Below, in pieces: positions 1-55,416 of a DNA stretch of 55,416 nucleotides. The stretch is taken from positions 1-55,416 of the forward strand of contig SOEU01000021.1 in NCBI GenBank assembly GCA_021646415.1, written 5' to 3'. Position numbers and translations under genes: made by a program. Source of the stretch: Candidatus Brocadia sp. (lineage in GTDB: Bacteria; Planctomycetota; Brocadiia; Brocadiales; Brocadiaceae). Within the stretch, counting starts at the first letter, position 1. The number at the start of each line of letters is the position of its first letter. A model generated the notes under the pieces. It did not search any database. It saw only the letters and a program-made list of their open reading frames with translations, and was not told the DNA's origin.

Positions 1-13
1 TATACCTCCTTGG
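1..13 (-). promoter_or_regulatory. Shine-Dalgarno of a gene running off the left edge
   Basis: Read on the minus strand the first bases contain AGGAGG (positions 5-10). It is a strong ribosome binding site for a start codon lying just outside the window. The rest of 1-189 holds no gene. A short direct repeat (GGTTCTATT) occurs twice in 12-30, and 131-149 matches a repeat found again near 16.27 kb. Confidence 0.5.
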
Positions 14-130
14 TTCTATTTTGGTTCTATTGAAGATATTTGATTCGTAGGAAATTATACCGTATTTGAGCCTCGTTTCATCAATAAATACTGTATATAG
101 ACAAATTTTTTCATTTGACCCAGTCTGTTT

Positions 131-149
131 GTTTGTCCGTGCTACCCTA
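131..149. repeat. Partial copy of a dispersed repeat
   Basis: GTTTGTCCGTGCTACCCTA here matches 16265-16283 with a single mismatch. At 16.25 kb the same bases form the right arm of a palindrome, so this is a half copy that has lost the left arm. It lies downstream of the cytochrome c gene and could be a degenerate REP-like unit. Confidence 0.5.
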
Positions 150-189
150 AAACCGTTTAAATAAAATGAAAATTCCTATGCAGCGAAAT

Positions 190-540
190 TTATTTCTTCC
201 CAAAACTCCTGACAACGGAAACCAATGCCTTAATCTCATCCTGTGTCAGTTTTTCTTTAAACGGCATCATCTTTTCTGGTGTGCCATTGTTAATTTGCTC
301 GATGATCTGTTCATCGGTTGTCTTTGCCTGCCATTCTGCATTGGCAAGCTCACGTGCCCCCAATCCCGCCCCAAGATCTGTCGGATGACCGTCCTCCCCG
401 TGACAGGTTTTGCAATGGGTCATGTATAGTTTTTTGGCATCGATATCTGCCGCTTTGGAAACGGGGATTCCTGAAAAATAGGTAATTGCCCCTACAGCGA
501 CTGCAAACGATGTTACTGCAAAAAATTTTGTTTTATGCAT
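190..540 (-). CDS. Monoheme class I c-type cytochrome
   Basis: A 116-residue exported protein with a signal peptide at residues 1-30 (Lys near the start, hydrophobic core, cleavage near SKAA). It has one haem motif, CKTCH, at about residues 43-47, and a likely distal Met ligand in the KMMPF stretch near residue 91. This is the normal layout of a small periplasmic (or anammoxosomal) electron carrier. A good Shine-Dalgarno (AAGGGGG) precedes the ATG. It is the last gene of a minus-strand run that starts at the Hsp20 genes. Its redox partner cannot be deduced; the neighbouring superoxide reductase and ferredoxin make a role in oxidant detoxification plausible. Confidence 0.9.
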   Translation of the reverse strand: MHKTKFFAVTSFAVAVGAITYFSGIPVSKAADIDAKKLYMTHCKTCHGEDGHPTDLGAGLGARELANAEWQAKTTDEQIIEQINNGTPEKMMPFKEKLTQDEIKALVSVVRSFGKK

Positions 541-644
541 AGCTTTTCCCCCTTAAAAAATAATAGACTTTAAGATAATCTTTTCCAAATTCAGCGCTGA
601 GTGGCACACATTGACCTTCAGTTCACTTCTGTTGTGAAGATACC

Positions 645-839
645 TTATTCTTCATAAGTAACAACACGAATAACGCCCATCGTACCACCGTTGGTGTTCG
701 TGGTGCTGTCACAAACAGAAATCACCTTCTTTATATTGCTCTGTTGTAAAAAATCATTCACTACTTTGTCCAATTCCACAAGTTCATTATGGACGTGAAA
801 TATCCTTAGGGGCGAAGTAAAAGTCTTTACTTTTATCAT
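645..839 (-). CDS. Small protein, Cse60-like
   Basis: A 64-residue protein with AAGGAG seven bases before its ATG, so it is very probably translated. The pattern (KVKTF at the start, a helix LDKVVNDFLQQ, then a strand KKVISVCDS and a C-terminal VIRVVTYEE) resembles the small Cse60-type family, whose function is unknown. It sits between superoxide reductase and cytochrome c in one transcription unit. The family assignment is from memory of the pattern only. Confidence 0.6.
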   Translation of the reverse strand: MIKVKTFTSPLRIFHVHNELVELDKVVNDFLQQSNIKKVISVCDSTTNTNGGTMGVIRVVTYEE

Positions 840-874
840 AAAGTGGCTCCTTCATGAAAAAACAAGGAAAGTTA

Positions 875-1240
875 TTATTTGGTTACATCCACTTCCTTTG
901 CTCCTTCCCAGATACCATGGAGGTTGCATCGGCTAAACGCCCGGAGTGTCCTTTTTCCCTCATGCTGCAAAACAACGCTCAGTGACACTTCCGGTCTATT
1001 AAGCTCAGCAGTAAAATCCACCCGTGAAATATATATGTGCCCACAATACAGATCTACAAATTGAATAAAATGCCCATTTTCCATTCCATGAAGTGTTTCT
1101 CCCACTTTTATATTTACTGTAAAGGGCTGTCCAACCTTTACAGCACCCTGTATGGTAATAACGGGTACATGTTTCTTCGCGGTGTCCGCCGGACCTGTGG
1201 CCAGTGTGTTGATCTGACAAAACAAACTTGTTTCTGCCAT
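875..1240 (-). CDS. Superoxide reductase (neelaredoxin/desulfoferrodoxin centre II type)
   Basis: A 121-residue protein with the non-haem iron ligands of superoxide reductase: His in KHVPVI (about residue 24), two His in the GETLHGMENGHF segment, and Cys plus His in RCNLHGIWE near the C terminus. It lacks the N-terminal desulforedoxin Cys4 domain, so it is a one-iron enzyme. It reduces superoxide to peroxide without making oxygen, which suits an anaerobe. GGAG lies eight bases before the ATG. The adjacent ferredoxin is a candidate electron donor. Confidence 0.9.
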   Translation of the reverse strand: MAETSLFCQINTLATGPADTAKKHVPVITIQGAVKVGQPFTVNIKVGETLHGMENGHFIQFVDLYCGHIYISRVDFTAELNRPEVSLSVVLQHEGKRTLRAFSRCNLHGIWEGAKEVDVTK

Positions 1241-1271
1241 TTTTATGCTCCATATTAAAATGTTTAAAAAG

Positions 1272-1508
1272 TTACATACACTTCTTCTTTAATGGTGTGA
1301 ATACAATCTGGATAGCCTTTACAGGGCACACCGGGATGCAGCGCTCACACTCATCGCACTTGCGATGCGTAATTTCTGCCTTCTCATGTTTCATGATAAT
1401 GGATTCCATAGGGCAAGCATGCAGACATTCTTCGCAACCGACACATTCTGCTTTATCTACAAAAATCATAATTTGCGTGCCTTTCAATAGCAGGAATACC
1501 ACATCCAT
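1272..1508 (-). CDS. 2[4Fe-4S] ferredoxin
   Basis: A 78-residue ferredoxin with two cluster motifs, CVGCEECLHACP and CDECERCIPVCP, the bacterial dicluster pattern. Two starts are possible. The ATG at 1508 has AGGAGG four bases upstream. The ATG at 1469 gives the usual family start (MIFVDKAECVGC), with a weaker AAAGG. It lies between Hsp20 and superoxide reductase, 31 bp upstream of the latter, and may supply its electrons (inference). Confidence 0.9.
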   Translation of the reverse strand: MDVVFLLLKGTQIMIFVDKAECVGCEECLHACPMESIIMKHEKAEITHRKCDECERCIPVCPVKAIQIVFTPLKKKCM

Positions 1509-1534
1509 GAAGCCTCCTGCAAAAGGTTGTGAGA

Positions 1535-1939
1535 TTATTCTGCCTTGACTTCAATCTTCCTTGGTTTTACATGTTCTGCTTTGGGCAAGACAAGAGATAA
1601 GACACCGTCAGACATCTTTGCCTCAATTTTATCCCTGTTAATGGCATCTGAGATAGCAAAGTGCCTGTGGTAATGCCCGATGTTATACTCATTATGTATT
1701 ATTTTCTCATCAATATACGCCTCCAGAGAAACTTCACCATTGATAACTAATTCATTGTTTCGTATATCAATCGCAATGTTCTCAGTGCTTACTCCCGGCA
1801 TATCGATTAAAATAGTAAAGTTGTCCGGGGTTTCATAAATATCAGCTAAGGGAAAGTACCAGTCTCCTTTCCCGGTTACGATACACCTATCAGGCGCAAT
1901 CTTCTTTTTTTCGATGGCTGGGTGTTCTTTTGTTTCCAT
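1535..1939 (-). CDS. Small heat shock protein, Hsp20/alpha-crystallin family
   Basis: A 134-residue protein with an alpha-crystallin domain at about residues 30-125: strands ending in TILIDMPGVSTENI, NELVINGEV, and the C-terminal KMSDGVLSLVLPKAE. A short basic tail follows. ATP-independent holdase that binds unfolding proteins and forms oligomers. AAGGAG precedes the ATG by nine bases. It follows a second, divergent Hsp20 by 21 bp, so the two probably form mixed or sequential oligomers from one transcript. Confidence 0.9.
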   Translation of the reverse strand: METKEHPAIEKKKIAPDRCIVTGKGDWYFPLADIYETPDNFTILIDMPGVSTENIAIDIRNNELVINGEVSLEAYIDEKIIHNEYNIGHYHRHFAISDAINRDKIEAKMSDGVLSLVLPKAEHVKPRKIEVKAE

Positions 1940-1960
1940 GAGAAGAATCTCCTTTTTTCG

Positions 1961-2410
1961 TTATGCCTTTTTAATTACAACTTGCTTTGGTTTTGTCTCT
2001 GCGGCCTTCGGAAGCTTTACCGTTAAAACGCCATTTTTGTAAGAAGCCGTTACTTTTTCCACGTCGGCCTTTTCAGGTAACATAATAGAACGGGCAAACG
2101 TTCCGTAGTTTCTTTCCCGGCGCAAGTACGTTATCTTCGCTGTGGTAGCGACAGGTTTTCTTTCCCCCTTGATTGTTAATACATCATCAACTACCTGGAC
2201 ATCCAGATCGCTGATCCTGATTCCGGGAATCTCTGCGCGAACAAGTATATTATCCTCGCTTGTAGATACAATAATCGGTGGAAATTCTGCGCTCACATAA
2301 CCTTCGGTTTGAGGTGCGGAACTCAAAATGTCTAATAAGTCACTCATCTCTCGCTGGATATGGGTAAGGCTATTTAAAGGATCCAATCGGTCCCATTTTA
2401 CAAGATTCAT
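1961..2410 (-). CDS. Small heat shock protein, Hsp20/alpha-crystallin family
   Basis: The start is placed at the ATG at 2410 because AGGAGG lies eight bases upstream; an in-frame GTG at 2419 overlaps that site. The protein has a typical Hsp20 N-terminal arm (WDRLDPLNSLTHIQREMSDLLD), an alpha-crystallin domain (ILVRAEIPGI, DVLTIKGERK, SYKNGVLTVKLPKA) and a C-terminal KPKQVVIKKA tail. First gene of the minus-strand stress run 2410-190. Any heat-shock promoter must lie in the 650-bp spacer upstream. Confidence 0.92.
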   Translation of the reverse strand: MNLVKWDRLDPLNSLTHIQREMSDLLDILSSAPQTEGYVSAEFPPIIVSTSEDNILVRAEIPGIRISDLDVQVVDDVLTIKGERKPVATTAKITYLRRERNYGTFARSIMLPEKADVEKVTASYKNGVLTVKLPKAAETKPKQVVIKKA

Positions 2411-3069
2411 TAATTTCACCTCCTCTGCTTAAAATAAAATCCATGAAAGAAATAATAATTATGCCCTCCGTAACTAAAAACAACATTTGAACCACTTCAA
2501 CCTCATAAATTTTTTCTTTCAGTAAGGTTTGTTTTCGACTCTTCTGTAATTATCCAAGATTTTAGACATCGAGTTCCATACTTCTGGATAAATTCCCCTT
2601 TTGGTTTTTTTCAAAAATTTTCGATTGTCATAAGTATGGAAATCATTTCTCCTGCAACTGTAACAGTTTATAAAAAATAATGTATCAGTTAATTTCCATT
2701 CAAAATCAAAAATAATCGTTAATAATGTAAATTTATATTCTGTTTGGCAATAAAGATGCCAATGAGTGAGAATTACTCCTAATTATCGTAATGGATGTCT
2801 TCGGGAGGTTCGTATATAAAAAAATATCTCATAATTTCCTTGGAAAAACCTCTTCCCTTAAATCTAATTAAATAGAATTTTGGTCTAAGATTCTTGATAA
2901 AAACATTCTTGAATTTAATCTTGCCGCTTGATTATGTTTTCCGTAACTACCCGATTTGATTATGGCTAGGATATATTTGTGCGATGTTTTTAAAGTCCGC
3001 CACTTTGGTATAATAATTGATTAGTTAAGAGAATCATCTTTTGAAAAGGACTTTTTTTCTGATAGAAAA
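2411..3069. other. Divergent intergenic spacer between stress run and nqr operon
   Basis: AT-rich, no open frame with coding character on either strand. It must carry promoters for both directions. On the plus strand a TATAAT lies at 3009-3014, but the expected -35 region is poor. An inverted repeat TTGGCA-N7-TGCCAA occupies 2744-2762 and could be an operator. No CIRCE element (the HrcA site) is seen. No remnant of nqrA was recognised in the spacer. Confidence 0.5.
2744..2762. promoter_or_regulatory. Inverted repeat TTGGCA-N7-TGCCAA, possible operator
   Basis: Perfect 6-bp arms with a 7-bp spacer in the divergent spacer, about 310 bp before nqrB and 335 bp before the first Hsp20 gene. Size and symmetry fit a dimeric regulator site, but a 6-bp arm can occur by chance in AT-rich DNA. 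Confidence 0.25.
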
Positions 3070-4143
3070 ATGCTTTCTTCCCTCAAATTCCTGAAACAGG
3101 AAATTATGCTCCGGGTGCTGTATTCGCTCATACCGGTTGCGATAGTGGCTGTCTATTTTTTTGGCTGGTATGTCGTAGGTATCATAGCCGTTTCAATGAT
3201 ATTTGCTTTCCTGACAGAATGGGTGATGTCCTCTTTGAGGAAGGGAAAAATAAGTTATGCGTGTTTTGTTACTGCCGGGATATATGCCCTTTCTCTCCCC
3301 CCAACCACACCATTGTGGATAGTTGCAATTGGCGCCATTATCGCTATCTTATTTGCGAAAGAGATGTTTGGGGGATTTGGAAAGAATGTATTTAATCCTG
3401 CTATTGTTGGGCGCGGCTTTGTTTTTGTATGCTTCCCTATCGAATTAACAGGACAGTTTGTGCCAGTATTTACGGGATTTCCCGGTGGATTTGGCCACTG
3501 GAGTGTAACAGCTTTAGAACAACCTGCGCAATATATTGCAGAGGCAGGGCTGAAAGTTGTCGATGCAATAACTTCAGCAACACCTATGTGGGCACATCGA
3601 AATTATAGTTACGAGAGTTCAATTCTTTCCCTGTTCCTTGGAAATATAGGGACCATCTTTGAATATGAAGGTCAAAAAATGGTCTTGGGTGCAGGTTCAA
3701 TGGGAGAGGTTTCAGCGATTGTAATAATGTTTTCATGTCTTTATTTATTATGGACCAAAACTGCAAATTGGCGCTTGACTGTAGCGACGTTGCTGGGGGC
3801 TTTAATCTCCTCAGTTGTTTTCAGATACGCTTTTGGTATTAAAACCATTCCCCAACCACTCTTTACCCTCTTTTCCGGTGCATTATTTTATGCAGCTGTC
3901 TTTATGGTCACCGATCCGATTAGCGCACCAAAGGTTACCCTGTCACAATGGATTTATGGCTTTTTTATCGGCGCCATGATAGTAGTTTTCCGTTATAAAA
4001 GCATTTTTTCCGGTGGCGCCGGATTTGCTATCCTGCTCGGCAATATATTAGCGCCCTCTCTCGATTTATGGATAACTCGTATGAAAAAACCCCAAATCCC
4101 CGAGAAAGGGACTGTATCAGAGAAAGTAACTGAATCGCCATGA
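3070..4143 (+). CDS. nqrB: Na+-translocating NADH:quinone reductase subunit B (NqrB/RnfD family)
   Basis: A 357-residue polytopic membrane protein of the NqrB/RnfD family. It has the family signature GGFGKNVFNPA at about residues 101-111 and the covalent-FMN site DAITSATPM, with Thr171 as the expected phosphoester-linked residue. A second conserved run is FMVTDPISAPK. It carries electrons through the membrane part of the complex and helps form the ion path. It is shorter than Vibrio NqrB (about 415), closer to RnfD. The genes downstream (NqrC, D, E and an NqrF-type reductase) argue for the Nqr branch. It overlaps nqrC by 4 bp (ATGA). The first subunit, NqrA or RnfC, is not encoded upstream. 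Confidence 0.88.
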   Translation: MLSSLKFLKQEIMLRVLYSLIPVAIVAVYFFGWYVVGIIAVSMIFAFLTEWVMSSLRKGKISYACFVTAGIYALSLPPTTPLWIVAIGAIIAILFAKEMFGGFGKNVFNPAIVGRGFVFVCFPIELTGQFVPVFTGFPGGFGHWSVTALEQPAQYIAEAGLKVVDAITSATPMWAHRNYSYESSILSLFLGNIGTIFEYEGQKMVLGAGSMGEVSAIVIMFSCLYLLWTKTANWRLTVATLLGALISSVVFRYAFGIKTIPQPLFTLFSGALFYAAVFMVTDPISAPKVTLSQWIYGFFIGAMIVVFRYKSIFSGGAGFAILLGNILAPSLDLWITRMKKPQIPEKGTVSEKVTESP

Positions 4144-4802
4144 AAAAAACATCTCCCGCATATATTCTCGGCTTCATGATAACCATTTGTACCGTATTTG
4201 GTACTGGCATTGCTTCCGTTCATTATGCAACACTTGATATGCTTATTAAAAACGAAAAATTGCATAAGAACAGGATTATATGCGGTGCATTTGATCTTCC
4301 TGTCACTGGCGTATCTGCTGATGCCTTTCAAAAGGCAATTGATGACAACATAAGCCATGAGCAGATAACTTATGAAGGGCGTACATGGGACATATATAAA
4401 CAAAAGGAAACCGGCAATATCGGCTTTGTCTTCAGCGGCACAGGCTTCTGGGACCGTATCTCTGGAATTATTGTACTTTCAGCTGACCTGTCGAAAATTG
4501 TGAATATTCAATTTCTCGACCAGAAAGAGACACCCGGATTGGGGGCGCGCATTGAAGAAGGTTGGTTTACCGATCAATTTAAAGGTATTTCCATTGCATG
4601 GGACCAACCGGCTGATAAGCGTATTATTGTAGGTCAGGCGCCGATTCCCAATGCAAAAAACCGGGTCGATGCTATTACTGGCGCCACACAGACGTCACTG
4701 GCGCTCATGAAGTTTTTAAACAGCGAGCTTGAGGCATTCAGAAAAGCAATGAAAGAACAAAAAGAAAAACCAATGCCTGAGATTCCTTTGCAGTGGGAAT
4801 AA
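4140..4802 (+). CDS. nqrC: Na+-NQR subunit C (NqrC/RnfG family)
   Basis: A 220-residue protein with one N-terminal membrane helix (residues 8-28) and a soluble FMN-binding domain. The flavinylation motif DAITGATQT is at residues 177-185, with Thr183 the expected FMN attachment residue; an ApbE transferase encoded elsewhere would be needed. LDQKETPGLGARIEE is the other family hallmark. The start overlaps the nqrB stop, pointing to translational coupling. It is followed by an unusual 169-bp gap before nqrD. Confidence 0.9.
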   Translation: MKKTSPAYILGFMITICTVFGTGIASVHYATLDMLIKNEKLHKNRIICGAFDLPVTGVSADAFQKAIDDNISHEQITYEGRTWDIYKQKETGNIGFVFSGTGFWDRISGIIVLSADLSKIVNIQFLDQKETPGLGARIEEGWFTDQFKGISIAWDQPADKRIIVGQAPIPNAKNRVDAITGATQTSLALMKFLNSELEAFRKAMKEQKEKPMPEIPLQWE

Positions 4803-4873
4803 CTGGATTGTAAGGAATTTCAAGCTTTTCGCCTCTCCCCTTAATCCTCCTCACTGAGGGGAACAACAACTGT

Positions 4874-4889
4874 CCCCCGCTGGCGGGGG
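4874..4889. repeat. GC-rich hairpin in the nqrC-nqrD gap
   Basis: A perfect 7-bp stem, CCCCCGC/GCGGGGG, with a 2-base turn, set in a C/G-rich stretch (about 4832-4893) unlike the surrounding AT-rich DNA. The rest of the operon is tightly packed. It looks like a small REP-like insertion, or a processing or attenuation site inside the nqr transcript. No T run follows, so a simple terminator is unlikely. Confidence 0.55.
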
Positions 4890-4971
4890 TGGAATTTTGT
4901 CGTAAAAAGGTGTACGTGTAAGTCGCTGAATGCCTAATTTAACATGCTTTTTTATTATATAAGGACATTAT

Positions 4972-5583
4972 ATGGCTTATACACCCAAACAAGTTTTTTT
5001 AAACGGTATCTGGCAGGATAATCCAATCTATCGGCAGGTATTAGGAATCTGTTCGACTTTGGCTGTCACCAATCTGCTGGCAAATACCCTGTTCATGTGT
5101 TTTGGATTAATCTTTACCACCGCGCTTTCCAACCTCACCATTTCACTGCTGAGAGATTATACTCCGAAGCGTATACGCATGATTATCCAGGTACTTATTA
5201 TCGCCTGCTACGTTATGATAGTTGATATCATCATTAAGGCATATGCTCCCGACATTCATCGCTTTATCGGTCCTTATGTCGGTCTGATCATTACTAATTG
5301 CATAATCATGGGAAGGGCAGAGGCCTTTGCCAGTCAGAACAAACCGCTGCTTTCACTTTTTGATGGTATTGCGTCAGGGGTCGGATATTCCCTCGTACTT
5401 ATCTTCATTGCATCAGTACGTGAGCCCCTCGGATTCGGCTCTATTTTGGGTATAACGTTGCCTGCACGCGATCTCTGGTGGCATTCATGGATCATCATGG
5501 TCATGCCTCCAGGTGCATTTTTTATGCTGGGCATGTTTACCTGGTTCGCCCGCAGGTGGCTGGTCAAGGAAGTAAAACGATAA
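4972..5583 (+). CDS. nqrD: Na+-NQR subunit D (NqrD/RnfE family)
   Basis: A 203-residue integral membrane protein with six predicted helices. The start NPIYRQVLGICSTLAVTN is typical of NqrD. Cys27 (LGIC) and Cys110 (ITNCIIMGRAEAFA) match the cysteines that, with two from NqrE, hold the intramembrane iron or FeS centre. AAGGA lies six bases before the ATG. It ends 10 bp before nqrE. Confidence 0.92.
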   Translation: MAYTPKQVFLNGIWQDNPIYRQVLGICSTLAVTNLLANTLFMCFGLIFTTALSNLTISLLRDYTPKRIRMIIQVLIIACYVMIVDIIIKAYAPDIHRFIGPYVGLIITNCIIMGRAEAFASQNKPLLSLFDGIASGVGYSLVLIFIASVREPLGFGSILGITLPARDLWWHSWIIMVMPPGAFFMLGMFTWFARRWLVKEVKR

Positions 5584-5593
5584 GGAGAATACC

Positions 5594-6199
5594 ATGGATC
5601 TGCAAAATATGAATTTTTTTGCATCACTTGTGCTTATTTTTACCTCAGCGGCATTTACCGACAATATTCTGTTAGCGCGTTTTCTGGGGATGTGTTCGTG
5701 TCTGGCAATCTCCAAAAAGGTAGATACCAGTATTGGTTTAGGCGGTGCAGTGATGTTTGTGACTGCAAGCACTACCGCGCTTAATTTTTTGATGTATAAA
5801 TATGTTCTTATTCCGCTGGGTATAGAGTATTTGCGCCTGCTAACCTTTATTGTTATTATTGCTGCCTTTACACAACTTTTGGAAATGATTATTGAGCGCT
5901 TTTCTGAAAAGTTGTACTATGCCCTGGGAATTTTTCTGCCACTCATTACAGTTAACTGTGCAATTTTAGGCATTGCGCTTTTTATGTTGAATAAGCCCTA
6001 TACATTCTGGCAGGCCTTTGCCTTTGGCGCTGGCGGAGGTTTTGGCTGGTTTCTCGCAATTACCCTTATTGGCGGTATCCGTGAGAAAATAAAAGAAAGC
6101 GAGATTCCGAAAGGTCTGGAGGGCCCTGCAATTACCCTTATTATTATCGGCATCATGGCATTAGCCTTTGTTGGATTCTCGGGAATGATAAAAATATGA
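5594..6199 (+). CDS. nqrE: Na+-NQR subunit E (NqrE/RnfA family)
   Basis: A 201-residue six-helix membrane protein, inverted-topology partner of NqrD. Cys34 (FLGMCSCLAISKK) and Cys122 (LITVNCAILG) complete the four-Cys intramembrane metal site. The C-terminal part reads GGIREKIKESEIPKGLEGPAITL, as in NqrE. AAGGAGA precedes the ATG. It overlaps nqrF by 4 bp. Confidence 0.92.
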   Translation: MDLQNMNFFASLVLIFTSAAFTDNILLARFLGMCSCLAISKKVDTSIGLGGAVMFVTASTTALNFLMYKYVLIPLGIEYLRLLTFIVIIAAFTQLLEMIIERFSEKLYYALGIFLPLITVNCAILGIALFMLNKPYTFWQAFAFGAGGGFGWFLAITLIGGIREKIKESEIPKGLEGPAITLIIIGIMALAFVGFSGMIKI

Positions 6200-7314
6200 T
6201 AATAGGCAGCATCCTTGTTTCTATCGGTATTTCAGTCGGTTTTCTTTTGATCACCGGAATGATTCTCGCGTTGCTTCTCATTCTTGCCGAGAAGAAGATC
6301 CTGAATTACGGTACATGCTGCATTGACATTAACGAGGGTGAAAAGAAATTACAGGTCACTGGCGGGGGGTCCTTACTGTCTTCACTTGCGGAGAATGAAA
6401 TATTTATTCCGTCAGCCTGTGGAGGACGCGGCACCTGTGCATATTGTAAGGTGCAGGTAATGGAAGGCGGGAGCATGATTAGTCCGGTTGAAGAACCTTA
6501 TCTGGGCCCCGAAGAGCGTAAAAACCAAATCCGCCTTTCCTGTCAGGTCAAGGTTCGAAAAGACATTAAGATCCATGTGCCGAAAGAATTATTGTCGGTC
6601 AAAAAATACAGGGGGAAGCTTCTCCATAAGAGACCATTGACATATGATATTATAGAACTGCGCATTGAACTCCTTGAACCGAACACCATAGATTTTGTTG
6701 CGGGACAGTATGTTCAGCTTGAATCCGAGGAGTATGATGGCCACGACCGGGTTATGCGTGCCTATTCCATGTCTTCTCCCCCATCTGATAAAAATCACAT
6801 CGAACTTATGATCCGTAAAGTTCCCAGTGGCATCTGCACCACCTGGGTATTTGAGCATCTCAAAGAAGAACAGGAAGTTACATTCAGCGGACCGTATGGT
6901 AAATTTCGTATTTCGAATACCGATGCAGAGATTATCTTTATTGCAGGCGGAAGCGGCATGGCACCGATCTGGGGGATGTTGAGAGACTTGAAAGAAAACG
7001 GAAATACGCGTAAAGCCACCTACTTTTTCGGTGCTCTCACACAAAAAGACCTGTTTTTTGTTGATGAACTGACCAAACTTCAGCAAGAAGTTTCCTGGTT
7101 CAGATTTGTTCCGGCGCTTTCCAAAGAACCAGAGGGGTCGGATTGGAAGGGCGAGCGCGGTCTTATCACCGAAGTTGTAGCACGCTACATGCCTGATTGT
7201 TCAAAAAACGAGGGTTATCTTTGCGGTTCGCCTGGCATGATTGATGCCTGTATCAAAGTCCTGACAGAAGCGGGTATGACAGAAGACCGCATTTTTTACG
7301 ATAAATTTGCTTGA
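6196..7314 (+). CDS. nqrF: Na+-NQR subunit F, NADH-oxidising 2Fe-2S/FAD reductase
   Basis: A 372-residue protein with an N-terminal membrane helix (residues 5-30), a plant-type 2Fe-2S domain (Cys75, Cys81, Cys84 in CGGRGTCAYC; Cys116 in RLSCQVK) and a ferredoxin-NADP reductase-like module. The FAD motif is RAYS at 188-191 and the NAD-binding loop GGSGMAP at 251-257. It ends in FYDKFA. It takes hydride from NADH and feeds electrons to the membrane subunits. Its presence, rather than RnfB with its many FeS clusters, is the main reason to call the operon Nqr and not Rnf. Confidence 0.93.
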   Translation: MIIGSILVSIGISVGFLLITGMILALLLILAEKKILNYGTCCIDINEGEKKLQVTGGGSLLSSLAENEIFIPSACGGRGTCAYCKVQVMEGGSMISPVEEPYLGPEERKNQIRLSCQVKVRKDIKIHVPKELLSVKKYRGKLLHKRPLTYDIIELRIELLEPNTIDFVAGQYVQLESEEYDGHDRVMRAYSMSSPPSDKNHIELMIRKVPSGICTTWVFEHLKEEQEVTFSGPYGKFRISNTDAEIIFIAGGSGMAPIWGMLRDLKENGNTRKATYFFGALTQKDLFFVDELTKLQQEVSWFRFVPALSKEPEGSDWKGERGLITEVVARYMPDCSKNEGYLCGSPGMIDACIKVLTEAGMTEDRIFYDKFA

Positions 7315-7335
7315 AATATTAAGGAATATCCGTGT

Positions 7336-7836
7336 ATGAAACTATCGCCTCAAGATCAGAGATTAATTCATAACTTGAAACCATCCAAATTTTCTAAAGA
7401 AGGCTTTTTAGGGACAGATACCCGTTCTGTGGAGGAAATCATTGCCGATGATTTAGATACGCTGAAAAAAACGGGTGTTTCAAAGGAATTGTTGCTGCAG
7501 ACATTGAGAGATGCCTATCAGAAAGCAAAAGAGGCCTTTGGGGCTGAAATAGAGATAAAAAGGAACGTGACGGCCGTGTTTTGTGAGTCAATGGGACGCA
7601 TTCCATCACCGTTTTGCAAGGACGGTCTCTTTGAAAAAGGTGAGGCTGTCGTTACTGATAGCGCCAGTAATCTGTCGCTTATTATTACGAGCCTGGGAAT
7701 AAATCTTATCGAAAAGCATGATTTTTTTCAGGGCAGAGGATGCAGGTTTAGAATCGATCCTCTGGTTGCGATAAAAATATTTAAGCTTTTGCCAGAGAGA
7801 ATTTTTTCGCCCCGACAAAAGCCTTCTAATGGGTGA
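7336..7836 (+). CDS. Conserved protein of unknown function downstream of nqrF
   Basis: A 166-residue soluble protein starting 21 bp after nqrF with AAGGA upstream, so probably on the nqr transcript. The N-terminal half is helical (VEEIIADDLDTLKKTG). The C-terminal half has two cysteines in CESMGRIPSPFCKDG and a run of strands and turns (GRGCRFRIDPL). I do not recognise the family. The position suggests a role with the Nqr complex, perhaps its assembly or regulation, but nothing in the sequence proves that. Confidence 0.75.
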   Translation: MKLSPQDQRLIHNLKPSKFSKEGFLGTDTRSVEEIIADDLDTLKKTGVSKELLLQTLRDAYQKAKEAFGAEIEIKRNVTAVFCESMGRIPSPFCKDGLFEKGEAVVTDSASNLSLIITSLGINLIEKHDFFQGRGCRFRIDPLVAIKIFKLLPERIFSPRQKPSNG

Positions 7837-8027
7837 CATTTCTTCTCTTTTGCGAAGCTGCCCTTCTTCAGACAAATGGTAGAAAAAGAATTTATACAAA
7901 AAACTTGATAATGCCTTATTTTTGATTATAGTATAAAAAAGGCTTTAAAGATTGAAGATTTAATCGTTTATGGGATTCGAAGTATAAAATAGGTGTCATT
8001 AAACCAAAGACAGAAAGGTGGTTAAGT

Positions 8028-8504
8028 ATGAGCATCACAAAGGAAGCTAAGGATTTAGTAGTGATGATCAAGAGGCTAATAACTTTCGATCTGGAAGATA
8101 TCCTGGATGGGGCAAGAAAAATTCCTCCAGGAGTAGTTGATATCCAGGTAAAGGATCGAGTAAAGAGCGGAGAAGACTATAGAACTATAAAGGTCTCTCT
8201 GAGCAACGAAAAGGCGTTAAAGGATTTGGATCTTGATAATCTTAAAAAAGTTGCGACACCCCAGGTTGTTAAAGCGGCTTCTCTTTTAAAAAGAAATATG
8301 TCTTTTGATCCAAAGGTAATATGCCAGGCACAGAATATGGTACCTCATGGGATGATTGAAATCTCAGTCACGAGCAGTGCTTCAACCGGCGTCGTAAATA
8401 ATAACAATAATTTCAATTCTAATAAAAGAAAAAAGAAAGATGCATCATCGGCCGATTCAGCTGTATATTGGCCCGATCAATTTGCTGAAATCGAGCCGGT
8501 ATAG
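8028..8504 (+). CDS. Protein with internal duplication next to a radical SAM enzyme
   Basis: A 158-residue protein with AAAGGTGG before its ATG. Residues 12-41 and 85-114 align without gaps (shared KR, FD, I, P-x-G, I-x-V), so the body is a tandem duplication of a ~70-residue unit. It ends in a different kind of sequence: Asn-rich (121-131), Lys/Arg-rich (132-137), then a Ser/Asp/Tyr/Trp-containing tail (139-158). The radical SAM gene follows after 61 bp on the same strand. Body plus low-complexity linker plus short distinct tail is what a RiPP precursor with a folded leader would look like, but a plain conserved protein is also possible. Confidence 0.6.
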   Translation: MSITKEAKDLVVMIKRLITFDLEDILDGARKIPPGVVDIQVKDRVKSGEDYRTIKVSLSNEKALKDLDLDNLKKVATPQVVKAASLLKRNMSFDPKVICQAQNMVPHGMIEISVTSSASTGVVNNNNNFNSNKRKKKDASSADSAVYWPDQFAEIEPV

Positions 8505-8565
8505 TGTATCATTTCCAGAATATTTCCAAGTCTGACAAGTATTCTGGGAGAACGAGCCAAATTTT

Positions 8566-10761
8566 GTGAAACAAAAATGCCCCGTGAGTCATAGTAGGGA
8601 TGTCGTCTTAATATTTCCACCACAATGGACGCCGATGCAACCCTACTTGAGCATACCTGCGCTCACTGCCTATTTACAAAACCATGGAATTTCGGTCAAC
8701 CAGTGTGACCTGAACCTGGATTTTTACGAAAAGCTGTTATCCCGGGGGCAGCTTCAACCTCTCTGCTGTAAACTGGAGCAAATCTTCCAGCAGTTAAATA
8801 AGAAACAATCCTTACGCCTGGAGGAACAGAGGTATTTCTATTCCATCTATCTGATCCGTAGTGCCTTTGATGAGGTGATATCAAAGATCGAAGAAACGAA
8901 GGATTTTTTTCGTTCCGAAGAAAATTTCTTTGATCTGAGTAAGTTGAGCATTCAAAAATCCATCTTGAATACCGCCATTAATATTGTGAATGTTAGCTGC
9001 AGGGTCGAGTTGGCTTTAGATGAACTCTGTTTTCCCATCGATGTAGAATCCTTTGAAGAGATAGCAAAATTTATATCTAGGGAAGAGAACAATTTTCTCC
9101 TCCGTTTTTTTCAAAAACAAATCGAAGATCTTTTAACATCAAAAAAATATCTGTTAGCTGGTATCTCTATTAATGATTCCAGCCAGTTGGTTCCAGCATT
9201 GACCATGACCAGATGGATAAAGGTACATCGCCCTGAGATCCACATAACAATCGGAGGGAATCTGCTGTCTCGTTGTATTGATGGGCTGAGAAACCTGCCT
9301 GATTTTTTTCGAAATTTTGCCGATAGCGTTGTAATATTTGAGGGCGAAAAGCCTCTGTTAAAATTGATCCAAACGATCAAAAATGGAAAGAAATTGGCAA
9401 ATGTACCCAATTTAATTTTCCTGGACTGCGAGAAGGTTGTCCAAACGGAAATGTGTCAACCGGAGGAAATCAACAGACTTCCTACCCCTGATTTTGATGG
9501 GTTGAAACTGGACAAATACTTTGCACCATTCCTGATATTACCGATCTTGAGTTCAAGAGGTTGCTATTGGGGAAAATGCACTTTCTGCGATCATAGTTAC
9601 ATTTATCGTGAAGGTTTTCAACAAAGAGATGCTGAACAGGTTGCAAATGATCTTCGTACCCTGAATATTAAATATGGTACCAGATATTTTTCATTTTCCG
9701 ATGAAGCTCTTTCGCCATCAGCATCACGCTTGATATCTGCAAAAATAATCGAAAGTAAACTAGATGTTTCTTTGCTGGCACAAGTCAGGCTTGAAACTGC
9801 ATTTTCGGATGAAATCTGCTCGTTGATGTCTCAAGCCGGAATAAAGATGCTCTTCATTGGGCTTGAATCTGCCAGCCTCAGAATACAGAAAAAGATCAGA
9901 AAAGGTATCAATTTTGACCTGGCACCAACAATTCTGAAGCGTTTTTATGAGGCAGGTATAATGGTACACCTATTTGTGATTTTTGGATTTCCAGAGGAAA
10001 CGGTGGAGGATAGTGAAGAAACCATCGACTTCATCTTGAAAAATAAAGACTACGTGTTTTCGGTAGGTGCTTCTACCTTTGCAATTGGAAGACATTCTCC
10101 GATCAGCCAGAATCCTTCCAAATACGGGGTTACTATTCGCTCTCATTTTTCTCCCAAACCGTTCTCATATCATTTCAATTTCGATTACTTAACCGGACAA
10201 ACCGAACAGCTGGTGTTGAATCTAAGGGACCGTTTTATGCAGCTTGCAATAAAAAAATTACAATTCGGGGCAATCTGGGGCAAATTGTTCCGGGAACAGT
10301 TTTTCTTGTATTCATTACAATACAAAGGGGATGATCTTCTGAAGGTTATCAAGAAATTTCATGATCTTGAAGAAAATCTTTGTGCTTCAATTGATGAGTC
10401 GGAAGTTGATATTTGCAACCACTACCCAATTATCAGGCAGGGTGTATACCTTAACCATTTAAATTTCGATATTCTCAAAATACAGGAGAATCTGAAAAAG
10501 GGGATCAATAAGGAAGTAAAACCGGAAAACAGCTATTTAATCTACGATCTTTATAGACAACATTCAACAAGAGTACCACCGGAAGGTTATGCAATATTAT
10601 TACTTTGCAACGGAAATTATACAACCGATGAAGTCATTAATGTACTGGCTTCGTTGCTGGCTATGAATTCGGAAGCCGTAAAATCAAAAGTAGATTCATT
10701 CTTTCATGAGATGAGAACACTCAAAATTCTCAAATTTCTGAAAAAACCTGAACTTCAATGA
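8566..10761 (+). CDS. B12-binding-type radical SAM enzyme with C-terminal PqqD/RRE-like domain
   Basis: A 731-residue protein. An N-terminal cobalamin-binding-like region (DVVLIFPPQWTPMQPYLSIPALTAYL, GGNLLSRCIDG) covers about residues 10-300. The radical SAM core is at about 325-560 with cluster cysteines 333, 338 and 341 (CYWGKCTFC, spacing CX4CX2C rather than CX3CX2C). GLESAS and FGFPEET are typical of the family. Residues about 670-725 (GYAILLLCNGNYTTDEVINVL... FFHEMRTLKIL) read like a PqqD-type RiPP recognition element. The start used is a GTG; the GGGAG is far upstream, so a slightly later start is possible. The likely role is radical modification of a peptide or protein, perhaps the 158-aa neighbour. 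Confidence 0.8.
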   Translation: MKQKCPVSHSRDVVLIFPPQWTPMQPYLSIPALTAYLQNHGISVNQCDLNLDFYEKLLSRGQLQPLCCKLEQIFQQLNKKQSLRLEEQRYFYSIYLIRSAFDEVISKIEETKDFFRSEENFFDLSKLSIQKSILNTAINIVNVSCRVELALDELCFPIDVESFEEIAKFISREENNFLLRFFQKQIEDLLTSKKYLLAGISINDSSQLVPALTMTRWIKVHRPEIHITIGGNLLSRCIDGLRNLPDFFRNFADSVVIFEGEKPLLKLIQTIKNGKKLANVPNLIFLDCEKVVQTEMCQPEEINRLPTPDFDGLKLDKYFAPFLILPILSSRGCYWGKCTFCDHSYIYREGFQQRDAEQVANDLRTLNIKYGTRYFSFSDEALSPSASRLISAKIIESKLDVSLLAQVRLETAFSDEICSLMSQAGIKMLFIGLESASLRIQKKIRKGINFDLAPTILKRFYEAGIMVHLFVIFGFPEETVEDSEETIDFILKNKDYVFSVGASTFAIGRHSPISQNPSKYGVTIRSHFSPKPFSYHFNFDYLTGQTEQLVLNLRDRFMQLAIKKLQFGAIWGKLFREQFFLYSLQYKGDDLLKVIKKFHDLEENLCASIDESEVDICNHYPIIRQGVYLNHLNFDILKIQENLKKGINKEVKPENSYLIYDLYRQHSTRVPPEGYAILLLCNGNYTTDEVINVLASLLAMNSEAVKSKVDSFFHEMRTLKILKFLKKPELQ

Positions 10762-10780
10762 GATCAGCGTAAATTCCGAA

Positions 10781-11116
10781 GGAATACCAGCCACCTTCGA
10801 CCTCTGCCAGGATATTGTGGAGCCGGGAGGATATATCGCCAACGTTGGCGTACACGGAAAGGCCTAACCCTAAAGCTGGACCGACTCTGGTTCCATAACA
10901 TCACGCTAACCACCCGTCTTGGAAGACACCGCGACCACCCCGATGCTCCTGACGCTGGTTTTGGCAGGATGGCCGTAGCCAAAAAACTTGATAGCGCACC
11001 ATTTTCGGCTGGAGGAGATCATGATGGCTTATGACACTTTCGGAAAATGCAGCGAAGGAGAAGGCCTTGAAGATCTTTTTAGAAAACACACTTATGGAGG
11101 CGAAGTGATCATCCAG
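10781..11116 (+). pseudogene. Remnant of a zinc-type alcohol dehydrogenase (3' part)
   Basis: Translation in shifting frames gives the C-terminal third of a medium-chain zinc alcohol dehydrogenase: ATFDLCQDIVEPGGYIANVG, then after a stop and shift LKLDRLWFHNITLTTRL, then DTATTPML, then NLIAHHFRLEEIMMAYDTFG. At least two frameshifts and several stops are present and the N-terminal two thirds are missing. It begins directly behind the radical SAM gene, so a deletion or rearrangement probably joined them. Confidence 0.75.
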
Positions 11117-11145
11117 TCAGGCAGGGCAGGCAAAGCCCTGCCTGA
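11117..11145. terminator. Strong hairpin after the dehydrogenase remnant
   Basis: A perfect 11-bp stem (TCAGGCAGGGC/GCCCTGCCTGA) with a 7-base loop. There is only a short AT-rich tail (AATAAATTT) and no true T run. It could be a terminator for the radical SAM transcript or a REP-like palindrome. Confidence 0.5.
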
Positions 11146-11257
11146 ATAAATTTCACCAAGACCATTTTCAATCCGATCTTCATGCAGAACGCTCCCAATT
11201 ACTCGGTTTTTGGTAGGTAGTGTCTATCCTACACGACTGGATTGATTCCCTGCAGTT

Positions 11258-11545
11258 TTACTTTGATGTTTTTGTGCCTGAAGGAGTTTTGTCTGTCCTG
11301 GCGATATCCTGACTGAGCATCTCAAGGATACGGCTTATGACTGCGACTTTTCCGCTGTAATCTGCTTCCTGAATCGGTTCGGTAAATCCCGATGTGCATA
11401 CAAGACGCACTGTTCTGTCATCCTTTTTAACAATGCTCCATTGAGCTTTTAATGCGATATGCGATTCTGAGAGAGTAGAACCGAGAGATTTTCTACAAGA
11501 AACCGGTTGATAATCTTCCTTCAGGGAACCAGCCCATCGGTCAAA
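11258..11545 (-). pseudogene. Remnant of a PqiC-like (ABC-type transport auxiliary) lipoprotein
   Basis: An open minus-strand frame of 95 codons ends in TAA and reads like the C-terminal half of the PqiC/DUF330 family: RWAGSLKED near the start, LKAQWSIVKKDDRTVRL, YSGKVAVISRILEMLSQDIA at the end. A stop interrupts it just upstream and the lipoprotein N terminus is absent. It is therefore a truncated, decayed gene. In intact systems the protein works with MlaD-like proteins in outer-membrane lipid transport. Confidence 0.55.
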
Positions 11546-11851
11546 TTAGGCAGAAAGCGAGAATTGTTCATAAAGAAACTAAAACCAGTAGTCCAAAATG
11601 AGCCGTTCGGTAGCAGATAAATGGTGAAAGTCGGGTAATAGAAATGCCAAAGATTATTCATTACAATAAGAGATTATTATTGATTACCATGCAAAAATTG
11701 GAATAAAATATTGAAAATCCGTATTCCTGTTTTAACGCCCTATCAATAGCAGGTTTTAAAAGTATTTAAACTATATTGATCTCCTGAAACGTAACGGACC
11801 AAAAATTATTGCCCATCATTATATAATTTTCGAATCAGGTAATTTCCTTCT
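11546..11851. other. Non-coding stretch before the thioesterase gene
   Basis: AT-rich, with no frame that reads like a protein beyond a possible shifted continuation of the PqiC-like remnant near 11550-11580. TATAAT occurs at 11822-11827, only 25 bp before the start codon, with no convincing -35 box. Confidence 0.4.
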
Positions 11852-12832
11852 ATGCCCAGTGTTCACTCCACCATGGTAGAAATGCTGCATCATGTCTTTC
11901 CCCAACATGCGAACCCCGCGGGTACCTTGTATGGAGGGTGGATGATGAACTGGATCGTTACGGCGGGAAACCTGGCTGCTTTACGGCTAACCAAAAGACC
12001 TTTACTCCTGGCCTCTATCGAAGATTTATTCTTTCTCCAGCCCGTCCGGATCGGTGACGTGGTTACCGTCAGGGCCATGATCGAATATATTGGAAATACT
12101 TCGCTGGAGGTGGAGGCCGTTGTATTCTGCAGGCCGTTAAACGAAGAAGAAAAACTCTGTACGCGTGCCAGAATGTCTTTTGTTTCCAGCGACGTTCAGG
12201 GTAAGCCAGTACCTATAGAACAGCATATAGAGCCTGCTGACGATAATGAAAGGAAAATGTATCAGTATGCCAGGAAGATACGGGAAAGAAGGTTTGCGCG
12301 GATAGCACAAAGAAAGCAAAGGGTGCTTGATACCGGTCTGGAAGATGTCGGACAACTCAGCCTTCGGGCACATCGGCTGGTTTTCCCGGAAGACGCTATT
12401 TACGGTAACCTCATGTACGGGGGAAAGCTCCTGCTCGTATTGGATGAGATTATAGCCATCGTGGCAATGAAATTCGCCAAAGGGACCATCGTAACGGCCT
12501 CACTGGACGCTTTGGATTTTTACCACCCCATTTATGTTGGAAATGTGCTCACCCTGGCAACTTCTCTCAATTACGCCGGCAGGTCTTCTATGGAGATTGG
12601 TGTAAAGGTCCTGGCCGAAGATCCGATCAACAATATCGTTCGCCATACCTGCACAGCTTTTTCTACCTGTGTCAAAGTGGACGGAAACGGCAAGCCGAGT
12701 CCCCTTACGCCATTTACGCCAGTAACCGATGTGGGGAAAAAACGCTGGGCCGAGGCTGAGCAAAGAAAAGAACACCGCATGCAAAGATTGAAGGACTTGC
12801 AGTCACAAGGGCTAAAAGGGTATCCGATATAA
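11852..12832 (+). CDS. Acyl-CoA thioesterase with two hotdog domains
   Basis: A 326-residue tandem fusion of two YciA/BFIT-type hotdog domains. Domain 1 (about 6-135) starts HHVFPQHANPAGTLYGGWMMNW; domain 2 (about 170-300) reads HRLVFPEDAIYGNLMYGGKLLLVLDE. Both keep the long central helix and the Asn/Asp region that activates water for thioester hydrolysis. Family members cleave fatty or short acyl-CoA. A short charged tail ends the protein. It stands alone, convergent with cstA. No clear Shine-Dalgarno is seen. Confidence 0.88.
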   Translation: MPSVHSTMVEMLHHVFPQHANPAGTLYGGWMMNWIVTAGNLAALRLTKRPLLLASIEDLFFLQPVRIGDVVTVRAMIEYIGNTSLEVEAVVFCRPLNEEEKLCTRARMSFVSSDVQGKPVPIEQHIEPADDNERKMYQYARKIRERRFARIAQRKQRVLDTGLEDVGQLSLRAHRLVFPEDAIYGNLMYGGKLLLVLDEIIAIVAMKFAKGTIVTASLDALDFYHPIYVGNVLTLATSLNYAGRSSMEIGVKVLAEDPINNIVRHTCTAFSTCVKVDGNGKPSPLTPFTPVTDVGKKRWAEAEQRKEHRMQRLKDLQSQGLKGYPI

Positions 12833-12884
12833 TAATATCAGAGTTGATCGCATGGTTCCGTTTTGTCCAGGTTGCGTGGTTTGT

Positions 12885-14657
12885 TCACTTTTCAATATCG
12901 TCTATAATGGGAACGCTCAGAGGAATACCTGTTTTAAAATTATAGAGCGTCTTGGCCGCAATGGTGATAATCCCCGAGGAGAGACCTAATAGTACCAGGT
13001 CTGCTATAATGAGTGTGATATTGCCTTGCGGAATAAAACGGGTAACGAGCAGGATTGCCAGCATGGCTATGGTGGTAATGATCATGAATACGGCTGGAAT
13101 GGCTGTAAACCAGATGCTCCTTTTTTGAGAAAGCAGCCAGAAGGACACGATGATTAGGGTCAAAGCCGCCAGAAGTTGGTTGGTCGTCCCAAATATAGAC
13201 CAGATATTATTTACCGTATTCCCGTATGCGAGTCCAAACATCAATCCCGCTGCCAAACTTGAATTAACCCAATAGTGGCTCAAAATCTTTGGGGGATTTT
13301 TAAAGATAACCCGCCAGAGTTCCTCAAAGAGATAACGATTCAATCTCACAGCCGTATCAAGTGTGGTAACAATAAACCCTTCCAGAAGTAACATGCCAAA
13401 GAGAATACCAAAAGATATCGGTAATCCTAATCCGGAATGCAGTGTGTGACCAAAAGCCACGGCAAAGGCCAATATGGGATTGCTTTGAAGCTTCGAGCCC
13501 TCTGCTGGTAAAACGAACTGTTTGTATTGGTGCATATCAATGCCCACAATGACCGTACTGATAACACATACGGCAAGGAAAGACTCCAGCAACATGCCGT
13601 AATATCCTATCTTGTGGACTGCTGCTTCTGATTTGACTTGTTTAGAGGTAGTTCCGCCGGCACAGAGGGCATGGAAGCCGGAGATAGCGCCACACGCAAT
13701 CGTGATGAAGATCCCCGGCCATAGAAAACCAACGTGGGAGATACCCTCCTGGATATTATTGACAGGAAAGCGCACCTCTGCGCCTCTGAGACCCGATGCA
13801 AAGATACCGATGAAAAGCAATCCCAGTCCGATGTAAAGCATGTGGACATTGATAAAATCCCTTGACTGAAGAAATAACCAGACCGGGACACCCGCTGCGA
13901 CTATAGTATAAAGGGAAATCAGGACCATCCAGAGTAACGGATTCAAAGAAATCGGCGCAAAAAAACCTGCGATAACTGATACAACACAGATGATGATTGC
14001 GAAGGCCGAGCACTTTGCAACGGAAACGTGCCTCTTGATATAAAGATACCCGATAAGTGGGGCAAAAAGGGTTATGATGATGACAGACATAGAGGCGATT
14101 CCACCAACGATAACCTTGCTTCCCGCGTCATCTGCCCAGCGAAAAAAGATCTGATCTTTGTTCAGGCCAATCTGTGAACTTTCAATTACGGATGTCAGGG
14201 CTGTTGCCGATGCGTTCAGGAAGGTGGCATTCACGAGGATCAGCATTACGATGGTAAATGAGATAACCATGATAAATCCTGCCGTACCCAAGGATTTTCT
14301 GGCAACTTCTGCAATGGATTTTCCACCCTCCCTTACGCTGACAAACAGGGCAGAAAAGTCATGTACCGCCCCAAAAAATATTCCGCCGATCAGTATCCAC
14401 AGCCAGGCAGGTCCCCATCCGTAGATCAGAGCCATAACCGGGCCGATAATGGGGCCGGCGCCGGCAATGGCTGCAAAGTGGTGTGCAAACACGATCGGTG
14501 TTGCCGTGGGTACATAGTCGCGTCCGTCGTTTATTTCAACCGCCGGCGTAATTCGGTTCGAATCGATCCCCATTTTTCTGGATAGGAATCGGGAGTAAAA
14601 ACGACCTGCCAGAAGAAAGCAAACAGTAGAAATAGACAGGAGTATAATTGGGTTCAT
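12885..14657 (-). CDS. cstA: Carbon starvation protein CstA family transporter
   Basis: A 590-residue membrane protein with about 15 hydrophobic segments. CstA hallmarks are seen near the start: DGRDYVPTATPIVFAHHFAAIAGAGPIIGP (given as two parts, residues 45-59 and 60-74) and FFGAVHDFSALFVSVREGGKSIAE, and later GFHALCAGGTTSKQV. Relatives in enteric bacteria import pyruvate or peptides on starvation. It is shorter than E. coli CstA (701) and close to the compact form seen in anaerobes. It is a single gene, convergent with the thioesterase. Confidence 0.92.
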   Translation of the reverse strand: MNPIILLSISTVCFLLAGRFYSRFLSRKMGIDSNRITPAVEINDGRDYVPTATPIVFAHHFAAIAGAGPIIGPVMALIYGWGPAWLWILIGGIFFGAVHDFSALFVSVREGGKSIAEVARKSLGTAGFIMVISFTIVMLILVNATFLNASATALTSVIESSQIGLNKDQIFFRWADDAGSKVIVGGIASMSVIIITLFAPLIGYLYIKRHVSVAKCSAFAIIICVVSVIAGFFAPISLNPLLWMVLISLYTIVAAGVPVWLFLQSRDFINVHMLYIGLGLLFIGIFASGLRGAEVRFPVNNIQEGISHVGFLWPGIFITIACGAISGFHALCAGGTTSKQVKSEAAVHKIGYYGMLLESFLAVCVISTVIVGIDMHQYKQFVLPAEGSKLQSNPILAFAVAFGHTLHSGLGLPISFGILFGMLLLEGFIVTTLDTAVRLNRYLFEELWRVIFKNPPKILSHYWVNSSLAAGLMFGLAYGNTVNNIWSIFGTTNQLLAALTLIIVSFWLLSQKRSIWFTAIPAVFMIITTIAMLAILLVTRFIPQGNITLIIADLVLLGLSSGIITIAAKTLYNFKTGIPLSVPIIDDIEK

Positions 14658-14818
14658 TTGATGAGAGATAACTTTCGTAATTTATATTGAGCGAACTAGC
14701 ACTTGGAAATTATCAATGTAATGAGAGAAATTAAAAATCAAAGATAAAAGGTACCTATCAAAATGTAAAATTATCATTGAATTCAGCAATAAATGAACAC
14801 AAAATTTACGCAGAAAGA

Positions 14819-16000
14819 TTATGGGCTACAGGCAATGCAGGTAAACAGTGCGGGACCCATGGAGAGCACGTCTTCATCCAATAAGAATCGGGAACTGTGT
14901 AATGGCTGACTAGTACCCTTTTCCAGGTTTCCCGATCCCAGAAAAACATAGGCACCTTTTATTTTTTCCAGGTAATAGGAAAAATCTTCTCCACCCATCT
15001 TGGGGTCTATATGCTCCACTGATTTACTGCCGAATAGTTCGATAATTTTGTTCTGTATAAAATCTGCCTGCGGTTGTGGATTGTTGAGTGGAGGGTGACC
15101 CTTAAGATACTCGAATTGGTATGTTGCATTATTGAGTGAAGTGATTCCTCTAATGGTCTCCTCCAGTACTATCGGCATCTTATATCTTAATTCCTTGGCA
15201 AGGGTTCTTACCGTACCAATGATTTTGACTTTATCCGGGATGACGTTAAAAGTTGTGCCTCCCGAAATTTGGCATAAAGAAACCACACAGGGAGACAGAG
15301 GATTTACTTTTCGTGAGATAATAGTCTGAATTGCTAATATCACCTCGGCAGCGATAACGATAGGGTCTATACACAGATGAGGTGTGGAGGCATGCCCGCC
15401 TTTTCCTATAATGGTAATGACAATGCGGTCTGTTGCCGCCATTGTGGCTCCAGCCCGTACCCCAAAGGTACCGGATGGTATATTCGGTTCAATATGCAAT
15501 CCATAGATTTCATCTACGTCGTGTAAGACACCCTGTTCTACCATAAGTTTTGCACCGCCTGGATGCTGTTCTTCGCAGGGCTGAAAGATAAATTTTACCT
15601 GCCGCTTGAGTTTGTCCTTTAGCTGCACCATAAGTTTTGCGGCTCCCAGGAGCATTGCCATGTTAGCATCATGACCGCAGGCGTGGGATATTCCCTCATT
15701 TTGGGATTTAAATTCAAGATTGTTTTCCTCCAGTATGGGCAATGCATCCATATCAGCCCGAAAGGCAACGGTACTGGATGCTCCGTCAACGTGCAGGGAA
15801 CCAACGACGCCTGTTTTTGCAATATCTGTTTGTACGTGAAGCCCCAATCGTTTCAATTCCTCAGCAATAACACCAGAGGTGCGAATTTCAGTAAAACCAG
15901 TTTCAGGATGTTTGTGGAAATCCCTCCGCATCCTGATAACGTAGTCGTGTATCTCTCTGGCATGGGCCAGTATTTCCTGTGTAAGTGGTTTCATTTGCAT
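14819..16000 (-). CDS. M20 family amidohydrolase (N-acyl-amino-acid deacylase type)
   Basis: A 393-residue M20D peptidase-like enzyme. Metal and catalytic motifs are in order: FRADMDALPI, HACGHDANMAMLLGAA, FQPCEEQHPGGAKLM, GLHIEPN, GKGGHASTPH (dimerisation-domain His), and MGGEDFSYYLE near the C terminus. Such enzymes hydrolyse N-acyl amino acids. The next genes upstream on the same strand encode an epimerase and a DUF1611 protein. In the DgcN/DgcA route an N-acetyl-L-glutamate deacylase completes the pathway, so this is a natural candidate. A 280-bp repeat-bearing gap separates it from them, so it may have its own promoter. Confidence 0.9.
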   Translation of the reverse strand: MQMKPLTQEILAHAREIHDYVIRMRRDFHKHPETGFTEIRTSGVIAEELKRLGLHVQTDIAKTGVVGSLHVDGASSTVAFRADMDALPILEENNLEFKSQNEGISHACGHDANMAMLLGAAKLMVQLKDKLKRQVKFIFQPCEEQHPGGAKLMVEQGVLHDVDEIYGLHIEPNIPSGTFGVRAGATMAATDRIVITIIGKGGHASTPHLCIDPIVIAAEVILAIQTIISRKVNPLSPCVVSLCQISGGTTFNVIPDKVKIIGTVRTLAKELRYKMPIVLEETIRGITSLNNATYQFEYLKGHPPLNNPQPQADFIQNKIIELFGSKSVEHIDPKMGGEDFSYYLEKIKGAYVFLGSGNLEKGTSQPLHSSRFLLDEDVLSMGPALFTCIACSP

Positions 16001-16089
16001 GGTCTGTTTTTTTAATGGTTATTATGCCCTCTCAACTATAGTGAACGACTTAAGTTATGCCTTCGGCGACTTTTTAAATACTCTTCGCT

Positions 16090-16113
16090 GGTTCAATCGT
16101 CCCAGATTGAACC
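16090..16113. repeat. GGTTCAATC hairpin, copy 1
   Basis: A perfect 9-bp inverted repeat, GGTTCAATC/GATTGAACC, with a 6-base loop. Related units lie at 16180-16202 and 25965-25988, so it belongs to a dispersed hairpin family. It lies in the gap between the amidohydrolase and epimerase genes. Confidence 0.6.
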
Positions 16114-16179
16114 GAAACATTTGGCATGATTCCTTGTTACAGCACAAGTTTAGGCCTTAGAGTGCCATTCAAACTATAT

Positions 16180-16202
16180 GGTTCAATCTGCAAGGTTGAA
16201 CC
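16180..16202. repeat. GGTTCAATC hairpin, copy 2
   Basis: GGTTCAATC, 5-base loop, GGTTGAACC: one base of the stem differs from copy 1, leaving a G-T pair in the transcript. It sits 67 bp from copy 1. Confidence 0.55.
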
Positions 16203-16251
16203 AGCTCTGGGCTATATTTTTTAGACATAAAATAACATCGTGCAAGCTCAA

Positions 16252-16275
16252 CACGGACAAACAAGTTTGTCCGTG
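16252..16275. repeat. Palindrome CACGGACAAAC/GTTTGTCCGTG
   Basis: An 11-bp perfect inverted repeat with a 2-base centre, ending 6 bp before the stop of the epimerase gene (minus strand). It could end that transcript. The right arm plus following bases recurs at 131-149, so it is also a dispersed repeat. Confidence 0.6.
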
Positions 16276-16280
16276 CCACC

Positions 16281-17321
16281 CTACAGAGACAGTAAAGGCA
16301 TACTGTTACGTGCCTTTACTCCTAATCCGTTACCTGCTGGTAATGTTAGTTTTCCCTTATCAACTGTTACCCCGATGTAAGGGTCATTTGTAACAAGCAG
16401 ATTTCCGTCAAGATCGATATAGTCAACTAATGACATCAGGTGGGCCGCAGCTGTGATTGATACCGAACTTTCGATATTGCAGCCGAGCATTATTTCAAGA
16501 TTATGGGCCCGGGCTGTGTAAATCATCCTGATGGCCTCACGGATTCCACCACACTTCATCAGTTTAATGTTGATCCCGTCCACTGCATCTGAAAATGCAG
16601 GTATGTCTTTTGAATCTTTTATATCTTCATCAACAAAGACAGGGATTTTTGTGTGACGTCTGACCTTCCTCAGCGATTCAATGCTGCCGACCGGAAATGG
16701 CTGTTCTACAAGTTCAACCCCGAGATCTTCCATAAGATTCAACTTTTGTATTGCCTCATCCAGCGTCCAGCCTGTATTGGCATCAACGCGGAAAATGGCC
16801 TTGGTAATTTTGCGCAGCTCCTTCAACATCTCGATGTCGTCCTTAAAACCCACCTTTATTTTGAGCACGGGGAAATCCTTTGCCTCCTCCACCTTTTTGC
16901 ACGTCTTTTCCATGGTGTCAATTCCTATGGTGAATGATGTTGTCTTTACTTCATGCCGGTTTAAGCCCAACAACTTATAGAGCGGTACTTTGAGTTTTTT
17001 GCCGATCATATCATGGAGGGCTATGTCAATTGCCGCTCGCGCAGCCGCATCCAGGGGAAATTTCTTTTTGAAATGAAAGGTAATGTTTTCTGTTTGGAAA
17101 GGATCGGTGTCTTTGAGCAAGTCGAGAGACTGAACAAATACCTTGGTAACACTCGTTATATCTTCTCCAAAAAAGCTGGAGGGTGCGGCTTCTCCACATC
17201 CGATAATTCCGTCTTCGTCTTTTAACAGAGTTACAATATTATTTTGAACAGTACGGGTTTCTCTGGCAATCTGGAAAGTGTGCTTCAATTTCAAATCTAA
17301 GGGATGGAAGGAGAGATTCAT
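16281..17321 (-). CDS. Enolase-superfamily epimerase (dipeptide epimerase / N-acetyl-D-glutamate racemase type)
   Basis: A 346-residue muconate-lactonizing-type enolase-superfamily enzyme. Catalytic lysines appear in KIK (154-156) and NIK (Lys253). Metal ligands are Asp180 (RVDANTGW), Glu206 (VEQP) and Asp231 (VDED). Classical members epimerise L-Ala-D/L-Glu. A close subgroup (DgcA) racemises N-acetyl-D-glutamate and is encoded beside a DUF1611 protein (DgcN), exactly the arrangement here, with a 4-bp ATGA overlap. Context therefore favours the DgcA role, though murein dipeptide recycling cannot be excluded. Confidence 0.88.
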   Translation of the reverse strand: MNLSFHPLDLKLKHTFQIARETRTVQNNIVTLLKDEDGIIGCGEAAPSSFFGEDITSVTKVFVQSLDLLKDTDPFQTENITFHFKKKFPLDAAARAAIDIALHDMIGKKLKVPLYKLLGLNRHEVKTTSFTIGIDTMEKTCKKVEEAKDFPVLKIKVGFKDDIEMLKELRKITKAIFRVDANTGWTLDEAIQKLNLMEDLGVELVEQPFPVGSIESLRKVRRHTKIPVFVDEDIKDSKDIPAFSDAVDGINIKLMKCGGIREAIRMIYTARAHNLEIMLGCNIESSVSITAAAHLMSLVDYIDLDGNLLVTNDPYIGVTVDKGKLTLPAGNGLGVKARNSMPLLSL

Positions 17322-18355
17322 GGCAGGAGAGGGCGGATGCTATCGATAAATTTGTCCACGCCAAACTTAACGGGATCTGTGGCGGGGAGTTTTGTTTCCT
17401 TCTCTACCTTCTGTATCTCTTGTAAGGCGTCATGGTCGGACATGCCGATGCAGTTGAGTGAGATACCAATTACCTTACAGGGGTGTATGGGTTGCGCCAG
17501 CTTTTCATAGAGTTCAATAAGATAAGGAATTGGTAAAATAGGAAAATTGGCGAAATGGCGGAGTGTCTTTCGGGTAGGCTGATGGCATAAAATGAGACCC
17601 TGCGGAGCAGAACCATGCAATAGACCAAGGGTAACGCCTGAATATGCCGGATGTACGATGGTGCCTTGCCCTTCGATACTTAAGAGTTGATGGTGAGCAC
17701 GGTCGAGTACAAGTTTTTCCGCCGCACCGGAAATGAAATCAGAAATGACATGATCCACAGCGATCCCACTTCCATTAATCATAATTCCGGTCTGTCCTGT
17801 GGCTACAAAACAGGCGTTGAAACCCTGTCTCTTTGCGGCATTTGCGATTTCAATAGAAGTTACCATCTTGCCTATATTACAGTCTGAGCCCACCGTAAGG
17901 ATACGCAATGTCTTTGTTTCTTTTGCTTTCCCTGTACCAAGAGGGAGAGTATTAGGGGGGTTGCGAACATCCCATATATCCAGTTGATGGTCTTGCGCTA
18001 GTTTGCAAAATTCGCTGTCGTTACTTAAATAACAATGGAGGCCGCTAATGATATGGAGCTTATTTTTTAAGGCATCTGTAATATGTTTGCGCCATTCAGC
18101 TGGAAGCATGCCACCCGGAGGCGCAATGCCAATAAGAAGTGCTGTGGGTTTTAAATGTAATGTTTCCGCAATCGTACTGATAATGGGAATACCTTTTCCA
18201 ATACCGATAATCGATTCAGGGTCTTTCCCGGCATTGATCCGGTCTACGAGTGCAACCACGTCTTCCTTACAATAGCGAATGATGTTTACAGCCGTTTTTG
18301 TATTAAAGACATCAAGTTTTCCTTCTGTTAAGATAATGAGCCTGCGGTTAGTCAT
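17318..18355 (-). CDS. DUF1611 P-loop protein (DgcN-like, putative D-glutamate N-acetyltransferase)
   Basis: A 345-residue protein of the DUF1611 family. The N-terminal Rossmann-like half contains IGIAPPGGMLPAEWR. The C-terminal half has a P-loop-like ILTVGSDCNIGKMVTSIEI and conserved EGQGTIVHPAYSGVTLGLLHG. Members named DgcN acetylate D-glutamate in a D-Glu catabolic route with DgcA. It is translationally coupled to the downstream epimerase and begins 18 bp after the GcvH-like gene, so the three form one operon. Confidence 0.85.
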   Translation of the reverse strand: MTNRRLIILTEGKLDVFNTKTAVNIIRYCKEDVVALVDRINAGKDPESIIGIGKGIPIISTIAETLHLKPTALLIGIAPPGGMLPAEWRKHITDALKNKLHIISGLHCYLSNDSEFCKLAQDHQLDIWDVRNPPNTLPLGTGKAKETKTLRILTVGSDCNIGKMVTSIEIANAAKRQGFNACFVATGQTGIMINGSGIAVDHVISDFISGAAEKLVLDRAHHQLLSIEGQGTIVHPAYSGVTLGLLHGSAPQGLILCHQPTRKTLRHFANFPILPIPYLIELYEKLAQPIHPCKVIGISLNCIGMSDHDALQEIQKVEKETKLPATDPVKFGVDKFIDSIRPLLP

Positions 18356-18366
18356 AAGAATACATA

Positions 18367-18389
18367 AAAGAGGCTATTTCCGCCTCTTT
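18367..18389 (-). terminator. Hairpin at the end of the GcvH-like gene
   Basis: AAAGAGGC, 7-base loop, GCCTCTTT, overlapping the last codons and the stop of the GcvH-like gene on the minus strand. It is followed by only four T residues and then the DUF1611 start. It may reduce read-through or protect the 3' end rather than terminate fully. Confidence 0.35.
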
Positions 18390-18823
18390 CCTTTTATTAT
18401 CTTGGCGTGTCGTTTTCGTTGTTTAACCGGGGTAGCGTTGAATTGTAGTTTACTTATATGTGTTGCATATTCCTTGGCATTCAATAATTCATTGATGATA
18501 TGAGTTTCAGTTGTTACGAACTTTATTAACCAACCGTGTTTGTAAGGGTCGCTGTTTAGAGCAGTTAGATTTTCGTAAAGGCGCTCATTTACTGCTATAA
18601 CCTCGCCAGCCATGGGTGATGTAATATCAATCAGCTTCTCGAATGACTCTATTTCTCCAAAAGAGATACCGGATAGGATTTCGTCTCCTACCTTTGGGAG
18701 GTCCAAAAACAAGAGGTCATCAAGCTCGTCAACAATAAATTTTGTAAGGCCAACAGTGATTGATTTATTATCCCAGAAAAACCATTCGTGGGTTGGCGTA
18801 TACTTTAAATGCTCAGGAATCAT
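18374..18823 (-). CDS. GcvH-like (glycine cleavage H) protein with a shifted lipoyl-lysine motif
   Basis: A lipoyl-domain protein of about 149 residues: TPTHEWFFWDNKSITVGLTKF, LPKVGDEILSG, then the swapped hairpin GEIESFEKLIDITSP and AGEVIAVNE. In standard H proteins the lipoylated Lys sits in ESVKA. Here the aligned position is Glu and Lys is one residue later (ESFEK). A basic tail (RKRHAKIIKGKRRK) is extra. The start is placed at 18823, an ATG with GAGG upstream; an in-frame GTG at 18838 has no ribosome site. No glycine-cleavage P or T genes are nearby. It may be a moonlighting or degenerate H protein tied to the D-Glu genes. Confidence 0.8.
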   Translation of the reverse strand: MIPEHLKYTPTHEWFFWDNKSITVGLTKFIVDELDDLLFLDLPKVGDEILSGISFGEIESFEKLIDITSPMAGEVIAVNERLYENLTALNSDPYKHGWLIKFVTTETHIINELLNAKEYATHISKLQFNATPVKQRKRHAKIIKGKRRK

Positions 18824-19047
18824 AACATAATACCTCACAACAAATTATAACTTGATAATACCAGAAAATGGTAACACAGAACTGAACCATTGTCAAGTAT
18901 AATCGATTTTTCAGGCAGTTTTGGCTTTATGACAGTAGTAAAAAATATAGACTTTTCATTTATAAAAGAATCTTTTATACTCTTTTAGGTTTTTAGTGTG
19001 TTTCGTGGATTTAAGCAATTTTGAGATTCTTAACACTTAAATTTAGA

Positions 19048-19455
19048 ATGGATTTTACTTCGGATACCGGTGTATATTGTCTTGTTGTCAAATTACTTCA
19101 AAGGGCTCATATAAGAATCGGATGTCTGGGCACCTTTCATTTTTCCGCAGGTTTTTATGCCTATGTCGGAAGTGCGCAGAGCAACCTGGAACGCAGGATT
19201 AAAAGGCACTTACGGCAAAAAAAGAAGATGCACTGGCATATTGACTATTTGCTCCGTTACGGGCAGGTAGTTTCTGTCTGTACCTATACTGGCGAAAAGG
19301 ATAAGGAGTGTATACTGAGCCGTAAAATTGGAAACATAAAAAATGCTGTGGTACCCGTGAGAGGATTTGGCTCATCGGACTGTTCATGTAATTCACATCT
19401 GTATTTTTTCCAGGATGATCCTTATCCTGAGATGTCCGTGCTTAATATAAAATGA
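19048..19455 (+). CDS. GIY-YIG nuclease family protein (DUF123 type)
   Basis: A protein of about 135 residues with GVYCLVVKL at the start, [25 protein letters not shown] in the middle and HWHIDYLL, the DUF123/GIY-YIG pattern. The C-terminal part has [16 protein letters not shown]. The start is set at the ATG at 19048 ([10 protein letters not shown]); a TTG at 19021 is in frame. It sits 46 bp before mutS on the same strand, so a DNA-repair link is possible. The biochemical role of this family is not established. Confidence 0.8.
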
Positions 19456-19501
19456 AGATATTAAAATGTAAATTGCAAAATCAGCTGAGGTTGTTTTCCC
19501 G

Positions 19502-22114
19502 ATGATTACTGAAACACCCATGATGCGCCAATATAATGAGATAAAAAAGCAGCATAAAGATGCCTTGCTTTTTTTCCGTATGGGCGATTTTTATGAATTA
19601 TTCTTTGAGGACGCAAAGCTCGCCTCAAAGATATTGGGGATTACCCTTACCGCCCGCTCCAAAGGTGAAAGTGCAGTGCCTATGGCAGGTGTGCCGCACC
19701 ATGCTGCCGAATCATATATCCGAAGATTAATCAAGGCAGGACAAAAGGTAGCTATTTGTGATCAATTGCAAGACCCCGATGAGGCTAAGGGAATTGTTGA
19801 CCGAGGAGTTACCAGGATTATAACCCCTGGAACCGTTACCGAGGATGCCTTGCTCGAGGATAAAAGCAATAATTACTTAATGGCGGTATTGGAGGCAAAG
19901 GACATGCTGGGATTGTCGTGGGTCGATTTATCAACTGGCCGGTTTGAGGTTGAAGATGTTCAGGAGGAAAGACTCTTTGACGAGTTTGCAAGGCTGAACC
20001 CGTCGGAATTGTTGTTACCTGAAGAAACTACAAGGAATAACACCTCCTTTATGGAAAGAATTCGTGCAGAATGTGAAGTAATGATTACCTCCAGACCTGA
20101 TTGGGAATTTGCACGAGACACTGCTTATCGAACCCTGGTAGAACACTTTGGAACGACATCCCTGGAGGGATTTGGTTGTGAAGATGTTGGGCCGGCCTTG
20201 GGGGCAGCAGGTGCCGTGATCCAGTATCTTAAAGAGACTCAAAGGACATCGCTCAAGCATATTATAAGAGTTCAAAAATATCGGCTGGATAACAGGGTGC
20301 TCATAGATAAGGCCACTCAGCAGAGTCTGGAGCTTACACAGACAATAAGGACCCGTGATCGGGAGGGCTCGTTGCTGGGCGTGATAGACCAGACAAAGAC
20401 GCCGATGGGCGCCCGGCTGCTCAGGGAATGGGTTATTGGTCCGTTACGAGTAGCTGCCGATATTAAATATCGGCAGCTTGGTGTGAAGGAATTTTTTGAA
20501 AATTCATCATTAAGGCGAGAACTCCGTGATATTTTAGGCAATATCTACGATATTGAACGAATTTCGACCAAGGTAAGTTGTGGTCGCGCCAATGCGCGCG
20601 ACCTTATTAGTTTAAAGCAGTCTCTCTCAAAACTGCCAGCACTGAAAGAAAAATTCGGATTTTGTATCACGGATATTTTGGCGTCCTTAGAACAACAACT
20701 AGACGTCCTTGAGGAAGTGCGAATCTTGATTGGTACAGCGATCGTACCCGATCCGCCTCCCACGATTAAAGATGGGGGGCTTATCAGGGAGGGTTATGAT
20801 GCATCTCTCGATGAATTGAGGTACGTAAGTAAAAATGGGAAGAACTGGATTGCCAATTTTCAGGCAGAAGAGATCGCACGGACTGGAATTAATTCCCTCA
20901 AAATAGGCTATAACAAGGTGTTTGGATATTATATTGAGGTCACCAACGTCCATAAGGATAATATACCACAATCCTACATCCGGAAGCAGACCCTCAAGAA
21001 TGCAGAACGCTTTATTACACCCGAACTCAAGGATTACGAGACAAAGGTGCTAACAGCCGATGAGCGTGCGAGGGATATGGAATACGATCTCTTTATTCAG
21101 ATCCGTGAAAAGGTTAGTGCGTATACGGCACGGCTTCAACGGACATCTGAAGTGATTGCGCTGATCGACGTGTTGTCTACCCTTGCCAATCTTGCTGCAG
21201 AAAACCAATACATCATGCCGGAGATTACAGATGATCTGGAATTAAAAATACTTGATGGGCGTCACCCCGTACTGGATCGGAAACCCGGGGGTGAAAGTTT
21301 TGTCCCCAATGATATCCATCTGGATGGAGATCAGGATAAAATCATGGTAATTACCGGGCCAAATATGGCCGGGAAAAGCACGTATATCCGCCAGGTGGCA
21401 CTCCTGGTGCTTATGGCACAGATGGGGGGTTTTATCCCTGCAAAAGAAGCGATCATTGGAACGGTAGACAGGATCTTCACACGGGTGGGCGCTTCGGACG
21501 AACTTTCAAGGGGACAAAGTACCTTTATGGTGGAAATGAATGAGACGGCGAATATCCTTAATAACGCTACTGAACGCAGTCTGATTATATTAGACGAGGT
21601 AGGACGGGGTACGAGTACCTTTGACGGCGTCAGCATTGCATGGGCGATTACAGAATATATCTACCAGCACATCCACGCCCGAACACTTTTCGCTACCCAC
21701 TATCACGAACTCACCGAGTTGGCCTTACTCTTTCCGGGAATCAGGAATTTTAATATCGCTGTCAGAGAGTGGGGGGACGAGATTATTTTTTTGAGGAAAA
21801 TTGTCGAAGGCGGAACGGATAAAAGTTATGGGATACATGTTGCACGTCTTGCGGGGATACCCAGGGAGATCATCCAGCGGGCTCGTATTATTCTGAACAA
21901 CCTCGAGGCCGCGACATTGGATGTAAACGGCAAACCGAAATTTGCGCCATTGAAGGCAATACAAGATAAAAAAGAACCGAAACAGTTAAAACTCTTTGCA
22001 TCAAAACAAGACATGGTAATCGAAGAGATCAAAAAGCTCGATATCTCCCGGATGTCACCGCTTGACGCCTTGAACAAGCTTGATGAATTAAAGAAGAGAC
22101 TGGAGGGCGAATAA
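19502..22114 (+). CDS. mutS: DNA mismatch repair protein MutS
   Basis: A full-length 870-residue MutS. The mismatch-binding domain starts TPMMRQYNEIKKQHKDALLFFRMGDFYELF, containing the Phe-x-Glu mismatch motif (DFYELFFEDA). Connector, lever and clamp follow. The ATPase domain has Walker A GPNMAGKST at about residues 617-625, the SRGQSTFMVEM signature, Walker B LIILDEVGRGTS and the ATHYHEL switch. It ends with a dimerisation/MutL-contact tail. Post-replicative mismatch recognition in the cytoplasm. No defect is seen. Confidence 0.97.
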   Translation: MITETPMMRQYNEIKKQHKDALLFFRMGDFYELFFEDAKLASKILGITLTARSKGESAVPMAGVPHHAAESYIRRLIKAGQKVAICDQLQDPDEAKGIVDRGVTRIITPGTVTEDALLEDKSNNYLMAVLEAKDMLGLSWVDLSTGRFEVEDVQEERLFDEFARLNPSELLLPEETTRNNTSFMERIRAECEVMITSRPDWEFARDTAYRTLVEHFGTTSLEGFGCEDVGPALGAAGAVIQYLKETQRTSLKHIIRVQKYRLDNRVLIDKATQQSLELTQTIRTRDREGSLLGVIDQTKTPMGARLLREWVIGPLRVAADIKYRQLGVKEFFENSSLRRELRDILGNIYDIERISTKVSCGRANARDLISLKQSLSKLPALKEKFGFCITDILASLEQQLDVLEEVRILIGTAIVPDPPPTIKDGGLIREGYDASLDELRYVSKNGKNWIANFQAEEIARTGINSLKIGYNKVFGYYIEVTNVHKDNIPQSYIRKQTLKNAERFITPELKDYETKVLTADERARDMEYDLFIQIREKVSAYTARLQRTSEVIALIDVLSTLANLAAENQYIMPEITDDLELKILDGRHPVLDRKPGGESFVPNDIHLDGDQDKIMVITGPNMAGKSTYIRQVALLVLMAQMGGFIPAKEAIIGTVDRIFTRVGASDELSRGQSTFMVEMNETANILNNATERSLIILDEVGRGTSTFDGVSIAWAITEYIYQHIHARTLFATHYHELTELALLFPGIRNFNIAVREWGDEIIFLRKIVEGGTDKSYGIHVARLAGIPREIIQRARIILNNLEAATLDVNGKPKFAPLKAIQDKKEPKQLKLFASKQDMVIEEIKKLDISRMSPLDALNKLDELKKRLEGE

Positions 22115-22176
22115 GAATGCGCATTCATACAACCTTTTTATACATTTCAAAAGCTAAATCTTTTTTTCGTTAAAAA

Positions 22177-22569
22177 TCAGAGATGCTTCTTTATCCTTTC
22201 TAAAGTCAGGCGGGAAAGCGATTCGTCTCCAAATACTCCGACACGGATTTTTACGGTAGTCAATTTTGCTGATACGCTTTCAAGACTAATTTCAATCTTT
22301 GTGTCATCCGATTCATGTGCAATCAGTTTTGCAGAAAGGTTATTTTTTTCTTCGCTCGTTACGACAAATCCTAAATCCTTCATGGCTTTATGTGTTGCCT
22401 GCCAAACACTACCAATCGATGCTTCTTCCGTTGATTTCAGTTCTCCCTTTAAATAAGCTACTGTTCCTGCGCCAGCGCCGCCACCTATGAGCAAAGCAGC
22501 CACACATCCGGAGTTCGAAAACAAAGTGATTCCAAGCAACGCAATATACAACAAATTCTTCGGCATCAT
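22177..22569 (-). CDS. DUF3568-type lipoprotein
   Basis: A secreted lipoprotein of about 130 residues: hydrophobic signal LLYIALLGITLFS and a lipobox ending SGC (Cys22 from the chosen start), followed by a glycine-rich patch (GGGAGAGTVAYLKGEL) and a DUF3568-like domain with SVWQATHKAMKDLGF and IRVGVFGDESLSRLTLERI. The start at 22569 is preferred because AGAAAGGG lies nine bases upstream; the longer frame to 22602 adds a non-signal-like leader. Probably envelope-anchored; function unknown. Convergent with mutS. Confidence 0.8.
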   Translation of the reverse strand: MMPKNLLYIALLGITLFSNSGCVAALLIGGGAGAGTVAYLKGELKSTEEASIGSVWQATHKAMKDLGFVVTSEEKNNLSAKLIAHESDDTKIEISLESVSAKLTTVKIRVGVFGDESLSRLTLERIKKHL

Positions 22570-22969
22570 AAAGCAAAACCCTTTCTTCATGCAAAGACCC
22601 ATAGCGAACGTCGAAAGAAAGTTGCCATCTATGAAAAAGCAATTCCAGACTTCAGTATTGCTTCAGGCTATCGGCCTCACAATGACATGTGCATGTATGT
22701 TTATTCAACTTGTTCACTCTGGTGGTGGTTTGATTTGCAGCTACGAAAATGTATAAACCATCATTACGGATACACTATAACGTCAATATGTCCGACAAAT
22801 CAAGTTTGTAATTTTTCTTGATGAACTGGTACATGTTTGCTATTTTCCTGTTTTCGTGTTCTCGAAGTATTACCATCTCATATTTATTTGCCATTGACTT
22901 TGGTTTTTAAAATGTTTAACATATTTTGAAATGCAAAGAAACGTGTAATACTATGCGGGAGTTTTTATT

Positions 22970-23533
22970 TTGGTAGACAAAAAAAAGATTATAGAATCCA
23001 TCCGCTTATTTATCGAAGGCATTGGTGACGACCCTAATCGTGAAGGGCTTTTAGAAACGCCGGAAAGGGTTGCCGATATGTGTGAAGAGATTTTTGCAGG
23101 TATCGGGCAGGATTCTCACAAGGAAATCAAGGTGTTAAAATCTGAAAAGTACGATGAAATCGTGCTCTTAAAGGATATTCCTTTTTATTCAATCTGCGAG
23201 CATCACCTCCTCCCTTTCAGCGGGGTCGCTCATGTAGCCTATATTCCTCAAGGGAATCGTGTGACCGGGATTAGTAAACTTGCAAGGGTTGTTGAAATAG
23301 AGGCAAAGCGTCTGCAGGTACAGGAAAGACTCACTACAGATATTGCAGAATCAATTATGAAGGCATTACGTCCCAAGGGCGTACTCGCTATCATTGAGGC
23401 AGAACATCTCTGTATGACCATGAGGGGTATCAAAAAGCCAGGCACAAGGGTAAAAACCTCCGTAGTGCGTGGCATCTTTCGTGACAACCCCGCTACCCGT
23501 GCAGAGGCCCTGGCGTTAATCAAAGGTTACTGA
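22970..23533 (+). CDS. folE: GTP cyclohydrolase I
   Basis: A 187-residue FolE. It converts GTP to 7,8-dihydroneopterin triphosphate, the entry to folate (and pterin) synthesis. Zn-binding and active-site motifs are [10 protein letters not shown] and [31 protein letters not shown] is the typical start. Translation probably starts at a TTG with GGGAG eight bases upstream, which may keep expression low. It is flanked by non-coding DNA and stands alone. Confidence 0.96.
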
Positions 23534-23701
23534 TCCGGATACGAATACGAACTTGTTAACCCGAGGAAATATCTGCCAGCAGAAACAATAGCAAGACGCC
23601 AAACTAAAAAGATATTTACTGTTAAAATCTATAATTTTTAACCAGTTCGCTGTGTACTGCGTACTCTGGTTACCTATTTACCATACGGAATTTTTATCTG
23701 G

Positions 23702-25297
23702 ATGATCACGAAATATAAAAGATTCTTTTTAACCTTACTAGTTGCCTTATCCTCCTTTTTACAATGCCTGGGTATTTCTTTGGGTAGCGAGAATACATCT
23801 AAGACACCGTTACCTCCACCAACATCACCGGCAAGCGTAAATATAGATTCGAATCTAAAGTTCATCAGCCTGAGCCTGAAGGACAGTATTGTTTATGCCT
23901 TGCGTAATAACTTCGATATCGAGCTAACAAGATTGGATTCGAAGCTAAGTGATTATGATATTACAATAGAAAAAGCGAGGTTCGATCCTACGATGAAATT
24001 AATGGGTAGTATTCAGAATGATGAAACACCGAGCAACACCCCATTAGAGACGAATATACTTGCCGTTACTCCTTTTGTCAGGGAAGGAGATACAGCCGAT
24101 GCAATAATTCAATCATTGATTCCTACAGGTGCAACCCTTTCGCTTGAATATAATATATTTCGGAGTTTTACAGATCCCCAGGGTTTCGTGATGCTAAATC
24201 CATATTATCGGAATTTCATCGAGGCAAAGATTACACAGCCTTTGTTGAAAGGGGGCGGTTGGTTTTATAACAGAAGCCCCATCTATATTGCCCGGAATAA
24301 CAAAAAGATCTCTTTGTCTCAATTCAAAAGCACGGCACTAGAGGTGTCCAATACAGTTCAGGAGGCATATTGGAATTATGTAAGGGCAATGGAGAATTTA
24401 AAGGTAGCAAAAAAATCCCTGGAACGTGCAGAGGATTTATTGAGGAAGAACAAGATACAGGTAGAAGTTGGCACCCTTGCGCCAGTTGAGATTATCGATG
24501 CTGAATCTGGTGTGGCATCGAGGGTTGAGGCAGTGATCTCTGCAGAAAATGCAATTAAAGATCAGGAGGATGAACTCAAAAGAATTATGAATCTCGCAGA
24601 TGACGTGATTATCTCTGATGCTACCATTATTCCTACAGATAAGCCTCTCTTCGAGCCGAAAAAGGTGGAAGTAAAGGATACGATTAAAATAGCCATGGAA
24701 AGACGTCCGGAATTAACCGGGCTACAACTGGAGTCTGAAAATGCAGGTATGCAAACCAGGAGGAGAAAGAATGAATTGTATCCAAGATTGGATTTCACGG
24801 GAGGAATTCGCTATACGGGTCTTAATGATGAATTGTCGGGTGCCAATGATTCTACATTTTCTGGGGATTTTCAGGGAGAATTTTTCACGCTTACGTTAGA
24901 GGTTCCTATAGGGAACAGGTCGGCCAGGAGTGCATACAATAAATCCAAGCTCAATGAACGACAGGCTAAGATAAATGTCAGAAAAATGGAACTTGATATT
25001 GTAGTAGAGGTACGAGAGTCTGTTCGCGGAGTAATGACCAATATTGAACGGGTCAAAGCCACGAGAAAGGCCAGAGAGTTGGCAGAAAAAAGATTAGAAA
25101 ACGAGGAAAAGAAATACAGTGTGGGTAGATCAACAAGTTTGGAGATCCTGCGCGCACAGGAAAGCCTTGCCATTGCGGAGTTTGAAGAGGCAAGGGCAAT
25201 TATTGATTATGAAATATCGTTAGGAAATTTGGAGAAGGCTAAGGGTACGATTCTCGATGTTTACGATATTAAACTGGAAGAAGAATCAAAAATTTGA
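23702..25297 (+). CDS. TolC-family outer membrane efflux protein
   Basis: A 531-residue exported protein: signal peptide at about residues 8-28, then a Pro-rich linker, then two OEP repeats. Typical features are SLKDSIVYALRNNFDIEL at the start of repeat 1, TQPLLKGGGWFYNRSPI in the barrel strands, and long heptad-like helices (EAYWNYVRAMENLKVAKKSL; AEKRLENEEKKYSVGRSTSLEILRAQESL). It forms a trimeric channel-tunnel with a periplasmic adaptor. No adaptor or pump is adjacent, so the partner lies elsewhere. Confidence 0.9.
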   Translation: MITKYKRFFLTLLVALSSFLQCLGISLGSENTSKTPLPPPTSPASVNIDSNLKFISLSLKDSIVYALRNNFDIELTRLDSKLSDYDITIEKARFDPTMKLMGSIQNDETPSNTPLETNILAVTPFVREGDTADAIIQSLIPTGATLSLEYNIFRSFTDPQGFVMLNPYYRNFIEAKITQPLLKGGGWFYNRSPIYIARNNKKISLSQFKSTALEVSNTVQEAYWNYVRAMENLKVAKKSLERAEDLLRKNKIQVEVGTLAPVEIIDAESGVASRVEAVISAENAIKDQEDELKRIMNLADDVIISDATIIPTDKPLFEPKKVEVKDTIKIAMERRPELTGLQLESENAGMQTRRRKNELYPRLDFTGGIRYTGLNDELSGANDSTFSGDFQGEFFTLTLEVPIGNRSARSAYNKSKLNERQAKINVRKMELDIVVEVRESVRGVMTNIERVKATRKARELAEKRLENEEKKYSVGRSTSLEILRAQESLAIAEFEEARAIIDYEISLGNLEKAKGTILDVYDIKLEEESKI

Positions 25298-25358
25298 AAT
25301 TGAAATAACAATAATACTGAGAAAGATTATCGGGAAAGGGGTATCGGGTAACTCTCCC

Positions 25359-25850
25359 TTATCCAAATACCTTCCAGATAAAAATAGAAATCATGGCCAG
25401 ACCAATGAGTATTTTTATTACCGAACCTCCCAGAAAGCCTACAAAATTTCCCAGGCCAGACTTCAATGCCCCCTTGTAACCCTTTCCACCAATAATTTCA
25501 AAGATAATGGTGCCGACAATGGGACCTAATAGTAAACCTATAGGGCCACCCATATAAAATCCAACACCTGTGCCTGCTATCGAGCCTACGAGTCCCCATC
25601 TGGTGGCGCCAAATCTCTTTGCGCCATATACGTTTCCAAGATTTTCAAGTATGATGGAAAAAATAGTCATCAGCGCAAATATCAGGAGCATCATCCATGT
25701 GACCTTCTCAAAATGGGTGAATATTGCATAGAAAAATGCTCCAAGCCAGATAAGAGGTATGCTGGGTATTATTGGTACCACAATTCCAGCCATTCCCACA
25801 AGCATAATAATGAGTGAAATAGCGAATAAAATAATTTCCCAAATTCCCAT
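25359..25850 (-). CDS. DUF456 family membrane protein
   Basis: A 163-residue, glycine-rich integral membrane protein with about four to five helices. The pattern GMAGIVVPIIPSIPLIWLGAFFYAI, then ENLGNVYGAKRFGATRWGLVGS, then GGPIGLLLGPIVGTIIFE fits DUF456. AAGGA lies nine bases before the ATG. Function unknown. It is convergent with the TolC-like gene (61-bp gap). Confidence 0.88.
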   Translation of the reverse strand: MGIWEIILFAISLIIMLVGMAGIVVPIIPSIPLIWLGAFFYAIFTHFEKVTWMMLLIFALMTIFSIILENLGNVYGAKRFGATRWGLVGSIAGTGVGFYMGGPIGLLLGPIVGTIIFEIIGGKGYKGALKSGLGNFVGFLGGSVIKILIGLAMISIFIWKVFG

Positions 25851-25964
25851 CGATAACTATCCTTACATAATGTTTAAATTAAGAAATGAATTTTTAAGAA
25901 AATATGGTAATATATTTTTTCTATGAATGTGTTTTTAGAAAAAAGTTTTTGAAGGATCAAAACT

Positions 25965-25988
25965 GGTCCAATCGAGGACGGTTGAACC
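25965..25988. repeat. GGTTCAATC hairpin, degenerate copy 3
   Basis: GGTCCAATC and GGTTGAACC separated by 6 bases. It resembles the two units near 16.1-16.2 kb with two changed stem positions. It lies about 115 bp upstream of the DUF456 start. Confidence 0.45.
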
Positions 25989-26090
25989 AGCAAAAGTCAA
26001 AGTTGCTGCCAAAGGCAGATTGATTTAATTGCAAATTATTATAAACTCATATAATATCACATGATAGTGCCTTATATCCAACAAATTAGC

Positions 26091-26395
26091 CTAGTCGTAA
26101 CACTTTAGTTTTTTGAAAAACTATCAAGGCAAAGCCTTGTGCTGATTTCGCCCCGGAGGGGCAAATTGCTCATAGGCAGGCAATTTATTGCCTGTGTTAA
26201 GAGAAAGATAAAAATAAGCCCTGTAGGGGCGAATGAAGATTATGGATACAAAATCGTCTCAATCGTCCCTACGGGACTGTATTTCTATTTGATAAAAATA
26301 CAGGCAATAAATTGCCTGCCTATTGCCTCACGTCCCTATAAGGACTTAAAAAGCACAACTCATCTTTCAAAAAACTAAACTGTTTCGCCTAGTCT
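26091..26395. repeat. ~300-bp nested palindromic (foldback) element
   Basis: Outer arms of 15 bp match perfectly (26104-26118 against 26365-26379) within longer imperfect arms containing CTAGTC/GACTAG. Inner arms of 23 bp match perfectly (26173-26195 against 26300-26322) and are centred on TAGGCAGGCAATTTATTGCC. Smaller pairs around GCCCTGTAGGGGC/GTCCCTACGGGAC fill the middle. The whole unit can fold into one long branched hairpin. It has no transposase and looks like a MITE or a large REP-type element. Confidence 0.8.
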
Positions 26396-26420
26396 AAGTG
26401 AAATCTATGGGAGAAAAATT

Positions 26421-26708
26421 ATGCTGTGGTCTATAATGGGAACAATTGCAGCAATTTGTACAACGGTAGGATTTATACCACAAATAATACGTGGCATAAA
26501 GACCCGGGAATTACGTGATGTTTCGCCAGTCATGTTAACCCTTCTCCTGGTGGGCTGTAGTTTATGGCTGGCTTACGGAGTGCATTTGAAAAATCCTATT
26601 ATAGCATTGGCAAATGGGTTTACACTATCGTTTGTCATGACTATTTTATTATTACGCAGTTTGTTTAGAAGAAGCAATGCAAAAAAACAGTCCATAAGTT
26701 TGCAATAA
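26421..26708 (+). CDS. SemiSWEET sugar transporter (PQ-loop)
   Basis: A 95-residue protein with three membrane helices and the PQ motif in TTVGFIPQIIRGIKTRELRDVS, the size and pattern of bacterial SemiSWEETs. These dimerise to move small sugars by facilitated diffusion. Conserved Trp (SLWLAYG) and Asn (ALANG) positions of the substrate pocket are present. GGAGA lies six bases before the ATG. Confidence 0.9.
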   Translation: MLWSIMGTIAAICTTVGFIPQIIRGIKTRELRDVSPVMLTLLLVGCSLWLAYGVHLKNPIIALANGFTLSFVMTILLLRSLFRRSNAKKQSISLQ

Positions 26709-26780
26709 TAGGGATCCCCCCTGGCTTATGACAATTTTCAGTGGAATTTAACATGTTTTTTTATAAAATAGAGAAAATTT

Positions 26781-26856
26781 GGGCGCTTGGCTCAGCGGCT
26801 AGAGCACTTGCTTCACACGCAAGGGATCAGTGGTTCGAATCCACTAGCGCCCACCA
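26781..26856 (+). tRNA. tRNA-Val (CAC anticodon), CCA encoded
   Basis: A complete cloverleaf: acceptor GGGCGCT/AGCGCCC, D-arm region GGCTCAGCGGCTAGAGC, anticodon stem CTTGC/GCAAG with loop TTCACAC (anticodon CAC at 26814-26816), T-arm GTGGTTCGAATCCAC and a genomic CCA. Its 3' part from 26809 is repeated imperfectly at 30747-30795, so it served as the attachment site of the element that follows. The left-hand copy keeps the intact tRNA. Confidence 0.97.
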
Positions 26857-26857
26857 T
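26809..26857 (+). repeat. Attachment site, left copy (3' end of tRNA-Val)
   Basis: The 49-bp segment covering the anticodon loop to CCA is repeated at 30747-30795 with 3-4 differences. It marks the left boundary of an integrated element of about 3.9 kb. The recombinase gene lies close to it, as usual for tRNA-targeted elements. Confidence 0.8.
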
Positions 26858-27010
26858 ATCTTGCAAGCACTTATGACTTGTTCTCTCTAAAGCATCACTT
26901 GAAAATGTGAACAAATTGTGAACTCTTTTTTCTGATTGATCACCACTTAATACTTTATCAAGCATTTCAACGGCCTTTCTTTTATGCCCCGGTGCCAGGT
27001 GTGCATATCT
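26813..27010 (-). pseudogene. 3' remnant of an older tyrosine integrase
   Basis: A minus-strand frame gives the end of a phage-type integrase: RYAHLAPGHKRKAVEMLDKV, which includes the tyrosine nucleophile region, then a tail that runs into the tRNA gene and stops at the TGA in its anticodon loop (26813-26815). The upstream catalytic part is missing; the frame breaks near 27010 where the Cys-rich gene overlaps. Integrases whose 3' end overlaps the tRNA target are common, so this is probably the element's original integrase. Confidence 0.65.
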
Positions 27011-27209
27011 TAGCGCCTCGACTCTTCACGTATTCTTCAATCATCTCCTCAGAATATTCTTTTGTGTTTTCCAAAGCCTTTTTAAGACCTTTACCATGGT
27101 TCCGGCCACCACAAACACAATCGCATTTGTCCTCCTTTTCCTCGTAGCATTTCGCATCACATCTACCGATACAACCACTACTATTACCAACATAGATTAA
27201 CGTAGTCAC
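26982..27209 (-). CDS. Small cysteine-rich protein
   Basis: A 75-residue protein beginning at a GTG with AAGGGA seven bases upstream. Seven of its eight cysteines are packed in residues 13-33 (GCIGRCDAKCYEEKEDKCDC then VCGG), which suggests a small metal-binding knuckle. A helical tail follows (KALENTKEYSEEMIEEYVK). I recall similar short proteins in mobile elements but know no function. It follows the recombinase gene by 11 bp and is likely co-transcribed. Confidence 0.7.
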   Translation of the reverse strand: MTTLIYVGNSSGCIGRCDAKCYEEKEDKCDCVCGGRNHGKGLKKALENTKEYSEEMIEEYVKSRGAKICTPGTGA

Positions 27210-27220
27210 AGATAAATCCC

Positions 27221-27826
27221 TTACAATGCAAACTGCAACCGTGCAACGGCATCCATCTTCTTTTCATCCGATGTATGCAGATACTTCTCGGTGGTCCGTA
27301 TGTGGTTATGCCCCAAAAGCTCCTGTACCGTCTTCAGGTCAACGCCTTTATCCAGGAGCGTGGTAGCAAAGGTGTGCCTGGTCGTGTGCGGAGTAATCCT
27401 CTTGTAGATCAAGGCATCCTTCTTTACACGCCGTAAGAGACAATCTACCGCCTTATGGGTAAGCGGCCTCATATCACAATTCCCATGCTCCCCCAGGGTG
27501 TAAAACAGATATTGTCCCCCTTCTGAGGGGGTGAGGGGGAGGATTGTCTTCCGATAATCCACAATCGCCTCCATCACATCCCTATTCAGCGCAACACGCC
27601 TATATCTCTTCCCCTTGCCCATCACGTCAACCACCGGTTGATTCCGGTACGTGGTAATATCTGCAACCGTCAGATTGCACACATCCGCCTTTCTGAGCCC
27701 CGTGGAAAACATCAGAAGCAAGAGGGCATAATCCCGCTTACCCTGTAACGTCCTTCTGTCCGGCGCCCGGAGGATCGCGCTAATCTCATCCTCAGTTAAA
27801 AATTCTGACACCCTTTTCATTTTCAT
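27221..27826 (-). CDS. Tyrosine recombinase (XerC/D-like catalytic domain)
   Basis: A 201-residue protein that is essentially just a catalytic domain. All active residues are visible: Arg in STGLRKADVCNL, Lys in GKGKRYRRV, His-x-x-Arg in PHTTRHTFA, His in LGHNHIRTT and Tyr in EKYLHTS. The N-terminal SAM-like core-binding domain of full-length Xer proteins (about 300) is absent. AGGAGG lies ten bases before the ATG. A short insert (LPLTPSEGGQ) interrupts the middle; its DNA is a GC-rich repeat. It probably mobilises the tRNA-Val element. Confidence 0.88.
   Translation of the reverse strand: MKMKRVSEFLTEDEISAILRAPDRRTLQGKRDYALLLLMFSTGLRKADVCNLTVADITTYRNQPVVDVMGKGKRYRRVALNRDVMEAIVDYRKTILPLTPSEGGQYLFYTLGEHGNCDMRPLTHKAVDCLLRRVKKDALIYKRITPHTTRHTFATTLLDKGVDLKTVQELLGHNHIRTTEKYLHTSDEKKMDAVARLQFAL
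27506..27544. repeat. GC-rich repeat inserted in frame in the recombinase gene
   Basis: A dense C/G stretch (CCCCCTTCTGAGGGGGTGAGGGGGAGG-like, on the plus strand) encodes the peptide LTPSEGG within the recombinase. The same C/G style occurs in the nqrC-nqrD gap. It lies between the GKGKRYRRV strand and the C-terminal helices, where Xer proteins tolerate loops. Confidence 0.5.
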
Positions 27827-27842
27827 AACTGTTTTACCTCCT

Positions 27843-28007
27843 CTACTTAAACGATAACTCTAACTGCTTTATCACCTTCTCCATCGCCTCACTATCAGAG
27901 ATCACAATATCCGGGTACACCTTCTGTAACGTCTTCTTGAGGAGTTGGTACGTATTGGCACTCCGGGTCTTCTCATAATACTTAATCATCTCAAAGATAG
28001 CGTTCAT
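27843..28007 (-). CDS. Small helical protein upstream of the recombinase
   Basis: A 54-codon frame, MNAIFEMIKYYEKTRSANTY onwards, ending 17 bp before the recombinase start. It overlaps the 3' end of the antirepressor-like gene by 17 bp. The ribosome site (AGGAG) touches the ATG, so translation may depend on coupling with the upstream gene. Predicted all-helical. No family recognised. Confidence 0.5.
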   Translation of the reverse strand: MNAIFEMIKYYEKTRSANTYQLLKKTLQKVYPDIVISDSEAMEKVIKQLELSFK

Positions 28008-28413
28008 CTCCTAGGCGGTCAGTGGGATCCTGTCTGAATCCAAGTGGTCCCTTTCCTGAAACATAATCTTTCACAGGGTAAGTATTGCCCACCTCTGAAA
28101 TGTCAGGATTCTTTCCTGTCGCTCGACATTTTTCACCCTTTTTGGATTGATTTTTGACCATCAAACCGATAAAACCATCAAGGGTTAAGGCCAGAACTTC
28201 ATAGTTTGTGCCGTCAGTCATTGTCGTTACGACAATAACTGACCACTCTTTTAAGAGGGCATCACCATTAATTAACCGCCAAAGTACCTCTTTGTGATAG
28301 TCTAAATAATCCGCAATATCAGATAACGTTACCACCGGCACCCTCTCGCCGTTTATTGCCACAATGGCGATCCTTAAAGGCTTCCCATTAAACTCCTCAA
28401 ACCTCACATCCAC
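27991..28413 (-). CDS. Phage antirepressor-like protein
   Basis: A 140-residue protein. Residues about 10-90 (PLRIAIVAINGERVPVVTLS, DYLDYHKEVLWRLI, NYEVLALTLDGFIGLMVK) resemble the N-terminal domain of P22-type phage antirepressors. The C-terminal 50 residues are unrelated and low in structure (GKNPDISEVGNTYPVKDY). The start is a GTG without a good ribosome site and the frame is open further upstream, so the 5' end may be truncated by a rearrangement. A regulatory gene of the integrated element. Confidence 0.55.
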   Translation of the reverse strand: MDVRFEEFNGKPLRIAIVAINGERVPVVTLSDIADYLDYHKEVLWRLINGDALLKEWSVIVVTTMTDGTNYEVLALTLDGFIGLMVKNQSKKGEKCRATGKNPDISEVGNTYPVKDYVSGKGPLGFRQDPTDRLGDERYL

Positions 28414-28454
28414 CGGCTTAAGCGCCCCTTGCCTGTCAAACCCTTCCCTCGGAA

Positions 28455-28574
28455 ATGTTGGATGTGATTGACGATTATCGTTTTAAAAACAGGATTCAAT
28501 CTAGAGCTGAGGCCGTAAGGCAATTGATAGAAAAGGCCCTGGGCACTCCTAAAAAAGAGACCTCAAAGAAATAA
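28455..28574 (+). pseudogene. Truncated ribbon-helix-helix (CopG-like) protein
   Basis: A 39-codon frame, MLDVIDDYRFKNRIQSRAEA followed by VRQLIEKALG, is the helix-helix part of a CopG/Arc-type DNA-binding protein. The N-terminal beta strand that contacts DNA is missing. The upstream bases belong to the antirepressor-like gene on the other strand, suggesting a recombination joint near 28440. Confidence 0.55.
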
Positions 28575-28584
28575 GGGGTTCTGG

Positions 28585-28643
28585 AAACGCATATGGCGGG
28601 GGGGCGCCCTGTCAGACAGTCATATGCGGGCCGTAGTGCGTTT
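28585..28643. repeat. Dyad-rich intergenic segment
   Basis: Nested inverted repeats: AAACGCA (28585-28591) with TGCGTTT (28637-28643), GCATATG (28589-28595) with CATATGC (28621-28627), and CTGTCAGACAG at 28609-28619. In a small mobile element this could be a regulator site, a replication origin or a transcript end. Confidence 0.45.
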
Positions 28644-28712
28644 CGCTTCGGTCATTGTCCAAGCCCTCTAACCTCTATAATCAACTTATAAAAACCAGTT
28701 TTCCTTATCGCA

Positions 28713-28991
28713 ATGGAAGCATTAATCGGATTAATAGTCATAATCATAGCAGTATGTTCCTTCATAAAATATCATCATAAAAAGGAAAAAGAACTTACTC
28801 CATACGAGCGTGAAAAACAGACGAAAGAAATGGCGAAAGGGGTTGAGGAGCTTATCAGCGAGGTAGTCCAGGAGTCATACTACGGGAAAAAAACCAACGA
28901 AGAAATTGAGCAATTGAGAAGCGAAGTTAAACAATTACGAAAAGAGCTGAGTGAATTTAAAAAGGATGATCACGATAAGCAAAATATTTAG
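28713..28991 (+). CDS. Small membrane-anchored coiled-coil protein
   Basis: A 92-residue protein with one N-terminal membrane helix (residues 3-18, LIGLIVIIIAVCSFI), a basic flank (KYHHKKEKE), and a C-terminal coiled coil (IEQLRSEVKQLRKELSEFKK). The frame is open and compositionally normal but lacks an obvious ribosome site. It ends 11 bp before hicB. Function unknown. Confidence 0.6.
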   Translation: MEALIGLIVIIIAVCSFIKYHHKKEKELTPYEREKQTKEMAKGVEELISEVVQESYYGKKTNEEIEQLRSEVKQLRKELSEFKKDDHDKQNI

Positions 28992-29002
28992 GAGAATTCG
29001 TC

Positions 29003-29227
29003 ATGCAAATTAAATTGACGGCAGTCTTCCAAAAGGTACCCGAAGGATACATAGGATTTGTAGAAGAATTACCGGGCGCCAATACGCAGGGAAACACATT
29101 AGAGGAAGCACGGAGCAACCTTGAAGAGGCAGTGCAATTAGTCCTGGATGCTAATAGGCAATTAGCAGAAGAATCGCTTCAAGGTCGGGATGTGATAAAA
29201 GAATCGTTCTCCGTTTCGACACCATGA
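29003..29227 (+). CDS. hicB: HicB-family antitoxin
   Basis: A 74-residue HicB: KLTAVFQKVPEGYIGFVEEL, then PGANTQGNTLEEARSNLEEA and VQLVLDANRQ, the partial RNase H-like fold. AGGAGA precedes the ATG. HicB normally neutralises and autoregulates HicA, an mRNA interferase, encoded next to it. Here the HicA frame overlaps the HicB stop (ATGA) but contains a nonsense codon, so the antitoxin now lacks an intact partner in this locus. Confidence 0.85.
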   Translation: MQIKLTAVFQKVPEGYIGFVEELPGANTQGNTLEEARSNLEEAVQLVLDANRQLAEESLQGRDVIKESFSVSTP

Positions 29228-29409
29228 AGCGCCGGGACCTTATCCGCCATTTAGAAACCCAGGGATGTGAATTTTTGTGAGAGGGTGGGAATCACACCGT
29301 GTATGTCAACCGCGCTTTGAAGAAAACTTCAACGGTACCCAGGCATAAAGAGATTAACGAATTCCTCGTTCATAAAATCTGCAAGGATCTGGGAATCACA
29401 AAACCGTAA
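29224..29409 (+). pseudogene. hicA: hicA toxin gene with an internal TGA
   Basis: The 61-codon frame reads MKRRDLIRHLETQGCEFL, then TGA (29278-29280), then EGGNHTVYVNRALKKTSTVP and RHKEINEFLVHKICKDLGI. This is a complete HicA with the dsRBD-like fold and catalytic His in GGNHTVY. In intact family members an Arg commonly stands at the stop position, so a single CGA-to-TGA change explains it. The 3' remainder keeps coding quality, so the change is recent or the codon is read through. Confidence 0.85.
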
Positions 29410-29440
29410 TGCAGGATGACAGTAGGAAAATTTCGGCGTT

Positions 29441-29458
29441 GCCGGGTACATACCCGGC
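29441..29458. terminator. Hairpin after hicA
   Basis: GCCGGGT, 4-base loop, ACCCGGC, 31 bp after the hicA stop. There is no T run directly behind it. Possible end of the hicBA transcript, or a structured spacer; 29410-29611 contains no gene. Confidence 0.4.
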
Positions 29459-29611
29459 AGCGATATAAGGGGGAGAAGCCGGCCCTCCATCCTGCAAAAA
29501 AATTAAGGGCCTGCAATAGGAAAGGAGTCCGTTTAAAGGTGGTTTGAGGCCTTAAACGATTTCTGCTATCACAAGCTTTTTTTTAAATGTCTTTATTCCG
29601 CTTCAACAAAC

Positions 29612-30190
29612 TCATTCCAGAGTTTGTTTCCGCAGGTTTTCGCTTTCTTGTTGATCGGGTGCAGCCAATATCCTTAATCTTTCTGGCAAGTCACGGATAG
29701 TTAGTTGAGACATATAACTATAATTAGCATTCCGCATGGCTACCCATAAGAAATTTGCTGTATCACCGATCGCGTTTTCCAATTTCTTCTGGTATATATC
29801 TGCGATTTGTACCCAAATAGTACAGGAAATCTCTTTCAATTGTGGCTGTAGTTTTTTAATAGTGTCCTTTTGCTTTTCGATTACCGACTCAATAACATCG
29901 ATAAGCTCCCTGGTATTTTTCTGATCCTGTGTTGTGTCCAGGAACTGCGTACGAACTTCACTCTTCAATTCTCTTAAACTGGTTTTATTTGCTGCGTAAC
30001 GCTCTAAAGCTTCCTTCTTTTTTGACTCAGCTTTTGAATTTTCACCCTCCAATTCCTTAAGCCTGGTATTTAATTGTGTGAGTTCTTCTTCTGCCTCTGT
30101 CAGCTTTTTTTGCTCAAGTTCCAGTTGCTCTTTTAATTTTTTGTACGTCTTGACTTCTGGAATTTCCTTGTAAGTTGTTTGTTGTGCCAT
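29612..30190 (-). CDS. Coiled-coil protein of the integrated element
   Basis: A 192-residue, mostly helical protein. Residues 15-125 form a long coiled coil (LKEQLELEQKKLTEAEEELT, LNTRLKELEGENSKAESKKK). The C-terminal 60 residues are more mixed (NFLWVAMRNANYSYMSQLTI). AGGAG lies eight bases before the ATG. It follows a 65-aa gene by 14 bp. No catalytic motif is seen. It could be a structural or host-interaction protein. Confidence 0.7.
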   Translation of the reverse strand: MAQQTTYKEIPEVKTYKKLKEQLELEQKKLTEAEEELTQLNTRLKELEGENSKAESKKKEALERYAANKTSLRELKSEVRTQFLDTTQDQKNTRELIDVIESVIEKQKDTIKKLQPQLKEISCTIWVQIADIYQKKLENAIGDTANFLWVAMRNANYSYMSQLTIRDLPERLRILAAPDQQESENLRKQTLE

Positions 30191-30204
30191 GTGTTTAACT
30201 CCTA

Positions 30205-30402
30205 TTAAATGAAAAATTCCGGATGCTCTTTTGAAACTGCCTGAAGTGCTTCACCATAAGAAACACCTTGATTTTCTTTCATATGACCTTCAATCAAGAC
30301 TTCCACTGTTTTGCGGTTATACTGAGTTTCGTCAAGGGCAATTTGTTTTATTCGTTGGCCTGTGTCGTCATCAATATACTCCCAAAAGCGCTCTTCACCC
30401 AT
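30205..30402 (-). CDS. Small protein of unknown function
   Basis: A 65-residue acidic protein, MGEERFWEYIDDDTGQRIKQ at the start and SYGEALQAVSKEHPEFF at the end. The frame is well used but the ribosome site is weak. It sits between the frameshifted gene at 30432-30571 and the coiled-coil gene, in the same direction, so probably one operon. No family recognised. Confidence 0.55.
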   Translation of the reverse strand: MGEERFWEYIDDDTGQRIKQIALDETQYNRKTVEVLIEGHMKENQGVSYGEALQAVSKEHPEFFI

Positions 30403-30431
30403 TTTACCGTTCTTTTTGTAATCATGCCTTT

Positions 30432-30571
30432 TTACCTCTCGAGATAATTTTTGTCGAATCTGTTTATCAGATCTTGAAATTTTTTACGGCCTGTATTTGC
30501 ATCCTCTTTTTTTTAGGATCGTAATCCCGATAATCGGTATCTTCTGACTCGCGTTTGGTTTTATCTGCCAA
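30432..30571 (-). pseudogene. Short gene broken by a frameshift in an A8 run
   Basis: Starting at a TTG with GGGGG seven bases upstream, the frame reads ADKTKRESEDTDYRDYDPKK and reaches a run of eight A residues (T8 at 30507-30514 on the plus strand). Adding one base joins it to EDANTGRKKFQDLINRFDKN and a clean stop, giving a 46-residue protein. The 140-bp length (not divisible by 3) fits a single-base indel, either real or a sequencing error, or a slippery site. Confidence 0.5.
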
Positions 30572-30746
30572 ATTTATCACCCCCTTTTTAGTTCTTTAAA
30601 GGAGAAAGGACTGTGAACAAAATGTGAACATAATACCCCAAAATATACCGAAACAAGCCAGGGATGCCTTTTGCGCCTTTTGACATTAACCCGAACAAAA
30701 TAAGAAACTTGAAATCAGAATAAAAAGTAGCTATACTTATTTTCCA

Positions 30747-30795
30747 TGCTTCATACGCAAGGGACCAGTGGTTCGAATCCATTAGCGCCCACCAT
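30747..30795 (+). repeat. Attachment site, right copy
   Basis: An imperfect copy of 26809-26857, including the T-arm GTGGTTCGAATCC, acceptor AGCGCCC and CCA. It lacks the 5' half of the tRNA. It marks the right boundary of the integrated element. The substitutions break tRNA pairing, as expected for a copy no longer under selection. Confidence 0.8.
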
Positions 30796-30938
30796 GATTG
30801 TTGTTGAAAAGGTTACTGAGCATTCAGCCTTAAACGAAAAGCTCAGAAAATAATGAATAGCTGGAAACATTTATTTGCTAGAGTTTGTTGAATAGAATAA
30901 TGATTTGATATGCAAAATCCTTCTCAAGGAGTATAAAA

Positions 30939-31202
30939 ATGCCAGAACATTTTTCGAATAAAGAAATCGGAGAAAAATACAAGGCCGTTATTTCTTCAAC
31001 CAAATGTCCAAATTGTGATGGTGAAGCTGTTTCTGTAATGGTTAAAACGATGAAAGTACCATGGATGATCAGATGTTTCAGTTGTGGATATAGTGATGTA
31101 ATTATGTGGATTGAAAAACAGGTAATGGATGCATTGAAGAATGCAAAGGTATTCAATCAAATATGGAAGGAAGGCCAATCGATTGAAATAACTTTAAAGT
31201 AA
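30939..31202 (+). CDS. Small zinc-ribbon protein
   Basis: An 87-residue protein with AAGGAG before the ATG and two CXXC knuckles (CPNC at about residues 23-26 and CFSC at about 46-49), a likely single zinc ribbon. The C-terminal 40 residues are helical then strand-like (IEKQVMDALKNAKVFNQIW). It lies just outside the right attachment site. No function can be assigned. Confidence 0.7.
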   Translation: MPEHFSNKEIGEKYKAVISSTKCPNCDGEAVSVMVKTMKVPWMIRCFSCGYSDVIMWIEKQVMDALKNAKVFNQIWKEGQSIEITLK

Positions 31203-31269
31203 CCATGCTAAAATACTCTTTTTCTGTGGGTCAGGAAGTGAATTAAAAAATTGTGGGTTAGAATATTTT

Positions 31270-31785
31270 TCAGTATTTGATAACTGAAAATATGTCATAT
31301 TTGTCTAAGGCCTTTTTGCCATTGAGAAAGGTTAACTCAATCAAAAAGGCGCATCCCACAATGTTTCCTCCAAGAGATTCGACCAGTTTACAGCAGGCAG
31401 CCATGGTCCCTCCGGTTGCTAACAAATCATCTACCATGAGTACATGCTGTCCTTCCATAATACCGTCTTTGTGTATTTCGAGCACATCGGTACCATATTC
31501 AAGTGCGTAGCTCATGCTAATCTTTTCGTAGGGAAGTTTACCGGGTTTTCTGATAGGGGTAAATCCGGCGCCTAAATTGAAAGCGACGGTGGGCGCCAGG
31601 ATAAAACCGCGTGCCTCGGCGCCGACTACGATATCAATATTCTTATCTTTATAATAATCAGAAATCGTTTCAACTGCGCCTCTCAGCCCTTTTGGATTTT
31701 GTAACAGGGGTGTGATATCTTTAAAAATGATTCCTTTTTTCGGGAAGTCTGGTATATCTCGTATCAATTTTTTTAAATCGTTCAT
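31270..31785 (-). CDS. apt: Adenine phosphoribosyltransferase
   Basis: A 171-residue Apt. It converts adenine and PRPP to AMP in purine salvage. The 5'-phosphoribosyl-binding motif is VLMVDDLLATGGTMAA. Other family marks are IPDFPKKGIIFKDITPLL at the start and GAEARGFILAPTVAF. It is the last gene of the cmk-rpsA-sigma-apt operon, starting 8 bp after the sigma factor stop. Confidence 0.97.
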   Translation of the reverse strand: MNDLKKLIRDIPDFPKKGIIFKDITPLLQNPKGLRGAVETISDYYKDKNIDIVVGAEARGFILAPTVAFNLGAGFTPIRKPGKLPYEKISMSYALEYGTDVLEIHKDGIMEGQHVLMVDDLLATGGTMAACCKLVESLGGNIVGCAFLIELTFLNGKKALDKYDIFSVIKY

Positions 31786-31793
31786 AGGCTTAT

Positions 31794-32642
31794 TTATTTT
31801 TCCCTTGTCAAAATATAATGTAACTTTTTGATGACCTCTTTCTCTATTTGTCTAACTCGTTCGCGGCTTATATGTAATAGCGAACCAATTTCCTCCAGTG
31901 TCTTTGGTTCACCATCGATCAATCCATATCGCAGTTTTATTATTGTAGCTTCTCTTTTATCAATAACCTCCAGGAGTCTTTCCAAACTTTCCCTTTCATA
32001 AGTTTCTTCCATTTCATCTTCAGGAGCAGGTGTTCTACTGTCGGGTAGAATACTATCAAGAGCCCATATAAGGTCGGAACCTGTAATATCCGTTTTGCTG
32101 AGGGATCCCGTTGAGCGTATAGCATGTTCTATGGATTCAACCTTTTTTGCTGTAATATCCATCTCCTCTGCAATTTCTTCACGGCTCGGAGGTCTTTCAA
32201 GTCTGTCCAAAAGACCGGTCGATGCAGTTTTCAGTTTGGATATTTTCTGAATCATGTAAGAGGGGATACGGATTGTTTTTGTCTTATCCGTTAAAGCACG
32301 GCGAATTGCTTGTTTGATCCACCACGTGGCATACGTACTGAACTTATATCCAGTCGACGGATCGAATCCCTGAACAGCACGAATCAGACCGATATTCCCC
32401 TCTTCGATTAGGTCCAAAAAGGAAAGTCCCCGGTTAATATACTCTTTTGCAATACTAACAACCAGGCGCAGGTTGGAACGTATCAGTTTTTCCCGTGCCT
32501 TCTCATCTCCCTCTACAACTTTTTTTGTTATTTCTTTTTCCTCTTCGGGAGATAACAACGGAATTTGGTTAATTTCTTTCAGATATGTTTGTAAAGCCGA
32601 TTCCGTATGTATGTCTCCTTCTTTGTTGTATGATGGGACCAT
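31794..32642 (-). CDS. RNA polymerase sigma-70 family factor (group 2/primary-like)
   Basis: A 282-residue sigma factor without region 1.1. Region 1.2 is ALQTYLKEINQIPLLSPEEE; region 2 is LRLVVSIAKEYINRGLSFLD and GYKFSTYATWWIKQAIRRAL; region 3 starts RLERPPSREEIAEEM; region 4.2 is TLEEIGSLLHISRERVRQIE. The -10 and -35 reading helices are of primary-sigma type. Its start overlaps the rpsA stop (TAATG), so translation is coupled to ribosomal protein S1. At 282 residues it is smaller than the usual housekeeping factor, so a RpoS/SigB-like alternative factor is likely. Confidence 0.93.
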   Translation of the reverse strand: MVPSYNKEGDIHTESALQTYLKEINQIPLLSPEEEKEITKKVVEGDEKAREKLIRSNLRLVVSIAKEYINRGLSFLDLIEEGNIGLIRAVQGFDPSTGYKFSTYATWWIKQAIRRALTDKTKTIRIPSYMIQKISKLKTASTGLLDRLERPPSREEIAEEMDITAKKVESIEHAIRSTGSLSKTDITGSDLIWALDSILPDSRTPAPEDEMEETYERESLERLLEVIDKREATIIKLRYGLIDGEPKTLEEIGSLLHISRERVRQIEKEVIKKLHYILTREK

Positions 32643-34393
32643 TAACCGTTCGTAGTGCCCGACTCCTTTTCTGATGTTTCCACAGTTTCACTGCATGATT
32701 GCTGTTGGGAACCTGCATCTGAAGGCGATGTTACCGTACTTCTTCCCTCTGTATCGGATAATTTTTTGAGGCTGAGCCCTATTTTTCTCGCTTCGGGTTC
32801 GATGCGAATAATCCTGACTTCCAATTCATCGCCGATATTGACGATATCGGCAGGATTGGTGACCTTTTCGCTGGATAATTCCGAGATATGCAACAACCCT
32901 TCGATCCCTTTGCCGAGTTCCAGAAATGCACCGAAATTTGTTAGTTTGGTAACCTTGCCGGCGACAACATCGCCGACCTTAAATTTTTCAGGGATCTCTT
33001 TTGTCCATGGATCATCAGAGAGTTGTTTCAGACCCAAAGCAACCCTCTTTTTTTCACGGTCGACCGAAAGCACTATGGCCTCAATTTTATCGCCCTTCTT
33101 AACAATTTCTGATGGATGTCCTACTTTTTTTGCCCAGGACATGTCCGATATGTGAAGCAGGCCATCTACACCTTCTTCGATCTCGATGAATGCACCATAA
33201 TTGGTCAGGTTGCGGACACGGCCCTTGATCCTGGTTCCGGGTGGATATTTCTCTTCGATAACAGTCCATGGATTGACTTCCGTCTGTTTCATGCTTAAGG
33301 AGATTTCCTCCTTTTCTTTGTCTATCTTAAGGACGACAACTTCGACCATATCTCCGATAGCAACCATCTCCGACGGATGATTAATGCGGCGTGTCCAGGA
33401 CATTTCTGAGATGTGTACAAGTCCCTCGATACCTGTTTCCAGTTTTACAAAGGCACCGTACGACATGATATTGACAACCTGGCCTTTCACCCTCGAGCCT
33501 ACAGGGTATTTTTCTTCTATCTGCAACCACGGGTTTTGAGACTTTTGTTTTAGTCCCAGAGCGACCTTTCCCTTTTCCTTATCGATGTCAAGTATTTTTA
33601 CCTCGACTTCATCATCGATGGCAAGCATCTCTGAAGGGTGGCTTATCCTGCCCCAGCTCATATCGGTAATATGGAGGAGTCCATCAAGCCCACCAAGATC
33701 TATAAATGCACCGAAATCGGCAATGTTCTTTACCACCCCTTTTCTGATTTGCCCAACTGCAATTTCTGCCAATAACCCTTGCTTCTTTTTGTCTCGTTCT
33801 TCCTCAATGAGCTTTCTTCTGGAAACAACGATGTTTTGCCGCGCCTCATCAATTTTAAGGATTCGACAAGTGACGTCTTGTCCGATGTATTGAGAAATAT
33901 CACCGGGTGGCTTTACATCGATCTGTGAGGCTGGTAAAAATATAGGTACACCCATATCTACAAGGAGACCTCCCTTGATCTTTCTCGTAACACGTCCCGT
34001 TATGATATCACCTTCTTTATATTTTGCAATAACCCTTTCCCATCCACGTATGCGGTCCGCTTTGCGTTTGGATAATTTAATCAGCCCTGAATCATCTTCC
34101 ACCGCCTCTAATAAAACTTCTACATCTTCACCAATTTTTATTTCGGAAGGATCGTCAAATTCAGATTTGGGTATCATACCCTCGGATTTATATCCGCAGT
34201 CTATGACAATGTTATCACCCAGAGCACTGAGGATACGGCCTTTGAGAACCGAGCCAACTTCGAAATTTTGGATAGAATCATAATACGTAGATTCCACTTT
34301 CTTTTGGGTATCCTCGCCTCCCATAATTTCTTCAACTTCTCTTTCAATGTCGGTTAAATTCACATTGTATTCTTTTAAAATATCACGATCCAT
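32642..34393 (-). CDS. rpsA: 30S ribosomal protein S1, six S1 domains
   Basis: A 583-residue S1 with six OB-fold domains beginning at FEVGSVLKGRI, YKEGDIITGRV, AVGQIRKGVV, YPVGSRVKGQV, YPPGTRIKGRV and FKVGDVVAGKV. Domains 3-6 are the best conserved RNA-binding units (DFGAFIDLGGLDGLLHITDM). A Ser/Thr/Glu-rich tail of about 30 residues ends the protein. S1 brings mRNA to the 30S subunit. The order cmk-rpsA is common in bacteria. The stop overlaps the sigma-factor start by one base. Confidence 0.96.
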   Translation of the reverse strand: MDRDILKEYNVNLTDIEREVEEIMGGEDTQKKVESTYYDSIQNFEVGSVLKGRILSALGDNIVIDCGYKSEGMIPKSEFDDPSEIKIGEDVEVLLEAVEDDSGLIKLSKRKADRIRGWERVIAKYKEGDIITGRVTRKIKGGLLVDMGVPIFLPASQIDVKPPGDISQYIGQDVTCRILKIDEARQNIVVSRRKLIEEERDKKKQGLLAEIAVGQIRKGVVKNIADFGAFIDLGGLDGLLHITDMSWGRISHPSEMLAIDDEVEVKILDIDKEKGKVALGLKQKSQNPWLQIEEKYPVGSRVKGQVVNIMSYGAFVKLETGIEGLVHISEMSWTRRINHPSEMVAIGDMVEVVVLKIDKEKEEISLSMKQTEVNPWTVIEEKYPPGTRIKGRVRNLTNYGAFIEIEEGVDGLLHISDMSWAKKVGHPSEIVKKGDKIEAIVLSVDREKKRVALGLKQLSDDPWTKEIPEKFKVGDVVAGKVTKLTNFGAFLELGKGIEGLLHISELSSEKVTNPADIVNIGDELEVRIIRIEPEARKIGLSLKKLSDTEGRSTVTSPSDAGSQQQSCSETVETSEKESGTTNG

Positions 34394-34478
34394 AATTTGA
34401 TGATTTCTCCGAAATAAAAAATAAATAAATTAAAAAAGTTTCATGAAATAAAATACGCTTGTATCCTGTACGAAAGTC

Positions 34479-35144
34479 CTACTTCTTCAAGGTTAATCCA
34501 ATTTCTTTCAGTATCAGATTCATCACTTCTTCAATAGTCAATTTTGTAGTATTTATGTAAATCGCATCGCTACTCTTTGTTAAGGGTGCGTTGTTTCTTG
34601 TTGTATCGCGCCTATCCCGTGTTTCCATATCGTGTATAACATCGGTATAGGAGACTCCGTGTTCCGATGGCTTAAACTCACCATAACGTCTTCTGGCACG
34701 TACTTCAATCTCTGCATCCAGAAAAAATTTTCTTTCTGCATGCGGGAAAACAACTGTCCCCATATCCCTTCCCTCGGCAACTGTGTTCCCTTCGCCTGCA
34801 AGTTTTCGCTGCAGTTCTACCATGCGACGCCGAATACCAGGCGTATTTGAGATATAATGAACATTATTTGTAACAGAGGGTAAACGGATTTCTTCCGTGA
34901 CATTAACGCTGTCTACAAACACATGTAAGCTCTCGTCTTTCTTGTGGAACTCTATGGAAGTTTTATCCATAAGCTGGCACAAAGCATTTTCGTCATTGAG
35001 GTTTACATTCTTTTGCATTGCCTTCCACGTAAGCGCCCGATACATGGCACCTGTGTCGAGATATCGAAAGCCCAGCCGTTTGGCCAGCATCTTGGCAACG
35101 GTACTTTTCCCGGAACCTGCAGGACCATCAATCGCTATTATCAA
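34479..35144 (-). CDS. cmk: Cytidylate kinase
   Basis: A 221-residue NMP kinase that phosphorylates CMP/dCMP. P-loop GPAGSGKSTVAKMLAKRLG is at residues 6-24, and the acceptor-site segment is RYLDTGAMYRALTW. The C-terminal part has RDRRDTTRNNAPL, the lid arginines. It starts at a TTG (II AIDG follows) with GAGAGG upstream. First gene of the operon with rpsA, sigma and apt. Confidence 0.96.
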   Translation of the reverse strand: MIIAIDGPAGSGKSTVAKMLAKRLGFRYLDTGAMYRALTWKAMQKNVNLNDENALCQLMDKTSIEFHKKDESLHVFVDSVNVTEEIRLPSVTNNVHYISNTPGIRRRMVELQRKLAGEGNTVAEGRDMGTVVFPHAERKFFLDAEIEVRARRRYGEFKPSEHGVSYTDVIHDMETRDRRDTTRNNAPLTKSSDAIYINTTKLTIEEVMNLILKEIGLTLKK

Positions 35145-35276
35145 GTGAAAACCTCTCCCTGAATAGCCTCTTTTATTATAATAGCGTCAGATTAAGGTAT
35201 GTAAAGCAAAGAATAAAATATACTAAATGAGGTATTTTATTGCAAGTGTTTTTTGTCTCAGCTTAACAGTTCAGCC

Positions 35277-35403
35277 CACCGCAGAGAACGCTGAGGTCGC
35301 AGAGAGTATGATAAGGATAAACAAAAAAATTTATACAAATTTCATCTATTCCCTTTACTTCTCTTCTGCGTTTCTGCGTTCTCCGCGCTCTCTGCGGAGA
35401 ACA
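35277..35403. repeat. Imperfect inverted repeat of CGCAGAGAACGC type
   Basis: Left arm CACCGCAGAGAACGCTGAGG with GTCGCAGAGAG, and right arm TTCTGCGTTTCTGCGTTCTC with CGCGCTCTCTGCGGAG. The arms are imperfect and about 60 bp apart. Such sequences recur in many unrelated bacterial genomes as dispersed repeats. It fills the gap between cmk and the VWA gene. Confidence 0.6.
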
Positions 35404-35411
35404 ATTACTTC

Positions 35412-37703
35412 TCAACTTAACCCACCACGTTTTCGTATCCACCATTCCAGAGAAACGATAGTTAGTATCATCATAAAAATATAGCCATTGTCCCACAGGG
35501 AGATTTGCCGTTTGCCTACGAGCTTTACAATGGGAGGATTTTCAATTGAAAACTTTTCTCTGATACTTGTTGCGGGAAGGTCAAAGTACTTTCCCCCTGA
35601 AACCTCGGCCAGTTTTGCAAGAATATCTCTTTTGATGGAAGGGTCTTTAAATTCTTTGTTTTCTAAGGCTATATTGAAGACGGCATAATCCTGTCCAATT
35701 TCCTCGTTTTCTTTCTTTGCCAGCACTTTCACAATATAGTAACCTTCTCCGTCGTGTTTGATGGTGAATCTGTATTGACCATCACTCCCAGTGACTCCAT
35801 TTGCGGAGAATATGCTTTTCCCAGAAAATTCATTTGCGATGTCTATACCTAATTGTACGCCGCTCAATGGCTGATAGTTCCCACCCACTACATCGATTTT
35901 AATTTGTATCTCTTCACCCGGGGAAAACGTTTCTTTGTTTACCATAATATGGATAGGGTTTAAGGTAGGGTCTTTGATGAGCCATTTTATGGAATTTTGC
36001 CAAAATTTTATATAAGGTCTATTGCTTCCGCCTTTCCCAACGGAAAGGAAATTCCATCGCCATAAAGAATCAGTGGTAATGGCCATGCATCTGCCCTGTC
36101 CCGTATCTCGAATAGAAATAAGAGGTGGATTTCCTTTTACCGGATAGGTTGCAAGTGGTACGGCATCTGACTTCAACCCGTCGGTTACATTGCATCCGTC
36201 AAGTTCGGGGAGTCCTTTCCAAAGAGCAATATTTCTGTCTGTGTCAGCGTCAATGGCAGTTACCGGATGTTTCAGCCCATCATTGGTCAGGGTCGCCTTT
36301 AATCGGGTTGTATCAATAATATCTTTTCCCATGGTGAGATTTACGGGAAGGATTTCATCAATAGGAGTTCCATCGTATCCGCCTTGTGAAAACGAAATAT
36401 CTCCGCCAATCATCAGAAAGCCGCCACCCATTTCCGTTACAAATTTTTGGATGTTACTCAGATAATGGGAAAATCGGAAGAACGAGGTGTCATAGGGCCG
36501 GTAATCAAAGTTTTGGAAAATGACCAAATCAAAACTGCTGAGTACCTGGGTAAACAGTTCGTCTACGGGAAAAGGTATAAGGCTAAGTTCATCGTTTCTT
36601 GCCTCAGAGACGTCGGTTGGTGTTCGCAGAATAAAGAAGGATATGAGATCAATATTGGGGTCGCTTTTTAATACCCGTCTCAGAAAACGTTCATCCCAGG
36701 ACGGGCGACCACAGACATGCATAATCCTGATTTTATCGCGTACCACCTTTACCAGGAAACTGACTTGATTGTTTTCCGTAATGGCTTCATGGGGCTGGAG
36801 GGGAACTGATATCGTATAGAGGAACGTTCCTGTCGTGTGGGGTGTAAATGACAGCTCTATGTGCAGTTCTCTCTCGTTCCCCGTATCTAAGACTTTCGAC
36901 GAGATGATGTCATTGCCTTGTTTGAGCGTAACAGGGAGCTTGAGGTCTTTGTACCCAAAAATCTTTATGACGACATCTGCCTTCCATGGACTTCGTACAA
37001 AGGTGAAGCTGTCGTACGAGACATTGCTGATTGCGATATCTCTGGCCTCCATATTGCCGGCTGGTGAAAACGTAAAGAATGGAGCTGAAAGATCCCTTGT
37101 AAGATTTGAAATGATTTCGAGTTTATTTACGCCTGAAGGAAGTTCGACCGTGTCGGTGCCGTCAGAAAAGACCAGATATCCTCTGATGGATTTACCCTCA
37201 TAGCGTTTTTTCAGGAGTTTGAGTGTCTGGACGATATCGGTATTCTTGCCATCGAGACCCAGGCCCCTTTCGATATCGTTATAAGAGATCTCTTTTATGC
37301 TATCGGAAAAGGATAGGTAATCGACATCAAAATTATTCTGCAGTTCTTCAAGAAAAGGTGCATTGTCTTTGAAAAATTTATTCACAAGCTGGAAGCGGGT
37401 GATGCCGGTATCACCTCCTTTCAGAGTCATGCTCGCTGAATTATCCAACAGGCATACGACCTTGTTTTTTAGTTTAAGAACTTCTTTTTGCTCAATTTGC
37501 GGCTGGAGAAGGAGGATAACTATGAGTGTCGTAGCAGCAAAACGGAGAGTGAAAAGGAGCAACCGTTTGGTAAGGGGAGAGAACGTTTTGACGCCAATCC
37601 AGGAAAGGTAGAGTGCGGCAATCGCCAGAAATAAGACAAGCGCACGTAACCAGAGATTTTCAATACCAGCGAAGGTAAGATGCCATTGTGTAAGATTTTC
37701 CAT
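35412..37703 (-). CDS. Large membrane protein with VWA and glutamine-amidotransferase-like domains
   Basis: A 763-residue protein. Two N-terminal membrane helices (about 20-36 and 47-66), then a VWA domain with a MIDAS-type DNSASMT at 87-93, then Ig-like strands, then a class-I glutamine amidotransferase-like fold (GGGFLMIGGDISFSQGGYDG) without a clear catalytic triad, a further beta domain and one C-terminal helix (YIFMMILTIVSLEWWI). The order matches BatA-neighbour proteins often found with MoxR and DUF58 genes in planctomycetes. The partners are not in this window. It is 32 bp downstream of the octaheme cytochrome gene and co-directional. Confidence 0.8.
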   Translation of the reverse strand: MENLTQWHLTFAGIENLWLRALVLFLAIAALYLSWIGVKTFSPLTKRLLLFTLRFAATTLIVILLLQPQIEQKEVLKLKNKVVCLLDNSASMTLKGGDTGITRFQLVNKFFKDNAPFLEELQNNFDVDYLSFSDSIKEISYNDIERGLGLDGKNTDIVQTLKLLKKRYEGKSIRGYLVFSDGTDTVELPSGVNKLEIISNLTRDLSAPFFTFSPAGNMEARDIAISNVSYDSFTFVRSPWKADVVIKIFGYKDLKLPVTLKQGNDIISSKVLDTGNERELHIELSFTPHTTGTFLYTISVPLQPHEAITENNQVSFLVKVVRDKIRIMHVCGRPSWDERFLRRVLKSDPNIDLISFFILRTPTDVSEARNDELSLIPFPVDELFTQVLSSFDLVIFQNFDYRPYDTSFFRFSHYLSNIQKFVTEMGGGFLMIGGDISFSQGGYDGTPIDEILPVNLTMGKDIIDTTRLKATLTNDGLKHPVTAIDADTDRNIALWKGLPELDGCNVTDGLKSDAVPLATYPVKGNPPLISIRDTGQGRCMAITTDSLWRWNFLSVGKGGSNRPYIKFWQNSIKWLIKDPTLNPIHIMVNKETFSPGEEIQIKIDVVGGNYQPLSGVQLGIDIANEFSGKSIFSANGVTGSDGQYRFTIKHDGEGYYIVKVLAKKENEEIGQDYAVFNIALENKEFKDPSIKRDILAKLAEVSGGKYFDLPATSIREKFSIENPPIVKLVGKRQISLWDNGYIFMMILTIVSLEWWIRKRGGLS

Positions 37704-37735
37704 ATCAATGATTTATAATAAAATATACACAGATA

Positions 37736-39187
37736 CTATTTGCTTTTCTTTTTTAGCCGGGCCCGTACTCTCTTCTTTTCCAGCGCAGCCAACCGCCGCA
37801 AGGTATTTGCCTCACTCTTGATATCCACATATTTCTTGAGCAAGTTTGACCATGAAATATAGGTAAAGCCGTTGGGATTCATGTGAGCCAAACCCTTTCG
37901 GACAAGAAAGGCATCATTTTCCCACATGTATAAAAAGTCCTTTTCAATCTTGCTTGGATTACCGTCCTTTGCCCAAAATTCGCCGTAGAAACCACCAAGG
38001 AGATCAGGATACTTTTCAGTTACCGGAGCAGGCGCCTTGGGCCTGTTTTCAGGCATGGGATAAAGTATCCTTTCTTCATAGAGGGATTTTATCGTCGCAT
38101 AGGCATCACTCACGTACTGAAAAATCGAATCTGAAGCCTTATCCATAGAATCCAGATAATCACGGGAAAACCGCGGTGAATGGCACTGAACGCAGACCTC
38201 GATCCATGCTTCTCGTCTCGACAGTAATTCCTTGCTATTCTTGATGTAATCCGTTGGTTTGATTCCCTTGAAAATATTGTCATAAAATAACACATCACCC
38301 TCACCCATAATGGCCTTTCTAACCATATTATGGGAATACTGTCCTTTATAATACATATGACAGGATTGGCAGGTGGGAGAGATGTAATTCGCGTCCTTGA
38401 GTTGTTTGCTCCAATCCCAGGTGTGTCCTTCAATAAAATAGATAGAGCCATGTTTGGAATCCCTGTAATATTCGATGTCCGGGTGGTCTGGCCCGTTATG
38501 ACAGGTTTGACATGCCTCCGGTCTCCTGGATTCAGAAGCCTTAAAGGCGTGGCGGGTATGACAACTGTCGCATTTGTGTTGTATGTTATGGCACATATCG
38601 CAACCCTGAACGACATTCTTGTCTACCGCAGCCCATACATCCACGTCCAGATTGGCATCATATGACTTTGCGTGGCTTTCCCTGCCTGGTTTCCAGTCCG
38701 GGATACCATACTGTTTTTCAGATTCAAACTCTTCGTATTCTTGCTTATGACATTCGCCACAAAGGGTGGAACTGGTCATTACTAATTCTTTTGCGTGATC
38801 AAGTTTTTCTGCTCCAACTTTTCCATGACAATCGATGCAACCCACTTTGGTAAGCTTTCTTCCGAGATTTTTTTCTATCTCGGCCAGTTTTTCTTTCTGA
38901 TAACCCTGAAGTTTGTCCAGATTGGCATGGCTACTTTCTGCCCATGCTTTTACCAGCCCTGGATTTAATGCCTTATGACAGAGCGTGCACTCATCAGCGG
39001 TATAAATCCCTTTTGGTTCTTCCGGCGGTGAATAAAAATAGTCCGGAGCCCAGTATCTCTGGGTAGGAATTGGTTTCCAGAATTCCCCGTACGGACCTAC
39101 CCCTTTATCCAGTTTTTGAGCCTGTATTATGCCGCCAAAAACACCAAAAAATATTGATATTCCAAGAAACGCCCAAACTCCCTTCAT
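37736..39187 (-). CDS. Octaheme c-type cytochrome, hydroxylamine oxidoreductase (HAO) family
   Basis: An exported protein of about 483 residues with eight CXXCH motifs. With the start at 39187 (GGAGG nine bases upstream; the earlier ATG at 39205 has none) the haem His are at about 71, 121, 147, 200, 210, 230, 277 and 336. The pair CDMCHNIQHKCDSCHTRH is the HAO-type arrangement around the catalytic haem. Family members oxidise hydroxylamine or hydrazine, or reduce nitrite, depending on whether a C-terminal Tyr crosslinks the P460 haem. The C-terminal GFTYISW segment (about residue 440) could hold such a Tyr, but only an alignment can tell. A basic tail ends it, with no membrane anchor. Confidence 0.92.
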   Translation of the reverse strand: MKGVWAFLGISIFFGVFGGIIQAQKLDKGVGPYGEFWKPIPTQRYWAPDYFYSPPEEPKGIYTADECTLCHKALNPGLVKAWAESSHANLDKLQGYQKEKLAEIEKNLGRKLTKVGCIDCHGKVGAEKLDHAKELVMTSSTLCGECHKQEYEEFESEKQYGIPDWKPGRESHAKSYDANLDVDVWAAVDKNVVQGCDMCHNIQHKCDSCHTRHAFKASESRRPEACQTCHNGPDHPDIEYYRDSKHGSIYFIEGHTWDWSKQLKDANYISPTCQSCHMYYKGQYSHNMVRKAIMGEGDVLFYDNIFKGIKPTDYIKNSKELLSRREAWIEVCVQCHSPRFSRDYLDSMDKASDSIFQYVSDAYATIKSLYEERILYPMPENRPKAPAPVTEKYPDLLGGFYGEFWAKDGNPSKIEKDFLYMWENDAFLVRKGLAHMNPNGFTYISWSNLLKKYVDIKSEANTLRRLAALEKKRVRARLKKKSK

Positions 39188-39493
39188 GTACCTCTTCCTC
39201 CCCATAAGTCTAAGTCAATAAGATGATTGTCCAAAACTTATTTACTCAATTATTATAACATAGCACTGCATAGTCGCAACCAAATTACCTGCAAGTCTTC
39301 CCCGTGTAAAAATGGGCTGTTCGTCGATCCATCATTTCTTTTTACGAGTCCCTCATTGAAAATGTCTGAAGAATTTATTCGAAAAAAAGCTAAAATTGAT
39401 TTATAGTTAAATATAATTTTAAATTTTGGTTTCTTATTCTTACTATAGTTTCACAGTGCCTTCTAATCATTAAAGCATATAAGGGGTATTGTA
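39188..39493. other. Divergent spacer, octaheme cytochrome / DinB-like gene
   Basis: About 300 bp without a gene. It must carry promoters for both flanking genes. AT-rich segments occur around 39400-39440 but no confident -35/-10 pair was recognised. AAGGGG at 39481-39486 is the ribosome site of the DinB-like gene. Confidence 0.45.
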
Positions 39494-39982
39494 ATGACGA
39501 GAGAAGAACGAATGCAAAAAATCGAATCGTACGGCAAGGGATACGTCCAGCTTACTGAGGCTTTAAAACAATTTCCAAAGGAGATGTGGTCATTCAAACC
39601 TTCACCTGATCGCTGGAGTATCCATGAAGTTATCATTCATATTGCTGACAGTGAGGCGAATGCATATATCAAGTGCAGGAAATTGATTGCTGAACCCGGG
39701 AAATCCATTGCAGACTATGATCAGGACAAATGGTCTGCGGCATTTCATTATCAGGATCAAAGTACTGAAGATGCATTGGAATTATTCAGGAGACTCCGTT
39801 TGTCGTCGTACAAACTTATAAAGGCATTGTCTGAGTCGGTTTGGTTAAACTCAGTCGGTTCAATGGAGAACGAAACCGTTACCCTAGATGATTGGTTAAA
39901 AGTATATGAGGAACATGTACCAGCACATATCAATCAAATGAAGAAGCGATATGATGAGTGGAGAAAGAAGTATCTGAAATAG
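39494..39982 (+). CDS. DinB-like (DinB_2) four-helix protein
   Basis: A 162-residue helical protein of the DinB_2 group: PSPDRWSIHEVIIHIADSEA near residues 36-55 and HVPAHINQMKKRYDEW near the C terminus, providing the three His of the usual metal site. Members act in thiol transfer or as unknown metalloenzymes. AAGGGG lies before the ATG. No operon partner. Confidence 0.85.
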   Translation: MTREERMQKIESYGKGYVQLTEALKQFPKEMWSFKPSPDRWSIHEVIIHIADSEANAYIKCRKLIAEPGKSIADYDQDKWSAAFHYQDQSTEDALELFRRLRLSSYKLIKALSESVWLNSVGSMENETVTLDDWLKVYEEHVPAHINQMKKRYDEWRKKYLK

Positions 39983-40045
39983 GGCAAAAAAGCAGAGCCG
40001 ATTCGCATCCCTTGAAAACAAAATGATTAACAGAGCATATTCTTT

Positions 40046-42010
40046 TTAATCTTGCTTTTGTGAAGCCTCGTTTGTCTTCTGTTGATCATTTTTGACATCT
40101 TTTGGTTGAGCCTTGTCTTCCTCTTTTGTTTTTTTCAATTTAATTTCAATCTTTTTTCCCTCGCCTTCTTCAATCTCAACCGTCTGACTCATACTCTTAA
40201 AATCAGTTTTTGTTACCGTGATATCATACGTATCTGCATCTAAATCTTTAAATTCGAAAAATCCATGTGCATCAGAAAATGTTACCTTGAAAGATTTTTT
40301 CCTTGCCTTTGTTCCTTTGAGCTGTAATTTCGCAGATTCAACAGGCCCTTCCTTCAGAAAGGACACTACATTTCCGTAAATGTTGCCTTTTGGTGGCAAT
40401 GTGTTGAATGTTATTTCATTCCCGTACGTAGTGCCGGCGCTGTTTTGTGCAACAAGACGGTAATAGTATACCGTTCCCGCCTGTAATCCGCTTATCCGGT
40501 TGCTTACGGGTACCTCATGCAAGCCATTTTCTATATTTTGTATTGATGAAGTGCCGCTGTAATGTTCGCTGCTCGTGCCGTATTGGAACCACGTCGTTGC
40601 CGGTAATTCCACTGCATTAACAGTCCCACTTAAGGTAGCCAGGTCAGTTGTTATACTTGTTGCATGCCCCGTTATCACCTTAGGGATGGTATCGGCCTCG
40701 GCATATGTTATTGTTATCGTAGCCGTTCCTGTATTACCAACATGATCTGTAGCCTTTACGGTTATCACATTTTCTCCCTTTGCTAAAACAATATTTGGTA
40801 CAGTCCAGCCAATAGTCCTTCTTTCTGTCCTGCTCGTCTCCTTGTCATGAATCCACACCACGCTGCTTATCTCATGGATGTCGTCTGAAGCGCTGCCACT
40901 GATGCTTACCACGTCACTTTTGGTCGTATAGATTTGATCGGATGTTGGATTGGTAATCGTTATTGTTGGAGGGGTTGTATCCACAACAATAGAAGCACTA
41001 GCTGCTTCTGATATATTCCCGGAAGCATCCTTATACCAGGCATACACCGTATTCATGCCATCAGCGTTACTTATGGTGTAGGTGACGTCTTCATTATAGG
41101 TGGTAGCCGGCGTTACAGATATCCAGCCATGGGTATATTGAGAAGGAGGCGTGGCATTTGTAGAGAGATAATAACCCGTAACACCGGTATTATCGGTAGC
41201 AGAAAGGTTTGCTGTAACGGTGAAAGAGTTGGTGCAATGAGTGCCGCTGTTAATGCTTATCGCACCAATGGGGGGGGTTATTTCCGTTGTAACAGATGTA
41301 TTTATATCTGCCGTAGTAAATGACATCTCACTTCCATACGTAGTGCCGGCGTCGTTCTTCGCAACAAGCCTGTAGTAATAGGTCGTTCCCGGAAGCAGCA
41401 TAATTATCTTGATACCTATTTCTGTGTCGGTTGTCCCAATTATCGTTTGTGTTGCAAAGGTACTTTTGGATGGCCCGTTGACAATCCGGTACTGAAACCA
41501 TGCGGTCGTTGACAATCCGTTTGCATTTACCGTTCCCTGTAATGATGCTGAATTATGTGTTACATTCGAAGCGGGACCGGTTGTTACAATAGGGGCGGTA
41601 GCAACGGATTGCAGACCGTAGGCAGTAGTTTGTGGGTCGTAATCTCCGGGGTGCGTATTTTGGCAGTACATTCTGTCCCATGCCCTGGGATCCTGAAACC
41701 GGGCAACCGCTGGCAGATTTTGATTATCATCCGGTTCCGTATGAGTTTTCTCTCCTGACTCTCCCTTTCTGTCTAAACTGCCACAGATCTTACCATGGAA
41801 AGATTTTCCGGGTAAAAATAATGATGGCTTTTCTGTATGGTGTGGTTGCGAACCGTATGCGAGCCGGCCAATAATGAAAACCGCGGCAAACAAGACTCCT
41901 ATGAAACAAAGGAAAGAATGCGTGAATTTCAGGTTTGTAGATGAAATAACACTATGCGGTATTTTTCCCATAAATTTCTTCATAAAAATGGTCGGTTGTT
42001 CATTTGCCAT
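40046..42010 (-). CDS. Exported multidomain protein with FnIII-like, Ig-like and carboxypeptidase-regulatory domains
   Basis: A 654-residue protein. A membrane/signal segment is at about 30-50 (FLCFIGVLFAAVFIIGRLAY). Then two FnIII-like domains of the kind NSASLQGTVNANGLSTTAWF...TTYYYRLVAKNDAGTTYG (about 140-235 and 440-545) flank two Ig-like domains (about 240-335 and 345-435; TPPTITITNPTSDQIY). A CarboxypepD_reg-like fold follows (GNVVSFLKEGPVESAKLQLK). It ends in a Lys/Gln/Asp-rich tail. Probably a cell-surface adhesin or scaffold. No catalytic domain is seen. The start is weak; a downstream ATG is possible. Confidence 0.8.
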   Translation of the reverse strand: MANEQPTIFMKKFMGKIPHSVISSTNLKFTHSFLCFIGVLFAAVFIIGRLAYGSQPHHTEKPSLFLPGKSFHGKICGSLDRKGESGEKTHTEPDDNQNLPAVARFQDPRAWDRMYCQNTHPGDYDPQTTAYGLQSVATAPIVTTGPASNVTHNSASLQGTVNANGLSTTAWFQYRIVNGPSKSTFATQTIIGTTDTEIGIKIIMLLPGTTYYYRLVAKNDAGTTYGSEMSFTTADINTSVTTEITPPIGAISINSGTHCTNSFTVTANLSATDNTGVTGYYLSTNATPPSQYTHGWISVTPATTYNEDVTYTISNADGMNTVYAWYKDASGNISEAASASIVVDTTPPTITITNPTSDQIYTTKSDVVSISGSASDDIHEISSVVWIHDKETSRTERRTIGWTVPNIVLAKGENVITVKATDHVGNTGTATITITYAEADTIPKVITGHATSITTDLATLSGTVNAVELPATTWFQYGTSSEHYSGTSSIQNIENGLHEVPVSNRISGLQAGTVYYYRLVAQNSAGTTYGNEITFNTLPPKGNIYGNVVSFLKEGPVESAKLQLKGTKARKKSFKVTFSDAHGFFEFKDLDADTYDITVTKTDFKSMSQTVEIEEGEGKKIEIKLKKTKEEDKAQPKDVKNDQQKTNEASQKQD

Positions 42011-42322
42011 TCTTAACGTAGTATACTACTGACAAGGTACATAGTTTAAACACCAAATGCAACAGAGATTTTACAAAAATCCAAAATGGATATGATTCCG
42101 CACGCAAAGGAGAAAGGATTCCAGTTGTTAATTGTCCTTTTTTTCTTGTTTGGGATGTTTACCCGTTTTGCATAGGTCAAATACCCGTTTTAAGACTTTC
42201 TTTTTTGATTCTTAGAGGTAGAATATGATATGTTCATTGCCACCTATCGAAGGGGTGGTTTATCAATTTATTGACTATACAACTGGCAGTCGTCAGAAAC
42301 ATTCCATATTTTAGGAGAACAT
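42011..42322. other. Divergent spacer before yggS
   Basis: About 310 bp with no open frame of coding character. A C/G dyad CCACC-N9-GGTGG lies near 42241-42260. AGGAGA at 42312-42317 serves yggS. No promoter was assigned with confidence. Confidence 0.4.
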
Positions 42323-43063
42323 ATGTCAATCAAAGAAAACCTGGAACAGGTGAAACAAAACATTGCCAACGCTGCCGTAAAGGCAGGTAAAAAACCCGAA
42401 GAAATTGTTCTGGTTATGGCCACGAAGACCGTGGAACCGGAACGAATACGAGAAGCCGTTAAGGCCGGTGGACGCATTATCGGGGAAAATAAGGTGCAGG
42501 AGGCACTTAAAAAATACGAGGTTTTAAAAAATGAGGATGCGGAATGGCACTTTATCGGACACCTTCAGACCAACAAGGTCAGGGACGTCCTGAAATTTGC
42601 AGATATGATCCATTCTGTGGATCGATTACATCTCGTTGAGAAATTGGATCAGCGACTGCAGCAGGAAGGCCGTTCCCTGGATATCTTGGTCCAGGTCAAC
42701 ACCTCCCATGAAGAGAGCAAATATGGTGTTGCACCGGAAGAGGCGATTTCACTAGTCAAACAGACAGCCAAATACGACACGCTAAAAATATATGGACTCA
42801 TGACCATTGGTCTCTTTACCAAAGACGAGGTGAAGATCCGCAAGTGTTTTAAGGTATTAAAAGAGATATACGACAATATAATAAAGGAAGGTATCGACCG
42901 CGTACAGATGAAATACCTTTCCATGGGTATGTCAGGCGATTATCAGATCGCAATTGAAGAAGGTGCAAACATGGTCCGCATCGGCACCGCGATTTTCGGC
43001 GCCCGTAATACCCCGGATGCCTATTACTGGCCTTCAGAGAAGACCGATGTGGATAGGGGCTAA
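42323..43063 (+). CDS. yggS: YggS/PLPBP family pyridoxal-phosphate-binding protein
   Basis: A 246-residue single-domain alanine-racemase-like barrel. The PLP lysine is Lys35 in VMATKTVEPE, and GENKVQEALKKYEVL and WHFIGHLQTNKVRDVL are hallmark stretches. LSMGMSGDYQIAIEEGANMVRIGTAIFG (two parts of the phosphate site) ends the barrel. The family handles PLP homeostasis and has no known catalytic activity. AGGAGAACAT precedes the ATG. Confidence 0.96.
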   Translation: MSIKENLEQVKQNIANAAVKAGKKPEEIVLVMATKTVEPERIREAVKAGGRIIGENKVQEALKKYEVLKNEDAEWHFIGHLQTNKVRDVLKFADMIHSVDRLHLVEKLDQRLQQEGRSLDILVQVNTSHEESKYGVAPEEAISLVKQTAKYDTLKIYGLMTIGLFTKDEVKIRKCFKVLKEIYDNIIKEGIDRVQMKYLSMGMSGDYQIAIEEGANMVRIGTAIFGARNTPDAYYWPSEKTDVDRG

Positions 43064-43131
43064 GCAGTCTGATTTTTAATAATTTAAGTAATATGAAATC
43101 TTTTTTTCGGTATTTCAAGTGAGTTAAGTCA

Positions 43132-45699
43132 GTGGCTATAAATTCAGACCTCACCTTTATTACCAACGAAGAAGATAAAAGCCTGCAAGAAAGATTCAGG
43201 GTACTTATTCAAGATACCCGATTTTTCGATGTGCTCGTTGGTTATTTCTACACAAGCGGGTTTCATGCCATTTATAAATCCTTAGAAAATACCGAAAAGA
43301 TCAGGATTCTTATTGGTATAAGCACAAACAAACAGACAACAGAACTCATTCAAAGAGCAAAAAACAATTACCAACCATCACTTCCCTATTCTCACGCCGA
43401 AGTAAAAGAACAATTCGAACAATCTGTCACTGAAGAAGTAGAGAATTCAGAGGATAATTCTACAGTTGAAGAGGGTATTCTGAAGTTTATTGAATGGCTC
43501 AAAAGTGGAAAGTTGGAAATCAGGGCGTACCCAACCGAAAACATTCACGCGAAGCTCTACATAATGACCTTTGTTGAAGGCGATAGGGATATTGGAAGGG
43601 TCATTACAGGATCGAGCAACTTTACTCAGTCTGGTCTTATCGATAACTTTGAGTTTAATGTCGAGTTAAAAACCAGGGCTGATTATGAATTTGCATTACA
43701 AAAATTTAACGAATTATGGAAGGATGCAGTTGATGTAAGGGAACGGTATATCGATACGATTCAAATAAAAACCTGGCTGAACAATACCATTACTCCTTAC
43801 GAATTGTATCTGAAATTTTTATATGAGTATTTCAAAGATGAACTCGGCCAGACAGATGAAGTTTTTTTGAAATATCTTCCCGAAAAATTTAAAAAACTGG
43901 AATATCAGGAGCAGGCAGTTTTAAATGCGCGAAAAATACTTCAGGAATACGGCGGTGTCTTTATCTCTGATGTTGTCGGGTTAGGCAAGACATACATATC
44001 GGCAATGCTGGCAGGTCAGCTTGACGGCAGAACCCTTGTCATTGCACCTCCCGTTCTTCTAGAAAAATCGAATCCCGGCTCTTGGACTAATGTATTTTCT
44101 GATTTCAAGGCGCCGGCCGACTTTGAATCACTCGGCAAACTGGATGACCTTGTTGAAAGAGGGACAGAGAGATACACCAATATTATCATTGATGAGGCGC
44201 ACCGTTTTAGAACTGAAACAACGATTACCTATGAAAAATTGGCAGAAATCTGCCGTGGCAAAAGGGTCGTCCTGGTGACGGCGACCCCCTATAACAATGC
44301 ACCAAAAGATATTTTGAGCCTTTTAAAACTCTTTCAAAAGGCCAGAAAAAGCACGATCCCAAACCTTCCGGATCTGGAAGGCTTCTTTCATAGCCTGGAT
44401 AAAAAGTTAAAAAAACTGGACCGTCAGAAAGATCATGGTAAATACATAAATACGGTAAAAGAAAATGCGCGGGAAATACGTGAAAAAGTCCTCAAATATT
44501 TAATGGTGCGTCGTACCAGAACAGAGATCGAAAAATACTTTTATAAAGACATAAAGAGCCAACACCTCAAATTTCCTAATGTTGAAAAGCCTGTCCCTCT
44601 TTTTTATGAACTCAATGATACGGAGGACGAAATATTCGACAAAACCATAGAATTGATCGCAAAAAAATTCAAATATGCCCGCTATATGCCCATGCTTTAT
44701 TATGAAGGTAAAATTTCACAACCAGAGGAACTTTCGCAAAAGAACATGGGCAAGTTTATGAAGATCCTGTTGGTGAAGCGTCTTGAAAGCAGTTTCTTCG
44801 CCTTTAAAAACTCGGTGGACAGATTCCTGCGTTCTTATGAGATGTTTATAAAAGAGTTTGATAACGGCAATGTTTATGTAAGCAAAAAACACACGAAAAA
44901 AATATTTGAATTGCTAGAGAGCGATGACGATGAAGCCGTCCAGCGTTTGATAGACGAAGGCAAGGCGGAACGATATGCAAGCAGTGAATTTAACGGAGGT
45001 TTAAGAGATGACTTGCAGTACGACCATGACATCCTCCTTGAGATTAAAAAACTATGGCATCACATTGACCGCGACCCGAAGCTTTTAAAATTTTTGGGAG
45101 AATTGTCAAAAAATCCGGTTTTAAAAGAGAATCATCTGATTATCTTTACAGAATCAAAGGAAACCGCAAACTATCTGTTCAAAAACATAAATGAACAATA
45201 CCCTGATAAAGTGTTGTGTTTTACTGGAGATTCAGGCGAGGCAACGCGCGACAAGGTCATTGAAAATTTTGACGCCAGAGCACGTCATCCTCAAGAAGAG
45301 TACCGGATACTGGTCTCTACTGAAGTGTTGGCTGAGGGTGTTAACCTGCACCGCTCAAATACCGTGATAAATTACGACATCCCCTGGAATCCTACCCGTA
45401 TGATGCAGCGGGTAGGACGCGTCAACCGCGTGGATACGGCATTTGACACAATTCATACCTTTAATTTTTTCCCGACCAAGCAATCAAATGACCAGATCAA
45501 ACTGAAAGAAGCCGCAGAGGCGAAAATCAATGCCTTCTTAACCCTGCTTGGCGGTGACGCAGAACTATTGACTGAGGGCGAACCCATTGGCTCGCATGAA
45601 CTCTTTAACCGGTTGACTTCCAAACAAACACTGGAAGGTGAGGAAGGGGGCAGAGGAAAGCGAATTGAAATACCTCCAGGCAATAAAAGAGATTCGTGA
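43132..45699 (+). CDS. PLD-nuclease/SNF2-type helicase, N-terminal part (frameshifted)
   Basis: An 855-residue frame starting at GTG. An N-terminal phospholipase-D-like nuclease domain holds HAKLYI (His139, Lys141) and TGSSNFTQSGL. The SF2/SNF2 helicase core has GLGKT (283-287), DEAH (354-357) and VTATPYNN; the second RecA lobe has IIFTESKETANYLF, STEVLAEGVNLH and MMQRVGRVNR. The frame leaves its true path at a G5 run (45646-45650) and ends in a spurious 15-residue tail. Removing one G joins it to the next frame, so the full gene is 43132-46336. It stands with a methyltransferase and is likely the motor/nuclease of a restriction-type system. Confidence 0.88.
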   Translation: MAINSDLTFITNEEDKSLQERFRVLIQDTRFFDVLVGYFYTSGFHAIYKSLENTEKIRILIGISTNKQTTELIQRAKNNYQPSLPYSHAEVKEQFEQSVTEEVENSEDNSTVEEGILKFIEWLKSGKLEIRAYPTENIHAKLYIMTFVEGDRDIGRVITGSSNFTQSGLIDNFEFNVELKTRADYEFALQKFNELWKDAVDVRERYIDTIQIKTWLNNTITPYELYLKFLYEYFKDELGQTDEVFLKYLPEKFKKLEYQEQAVLNARKILQEYGGVFISDVVGLGKTYISAMLAGQLDGRTLVIAPPVLLEKSNPGSWTNVFSDFKAPADFESLGKLDDLVERGTERYTNIIIDEAHRFRTETTITYEKLAEICRGKRVVLVTATPYNNAPKDILSLLKLFQKARKSTIPNLPDLEGFFHSLDKKLKKLDRQKDHGKYINTVKENAREIREKVLKYLMVRRTRTEIEKYFYKDIKSQHLKFPNVEKPVPLFYELNDTEDEIFDKTIELIAKKFKYARYMPMLYYEGKISQPEELSQKNMGKFMKILLVKRLESSFFAFKNSVDRFLRSYEMFIKEFDNGNVYVSKKHTKKIFELLESDDDEAVQRLIDEGKAERYASSEFNGGLRDDLQYDHDILLEIKKLWHHIDRDPKLLKFLGELSKNPVLKENHLIIFTESKETANYLFKNINEQYPDKVLCFTGDSGEATRDKVIENFDARARHPQEEYRILVSTEVLAEGVNLHRSNTVINYDIPWNPTRMMQRVGRVNRVDTAFDTIHTFNFFPTKQSNDQIKLKEAAEAKINAFLTLLGGDAELLTEGEPIGSHELFNRLTSKQTLEGEEGGRGKRIEIPPGNKRDS

Positions 45700-46336
45700 T
45701 AAATCCCCCGACCTCTTCGAAAGGATAAAACGACTCCCCAAAAAGGCACGCACTGCAAAAACCCTGACAGGGTTCTTAACCCTGTCAGGGTTAATTACCT
45801 ACTTCAGACGGGGAAAGCTGCAGAAATTTTTTAAAGCCAGCCATAAAAATGAGGCGGAAGAAATGGATTTTATATCTGCGGCAAAACTACTGGAGAGCAG
45901 TCCTGATAAAACAAAGGAAAAGCTCCCCGAACAATTTTACGACCTCCTGGATAAAAACAAAGAGGCATTTATTTTAGCGACAACAGAAGAAATACCGCAT
46001 CACGGGCAAAGGGGCGGACGTGACAGTGCTGCAAATATCCTCAGAATTTTAAAGGCAACCTTGAAGAACACGCAAAAACTGACAGAAGACCAGGAACTAT
46101 ATCTGAAAAAAGTCCTGACACAGCTAGAGGAAGGCGGACTGCCAAAACAGACGGCCATCCAGACCTTGAAGGCCCTGAATGCGCTTAAGGATGAAATCGT
46201 TAACCCGCTCAAGGCACTGGCGGTGCTTCAGACCCACATCCCTGTAAAACTCCTGGAAGAACACTATGCAGAACAGAACCCTGTGGTATTTGGCAAACGG
46301 GAAGTTATACTATCACTATATTTAACGGAACGGTAA
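45638..46336 (+). CDS. PLD-SNF2 helicase, C-terminal part (out of frame)
   Basis: The open frame overlaps the helicase end and carries its real continuation: SELKYLQAIKEIRDKSPDLF, RIKRLPKKART, later TYFRRGKLQKFFKA and a helical tail to LYLTER. Its own start (GTG at 45638) is not believed. A 33-bp dyad repeat (45760-45792) is read in frame as the peptide LTGFLTLSG between RTAK and ITYFRRG, where relatives probably have a short loop. Confidence 0.8.
   Translation: MRKGAEESELKYLQAIKEIRDKSPDLFERIKRLPKKARTAKTLTGFLTLSGLITYFRRGKLQKFFKASHKNEAEEMDFISAAKLLESSPDKTKEKLPEQFYDLLDKNKEAFILATTEEIPHHGQRGGRDSAANILRILKATLKNTQKLTEDQELYLKKVLTQLEEGGLPKQTAIQTLKALNALKDEIVNPLKALAVLQTHIPVKLLEEHYAEQNPVVFGKREVILSLYLTER
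45760..45792. repeat. 33-bp dyad repeat, unit a (inside helicase)
   Basis: AACCCTGACAGGGTT, core CTT, AACCCTGTCAGGGTT. Each 15-bp half is a palindrome. Length 33 keeps the reading frame. Confidence 0.9.
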
Positions 46337-46369
46337 AACCCTGACAGGGTTGAGAACCCTGTCAGGGTT
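46337..46369. repeat. 33-bp dyad repeat, unit b (after helicase stop)
   Basis: Same two halves with core GAG. It begins on the base after the helicase stop codon and could form a hairpin at the transcript end. Confidence 0.9.
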
Positions 46370-46394
46370 ACTTGGACTTGGTGGAAAAAATCAT

Positions 46395-46598
46395 ATGGCA
46401 ACAAATGCAAAAAAGTTTATAGGAAAGGTATTACCCGACGGTCATCTTTCTCTTCCGGAAGATACTGCGAAAGAGGTAGGAAGTGTCTTTGAAGTGGTCT
46501 TAACGCCTATAGAAAAATCAGACATTCATAGATATGCAGAGTCACTGGCAAAAGAAAAAGGATTTTCAGAACTTACAGAAGAAGATATAGAAAGATAA
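46395..46598 (+). CDS. Small AbrB-like or antitoxin-like protein
   Basis: A 67-residue protein starting at the ATG at 46395 (the longer frame from 46350 reads through repeat b and is not believed). KFIGKVLPDGHLSLPEDTAK followed by VFEVVLTPI looks like the swapped-hairpin pattern of AbrB/SpoVT antitoxins. An acidic helical tail ends it (ELTEEDIER). It lies between helicase and methyltransferase, flanked by repeats b and c. It could be an antitoxin with a lost partner, or a regulator of the system. Confidence 0.6.
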   Translation: MATNAKKFIGKVLPDGHLSLPEDTAKEVGSVFEVVLTPIEKSDIHRYAESLAKEKGFSELTEEDIER

Positions 46599-46629
46599 CC
46601 CATGAGTCAAGGGGTATCTGAACATGGAC

Positions 46630-46662
46630 AACCCTGACAGGGTTCCGAACCCTGTCAGGGTT
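46630..46662. repeat. 33-bp dyad repeat, unit c (before methyltransferase)
   Basis: Same two halves with core CCG. It lies 13 bp before the methyltransferase start codon and may fold over its translation start region. Confidence 0.9.
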
Positions 46663-46675
46663 AATAATAAGTGTT

Positions 46676-47920
46676 ATGGATAAACATCAGGCACAAAACA
46701 TTATCAGAGAAACCTTTGAAAGTGCTTTTGATAAAGAGAGGTTTATCGGTTTTATCAAAAACCTTTTAAAGCGCATTGAAGAAGCCCCTTTTACTTACCA
46801 GGGTCAGTTCATTCCCGATGCCTACAAGGCATATATCAGCTATATGGAGAGAATCGGTAAATTCAACGACGGTGAAAACAGGATTGATATCCTTATCGTA
46901 AAACTCCAGAAAGAGACCTCCCTTGAACGCGCCCGCACCATGCAGCGTAACTTTGTCGCATGGTATCTGAACGGCAGCCGCGGAGGTGAAATGAAGGATG
47001 CTGCGCTGGTTGCCTTTGTATCACCTGATGAGGAAGACTGGCGTTTTTCACTTGTCAAGATGGACTATAAGTTTGAACAAGCTCAAACCGGTAGGATGAA
47101 GGTAAAGGAAGAGTTCACTCCTGCACGGCGCTGGTCATTCCTTGTCGGCGCAAACGAAAACAGCCATACTGCCCAGAGCAGACTGGTCAATATCCTTGCA
47201 AATGACGAACACAGTCCAACCCTTGCCGAACTGGAACAGGCATTTGACATTGAAACCGTTACCAAGGAATTTTTTATCAAATACCGTGGGCTTTTCATTT
47301 GCACAAAAGAAGAACTGGACAAAATAGTAACGCAGGCTTCCAGCCTGCAGAATGAATTTAAATCGAAGGGAGTTGATACCGTAAACTTTGCCAAGAAACT
47401 ACTTGGACAAATTGTTTTTCTCTACTTTCTGCAGAAAAAAGGCTGGTTTGGCGTTGCCCGCGATGCCGAATGGGGTACAGGCTCCAAACACTTTTTGCGC
47501 GAACTTTTTGGGAAAAAGCACGGCGACTATAAAAATTTCTTTAATGACATCCTGGAGCCGCTCTTTTACGAAGCCCTGCGCATCGACCGCAGCCATGACG
47601 ACCACTATTACAGCCGCTTTAACTGCAAAATCCCCTTCTTAAATGGCGGTCTTTTTGACCCCATTGGAAACAATGGCGGATATAACTGGGTGCATGCCGA
47701 TATCTGTCTGCCGGATAGCCTGTTCTCTAATAAAAATAAAACCAAAGAAGGCGAGAGGGTGATGGCATTCTGGATATTTTTGACCGCTACAACTTTACCG
47801 TCAGAGAAGACGAGCCGCTGGAAAAGGAAGTTGCCATTGACCCGGAACTACTGGGCAAGGCGTATGAAAAATTCAACGCCATCCGTCCCGACAATTTTGA
47901 GGAATATAAAAAGGCATTAA
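46676..47920 (+). CDS. Eco57I-like DNA methyltransferase, N-terminal part (frameshifted)
   Basis: A 414-residue frame. It starts DKHQAQNIIRETFESAFDKE and contains NRIDILIVKLQKETSLERAR followed by TMQRNFVAWYL, a region typical of the N-terminal (possibly nuclease-like) domain of large Eco57I-type enzymes. It goes out of frame near a GGG run at 47757-47759: adding one G restores GDGILDIFDRYNFTVRED and runs on to the methyltransferase core. The last ~50 residues of this frame are therefore not real. The full gene is 46676-50136, about 1,150 residues. Confidence 0.82.
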   Translation: MDKHQAQNIIRETFESAFDKERFIGFIKNLLKRIEEAPFTYQGQFIPDAYKAYISYMERIGKFNDGENRIDILIVKLQKETSLERARTMQRNFVAWYLNGSRGGEMKDAALVAFVSPDEEDWRFSLVKMDYKFEQAQTGRMKVKEEFTPARRWSFLVGANENSHTAQSRLVNILANDEHSPTLAELEQAFDIETVTKEFFIKYRGLFICTKEELDKIVTQASSLQNEFKSKGVDTVNFAKKLLGQIVFLYFLQKKGWFGVARDAEWGTGSKHFLRELFGKKHGDYKNFFNDILEPLFYEALRIDRSHDDHYYSRFNCKIPFLNGGLFDPIGNNGGYNWVHADICLPDSLFSNKNKTKEGERVMAFWIFLTATTLPSEKTSRWKRKLPLTRNYWARRMKNSTPSVPTILRNIKRH

Positions 47921-47967
47921 AGAGCGGGAAAAAAGGCGAAGAAAGCAAATTTAACAAGCAATACGGC

Positions 47968-50136
47968 GTGTATTACACGCCCCGTGAGATTGTCCACTAT
48001 ATGTGCCAGCAAAGCCTGATTAATTACTTGCATACAGAATTGACCGATCCCAACCCTCCCAACCCTGACAGGGTTTTAGACCCTGTCAGGGTTAACGGCA
48101 TCGTCACTTATCAGAAATTTGGTGAAAACCAGTTGTCCATGTTTGGTAACGAGGTCAAAAAGGGACAATTGGATTTAATGATTGAACGTGATTATCCCAC
48201 CAACCCTGTCAGGGTTACGGTAAGCAAGGAGGACATAGAAACCCTTATACACGTCGGCGAGCAAGTTGGTGAGAATGAAGAAATAGCATTGATCAAAGAA
48301 CAGAAAATCTTAGAGGGCAAACAGAAGTCTTCGGATTACAAATCAAAATTGCCCGAAAGCATCCGCAAAAACGCAAGCCTGATTGACCAGAAATTAGCGG
48401 ACATCATCGTCTGCGACCCGGCGGTAGGTTCCGGTGCCTTTCCCGTGGGCATGATGAGTGAAATTGTCAAGGCGAGAAATGTGTTAACTCCCTTTATTAT
48501 AACGCAAGCTTCCCTGTCTGCGTGTGGAGACGCACAGGCAGGCAGCTTGAGTCCAGAAACCCTGACAGGGTTCCAAACCCTGTCAGGGTTAAGGTCAGAT
48601 ACGCCGAGAACAACCTACGACTTCAAACGTCAATGCATAGAAAAATCCCTTTACGGTGTGGATATTGACCCCGGTGCGGTGGAAATCGCAAAACTTCGGC
48701 TGTGGCTATCGCTTGTTGTAGATGAAGACGACATAAAAAACATCAAGCCTTTGCCCAATCTGGATTACAAGATTGTCTGCGGGAATTCGTTGTTGGGAGT
48801 GGAGAAAAACCTGTTTAACAATCATCTTTTCTCTAAACTGGAAAAAGTCAAACCGCTCTACTTCAACGAAACCAATCCCACAAAAAAGCAGGACTATAAA
48901 AAACAGATTGATGAACTGATAAGCCAGATTACCAATGGTCATAAAGAATTTGATTTTGAGATTTATTTTTCCGAAGTGTTTCATGAGAAGGCCTGCCCTG
49001 AGCGAAGTCGAGGGGGTGGATTTGATGTGGTGATTGCCAATCCGCCGTATGGACGATATACAGGAATTAATGATACAATTAAAAACAAACTGAAGAAAAA
49101 TTGTATTTATGGTCCTACAAGCGACCTCGCTGAATTTTTTATAAGAAATACATTAAATACTTTGCTCAGCAAAAACGGTTTTCTTACATTTATTGTTCCA
49201 AAGGGACTTTCATATGTAACTTCCTGGCGTGAAATAAGGAAGAAACTACTTTCAGAACATAACTTATATGCATTAATAGATGCAGGCAAATCATTTGAAG
49301 CAGTATTATATGAAATGTTGATTTTTATACTGCAAAAAGGTAATAAGCCTAAACCTAAGGAAAAGGTTACAACAGGATATCTTTCACAAGGTACTATAAT
49401 TGAATTTCAAACATCCAGAGACATTTTGACAGAAAGTACATTTTATTTTGGGTTTCCTAAAAGTTATTATAATTTACTCAAAAAAGTTAAGTTATCTTGC
49501 AGACCAATTTCAGAATATGCAGACTTCTGGTATGGAAAAGGGGGAATGACTCCGCATGTCAATATGGAAGGGCGAGGCATTCCGGTTCTTACAGGCAAGG
49601 AAATTCAGCGCTATAATATCGTTCCCAGAAAAGAAGGTATATGGTATCTTGAAGAACATTTCTTAAATAAAAAAGACTTACATAGATCCAAGTGTGAGAA
49701 AGTAGTAGTACAGGATATTGTTGCTCACATAACACGTCCTTATCCACACATAAAAATTACAGCTGCATTGAATTGCGATGATCGTCTATGTTTAAATACT
49801 GTTATGTGTTTTTCTGCAAAGGATAAATTGAGCAATAGATGTTTGGTAGGATTATTAAACTCAACTTTCATTTCGTTTTATTATTACTATTTTGTATTTA
49901 ATCAGGCTATTCGAACTATGCATTTCATGCCAGGTTATGCTGATATTATGCCTATACCAAGAATAAATACGGAACAGCACAATAAGCTTGATTTTTTAGT
50001 AAAGAAAGTAATAGATGAAAAAAATAGTAATTCTGATGCAGATACATCCTACCTTGAACGCCAAATTGACGAAATGGTTTACAAACTCTACGACCTCACG
50101 TTAGAGGAGATTGCAATTGTGGAGGGGAAGGGGTAA
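47968..50136 (+). CDS. Eco57I-like DNA methyltransferase, catalytic and C-terminal part
   Basis: A 722-residue frame with GVYYTPREIVHYMCQQSL (motif X region), motif I CDPAVGSGAFPVG and motif IV IANPPYG, an N6-adenine methyltransferase. The C-terminal half (WYGKGGMTPHVN, PVLTGKEIQRYNI) resembles TaqI-type target-recognition domains. It ends LERQIDEMVYKLYDLTLEEI. The GTG at 47968 is only the first start codon after the frameshift. Three repeat-derived inserts are read in frame: at 48061-48093, 48202-48216 and 48506-48590, plus ACPERSRGGG from 48991-49016. Confidence 0.85.
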   Translation: MYYTPREIVHYMCQQSLINYLHTELTDPNPPNPDRVLDPVRVNGIVTYQKFGENQLSMFGNEVKKGQLDLMIERDYPTNPVRVTVSKEDIETLIHVGEQVGENEEIALIKEQKILEGKQKSSDYKSKLPESIRKNASLIDQKLADIIVCDPAVGSGAFPVGMMSEIVKARNVLTPFIITQASLSACGDAQAGSLSPETLTGFQTLSGLRSDTPRTTYDFKRQCIEKSLYGVDIDPGAVEIAKLRLWLSLVVDEDDIKNIKPLPNLDYKIVCGNSLLGVEKNLFNNHLFSKLEKVKPLYFNETNPTKKQDYKKQIDELISQITNGHKEFDFEIYFSEVFHEKACPERSRGGGFDVVIANPPYGRYTGINDTIKNKLKKNCIYGPTSDLAEFFIRNTLNTLLSKNGFLTFIVPKGLSYVTSWREIRKKLLSEHNLYALIDAGKSFEAVLYEMLIFILQKGNKPKPKEKVTTGYLSQGTIIEFQTSRDILTESTFYFGFPKSYYNLLKKVKLSCRPISEYADFWYGKGGMTPHVNMEGRGIPVLTGKEIQRYNIVPRKEGIWYLEEHFLNKKDLHRSKCEKVVVQDIVAHITRPYPHIKITAALNCDDRLCLNTVMCFSAKDKLSNRCLVGLLNSTFISFYYYYFVFNQAIRTMHFMPGYADIMPIPRINTEQHNKLDFLVKKVIDEKNSNSDADTSYLERQIDEMVYKLYDLTLEEIAIVEGKG
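48061..48093. repeat. 33-bp dyad repeat, unit d (in methyltransferase)
   Basis: AACCCTGACAGGGTT, core TTA, GACCCTGTCAGGGTT (one base changed). Read in frame as NPDRVLDPVRV. Confidence 0.88.
48202..48216. repeat. 15-bp half unit of the dyad repeat, unit e
   Basis: A single AACCCTGTCAGGGTT, read in frame as NPVRV (asparagine codon completed upstream). Half units also keep the frame (15 bp). Confidence 0.8.
48506..48548. repeat. Second in-frame palindromic insert in methyltransferase
   Basis: AAGCT...AGCTT outer arms with CCTG/CAGG and TGCGTG/CGCA inner pairs, translated as QASLSACGDAQAGSL. It touches dyad unit f, so two unrelated repeats occupy one loop between motif I and the KRQCIEKSLYGVDIDPGA segment. 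Confidence 0.55.
48558..48590. repeat. 33-bp dyad repeat, unit f (in methyltransferase)
   Basis: AACCCTGACAGGGTT, core CCA, AACCCTGTCAGGGTT; translated as ETLTGFQTLSGL. Confidence 0.9.
48991..49016. repeat. CCTGAGCGAAGTCGAGG-type repeat in methyltransferase
   Basis: GCCTGCCCTGAGCGAAGTCG followed by a G run. It encodes ACPERSRGGG just before the catalytic FDVVIANPPYG segment. This sequence type is a known dispersed repeat of many environmental genomes. Confidence 0.65.
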
Positions 50137-50233
50137 TATTATGCAAATTTGGTATGTTTTTGTACTTATAATTGCTGGGGGGCATTTTGTATAATTAATA
50201 TTTTACAATAATGAGTAGGTTGGAATATCTAAT

Positions 50234-51205
50234 ATGGCAACGGCAGAGCAAATTAAATCCTTAATTAGATCACATTTTAGTAGTGATCCGGAGCGGTTCT
50301 TTACGATTGCGCTCCAAGTGGCGGCACATGAGGCCGGCCAGGGCCACGGCGCACTGGCTCATGATATTCGTGAAACGATTGACAAAGCGCGGCGGGAGAG
50401 AGGAGCTTTGGTTCTCAAGTTCCCTCAGGATATGCGAGGACTGGTGTTGTCGGAAGAACCGGTCACCTCTATGACGGCATTAGTTATTCCTACCACCCTG
50501 AGAATCCGAGTAGAGCGAATAATTCATGAATATCGACAGCAACAGAAATTGAAAACCTACGGATTGACACATCGTAGAAAAATCCTTCTCATAGGTCCAC
50601 CCGGAACGGGCAAGACGATGACTGCCAAAGTACTGGCTAAAGAGCTACGACTGCCTATGCATATTATCCAGGTGGATAGATTGGTCACTAAGTTTATGGG
50701 CGAAACAAGTGCCAAGTTGCGCCAGATATTTGATCTAATTCAGAAAGAAACCGGAGTTTATCTTTTTGATGAATTTGATGCGATTGGAGGAGAACGGTCG
50801 TTGGAGAACGATGTTGGTGAGATGCGCCGGGTACTTAATTCGTTCTTGCAATTCATAGAGCAAGATATATCTGATAGCATAATTGTAGCGGCTACAAATA
50901 GCCCAAAACTTTTGGATCGTGCGTTATTTCGGCGTTTTGATGATGTGTTGTATTATGAACAACCCACGCCCGAGGAACGCAAGCGCCTGATACAAAATGT
51001 ACTTGCTGCATTTCTGACATCAAAATTTACATGGAAGACTGTGTTGGCGGAAAGCGAAGGTTTAAGTCATGCAGAAATCGATCAGGCTTGCCGAGACGCC
51101 ATTAAGCAGGCAATCTTGAATAATAAACAGAAGGTGAATATATCTTTGTTGAGACAGATGCTAAATGAACGACAAAGAACTCATGTCGGGCGGCAGGGGC
51201 GATAA
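50234..51205 (+). CDS. AAA+ ATPase, IetA-like
   Basis: A 323-residue single-domain AAA+ ATPase. Walker A GPPGTGKT at 121-128, Walker B YLFDEFDAI at about 176-184, sensor 1 in VAATNSPKLLD, and the RALFRRFDD arginines that follow. The N-terminal 110 residues are helical and probably bind substrate. It ends 3 bp before a subtilase gene. This ATPase-subtilase pairing is the hallmark of the IetAS phage-defence system. The ATPase may unfold or deliver targets to the protease (inference). Confidence 0.9.
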   Translation: MATAEQIKSLIRSHFSSDPERFFTIALQVAAHEAGQGHGALAHDIRETIDKARRERGALVLKFPQDMRGLVLSEEPVTSMTALVIPTTLRIRVERIIHEYRQQQKLKTYGLTHRRKILLIGPPGTGKTMTAKVLAKELRLPMHIIQVDRLVTKFMGETSAKLRQIFDLIQKETGVYLFDEFDAIGGERSLENDVGEMRRVLNSFLQFIEQDISDSIIVAATNSPKLLDRALFRRFDDVLYYEQPTPEERKRLIQNVLAAFLTSKFTWKTVLAESEGLSHAEIDQACRDAIKQAILNNKQKVNISLLRQMLNERQRTHVGRQGR

Positions 51206-51208
51206 ATT

Positions 51209-53692
51209 ATGCCCGGAAAGCAATACAGACATATTTTTCTGAGAGGACCGACACGCACTCAAGGATTTACGAATCCACGAAAAGGCGGTTCATCCGCTCG
51301 GATTCCAAACCGCGATCGTTCCCAGCACAGCACTTTTCTACAACAACGCCTTGATGCCGCATGGAATGAGGTCGGACAACGACAAGCCGTTGTCCAAGTG
51401 GAGCGTCACGGAGCCTACATTGATTTTATGAGCGAGCCTGGCTTTGAGTTACTGGTTCAGAGTCTGGAATCCAAAAGATCAGGCATCTGCCTTCTGAATG
51501 TACGTCAGAGAGTCGGAGAAGATGGACAAAAACAAACCTTTGCAACAGTATATGTCCCTCATGATAAGCGAGGTCATTTTTTTAGAAAGATCACTGCCTA
51601 TGCAGAACAAGTAACCAAATCAGGAGAACCAAAAAACAAGAAACTCATAAGCAGTATCGCTGATATCCGAGCTTCTGTTCTCGAATCATTCTGGCAGGAC
51701 GACATGATGTTCCTTCCCGCTACTAACACCGTATGGGTGGAGGTCTGGCTTAGTAGCGACGATGATGCCGTTGTTAGGCGGTTTGATTTATTGCTGGAGC
51801 AATTCCATATTGAACGAGCTGAAGGGCTTTTGAAATTTCCCGAAAGATCAGTGAAGCTCATCCATGCTAATCGAAGTCAACTGGAGCAGTTGATTGAGGC
51901 TTCAGACGACATTGCGGAGTTACGCGCGGCCAAGGAGATAGCCTCATTCTTCATTGCAATGGAAAATCAAGAGCAGATAGAGCGAGTTCAAGAACTTCTC
52001 GGTCGCACCAGCTTTAATGTCGATACCGATGTGGCCATTTGCATTCTCGATACCGGCGTGAACAACGGGCACTTGCTTATCAGGCCGATCTTGGATGATG
52101 CTGATCTTCATACAGTTATTCCGGCATGGAATGTAAACGACCACAATGGACACGGTACTTTGATGGCCGGAACAGCCGCTTATGGCGACTTGCTGGCTAT
52201 TCTTAATAACAGTGGTCGCTTGCAAATCAACCATCGCTTGGAGTCCGCGAAAATCCTACCCCCTCCTCCAGCGCAAAATTCGAAAGAACTTTGGGGCTAT
52301 ATGACCGCCCAAGGCATAAGTAGAGCGGAGATTCAAGCCCCTCAACGAAAGCGGATTGTGTGTATGGCTGTTACTTCAACCGACAACCGAGACCGTGGGA
52401 GGCCTTCCTCGTGGTCTGCCATGGTGGACGAGTTAGCTTCCGGGTATGGAGACAATGTCAGGCGGCTCATAGTAGTCTGCGCAGGAAATGTTGATAACTC
52501 GAATAATTGGCGCAACTACCCAAATGACAATTTGACAAACGAGGTTCACGATCCTGCTCAGGCATGGAATGCCTTAACAGTAGGAGCTTTTACAGAAAAA
52601 ACGAGAATCAATGATCCTACACTGAGTTTATATTACCCTATCGCCCCATCTGGTGGGCTTTCTCCTTTCAGTACTACTTCGGTAACTTGGCCTACCCGGA
52701 AGTGGCCTATCAAACCCGAAGTTGTTTTTGAAGGTGGTAATGTTGCACGTGGCCCTAATGATTCCATTCTGGATGCTGATGACCTGCAGCTGCTCTCAAC
52801 ATATCATGATCCGCAGGTTGCCCAGTTCGCACCGTTTAATATGACGAGTGCCGCTTCTGCTCAAGCAGCATGGATGGCCTCACAAATTCAGACCCAATAT
52901 CCTGATGCTTGGCCGGAAACCGTCCGTGCCTTGATTGTCCATACAGCAGAATGGACTGATGCGATGAAAAGTCAATTTTTACAATCTCAGCCTCCTACCA
53001 AACAAGATTTTGCAAAGCTACTTCGAATTTGCGGATATGGCGTACCGAATCTAGGGCGCGCCCTTTACTGCGCGTCAAATTCTTTGACATTAATTTCGCA
53101 GACGCAACTGCAACCCTTTGACAGGCGTGACGGCCGATATGTGACCCGAGATATGCATCTTTACAACCTCCTATGGCCAACGAGTGAATTATCTAATCTT
53201 GGAGAACAAATAGTGACTATGCGAGTCACACTTTCTTATTTCATAGAACCAGGGCCCGGAGAGGTCGGTTGGAATAATCGATATAGATATGCCTCTCATG
53301 CACTCAGATTTGCAGTCAACGGGCCGGGAGAATCTGAAGATGAGTTTGTAAGGCGTGTCAATGATCAAGCTCGTGATGATGGAGAACATCCTGGTACCGA
53401 AGGTCCTGGAGATAGGTGGTTAGTAGGCGATGCCAGAAATGTAGGGTCTGTCCACTCTGATATTTGGCAAGGCCGGGCTGCCGAACTTGCAGGGTCTAAT
53501 TTGGTCGGTATATATCCTTCTGTCGGGTGGTGGCGTGAAAGAAATCATCTGGGCCGTTGGAACCGGCAAACTCGTTATGCACTGATTGTATCAATTTATA
53601 CACAGGAACAAAATATCGATATCTATACTCCTGTAGCAACTCAGATTAGATTGTCAGTTCCGATTGAAGTAACTGTTAATAGAAGTTCTTAG
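51209..53692 (+). CDS. Subtilisin-like S8 serine protease, IetS-like
   Basis: An 827-residue protein without a signal peptide. After a ~270-residue N-terminal region comes an S8 domain with catalytic Asp281 (ICILDTGVNNGH), His315 (NGHGTLMAGTAA) and Ser547 (MTSAASAQAAWMAS). A beta-rich C-terminal region of about 200 residues follows. Cytoplasmic location plus coupling to the AAA+ gene (3-bp gap) fits IetS. The canonical GTSxAxP around Ser is changed to MTSAASA, which still supplies the nucleophile. Confidence 0.9.
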   Translation: MPGKQYRHIFLRGPTRTQGFTNPRKGGSSARIPNRDRSQHSTFLQQRLDAAWNEVGQRQAVVQVERHGAYIDFMSEPGFELLVQSLESKRSGICLLNVRQRVGEDGQKQTFATVYVPHDKRGHFFRKITAYAEQVTKSGEPKNKKLISSIADIRASVLESFWQDDMMFLPATNTVWVEVWLSSDDDAVVRRFDLLLEQFHIERAEGLLKFPERSVKLIHANRSQLEQLIEASDDIAELRAAKEIASFFIAMENQEQIERVQELLGRTSFNVDTDVAICILDTGVNNGHLLIRPILDDADLHTVIPAWNVNDHNGHGTLMAGTAAYGDLLAILNNSGRLQINHRLESAKILPPPPAQNSKELWGYMTAQGISRAEIQAPQRKRIVCMAVTSTDNRDRGRPSSWSAMVDELASGYGDNVRRLIVVCAGNVDNSNNWRNYPNDNLTNEVHDPAQAWNALTVGAFTEKTRINDPTLSLYYPIAPSGGLSPFSTTSVTWPTRKWPIKPEVVFEGGNVARGPNDSILDADDLQLLSTYHDPQVAQFAPFNMTSAASAQAAWMASQIQTQYPDAWPETVRALIVHTAEWTDAMKSQFLQSQPPTKQDFAKLLRICGYGVPNLGRALYCASNSLTLISQTQLQPFDRRDGRYVTRDMHLYNLLWPTSELSNLGEQIVTMRVTLSYFIEPGPGEVGWNNRYRYASHALRFAVNGPGESEDEFVRRVNDQARDDGEHPGTEGPGDRWLVGDARNVGSVHSDIWQGRAAELAGSNLVGIYPSVGWWRERNHLGRWNRQTRYALIVSIYTQEQNIDIYTPVATQIRLSVPIEVTVNRSS

Positions 53693-53883
53693 AAATTAGT
53701 GGACATGGAGAGGAAGAGGGTCGTATTAGTGATCTAAGGGAACGTGTTGGGACACCTTGATTAGTGAATATAATGTTGAGTATTTATAGCGATTTTAAAG
53801 AATTTTGCTTATATTTGTCATCATGAAAGAGGATTATCTGCCTGCCTGTGCAGCGGAAAACAGGCAAAAGATGGACAAACAAA

Positions 53884-53917
53884 CCCCGTTAGATAGCAAA
53901 TCCGTTATCTAACGGGG
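53884..53917. repeat. CCCCGTTAGATA hairpin, copy 1
   Basis: A perfect 12-bp stem, CCCCGTTAGATA/TATCTAACGGGG, with a 10-base loop. Copy 2 is at 55183-55215. Both are followed by a methyltransferase 3'-end relic. Confidence 0.75.
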
Positions 53918-53932
53918 CAAGCCAAAGTCCAC

Positions 53933-54012
53933 GATTTGGAAAAACACATTGACCAGCTTGTCTATATACTCTGCAACCTCACGCCGGAGGATGCAATTGT
54001 GGAGAAGAATAT
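53933..54012 (+). pseudogene. Relic of the methyltransferase 3' end, copy 1
   Basis: Translates to DLEKHIDQLVYILCNLTPED and AIVEKN, closely like the end of the 47968-50136 protein (LERQIDEMVYKLYDLTLEEI, AIVEG). Only about 26 codons are left. It shows that a second methyltransferase-like gene, or a duplicated 3' end, once stood here. Confidence 0.65.
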
Positions 54013-54169
54013 GGGAGCATTCCCGATTTTTTGTAAAAGGCAATTATGTAGTAATAGTAACTCATGCTTCCAGCTTGAGTTATAAATTTCACAAGCAGAA
54101 TGCTTGTGATACAATAATAGTCCGCCAATTGGCAAATGTAAAGAATTACAAAAAATCGGGAATGCTCCC
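54013..54169. mobile_element. 157-bp foldback (MITE-like) element
   Basis: Perfect 24-bp terminal inverted repeats (54013-54036 and 54146-54169; GGGAGCATTCCCGATTTTTT at the left tip). Inside are two more hairpins: TAACTCA/TGAGTTA (54058-54082) and TCACAAGC/GCTTGTGA (54089-54109). No open frame of its own. It interrupts the spacer behind the methyltransferase relic. Confidence 0.7.
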
Positions 54170-54172
54170 GAA

Positions 54173-54310
54173 GAATACTATATGCTTTTAAAAAATTGAA
54201 AGATGTGGTATAAAACGTATAGTAAATCTCCTTTAAGAGTCCGATGCATTCTATCTAATGAGATAAATTATAGGAGTAACCATTGATTAGTAAAAAAGTA
54301 CTTCAAGAGG
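54173..54310 (+). repeat. Direct repeat, copy 1 (promoter region and start of MNT gene)
   Basis: 138 bp identical, apart from one base, to 55279-55416 at the right edge (offset 1,106 bp). It covers the upstream region and first codons of the nucleotidyltransferase gene. Confidence 0.95.
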
Positions 54311-54645
54311 CAACAAGACGGTTAGTATCGAAATTTCAACCTGAGCGTATAATTCTTTTTGGTTCGTACGCAAGAGGAACTGCAGACGAACATAGCGATG
54401 CAGATATTCTTGTAGTTTGTCCTGTGAAAAAAAATCGCATAAAAGCGATGGTGGAGATGGACAGCGTACTTGAAGGATTAAAAATGGCAAGGGATATTGT
54501 CGTTCTCACCCCAAAGGAATTTGAAATAGATAAAGAAATTCCGGGCACAATTGCGCGTTACGCAAGCAAAGAGGGAAAGCTATTGTATGAGCGAAAGCAG
54601 AAGCGAGATTATAAGAAAAACAAAGGAATGGCTGGTGCACGCTGA
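54283..54645 (+). CDS. MNT-type nucleotidyltransferase antitoxin
   Basis: A 120-residue minimal nucleotidyltransferase. Motif GSYARGTADEHSDADILV (residues about 27-44) contains the GS and DxD of the pol-beta fold. It starts at a TTG with AGGAG seven bases upstream. With the overlapping HEPN gene it forms a type VII (MNT/HEPN) toxin-antitoxin pair in which the MNT protein adenylylates or blocks the HEPN RNase. The last residues (KRDYKKNKGMAGAR) overlap the HEPN start by 59 bp. Confidence 0.92.
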   Translation: MISKKVLQEATRRLVSKFQPERIILFGSYARGTADEHSDADILVVCPVKKNRIKAMVEMDSVLEGLKMARDIVVLTPKEFEIDKEIPGTIARYASKEGKLLYERKQKRDYKKNKGMAGAR

Positions 54646-55006
54646 TGAAGACCTGCGCTTAGCCAAACATGCCCTTAAGCTCAAGAGTTCCTGTCCATAC
54701 AAGCTTATTGCCTATCATGCACAGCAGTGTGCCGAAAAGTATTTAAAGGCTTACCTTGTTTTTAGAAATATTGACTTTCCTTACACCCACAACATATCCC
54801 ATCTATTAGAATTATGTCCTGATTTTACAGTACTGGCAAAGGATTTACAGGAAGCAAAAGTTTTAACCCCTTATGCAATTACTGCACGTTATCCAGGAAA
54901 AGGTAGGGTAAGTAAACGAGATGCCTTACAGGCAGTAAAGATTGCAGATACTGTAAGAAAAATAATAAGAGGTACTTTAAAAAAGAGAGGGTTAAAAATT
55001 TCATAG
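54587..55006 (+). CDS. HEPN-domain protein (toxin of MNT/HEPN pair)
   Basis: A protein of about 139 residues starting at the ATG at 54587 (SESRSEIIRKTKEW follows); the longer frame from 54551 lies inside the MNT gene and is not preferred. Helical HEPN fold: WLVHADEDLRLAKHAL, AYHAQQCAEKYLKAYLV and a C-terminal DALQAVKIADTVRKII. The catalytic R-x4-6-H motif is not clear-cut; the RYPGKGR segment and YHAQQC are the conserved blocks. Probably an RNase kept silent by its MNT partner. Confidence 0.9.
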   Translation: MSESRSEIIRKTKEWLVHADEDLRLAKHALKLKSSCPYKLIAYHAQQCAEKYLKAYLVFRNIDFPYTHNISHLLELCPDFTVLAKDLQEAKVLTPYAITARYPGKGRVSKRDALQAVKIADTVRKIIRGTLKKRGLKIS

Positions 55007-55182
55007 TACATAAAATGGTACTTGGTGTTGCCAGTTGATTAATGACAAAAGATCAAAAGGTCAAGGGCGAATCTTTCAAATTGACAAATTCTATCTGGAT
55101 GGAAATGTGCAAAGATACATCTTTTCCCCACTCCCCACTCCCCGTTTTCACGAGGACAGACCATTACGAAAGACACGGCTTG

Positions 55183-55215
55183 CCCCGTTAGATAGACATG
55201 TCCGTTATCTAACGG
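55183..55215. repeat. CCCCGTTAGATA hairpin, copy 2
   Basis: CCCCGTTAGATA with TATCTAACGG, about 1.3 kb from copy 1 and again followed by a methyltransferase 3'-end relic. Confidence 0.65.
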
Positions 55216-55219
55216 TGTT

Positions 55220-55279
55220 GGCAGCTTGTTTACAAACTTTACGTCCTCACCTTGGATGGGATTGCGATTGTAGGGGGGG
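55220..55279 (+). pseudogene. Relic of the methyltransferase 3' end, copy 2
   Basis: Translates to WQLVYKLYVLTLDGIAIVGG, matching the VYKLYDLTLEEIAIVEG end of the methyltransferase. About 20 codons remain. Copies 1 and 2 each stand directly before a copy of the MNT upstream region (copy 1 now separated by the foldback element). Confidence 0.6.
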
Positions 55280-55416
55280 AATACTATACGCTTTTAAAAA
55301 ATTGAAAGATGTGGTATAAAACGTATAGTAAATCTCCTTTAAGAGTCCGATGCATTCTATCTAATGAGATAAATTATAGGAGTAACCATTGATTAGTAAA
55401 AAAGTACTTCAAGAGG
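55279..55416 (+). repeat. Direct repeat, copy 2, running off the right edge
   Basis: Identical to 54173-54310 except for one base. It includes the TTG start and first ~9 codons of a second MNT gene, so a second copy of the MNT/HEPN pair probably continues beyond the window. Confidence 0.92.

Follow-up and report, generated by a model that had tools for sequence, protein, structure and literature searches.

The locus

We analyzed a 55,416-nucleotide stretch of DNA from Candidatus Brocadia sp. (contig SOEU01000021.1), which we call the window; it makes up one contig of a 3.8-Mb genome. It contains two genes on the same strand, P0001 and P0002, with a gap of 61 bp between them (Table 1). Both open reading frames are where a preliminary description of this DNA had placed them. 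That description read the pair as a possible new RiPP-like system: P0002 would be a B12 radical SAM enzyme with a leader-binding (RRE) domain at its C terminus, and P0001 would be its partner, with a tail that could be the modified core. No protease, exporter, or immunity genes lie within the two-gene unit.

Table 1. Features of the P0001/P0002 locus (positions in the window).
Feature	Position	Strand	Description or basis
P0001	8028..8504	+	158 aa; proposed substrate/precursor; no family match
P0001 repeat unit 1, residues 5-48	8040..8171	+	Local alignment vs. shuffles
P0001 repeat unit 2, residues 78-121	8259..8390	+	Local alignment vs. shuffles
P0001 linker, Asn-rich (124-132) then Lys-rich (133-137)	8397..8438	+	Sequence
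P0001 C-terminal tail DASSADSAVYWPDQFAEIEPV, residues 138-158, candidate core	8439..8501	+	Sequence
P0002	8566..10761	+	731 aa, GTG start; cobalamin-type radical SAM enzyme, C-terminal RRE fold
P0002 B12-binding Rossmann domain, C-terminal half, residues 184-264	9115..9357	+	Pfam B12-binding
P0002 radical SAM core, residues 329-490	9550..10035	+	Pfam PF04055, E 1e-16
P0002 CX4CX2C cluster motif CYWGKCTFC, residues 333-341	9562..9588	+	Cysteines invariant in family alignment
P0002 PqqD-like/RRE winged-helix domain, residues 614-726 (about)	10405..10743	+	Pfam, AlphaFold, structure comparison
Two-gene unit, probably moved horizontally	7867..10774	+	blastn of window 1-20000 vs. G021 region; alignment over both junctions
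Sigma-70-like promoter candidate TTGATA-16-TATAGT, 5' of P0001	7905..7932	+	No better than chance

We rejected several other candidate features. Promoter-like sites upstream of P0001 are at chance level (4 sites, versus 2.1 ± 1.6 in shuffled sequences). A hairpin between the two genes had z scores of -1.55 and -0.08 and is not conserved in the second copy of the locus (in genome G021; see below). A 166-aa open reading frame upstream (7336-7836) was excluded from the unit because it lies outside the block that the window and G021 have in common; its region is conserved in congeners that lack the pair.

Short dispersed repeats are present at 7773-7854, stopping just before the left edge of the unit, and at 11114-11237. 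They have many copies across genomes of the genus Brocadia. To the right of the unit, positions 10775-11080 appear by eye to be a decayed gene for a zinc alcohol dehydrogenase; this region reads TFDLCQDIVEPGGYIANVGVHGK.

The pair is shared between two anammox genera

The second copy of the pair is in a genome from the genus Loosdrechtia (G021). Across 20 kb, the only DNA that this genome has in common with the window is a 2.9-kb block (92.3% identity) that contains a leader region of 160 bp, P0001, P0002, and 13 bp past the stop codon. The flanks are unrelated on both sides. Within the unit, dS is 0.23-0.26; for chromosomal (housekeeping) orthologs from the same two genomes, DNA identity is about 74% and dS is saturated (above 2). 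Because the block is so similar between unrelated flanks, while orthologs elsewhere have diverged to saturation, the simplest account of the sequences is that P0001 and P0002 were transferred horizontally between the two genera as one unit. Candidate toxin-antitoxin-like small genes are found on the flanks of the G021 copy. A comparison to an empty site was abandoned: the flanks are too rearranged for one to be defined.

P0002 has a radical SAM core and a PqqD-like C-terminal domain

The preliminary description had called the CX4CX2C cluster motif of P0002 odd, but it is kept in all 11 full-length relatives. The three cysteines (C333, C338, and C341) are also invariant in the aligned relatives that lack the C-terminal tail. 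The motif is thus a family-wide feature and does not set P0002 apart. The B12-binding domain is matched weakly in P0002 (Pfam E 0.13); 10 of the 11 relatives match it, with a best E of 8.5e-8. The best NCBIfam model for P0002 is TIGR03975 (RiPP maturation radical SAM C-methyltransferase; E 3e-36), and its score of 125 bits is far below the curated cut-off of 281.85 bits, so P0002 is not assigned to that family. Cobalamin-type radical SAM enzymes mostly carry out methylations (PMC5682303). By analogy to its family, P0002 most likely catalyzes a C-methylation, and other radical chemistry is possible.

At the C terminus of P0002 alone, the PqqD signal is weak: the Pfam E value is 0.14 with the full sequence as query and 0.016 with the C-terminal slice, and there is an NCBIfam match to WgkC at E 0.0075. 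But PqqD was found in all 11 full-length relatives, with a best E of 1.9e-10. When residues 608-731 were modeled with AlphaFold from nine sequences, the prediction had a pLDDT of 89 and a pTM of 0.77, with strands followed by three helices. Using Foldseek and VIA-align, the matches of the predicted domain included TglHI, TbiB1 with its leader, PqqD, and lasso B1 (Z of about 10-11 for the last three). In this model, P0002 has the features that define RRE domains: homology to PqqD and a winged helix, with strands before three helices. The proposal of a PqqD-like RRE end thus held up, both by profile and by predicted structure.

RRE domains normally bind the leader of the substrate (PMC7470986). 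They are mostly N-terminal, but are C-terminal in proteusin epimerases (PMC8326336). The fold alone does not prove that P0002 binds a peptide, because non-RiPP proteins match it as well: Rv2067c (Z 11.6), GdmN (9.6), and PKMT2 (8.7), with PKMT1 also listed. Similarly, the authors of RRE-Finder name radical SAM enzymes from non-RiPP contexts as one source of false positives (PMC7470986).

P0001 has a duplicated body and a conserved tail

P0001 contains an internal duplication, as the preliminary description had claimed. The two units align locally with a score of 54, versus 26.5 ± 4.4 for shuffled sequences, and none of 1,000 shuffles reached 54. The predicted structure from the single sequence (pLDDT 41) is too poor to tell whether this body is folded, and just two near-identical sequences of P0001 are available, which give no usable profile or structure. 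The body is followed by the Asn-rich, Lys-rich, and tail segments, also as described previously. The tail is acidic and aromatic, and linker and tail together look unstructured.

Comparing the window to G021, residues 117-137 of P0001 have no nonsynonymous and 3 synonymous changes, and residues 138-158 have no nonsynonymous and 4 synonymous changes. With 0 nonsynonymous versus 7 synonymous changes over the linker and tail (residues 117-158), the tail is maintained as protein. Across all of P0001, dN/dS (omega) is 0.07, and purifying selection acts on the entire protein, tail included; the sequences do not demonstrate stricter constraint on the tail than on the body.

P0001 has no family match in Pfam, NCBIfam, PADLOC, or PHROGs, and no meaningful sequence match in PDB. 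We considered whether it has an NHLP (proteusin) leader, and rejected this. It does not match the NHLP leader profile TIGR03793, and a suggestive pairwise match had an E of 0.13. With an HMM built from 16 NHLP leaders, P0001 scored 1.4 bits, which is at chance level (313 of 5,000 shuffles scored as high). The earlier statement that no known RiPP class could be recognized therefore stands.

Occurrence of P0001 and of tailed enzymes

P0001 was found in 2 of the 33 Brocadiaceae genomes sampled, namely the window's genome and G021, and it is absent from the remaining genomes of a 294-genome sample of the phylum. A pattern search of species genomes, and searches of plasmids, phages, and viral contigs, found no relatives. 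Searching 39 genomes with an HMM for the repeat unit found no further relatives either; the other matches were weak, short fragments. Had P0001 occurred independently of the enzyme, this would count against the proposed pairing, but both genomes with P0001 also carry P0002, a co-occurrence of two loci, with genomes very near to the window possibly omitted from some collections.

The relatives that share the tail of P0002 are full-length (710-735 aa). Among Dehalococcoidia, 12 of 393 genomes encode such an enzyme; others come from the rest of the Chloroflexota, from Ca. Methanoperedens and Methanosarcina, and from locus L034 of a further anammox genome (G015). Tail-less paralogs are carried by nearly all Brocadiales, often beside argG. 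In a tree built from the common core, P0002 and its G021 copy are on a long branch; the nearest sequence by path is from locus L082 of Dehalococcoidia, and the tail-less paralogs from Brocadiales are elsewhere. The PqqD-like tails cluster on this tree, yet several gains or losses are needed to explain their distribution.

Nitrospirota genomes, many of them from Nitrospira nitrite oxidizers, have tandem pairs of tail-less B12 radical SAM paralogs from the P0002 family (L102, L111, L112, L113, L115, L117, L119, L121, L124, L127, L128, L130, L136, L141, and L142).

Gene neighbors of the tailed relatives

No other RRE-tailed enzyme has P0001 beside it. Some of these enzymes do have other small proteins as neighbors. 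First, in Methanosarcina UBA11020 (L104, 4421-9959), the tailed ortholog is in a RiPP-type cluster, with a SPASM-type maturase, a second B12 radical SAM enzyme, and a peptide of the Os1348/NHLP clan (9729-9959, minus strand; E 1.3e-15).

Second, tailed enzymes from planctomycetes have a charged peptide of 55-75 aa, ending in [FY]ED[VT]ADK, directly downstream. These EDVADK-type peptides were found in all 14 loci of one planctomycete subclade that have readable downstream DNA, and their genes mostly overlap the stop codon of the enzyme. Those that we tested have no match in Pfam or NCBIfam, and they look like an undescribed family of RiPP-like precursors. (The loci are L062-L068, L070, L071, L074, L077, L078, L138, and L139. 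The peptides are rich in Lys and Glu and end with FDFEDVADK, KFEDVADK, or DFEDTADK; FG-GAP/UnbV_ASPIC proteins adjoin some of the loci.) A motif common to the C termini of P0001 and these peptides, F-x-[DE]-[VI], is too short to count. At L069, L072, and L073, related planctomycete enzymes are followed by pairs of short acidic peptides that end in EGFTGQEM/R and contain stretches of the LDLDLDE type, and L072 has an additional small peptide that ends with REDIADK.

Third, L082 (Dehalococcoidia A328) encodes the closest relative of P0002 that we found outside of the anammox bacteria. Here a 63-aa peptide with an Asn-rich end and a strong ribosome site (5661-5852, plus strand) lies 137 bp upstream of the tailed enzyme, with a terminator-like hairpin in between. 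The peptide aligns weakly to repeat 2 and the Asn run of P0001 (p 0.008, not corrected for the roughly ten places examined).

Other contexts lack such a partner. In 9 of the 12 Dehalococcoidia loci, rdhA-like genes (called from a twin-arginine start, with no profile used) are within five genes of the enzyme, and there is no peptide. (These are L238, L239, and L241-L247; the enzyme is at times beside rdhA or in tandem, as at L243.) The Methanoperedens loci have no evident small partner on the same strand. The architecture alone therefore does not imply that a RiPP precursor is adjacent. Overall, the contexts in L104, in planctomycetes, and perhaps in L082 favor peptide substrates for the tailed branch.

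Two other anammox loci deserve mention. Both Loosdrechtia genomes have a three-gene cluster (L049, 7844-12794; L050, 8606-13553) that encodes a 418-aa protein with a weak PqqD match, a 433-aa radical SAM protein, and an 804-aa B12 radical SAM protein with a PqqD match; this may be a further RiPP-like system. In G015, L034 contains a radical SAM protein similar to the YydG epimerase (17286-19979, minus strand; E 2.8e-27, below the cut-off) near a small protein of 103 aa.

A proposed function for the pair

Joint function of P0001 and P0002 is best supported by their adjacency and apparent co-transfer as a closed pair. We propose that they are a self-contained, horizontally moved modification pair, in which P0002 is an RRE-guided, cobalamin-type radical SAM enzyme and P0001 is its RiPP-like substrate. 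We consider this proposal to be evenly balanced between right and wrong. The C-terminal domain of P0002 would grip P0001, with the duplicated N-terminal units as the recognition or leader region. The B12/radical SAM core would then modify the C-terminal part of P0001, probably by methylation, and the tail would be the core. As the unit includes no protease or exporter, removal of the leader, if it occurs, would be performed by host functions encoded elsewhere.

The RiPP-like reading in the preliminary description is thus upheld in part: the RRE match, the linkage, and the conserved tail are there, while P0001 matched no known leader or family profile, and it is a putative substrate with its tail as a candidate core. 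Several results count against our proposal: the Dehalococcoidia orthologs that lie beside rdhA-like genes with no peptide, the PqqD-like folds in non-RiPP enzymes, the lack of a match between P0001 and known leader families, the absence of P0001 beside any other RRE-tailed enzyme, and a co-inheritance that comes from two genomes.

Alternatively, P0002 could act on something else, such as a cofactor, a lipid, or another protein, and P0001 could be its dedicated adaptor, chaperone, or regulator. The linkage and co-transfer fit this as well. At 158 aa and with a duplicated body, P0001 is closer to a protein domain than to a short leader, and neither Methanoperedens nor most of the Dehalococcoidia have a small partner for their orthologs of the same architecture. 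Two points count against a helper: the disordered-looking Asn/Lys tail is perfectly conserved despite synonymous divergence, and the usual ligand of an RRE domain is the substrate's leader (PMC7470986). We view a helper role, the main rival, as unlikely; a substrate role, although an even call in itself, is the likeliest form of joint function and ranks ahead of it.

Less probable again is that the PqqD-like tail is a dimerization or structural element of an enzyme with a cellular role (for instance, in metabolism tied to corrinoid proteins or reductive dehalogenases), with P0001 as a loosely associated neighbor. The fold may be such an element in Rv2067c, GdmN, and PKMT2, which are among the top structure matches. 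Also, the rdhA-like genes in Dehalococcoidia and the tail-less paralogs next to argG that are common in Brocadiales would fit such a role. But the transferred block holds P0001 besides the enzyme and nothing more, and tailed relatives from planctomycetes have conserved small peptides whose genes usually overlap the enzyme's.

We doubt very much that the pair is a selfish or competition island with an antagonistic or self-protecting (bacteriocin-like or defense) product: this would account for its mobility and agrees with its sporadic presence in the family, its recent transfer, and the toxin-antitoxin-like candidates beside the G021 copy, but the unit lacks immunity, export, and protease genes, and PADLOC, which assigned neither gene to a defense system, gave no convincing model (P0001 had no match, and P0002 had a single weak one, over its radical SAM core), with nothing useful for either protein from the defense and phage libraries.

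More tentatively, and with somewhat less confidence than in the substrate proposal itself, we suggest that the pair may represent a new, minimal, mobile two-gene class of RiPP-like system. In this class, the protein modified by a tailed B12 radical SAM enzyme would have a duplicated leader, and the modification would fall in its Asn-rich or acidic/aromatic tail. The class would be part of a wider, undescribed RRE-tailed superfamily with unrelated small partners, which might include the EDVADK peptides of planctomycetes and the Asn-rich peptide from a Dehalococcoidia genome.

Comparison to known systems

To our knowledge, anammox bacteria have not been obtained in pure culture by ordinary means. 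If our proposal is correct, these bacteria carry a two-gene peptide-modifying unit that can be transferred between genera and is simple enough for tests in E. coli. Also, a branch of enzymes would gain a substrate: we found none described, in the literature that we searched, for RRE-tailed B12 radical SAM enzymes with CX4CX2C. This branch spans Chloroflexota, methane-oxidizing archaea, and planctomycetes.

TIGR03975 (rSAM_ocin_1) has the same B12-binding and radical SAM architecture as P0002, but its match to P0002 stops at residue 525, short of the RRE tail. A tail-less paralog from Brocadiales (L041) scores higher against this model than P0002 does (140 versus 125 bits).

Among proteusins, the PoyD-type epimerases of polytheonamide biosynthesis have a C-terminal RRE domain, as P0002 does (PMC8326336), and PoyC, from the same system, is a B12 radical SAM peptide methylase (PMC5682303). 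P0002 resembles PoyC and PoyD by description. In contrast to proteusin precursors, P0001 does not have a nitrile-hydratase-like leader, as judged by the profile test.

The tailed orthologs from Dehalococcoidia, Methanoperedens, and Methanosarcina (L082-L087, L104, L118, and L122) are full-length and co-linear with P0002, at about 30-36% identity. They share its PqqD-like tail and CX4CX2C motif, but have no adjacent homolog of P0001. The planctomycete loci are like the window's pair in that a related enzyme with a PqqD-like tail is paired with a small neighbor whose C terminus is conserved. The EDVADK peptides differ from P0001 in being encoded downstream, in their length (55-75 aa), and in their unrelated sequence, and they offer a larger and directly testable set.
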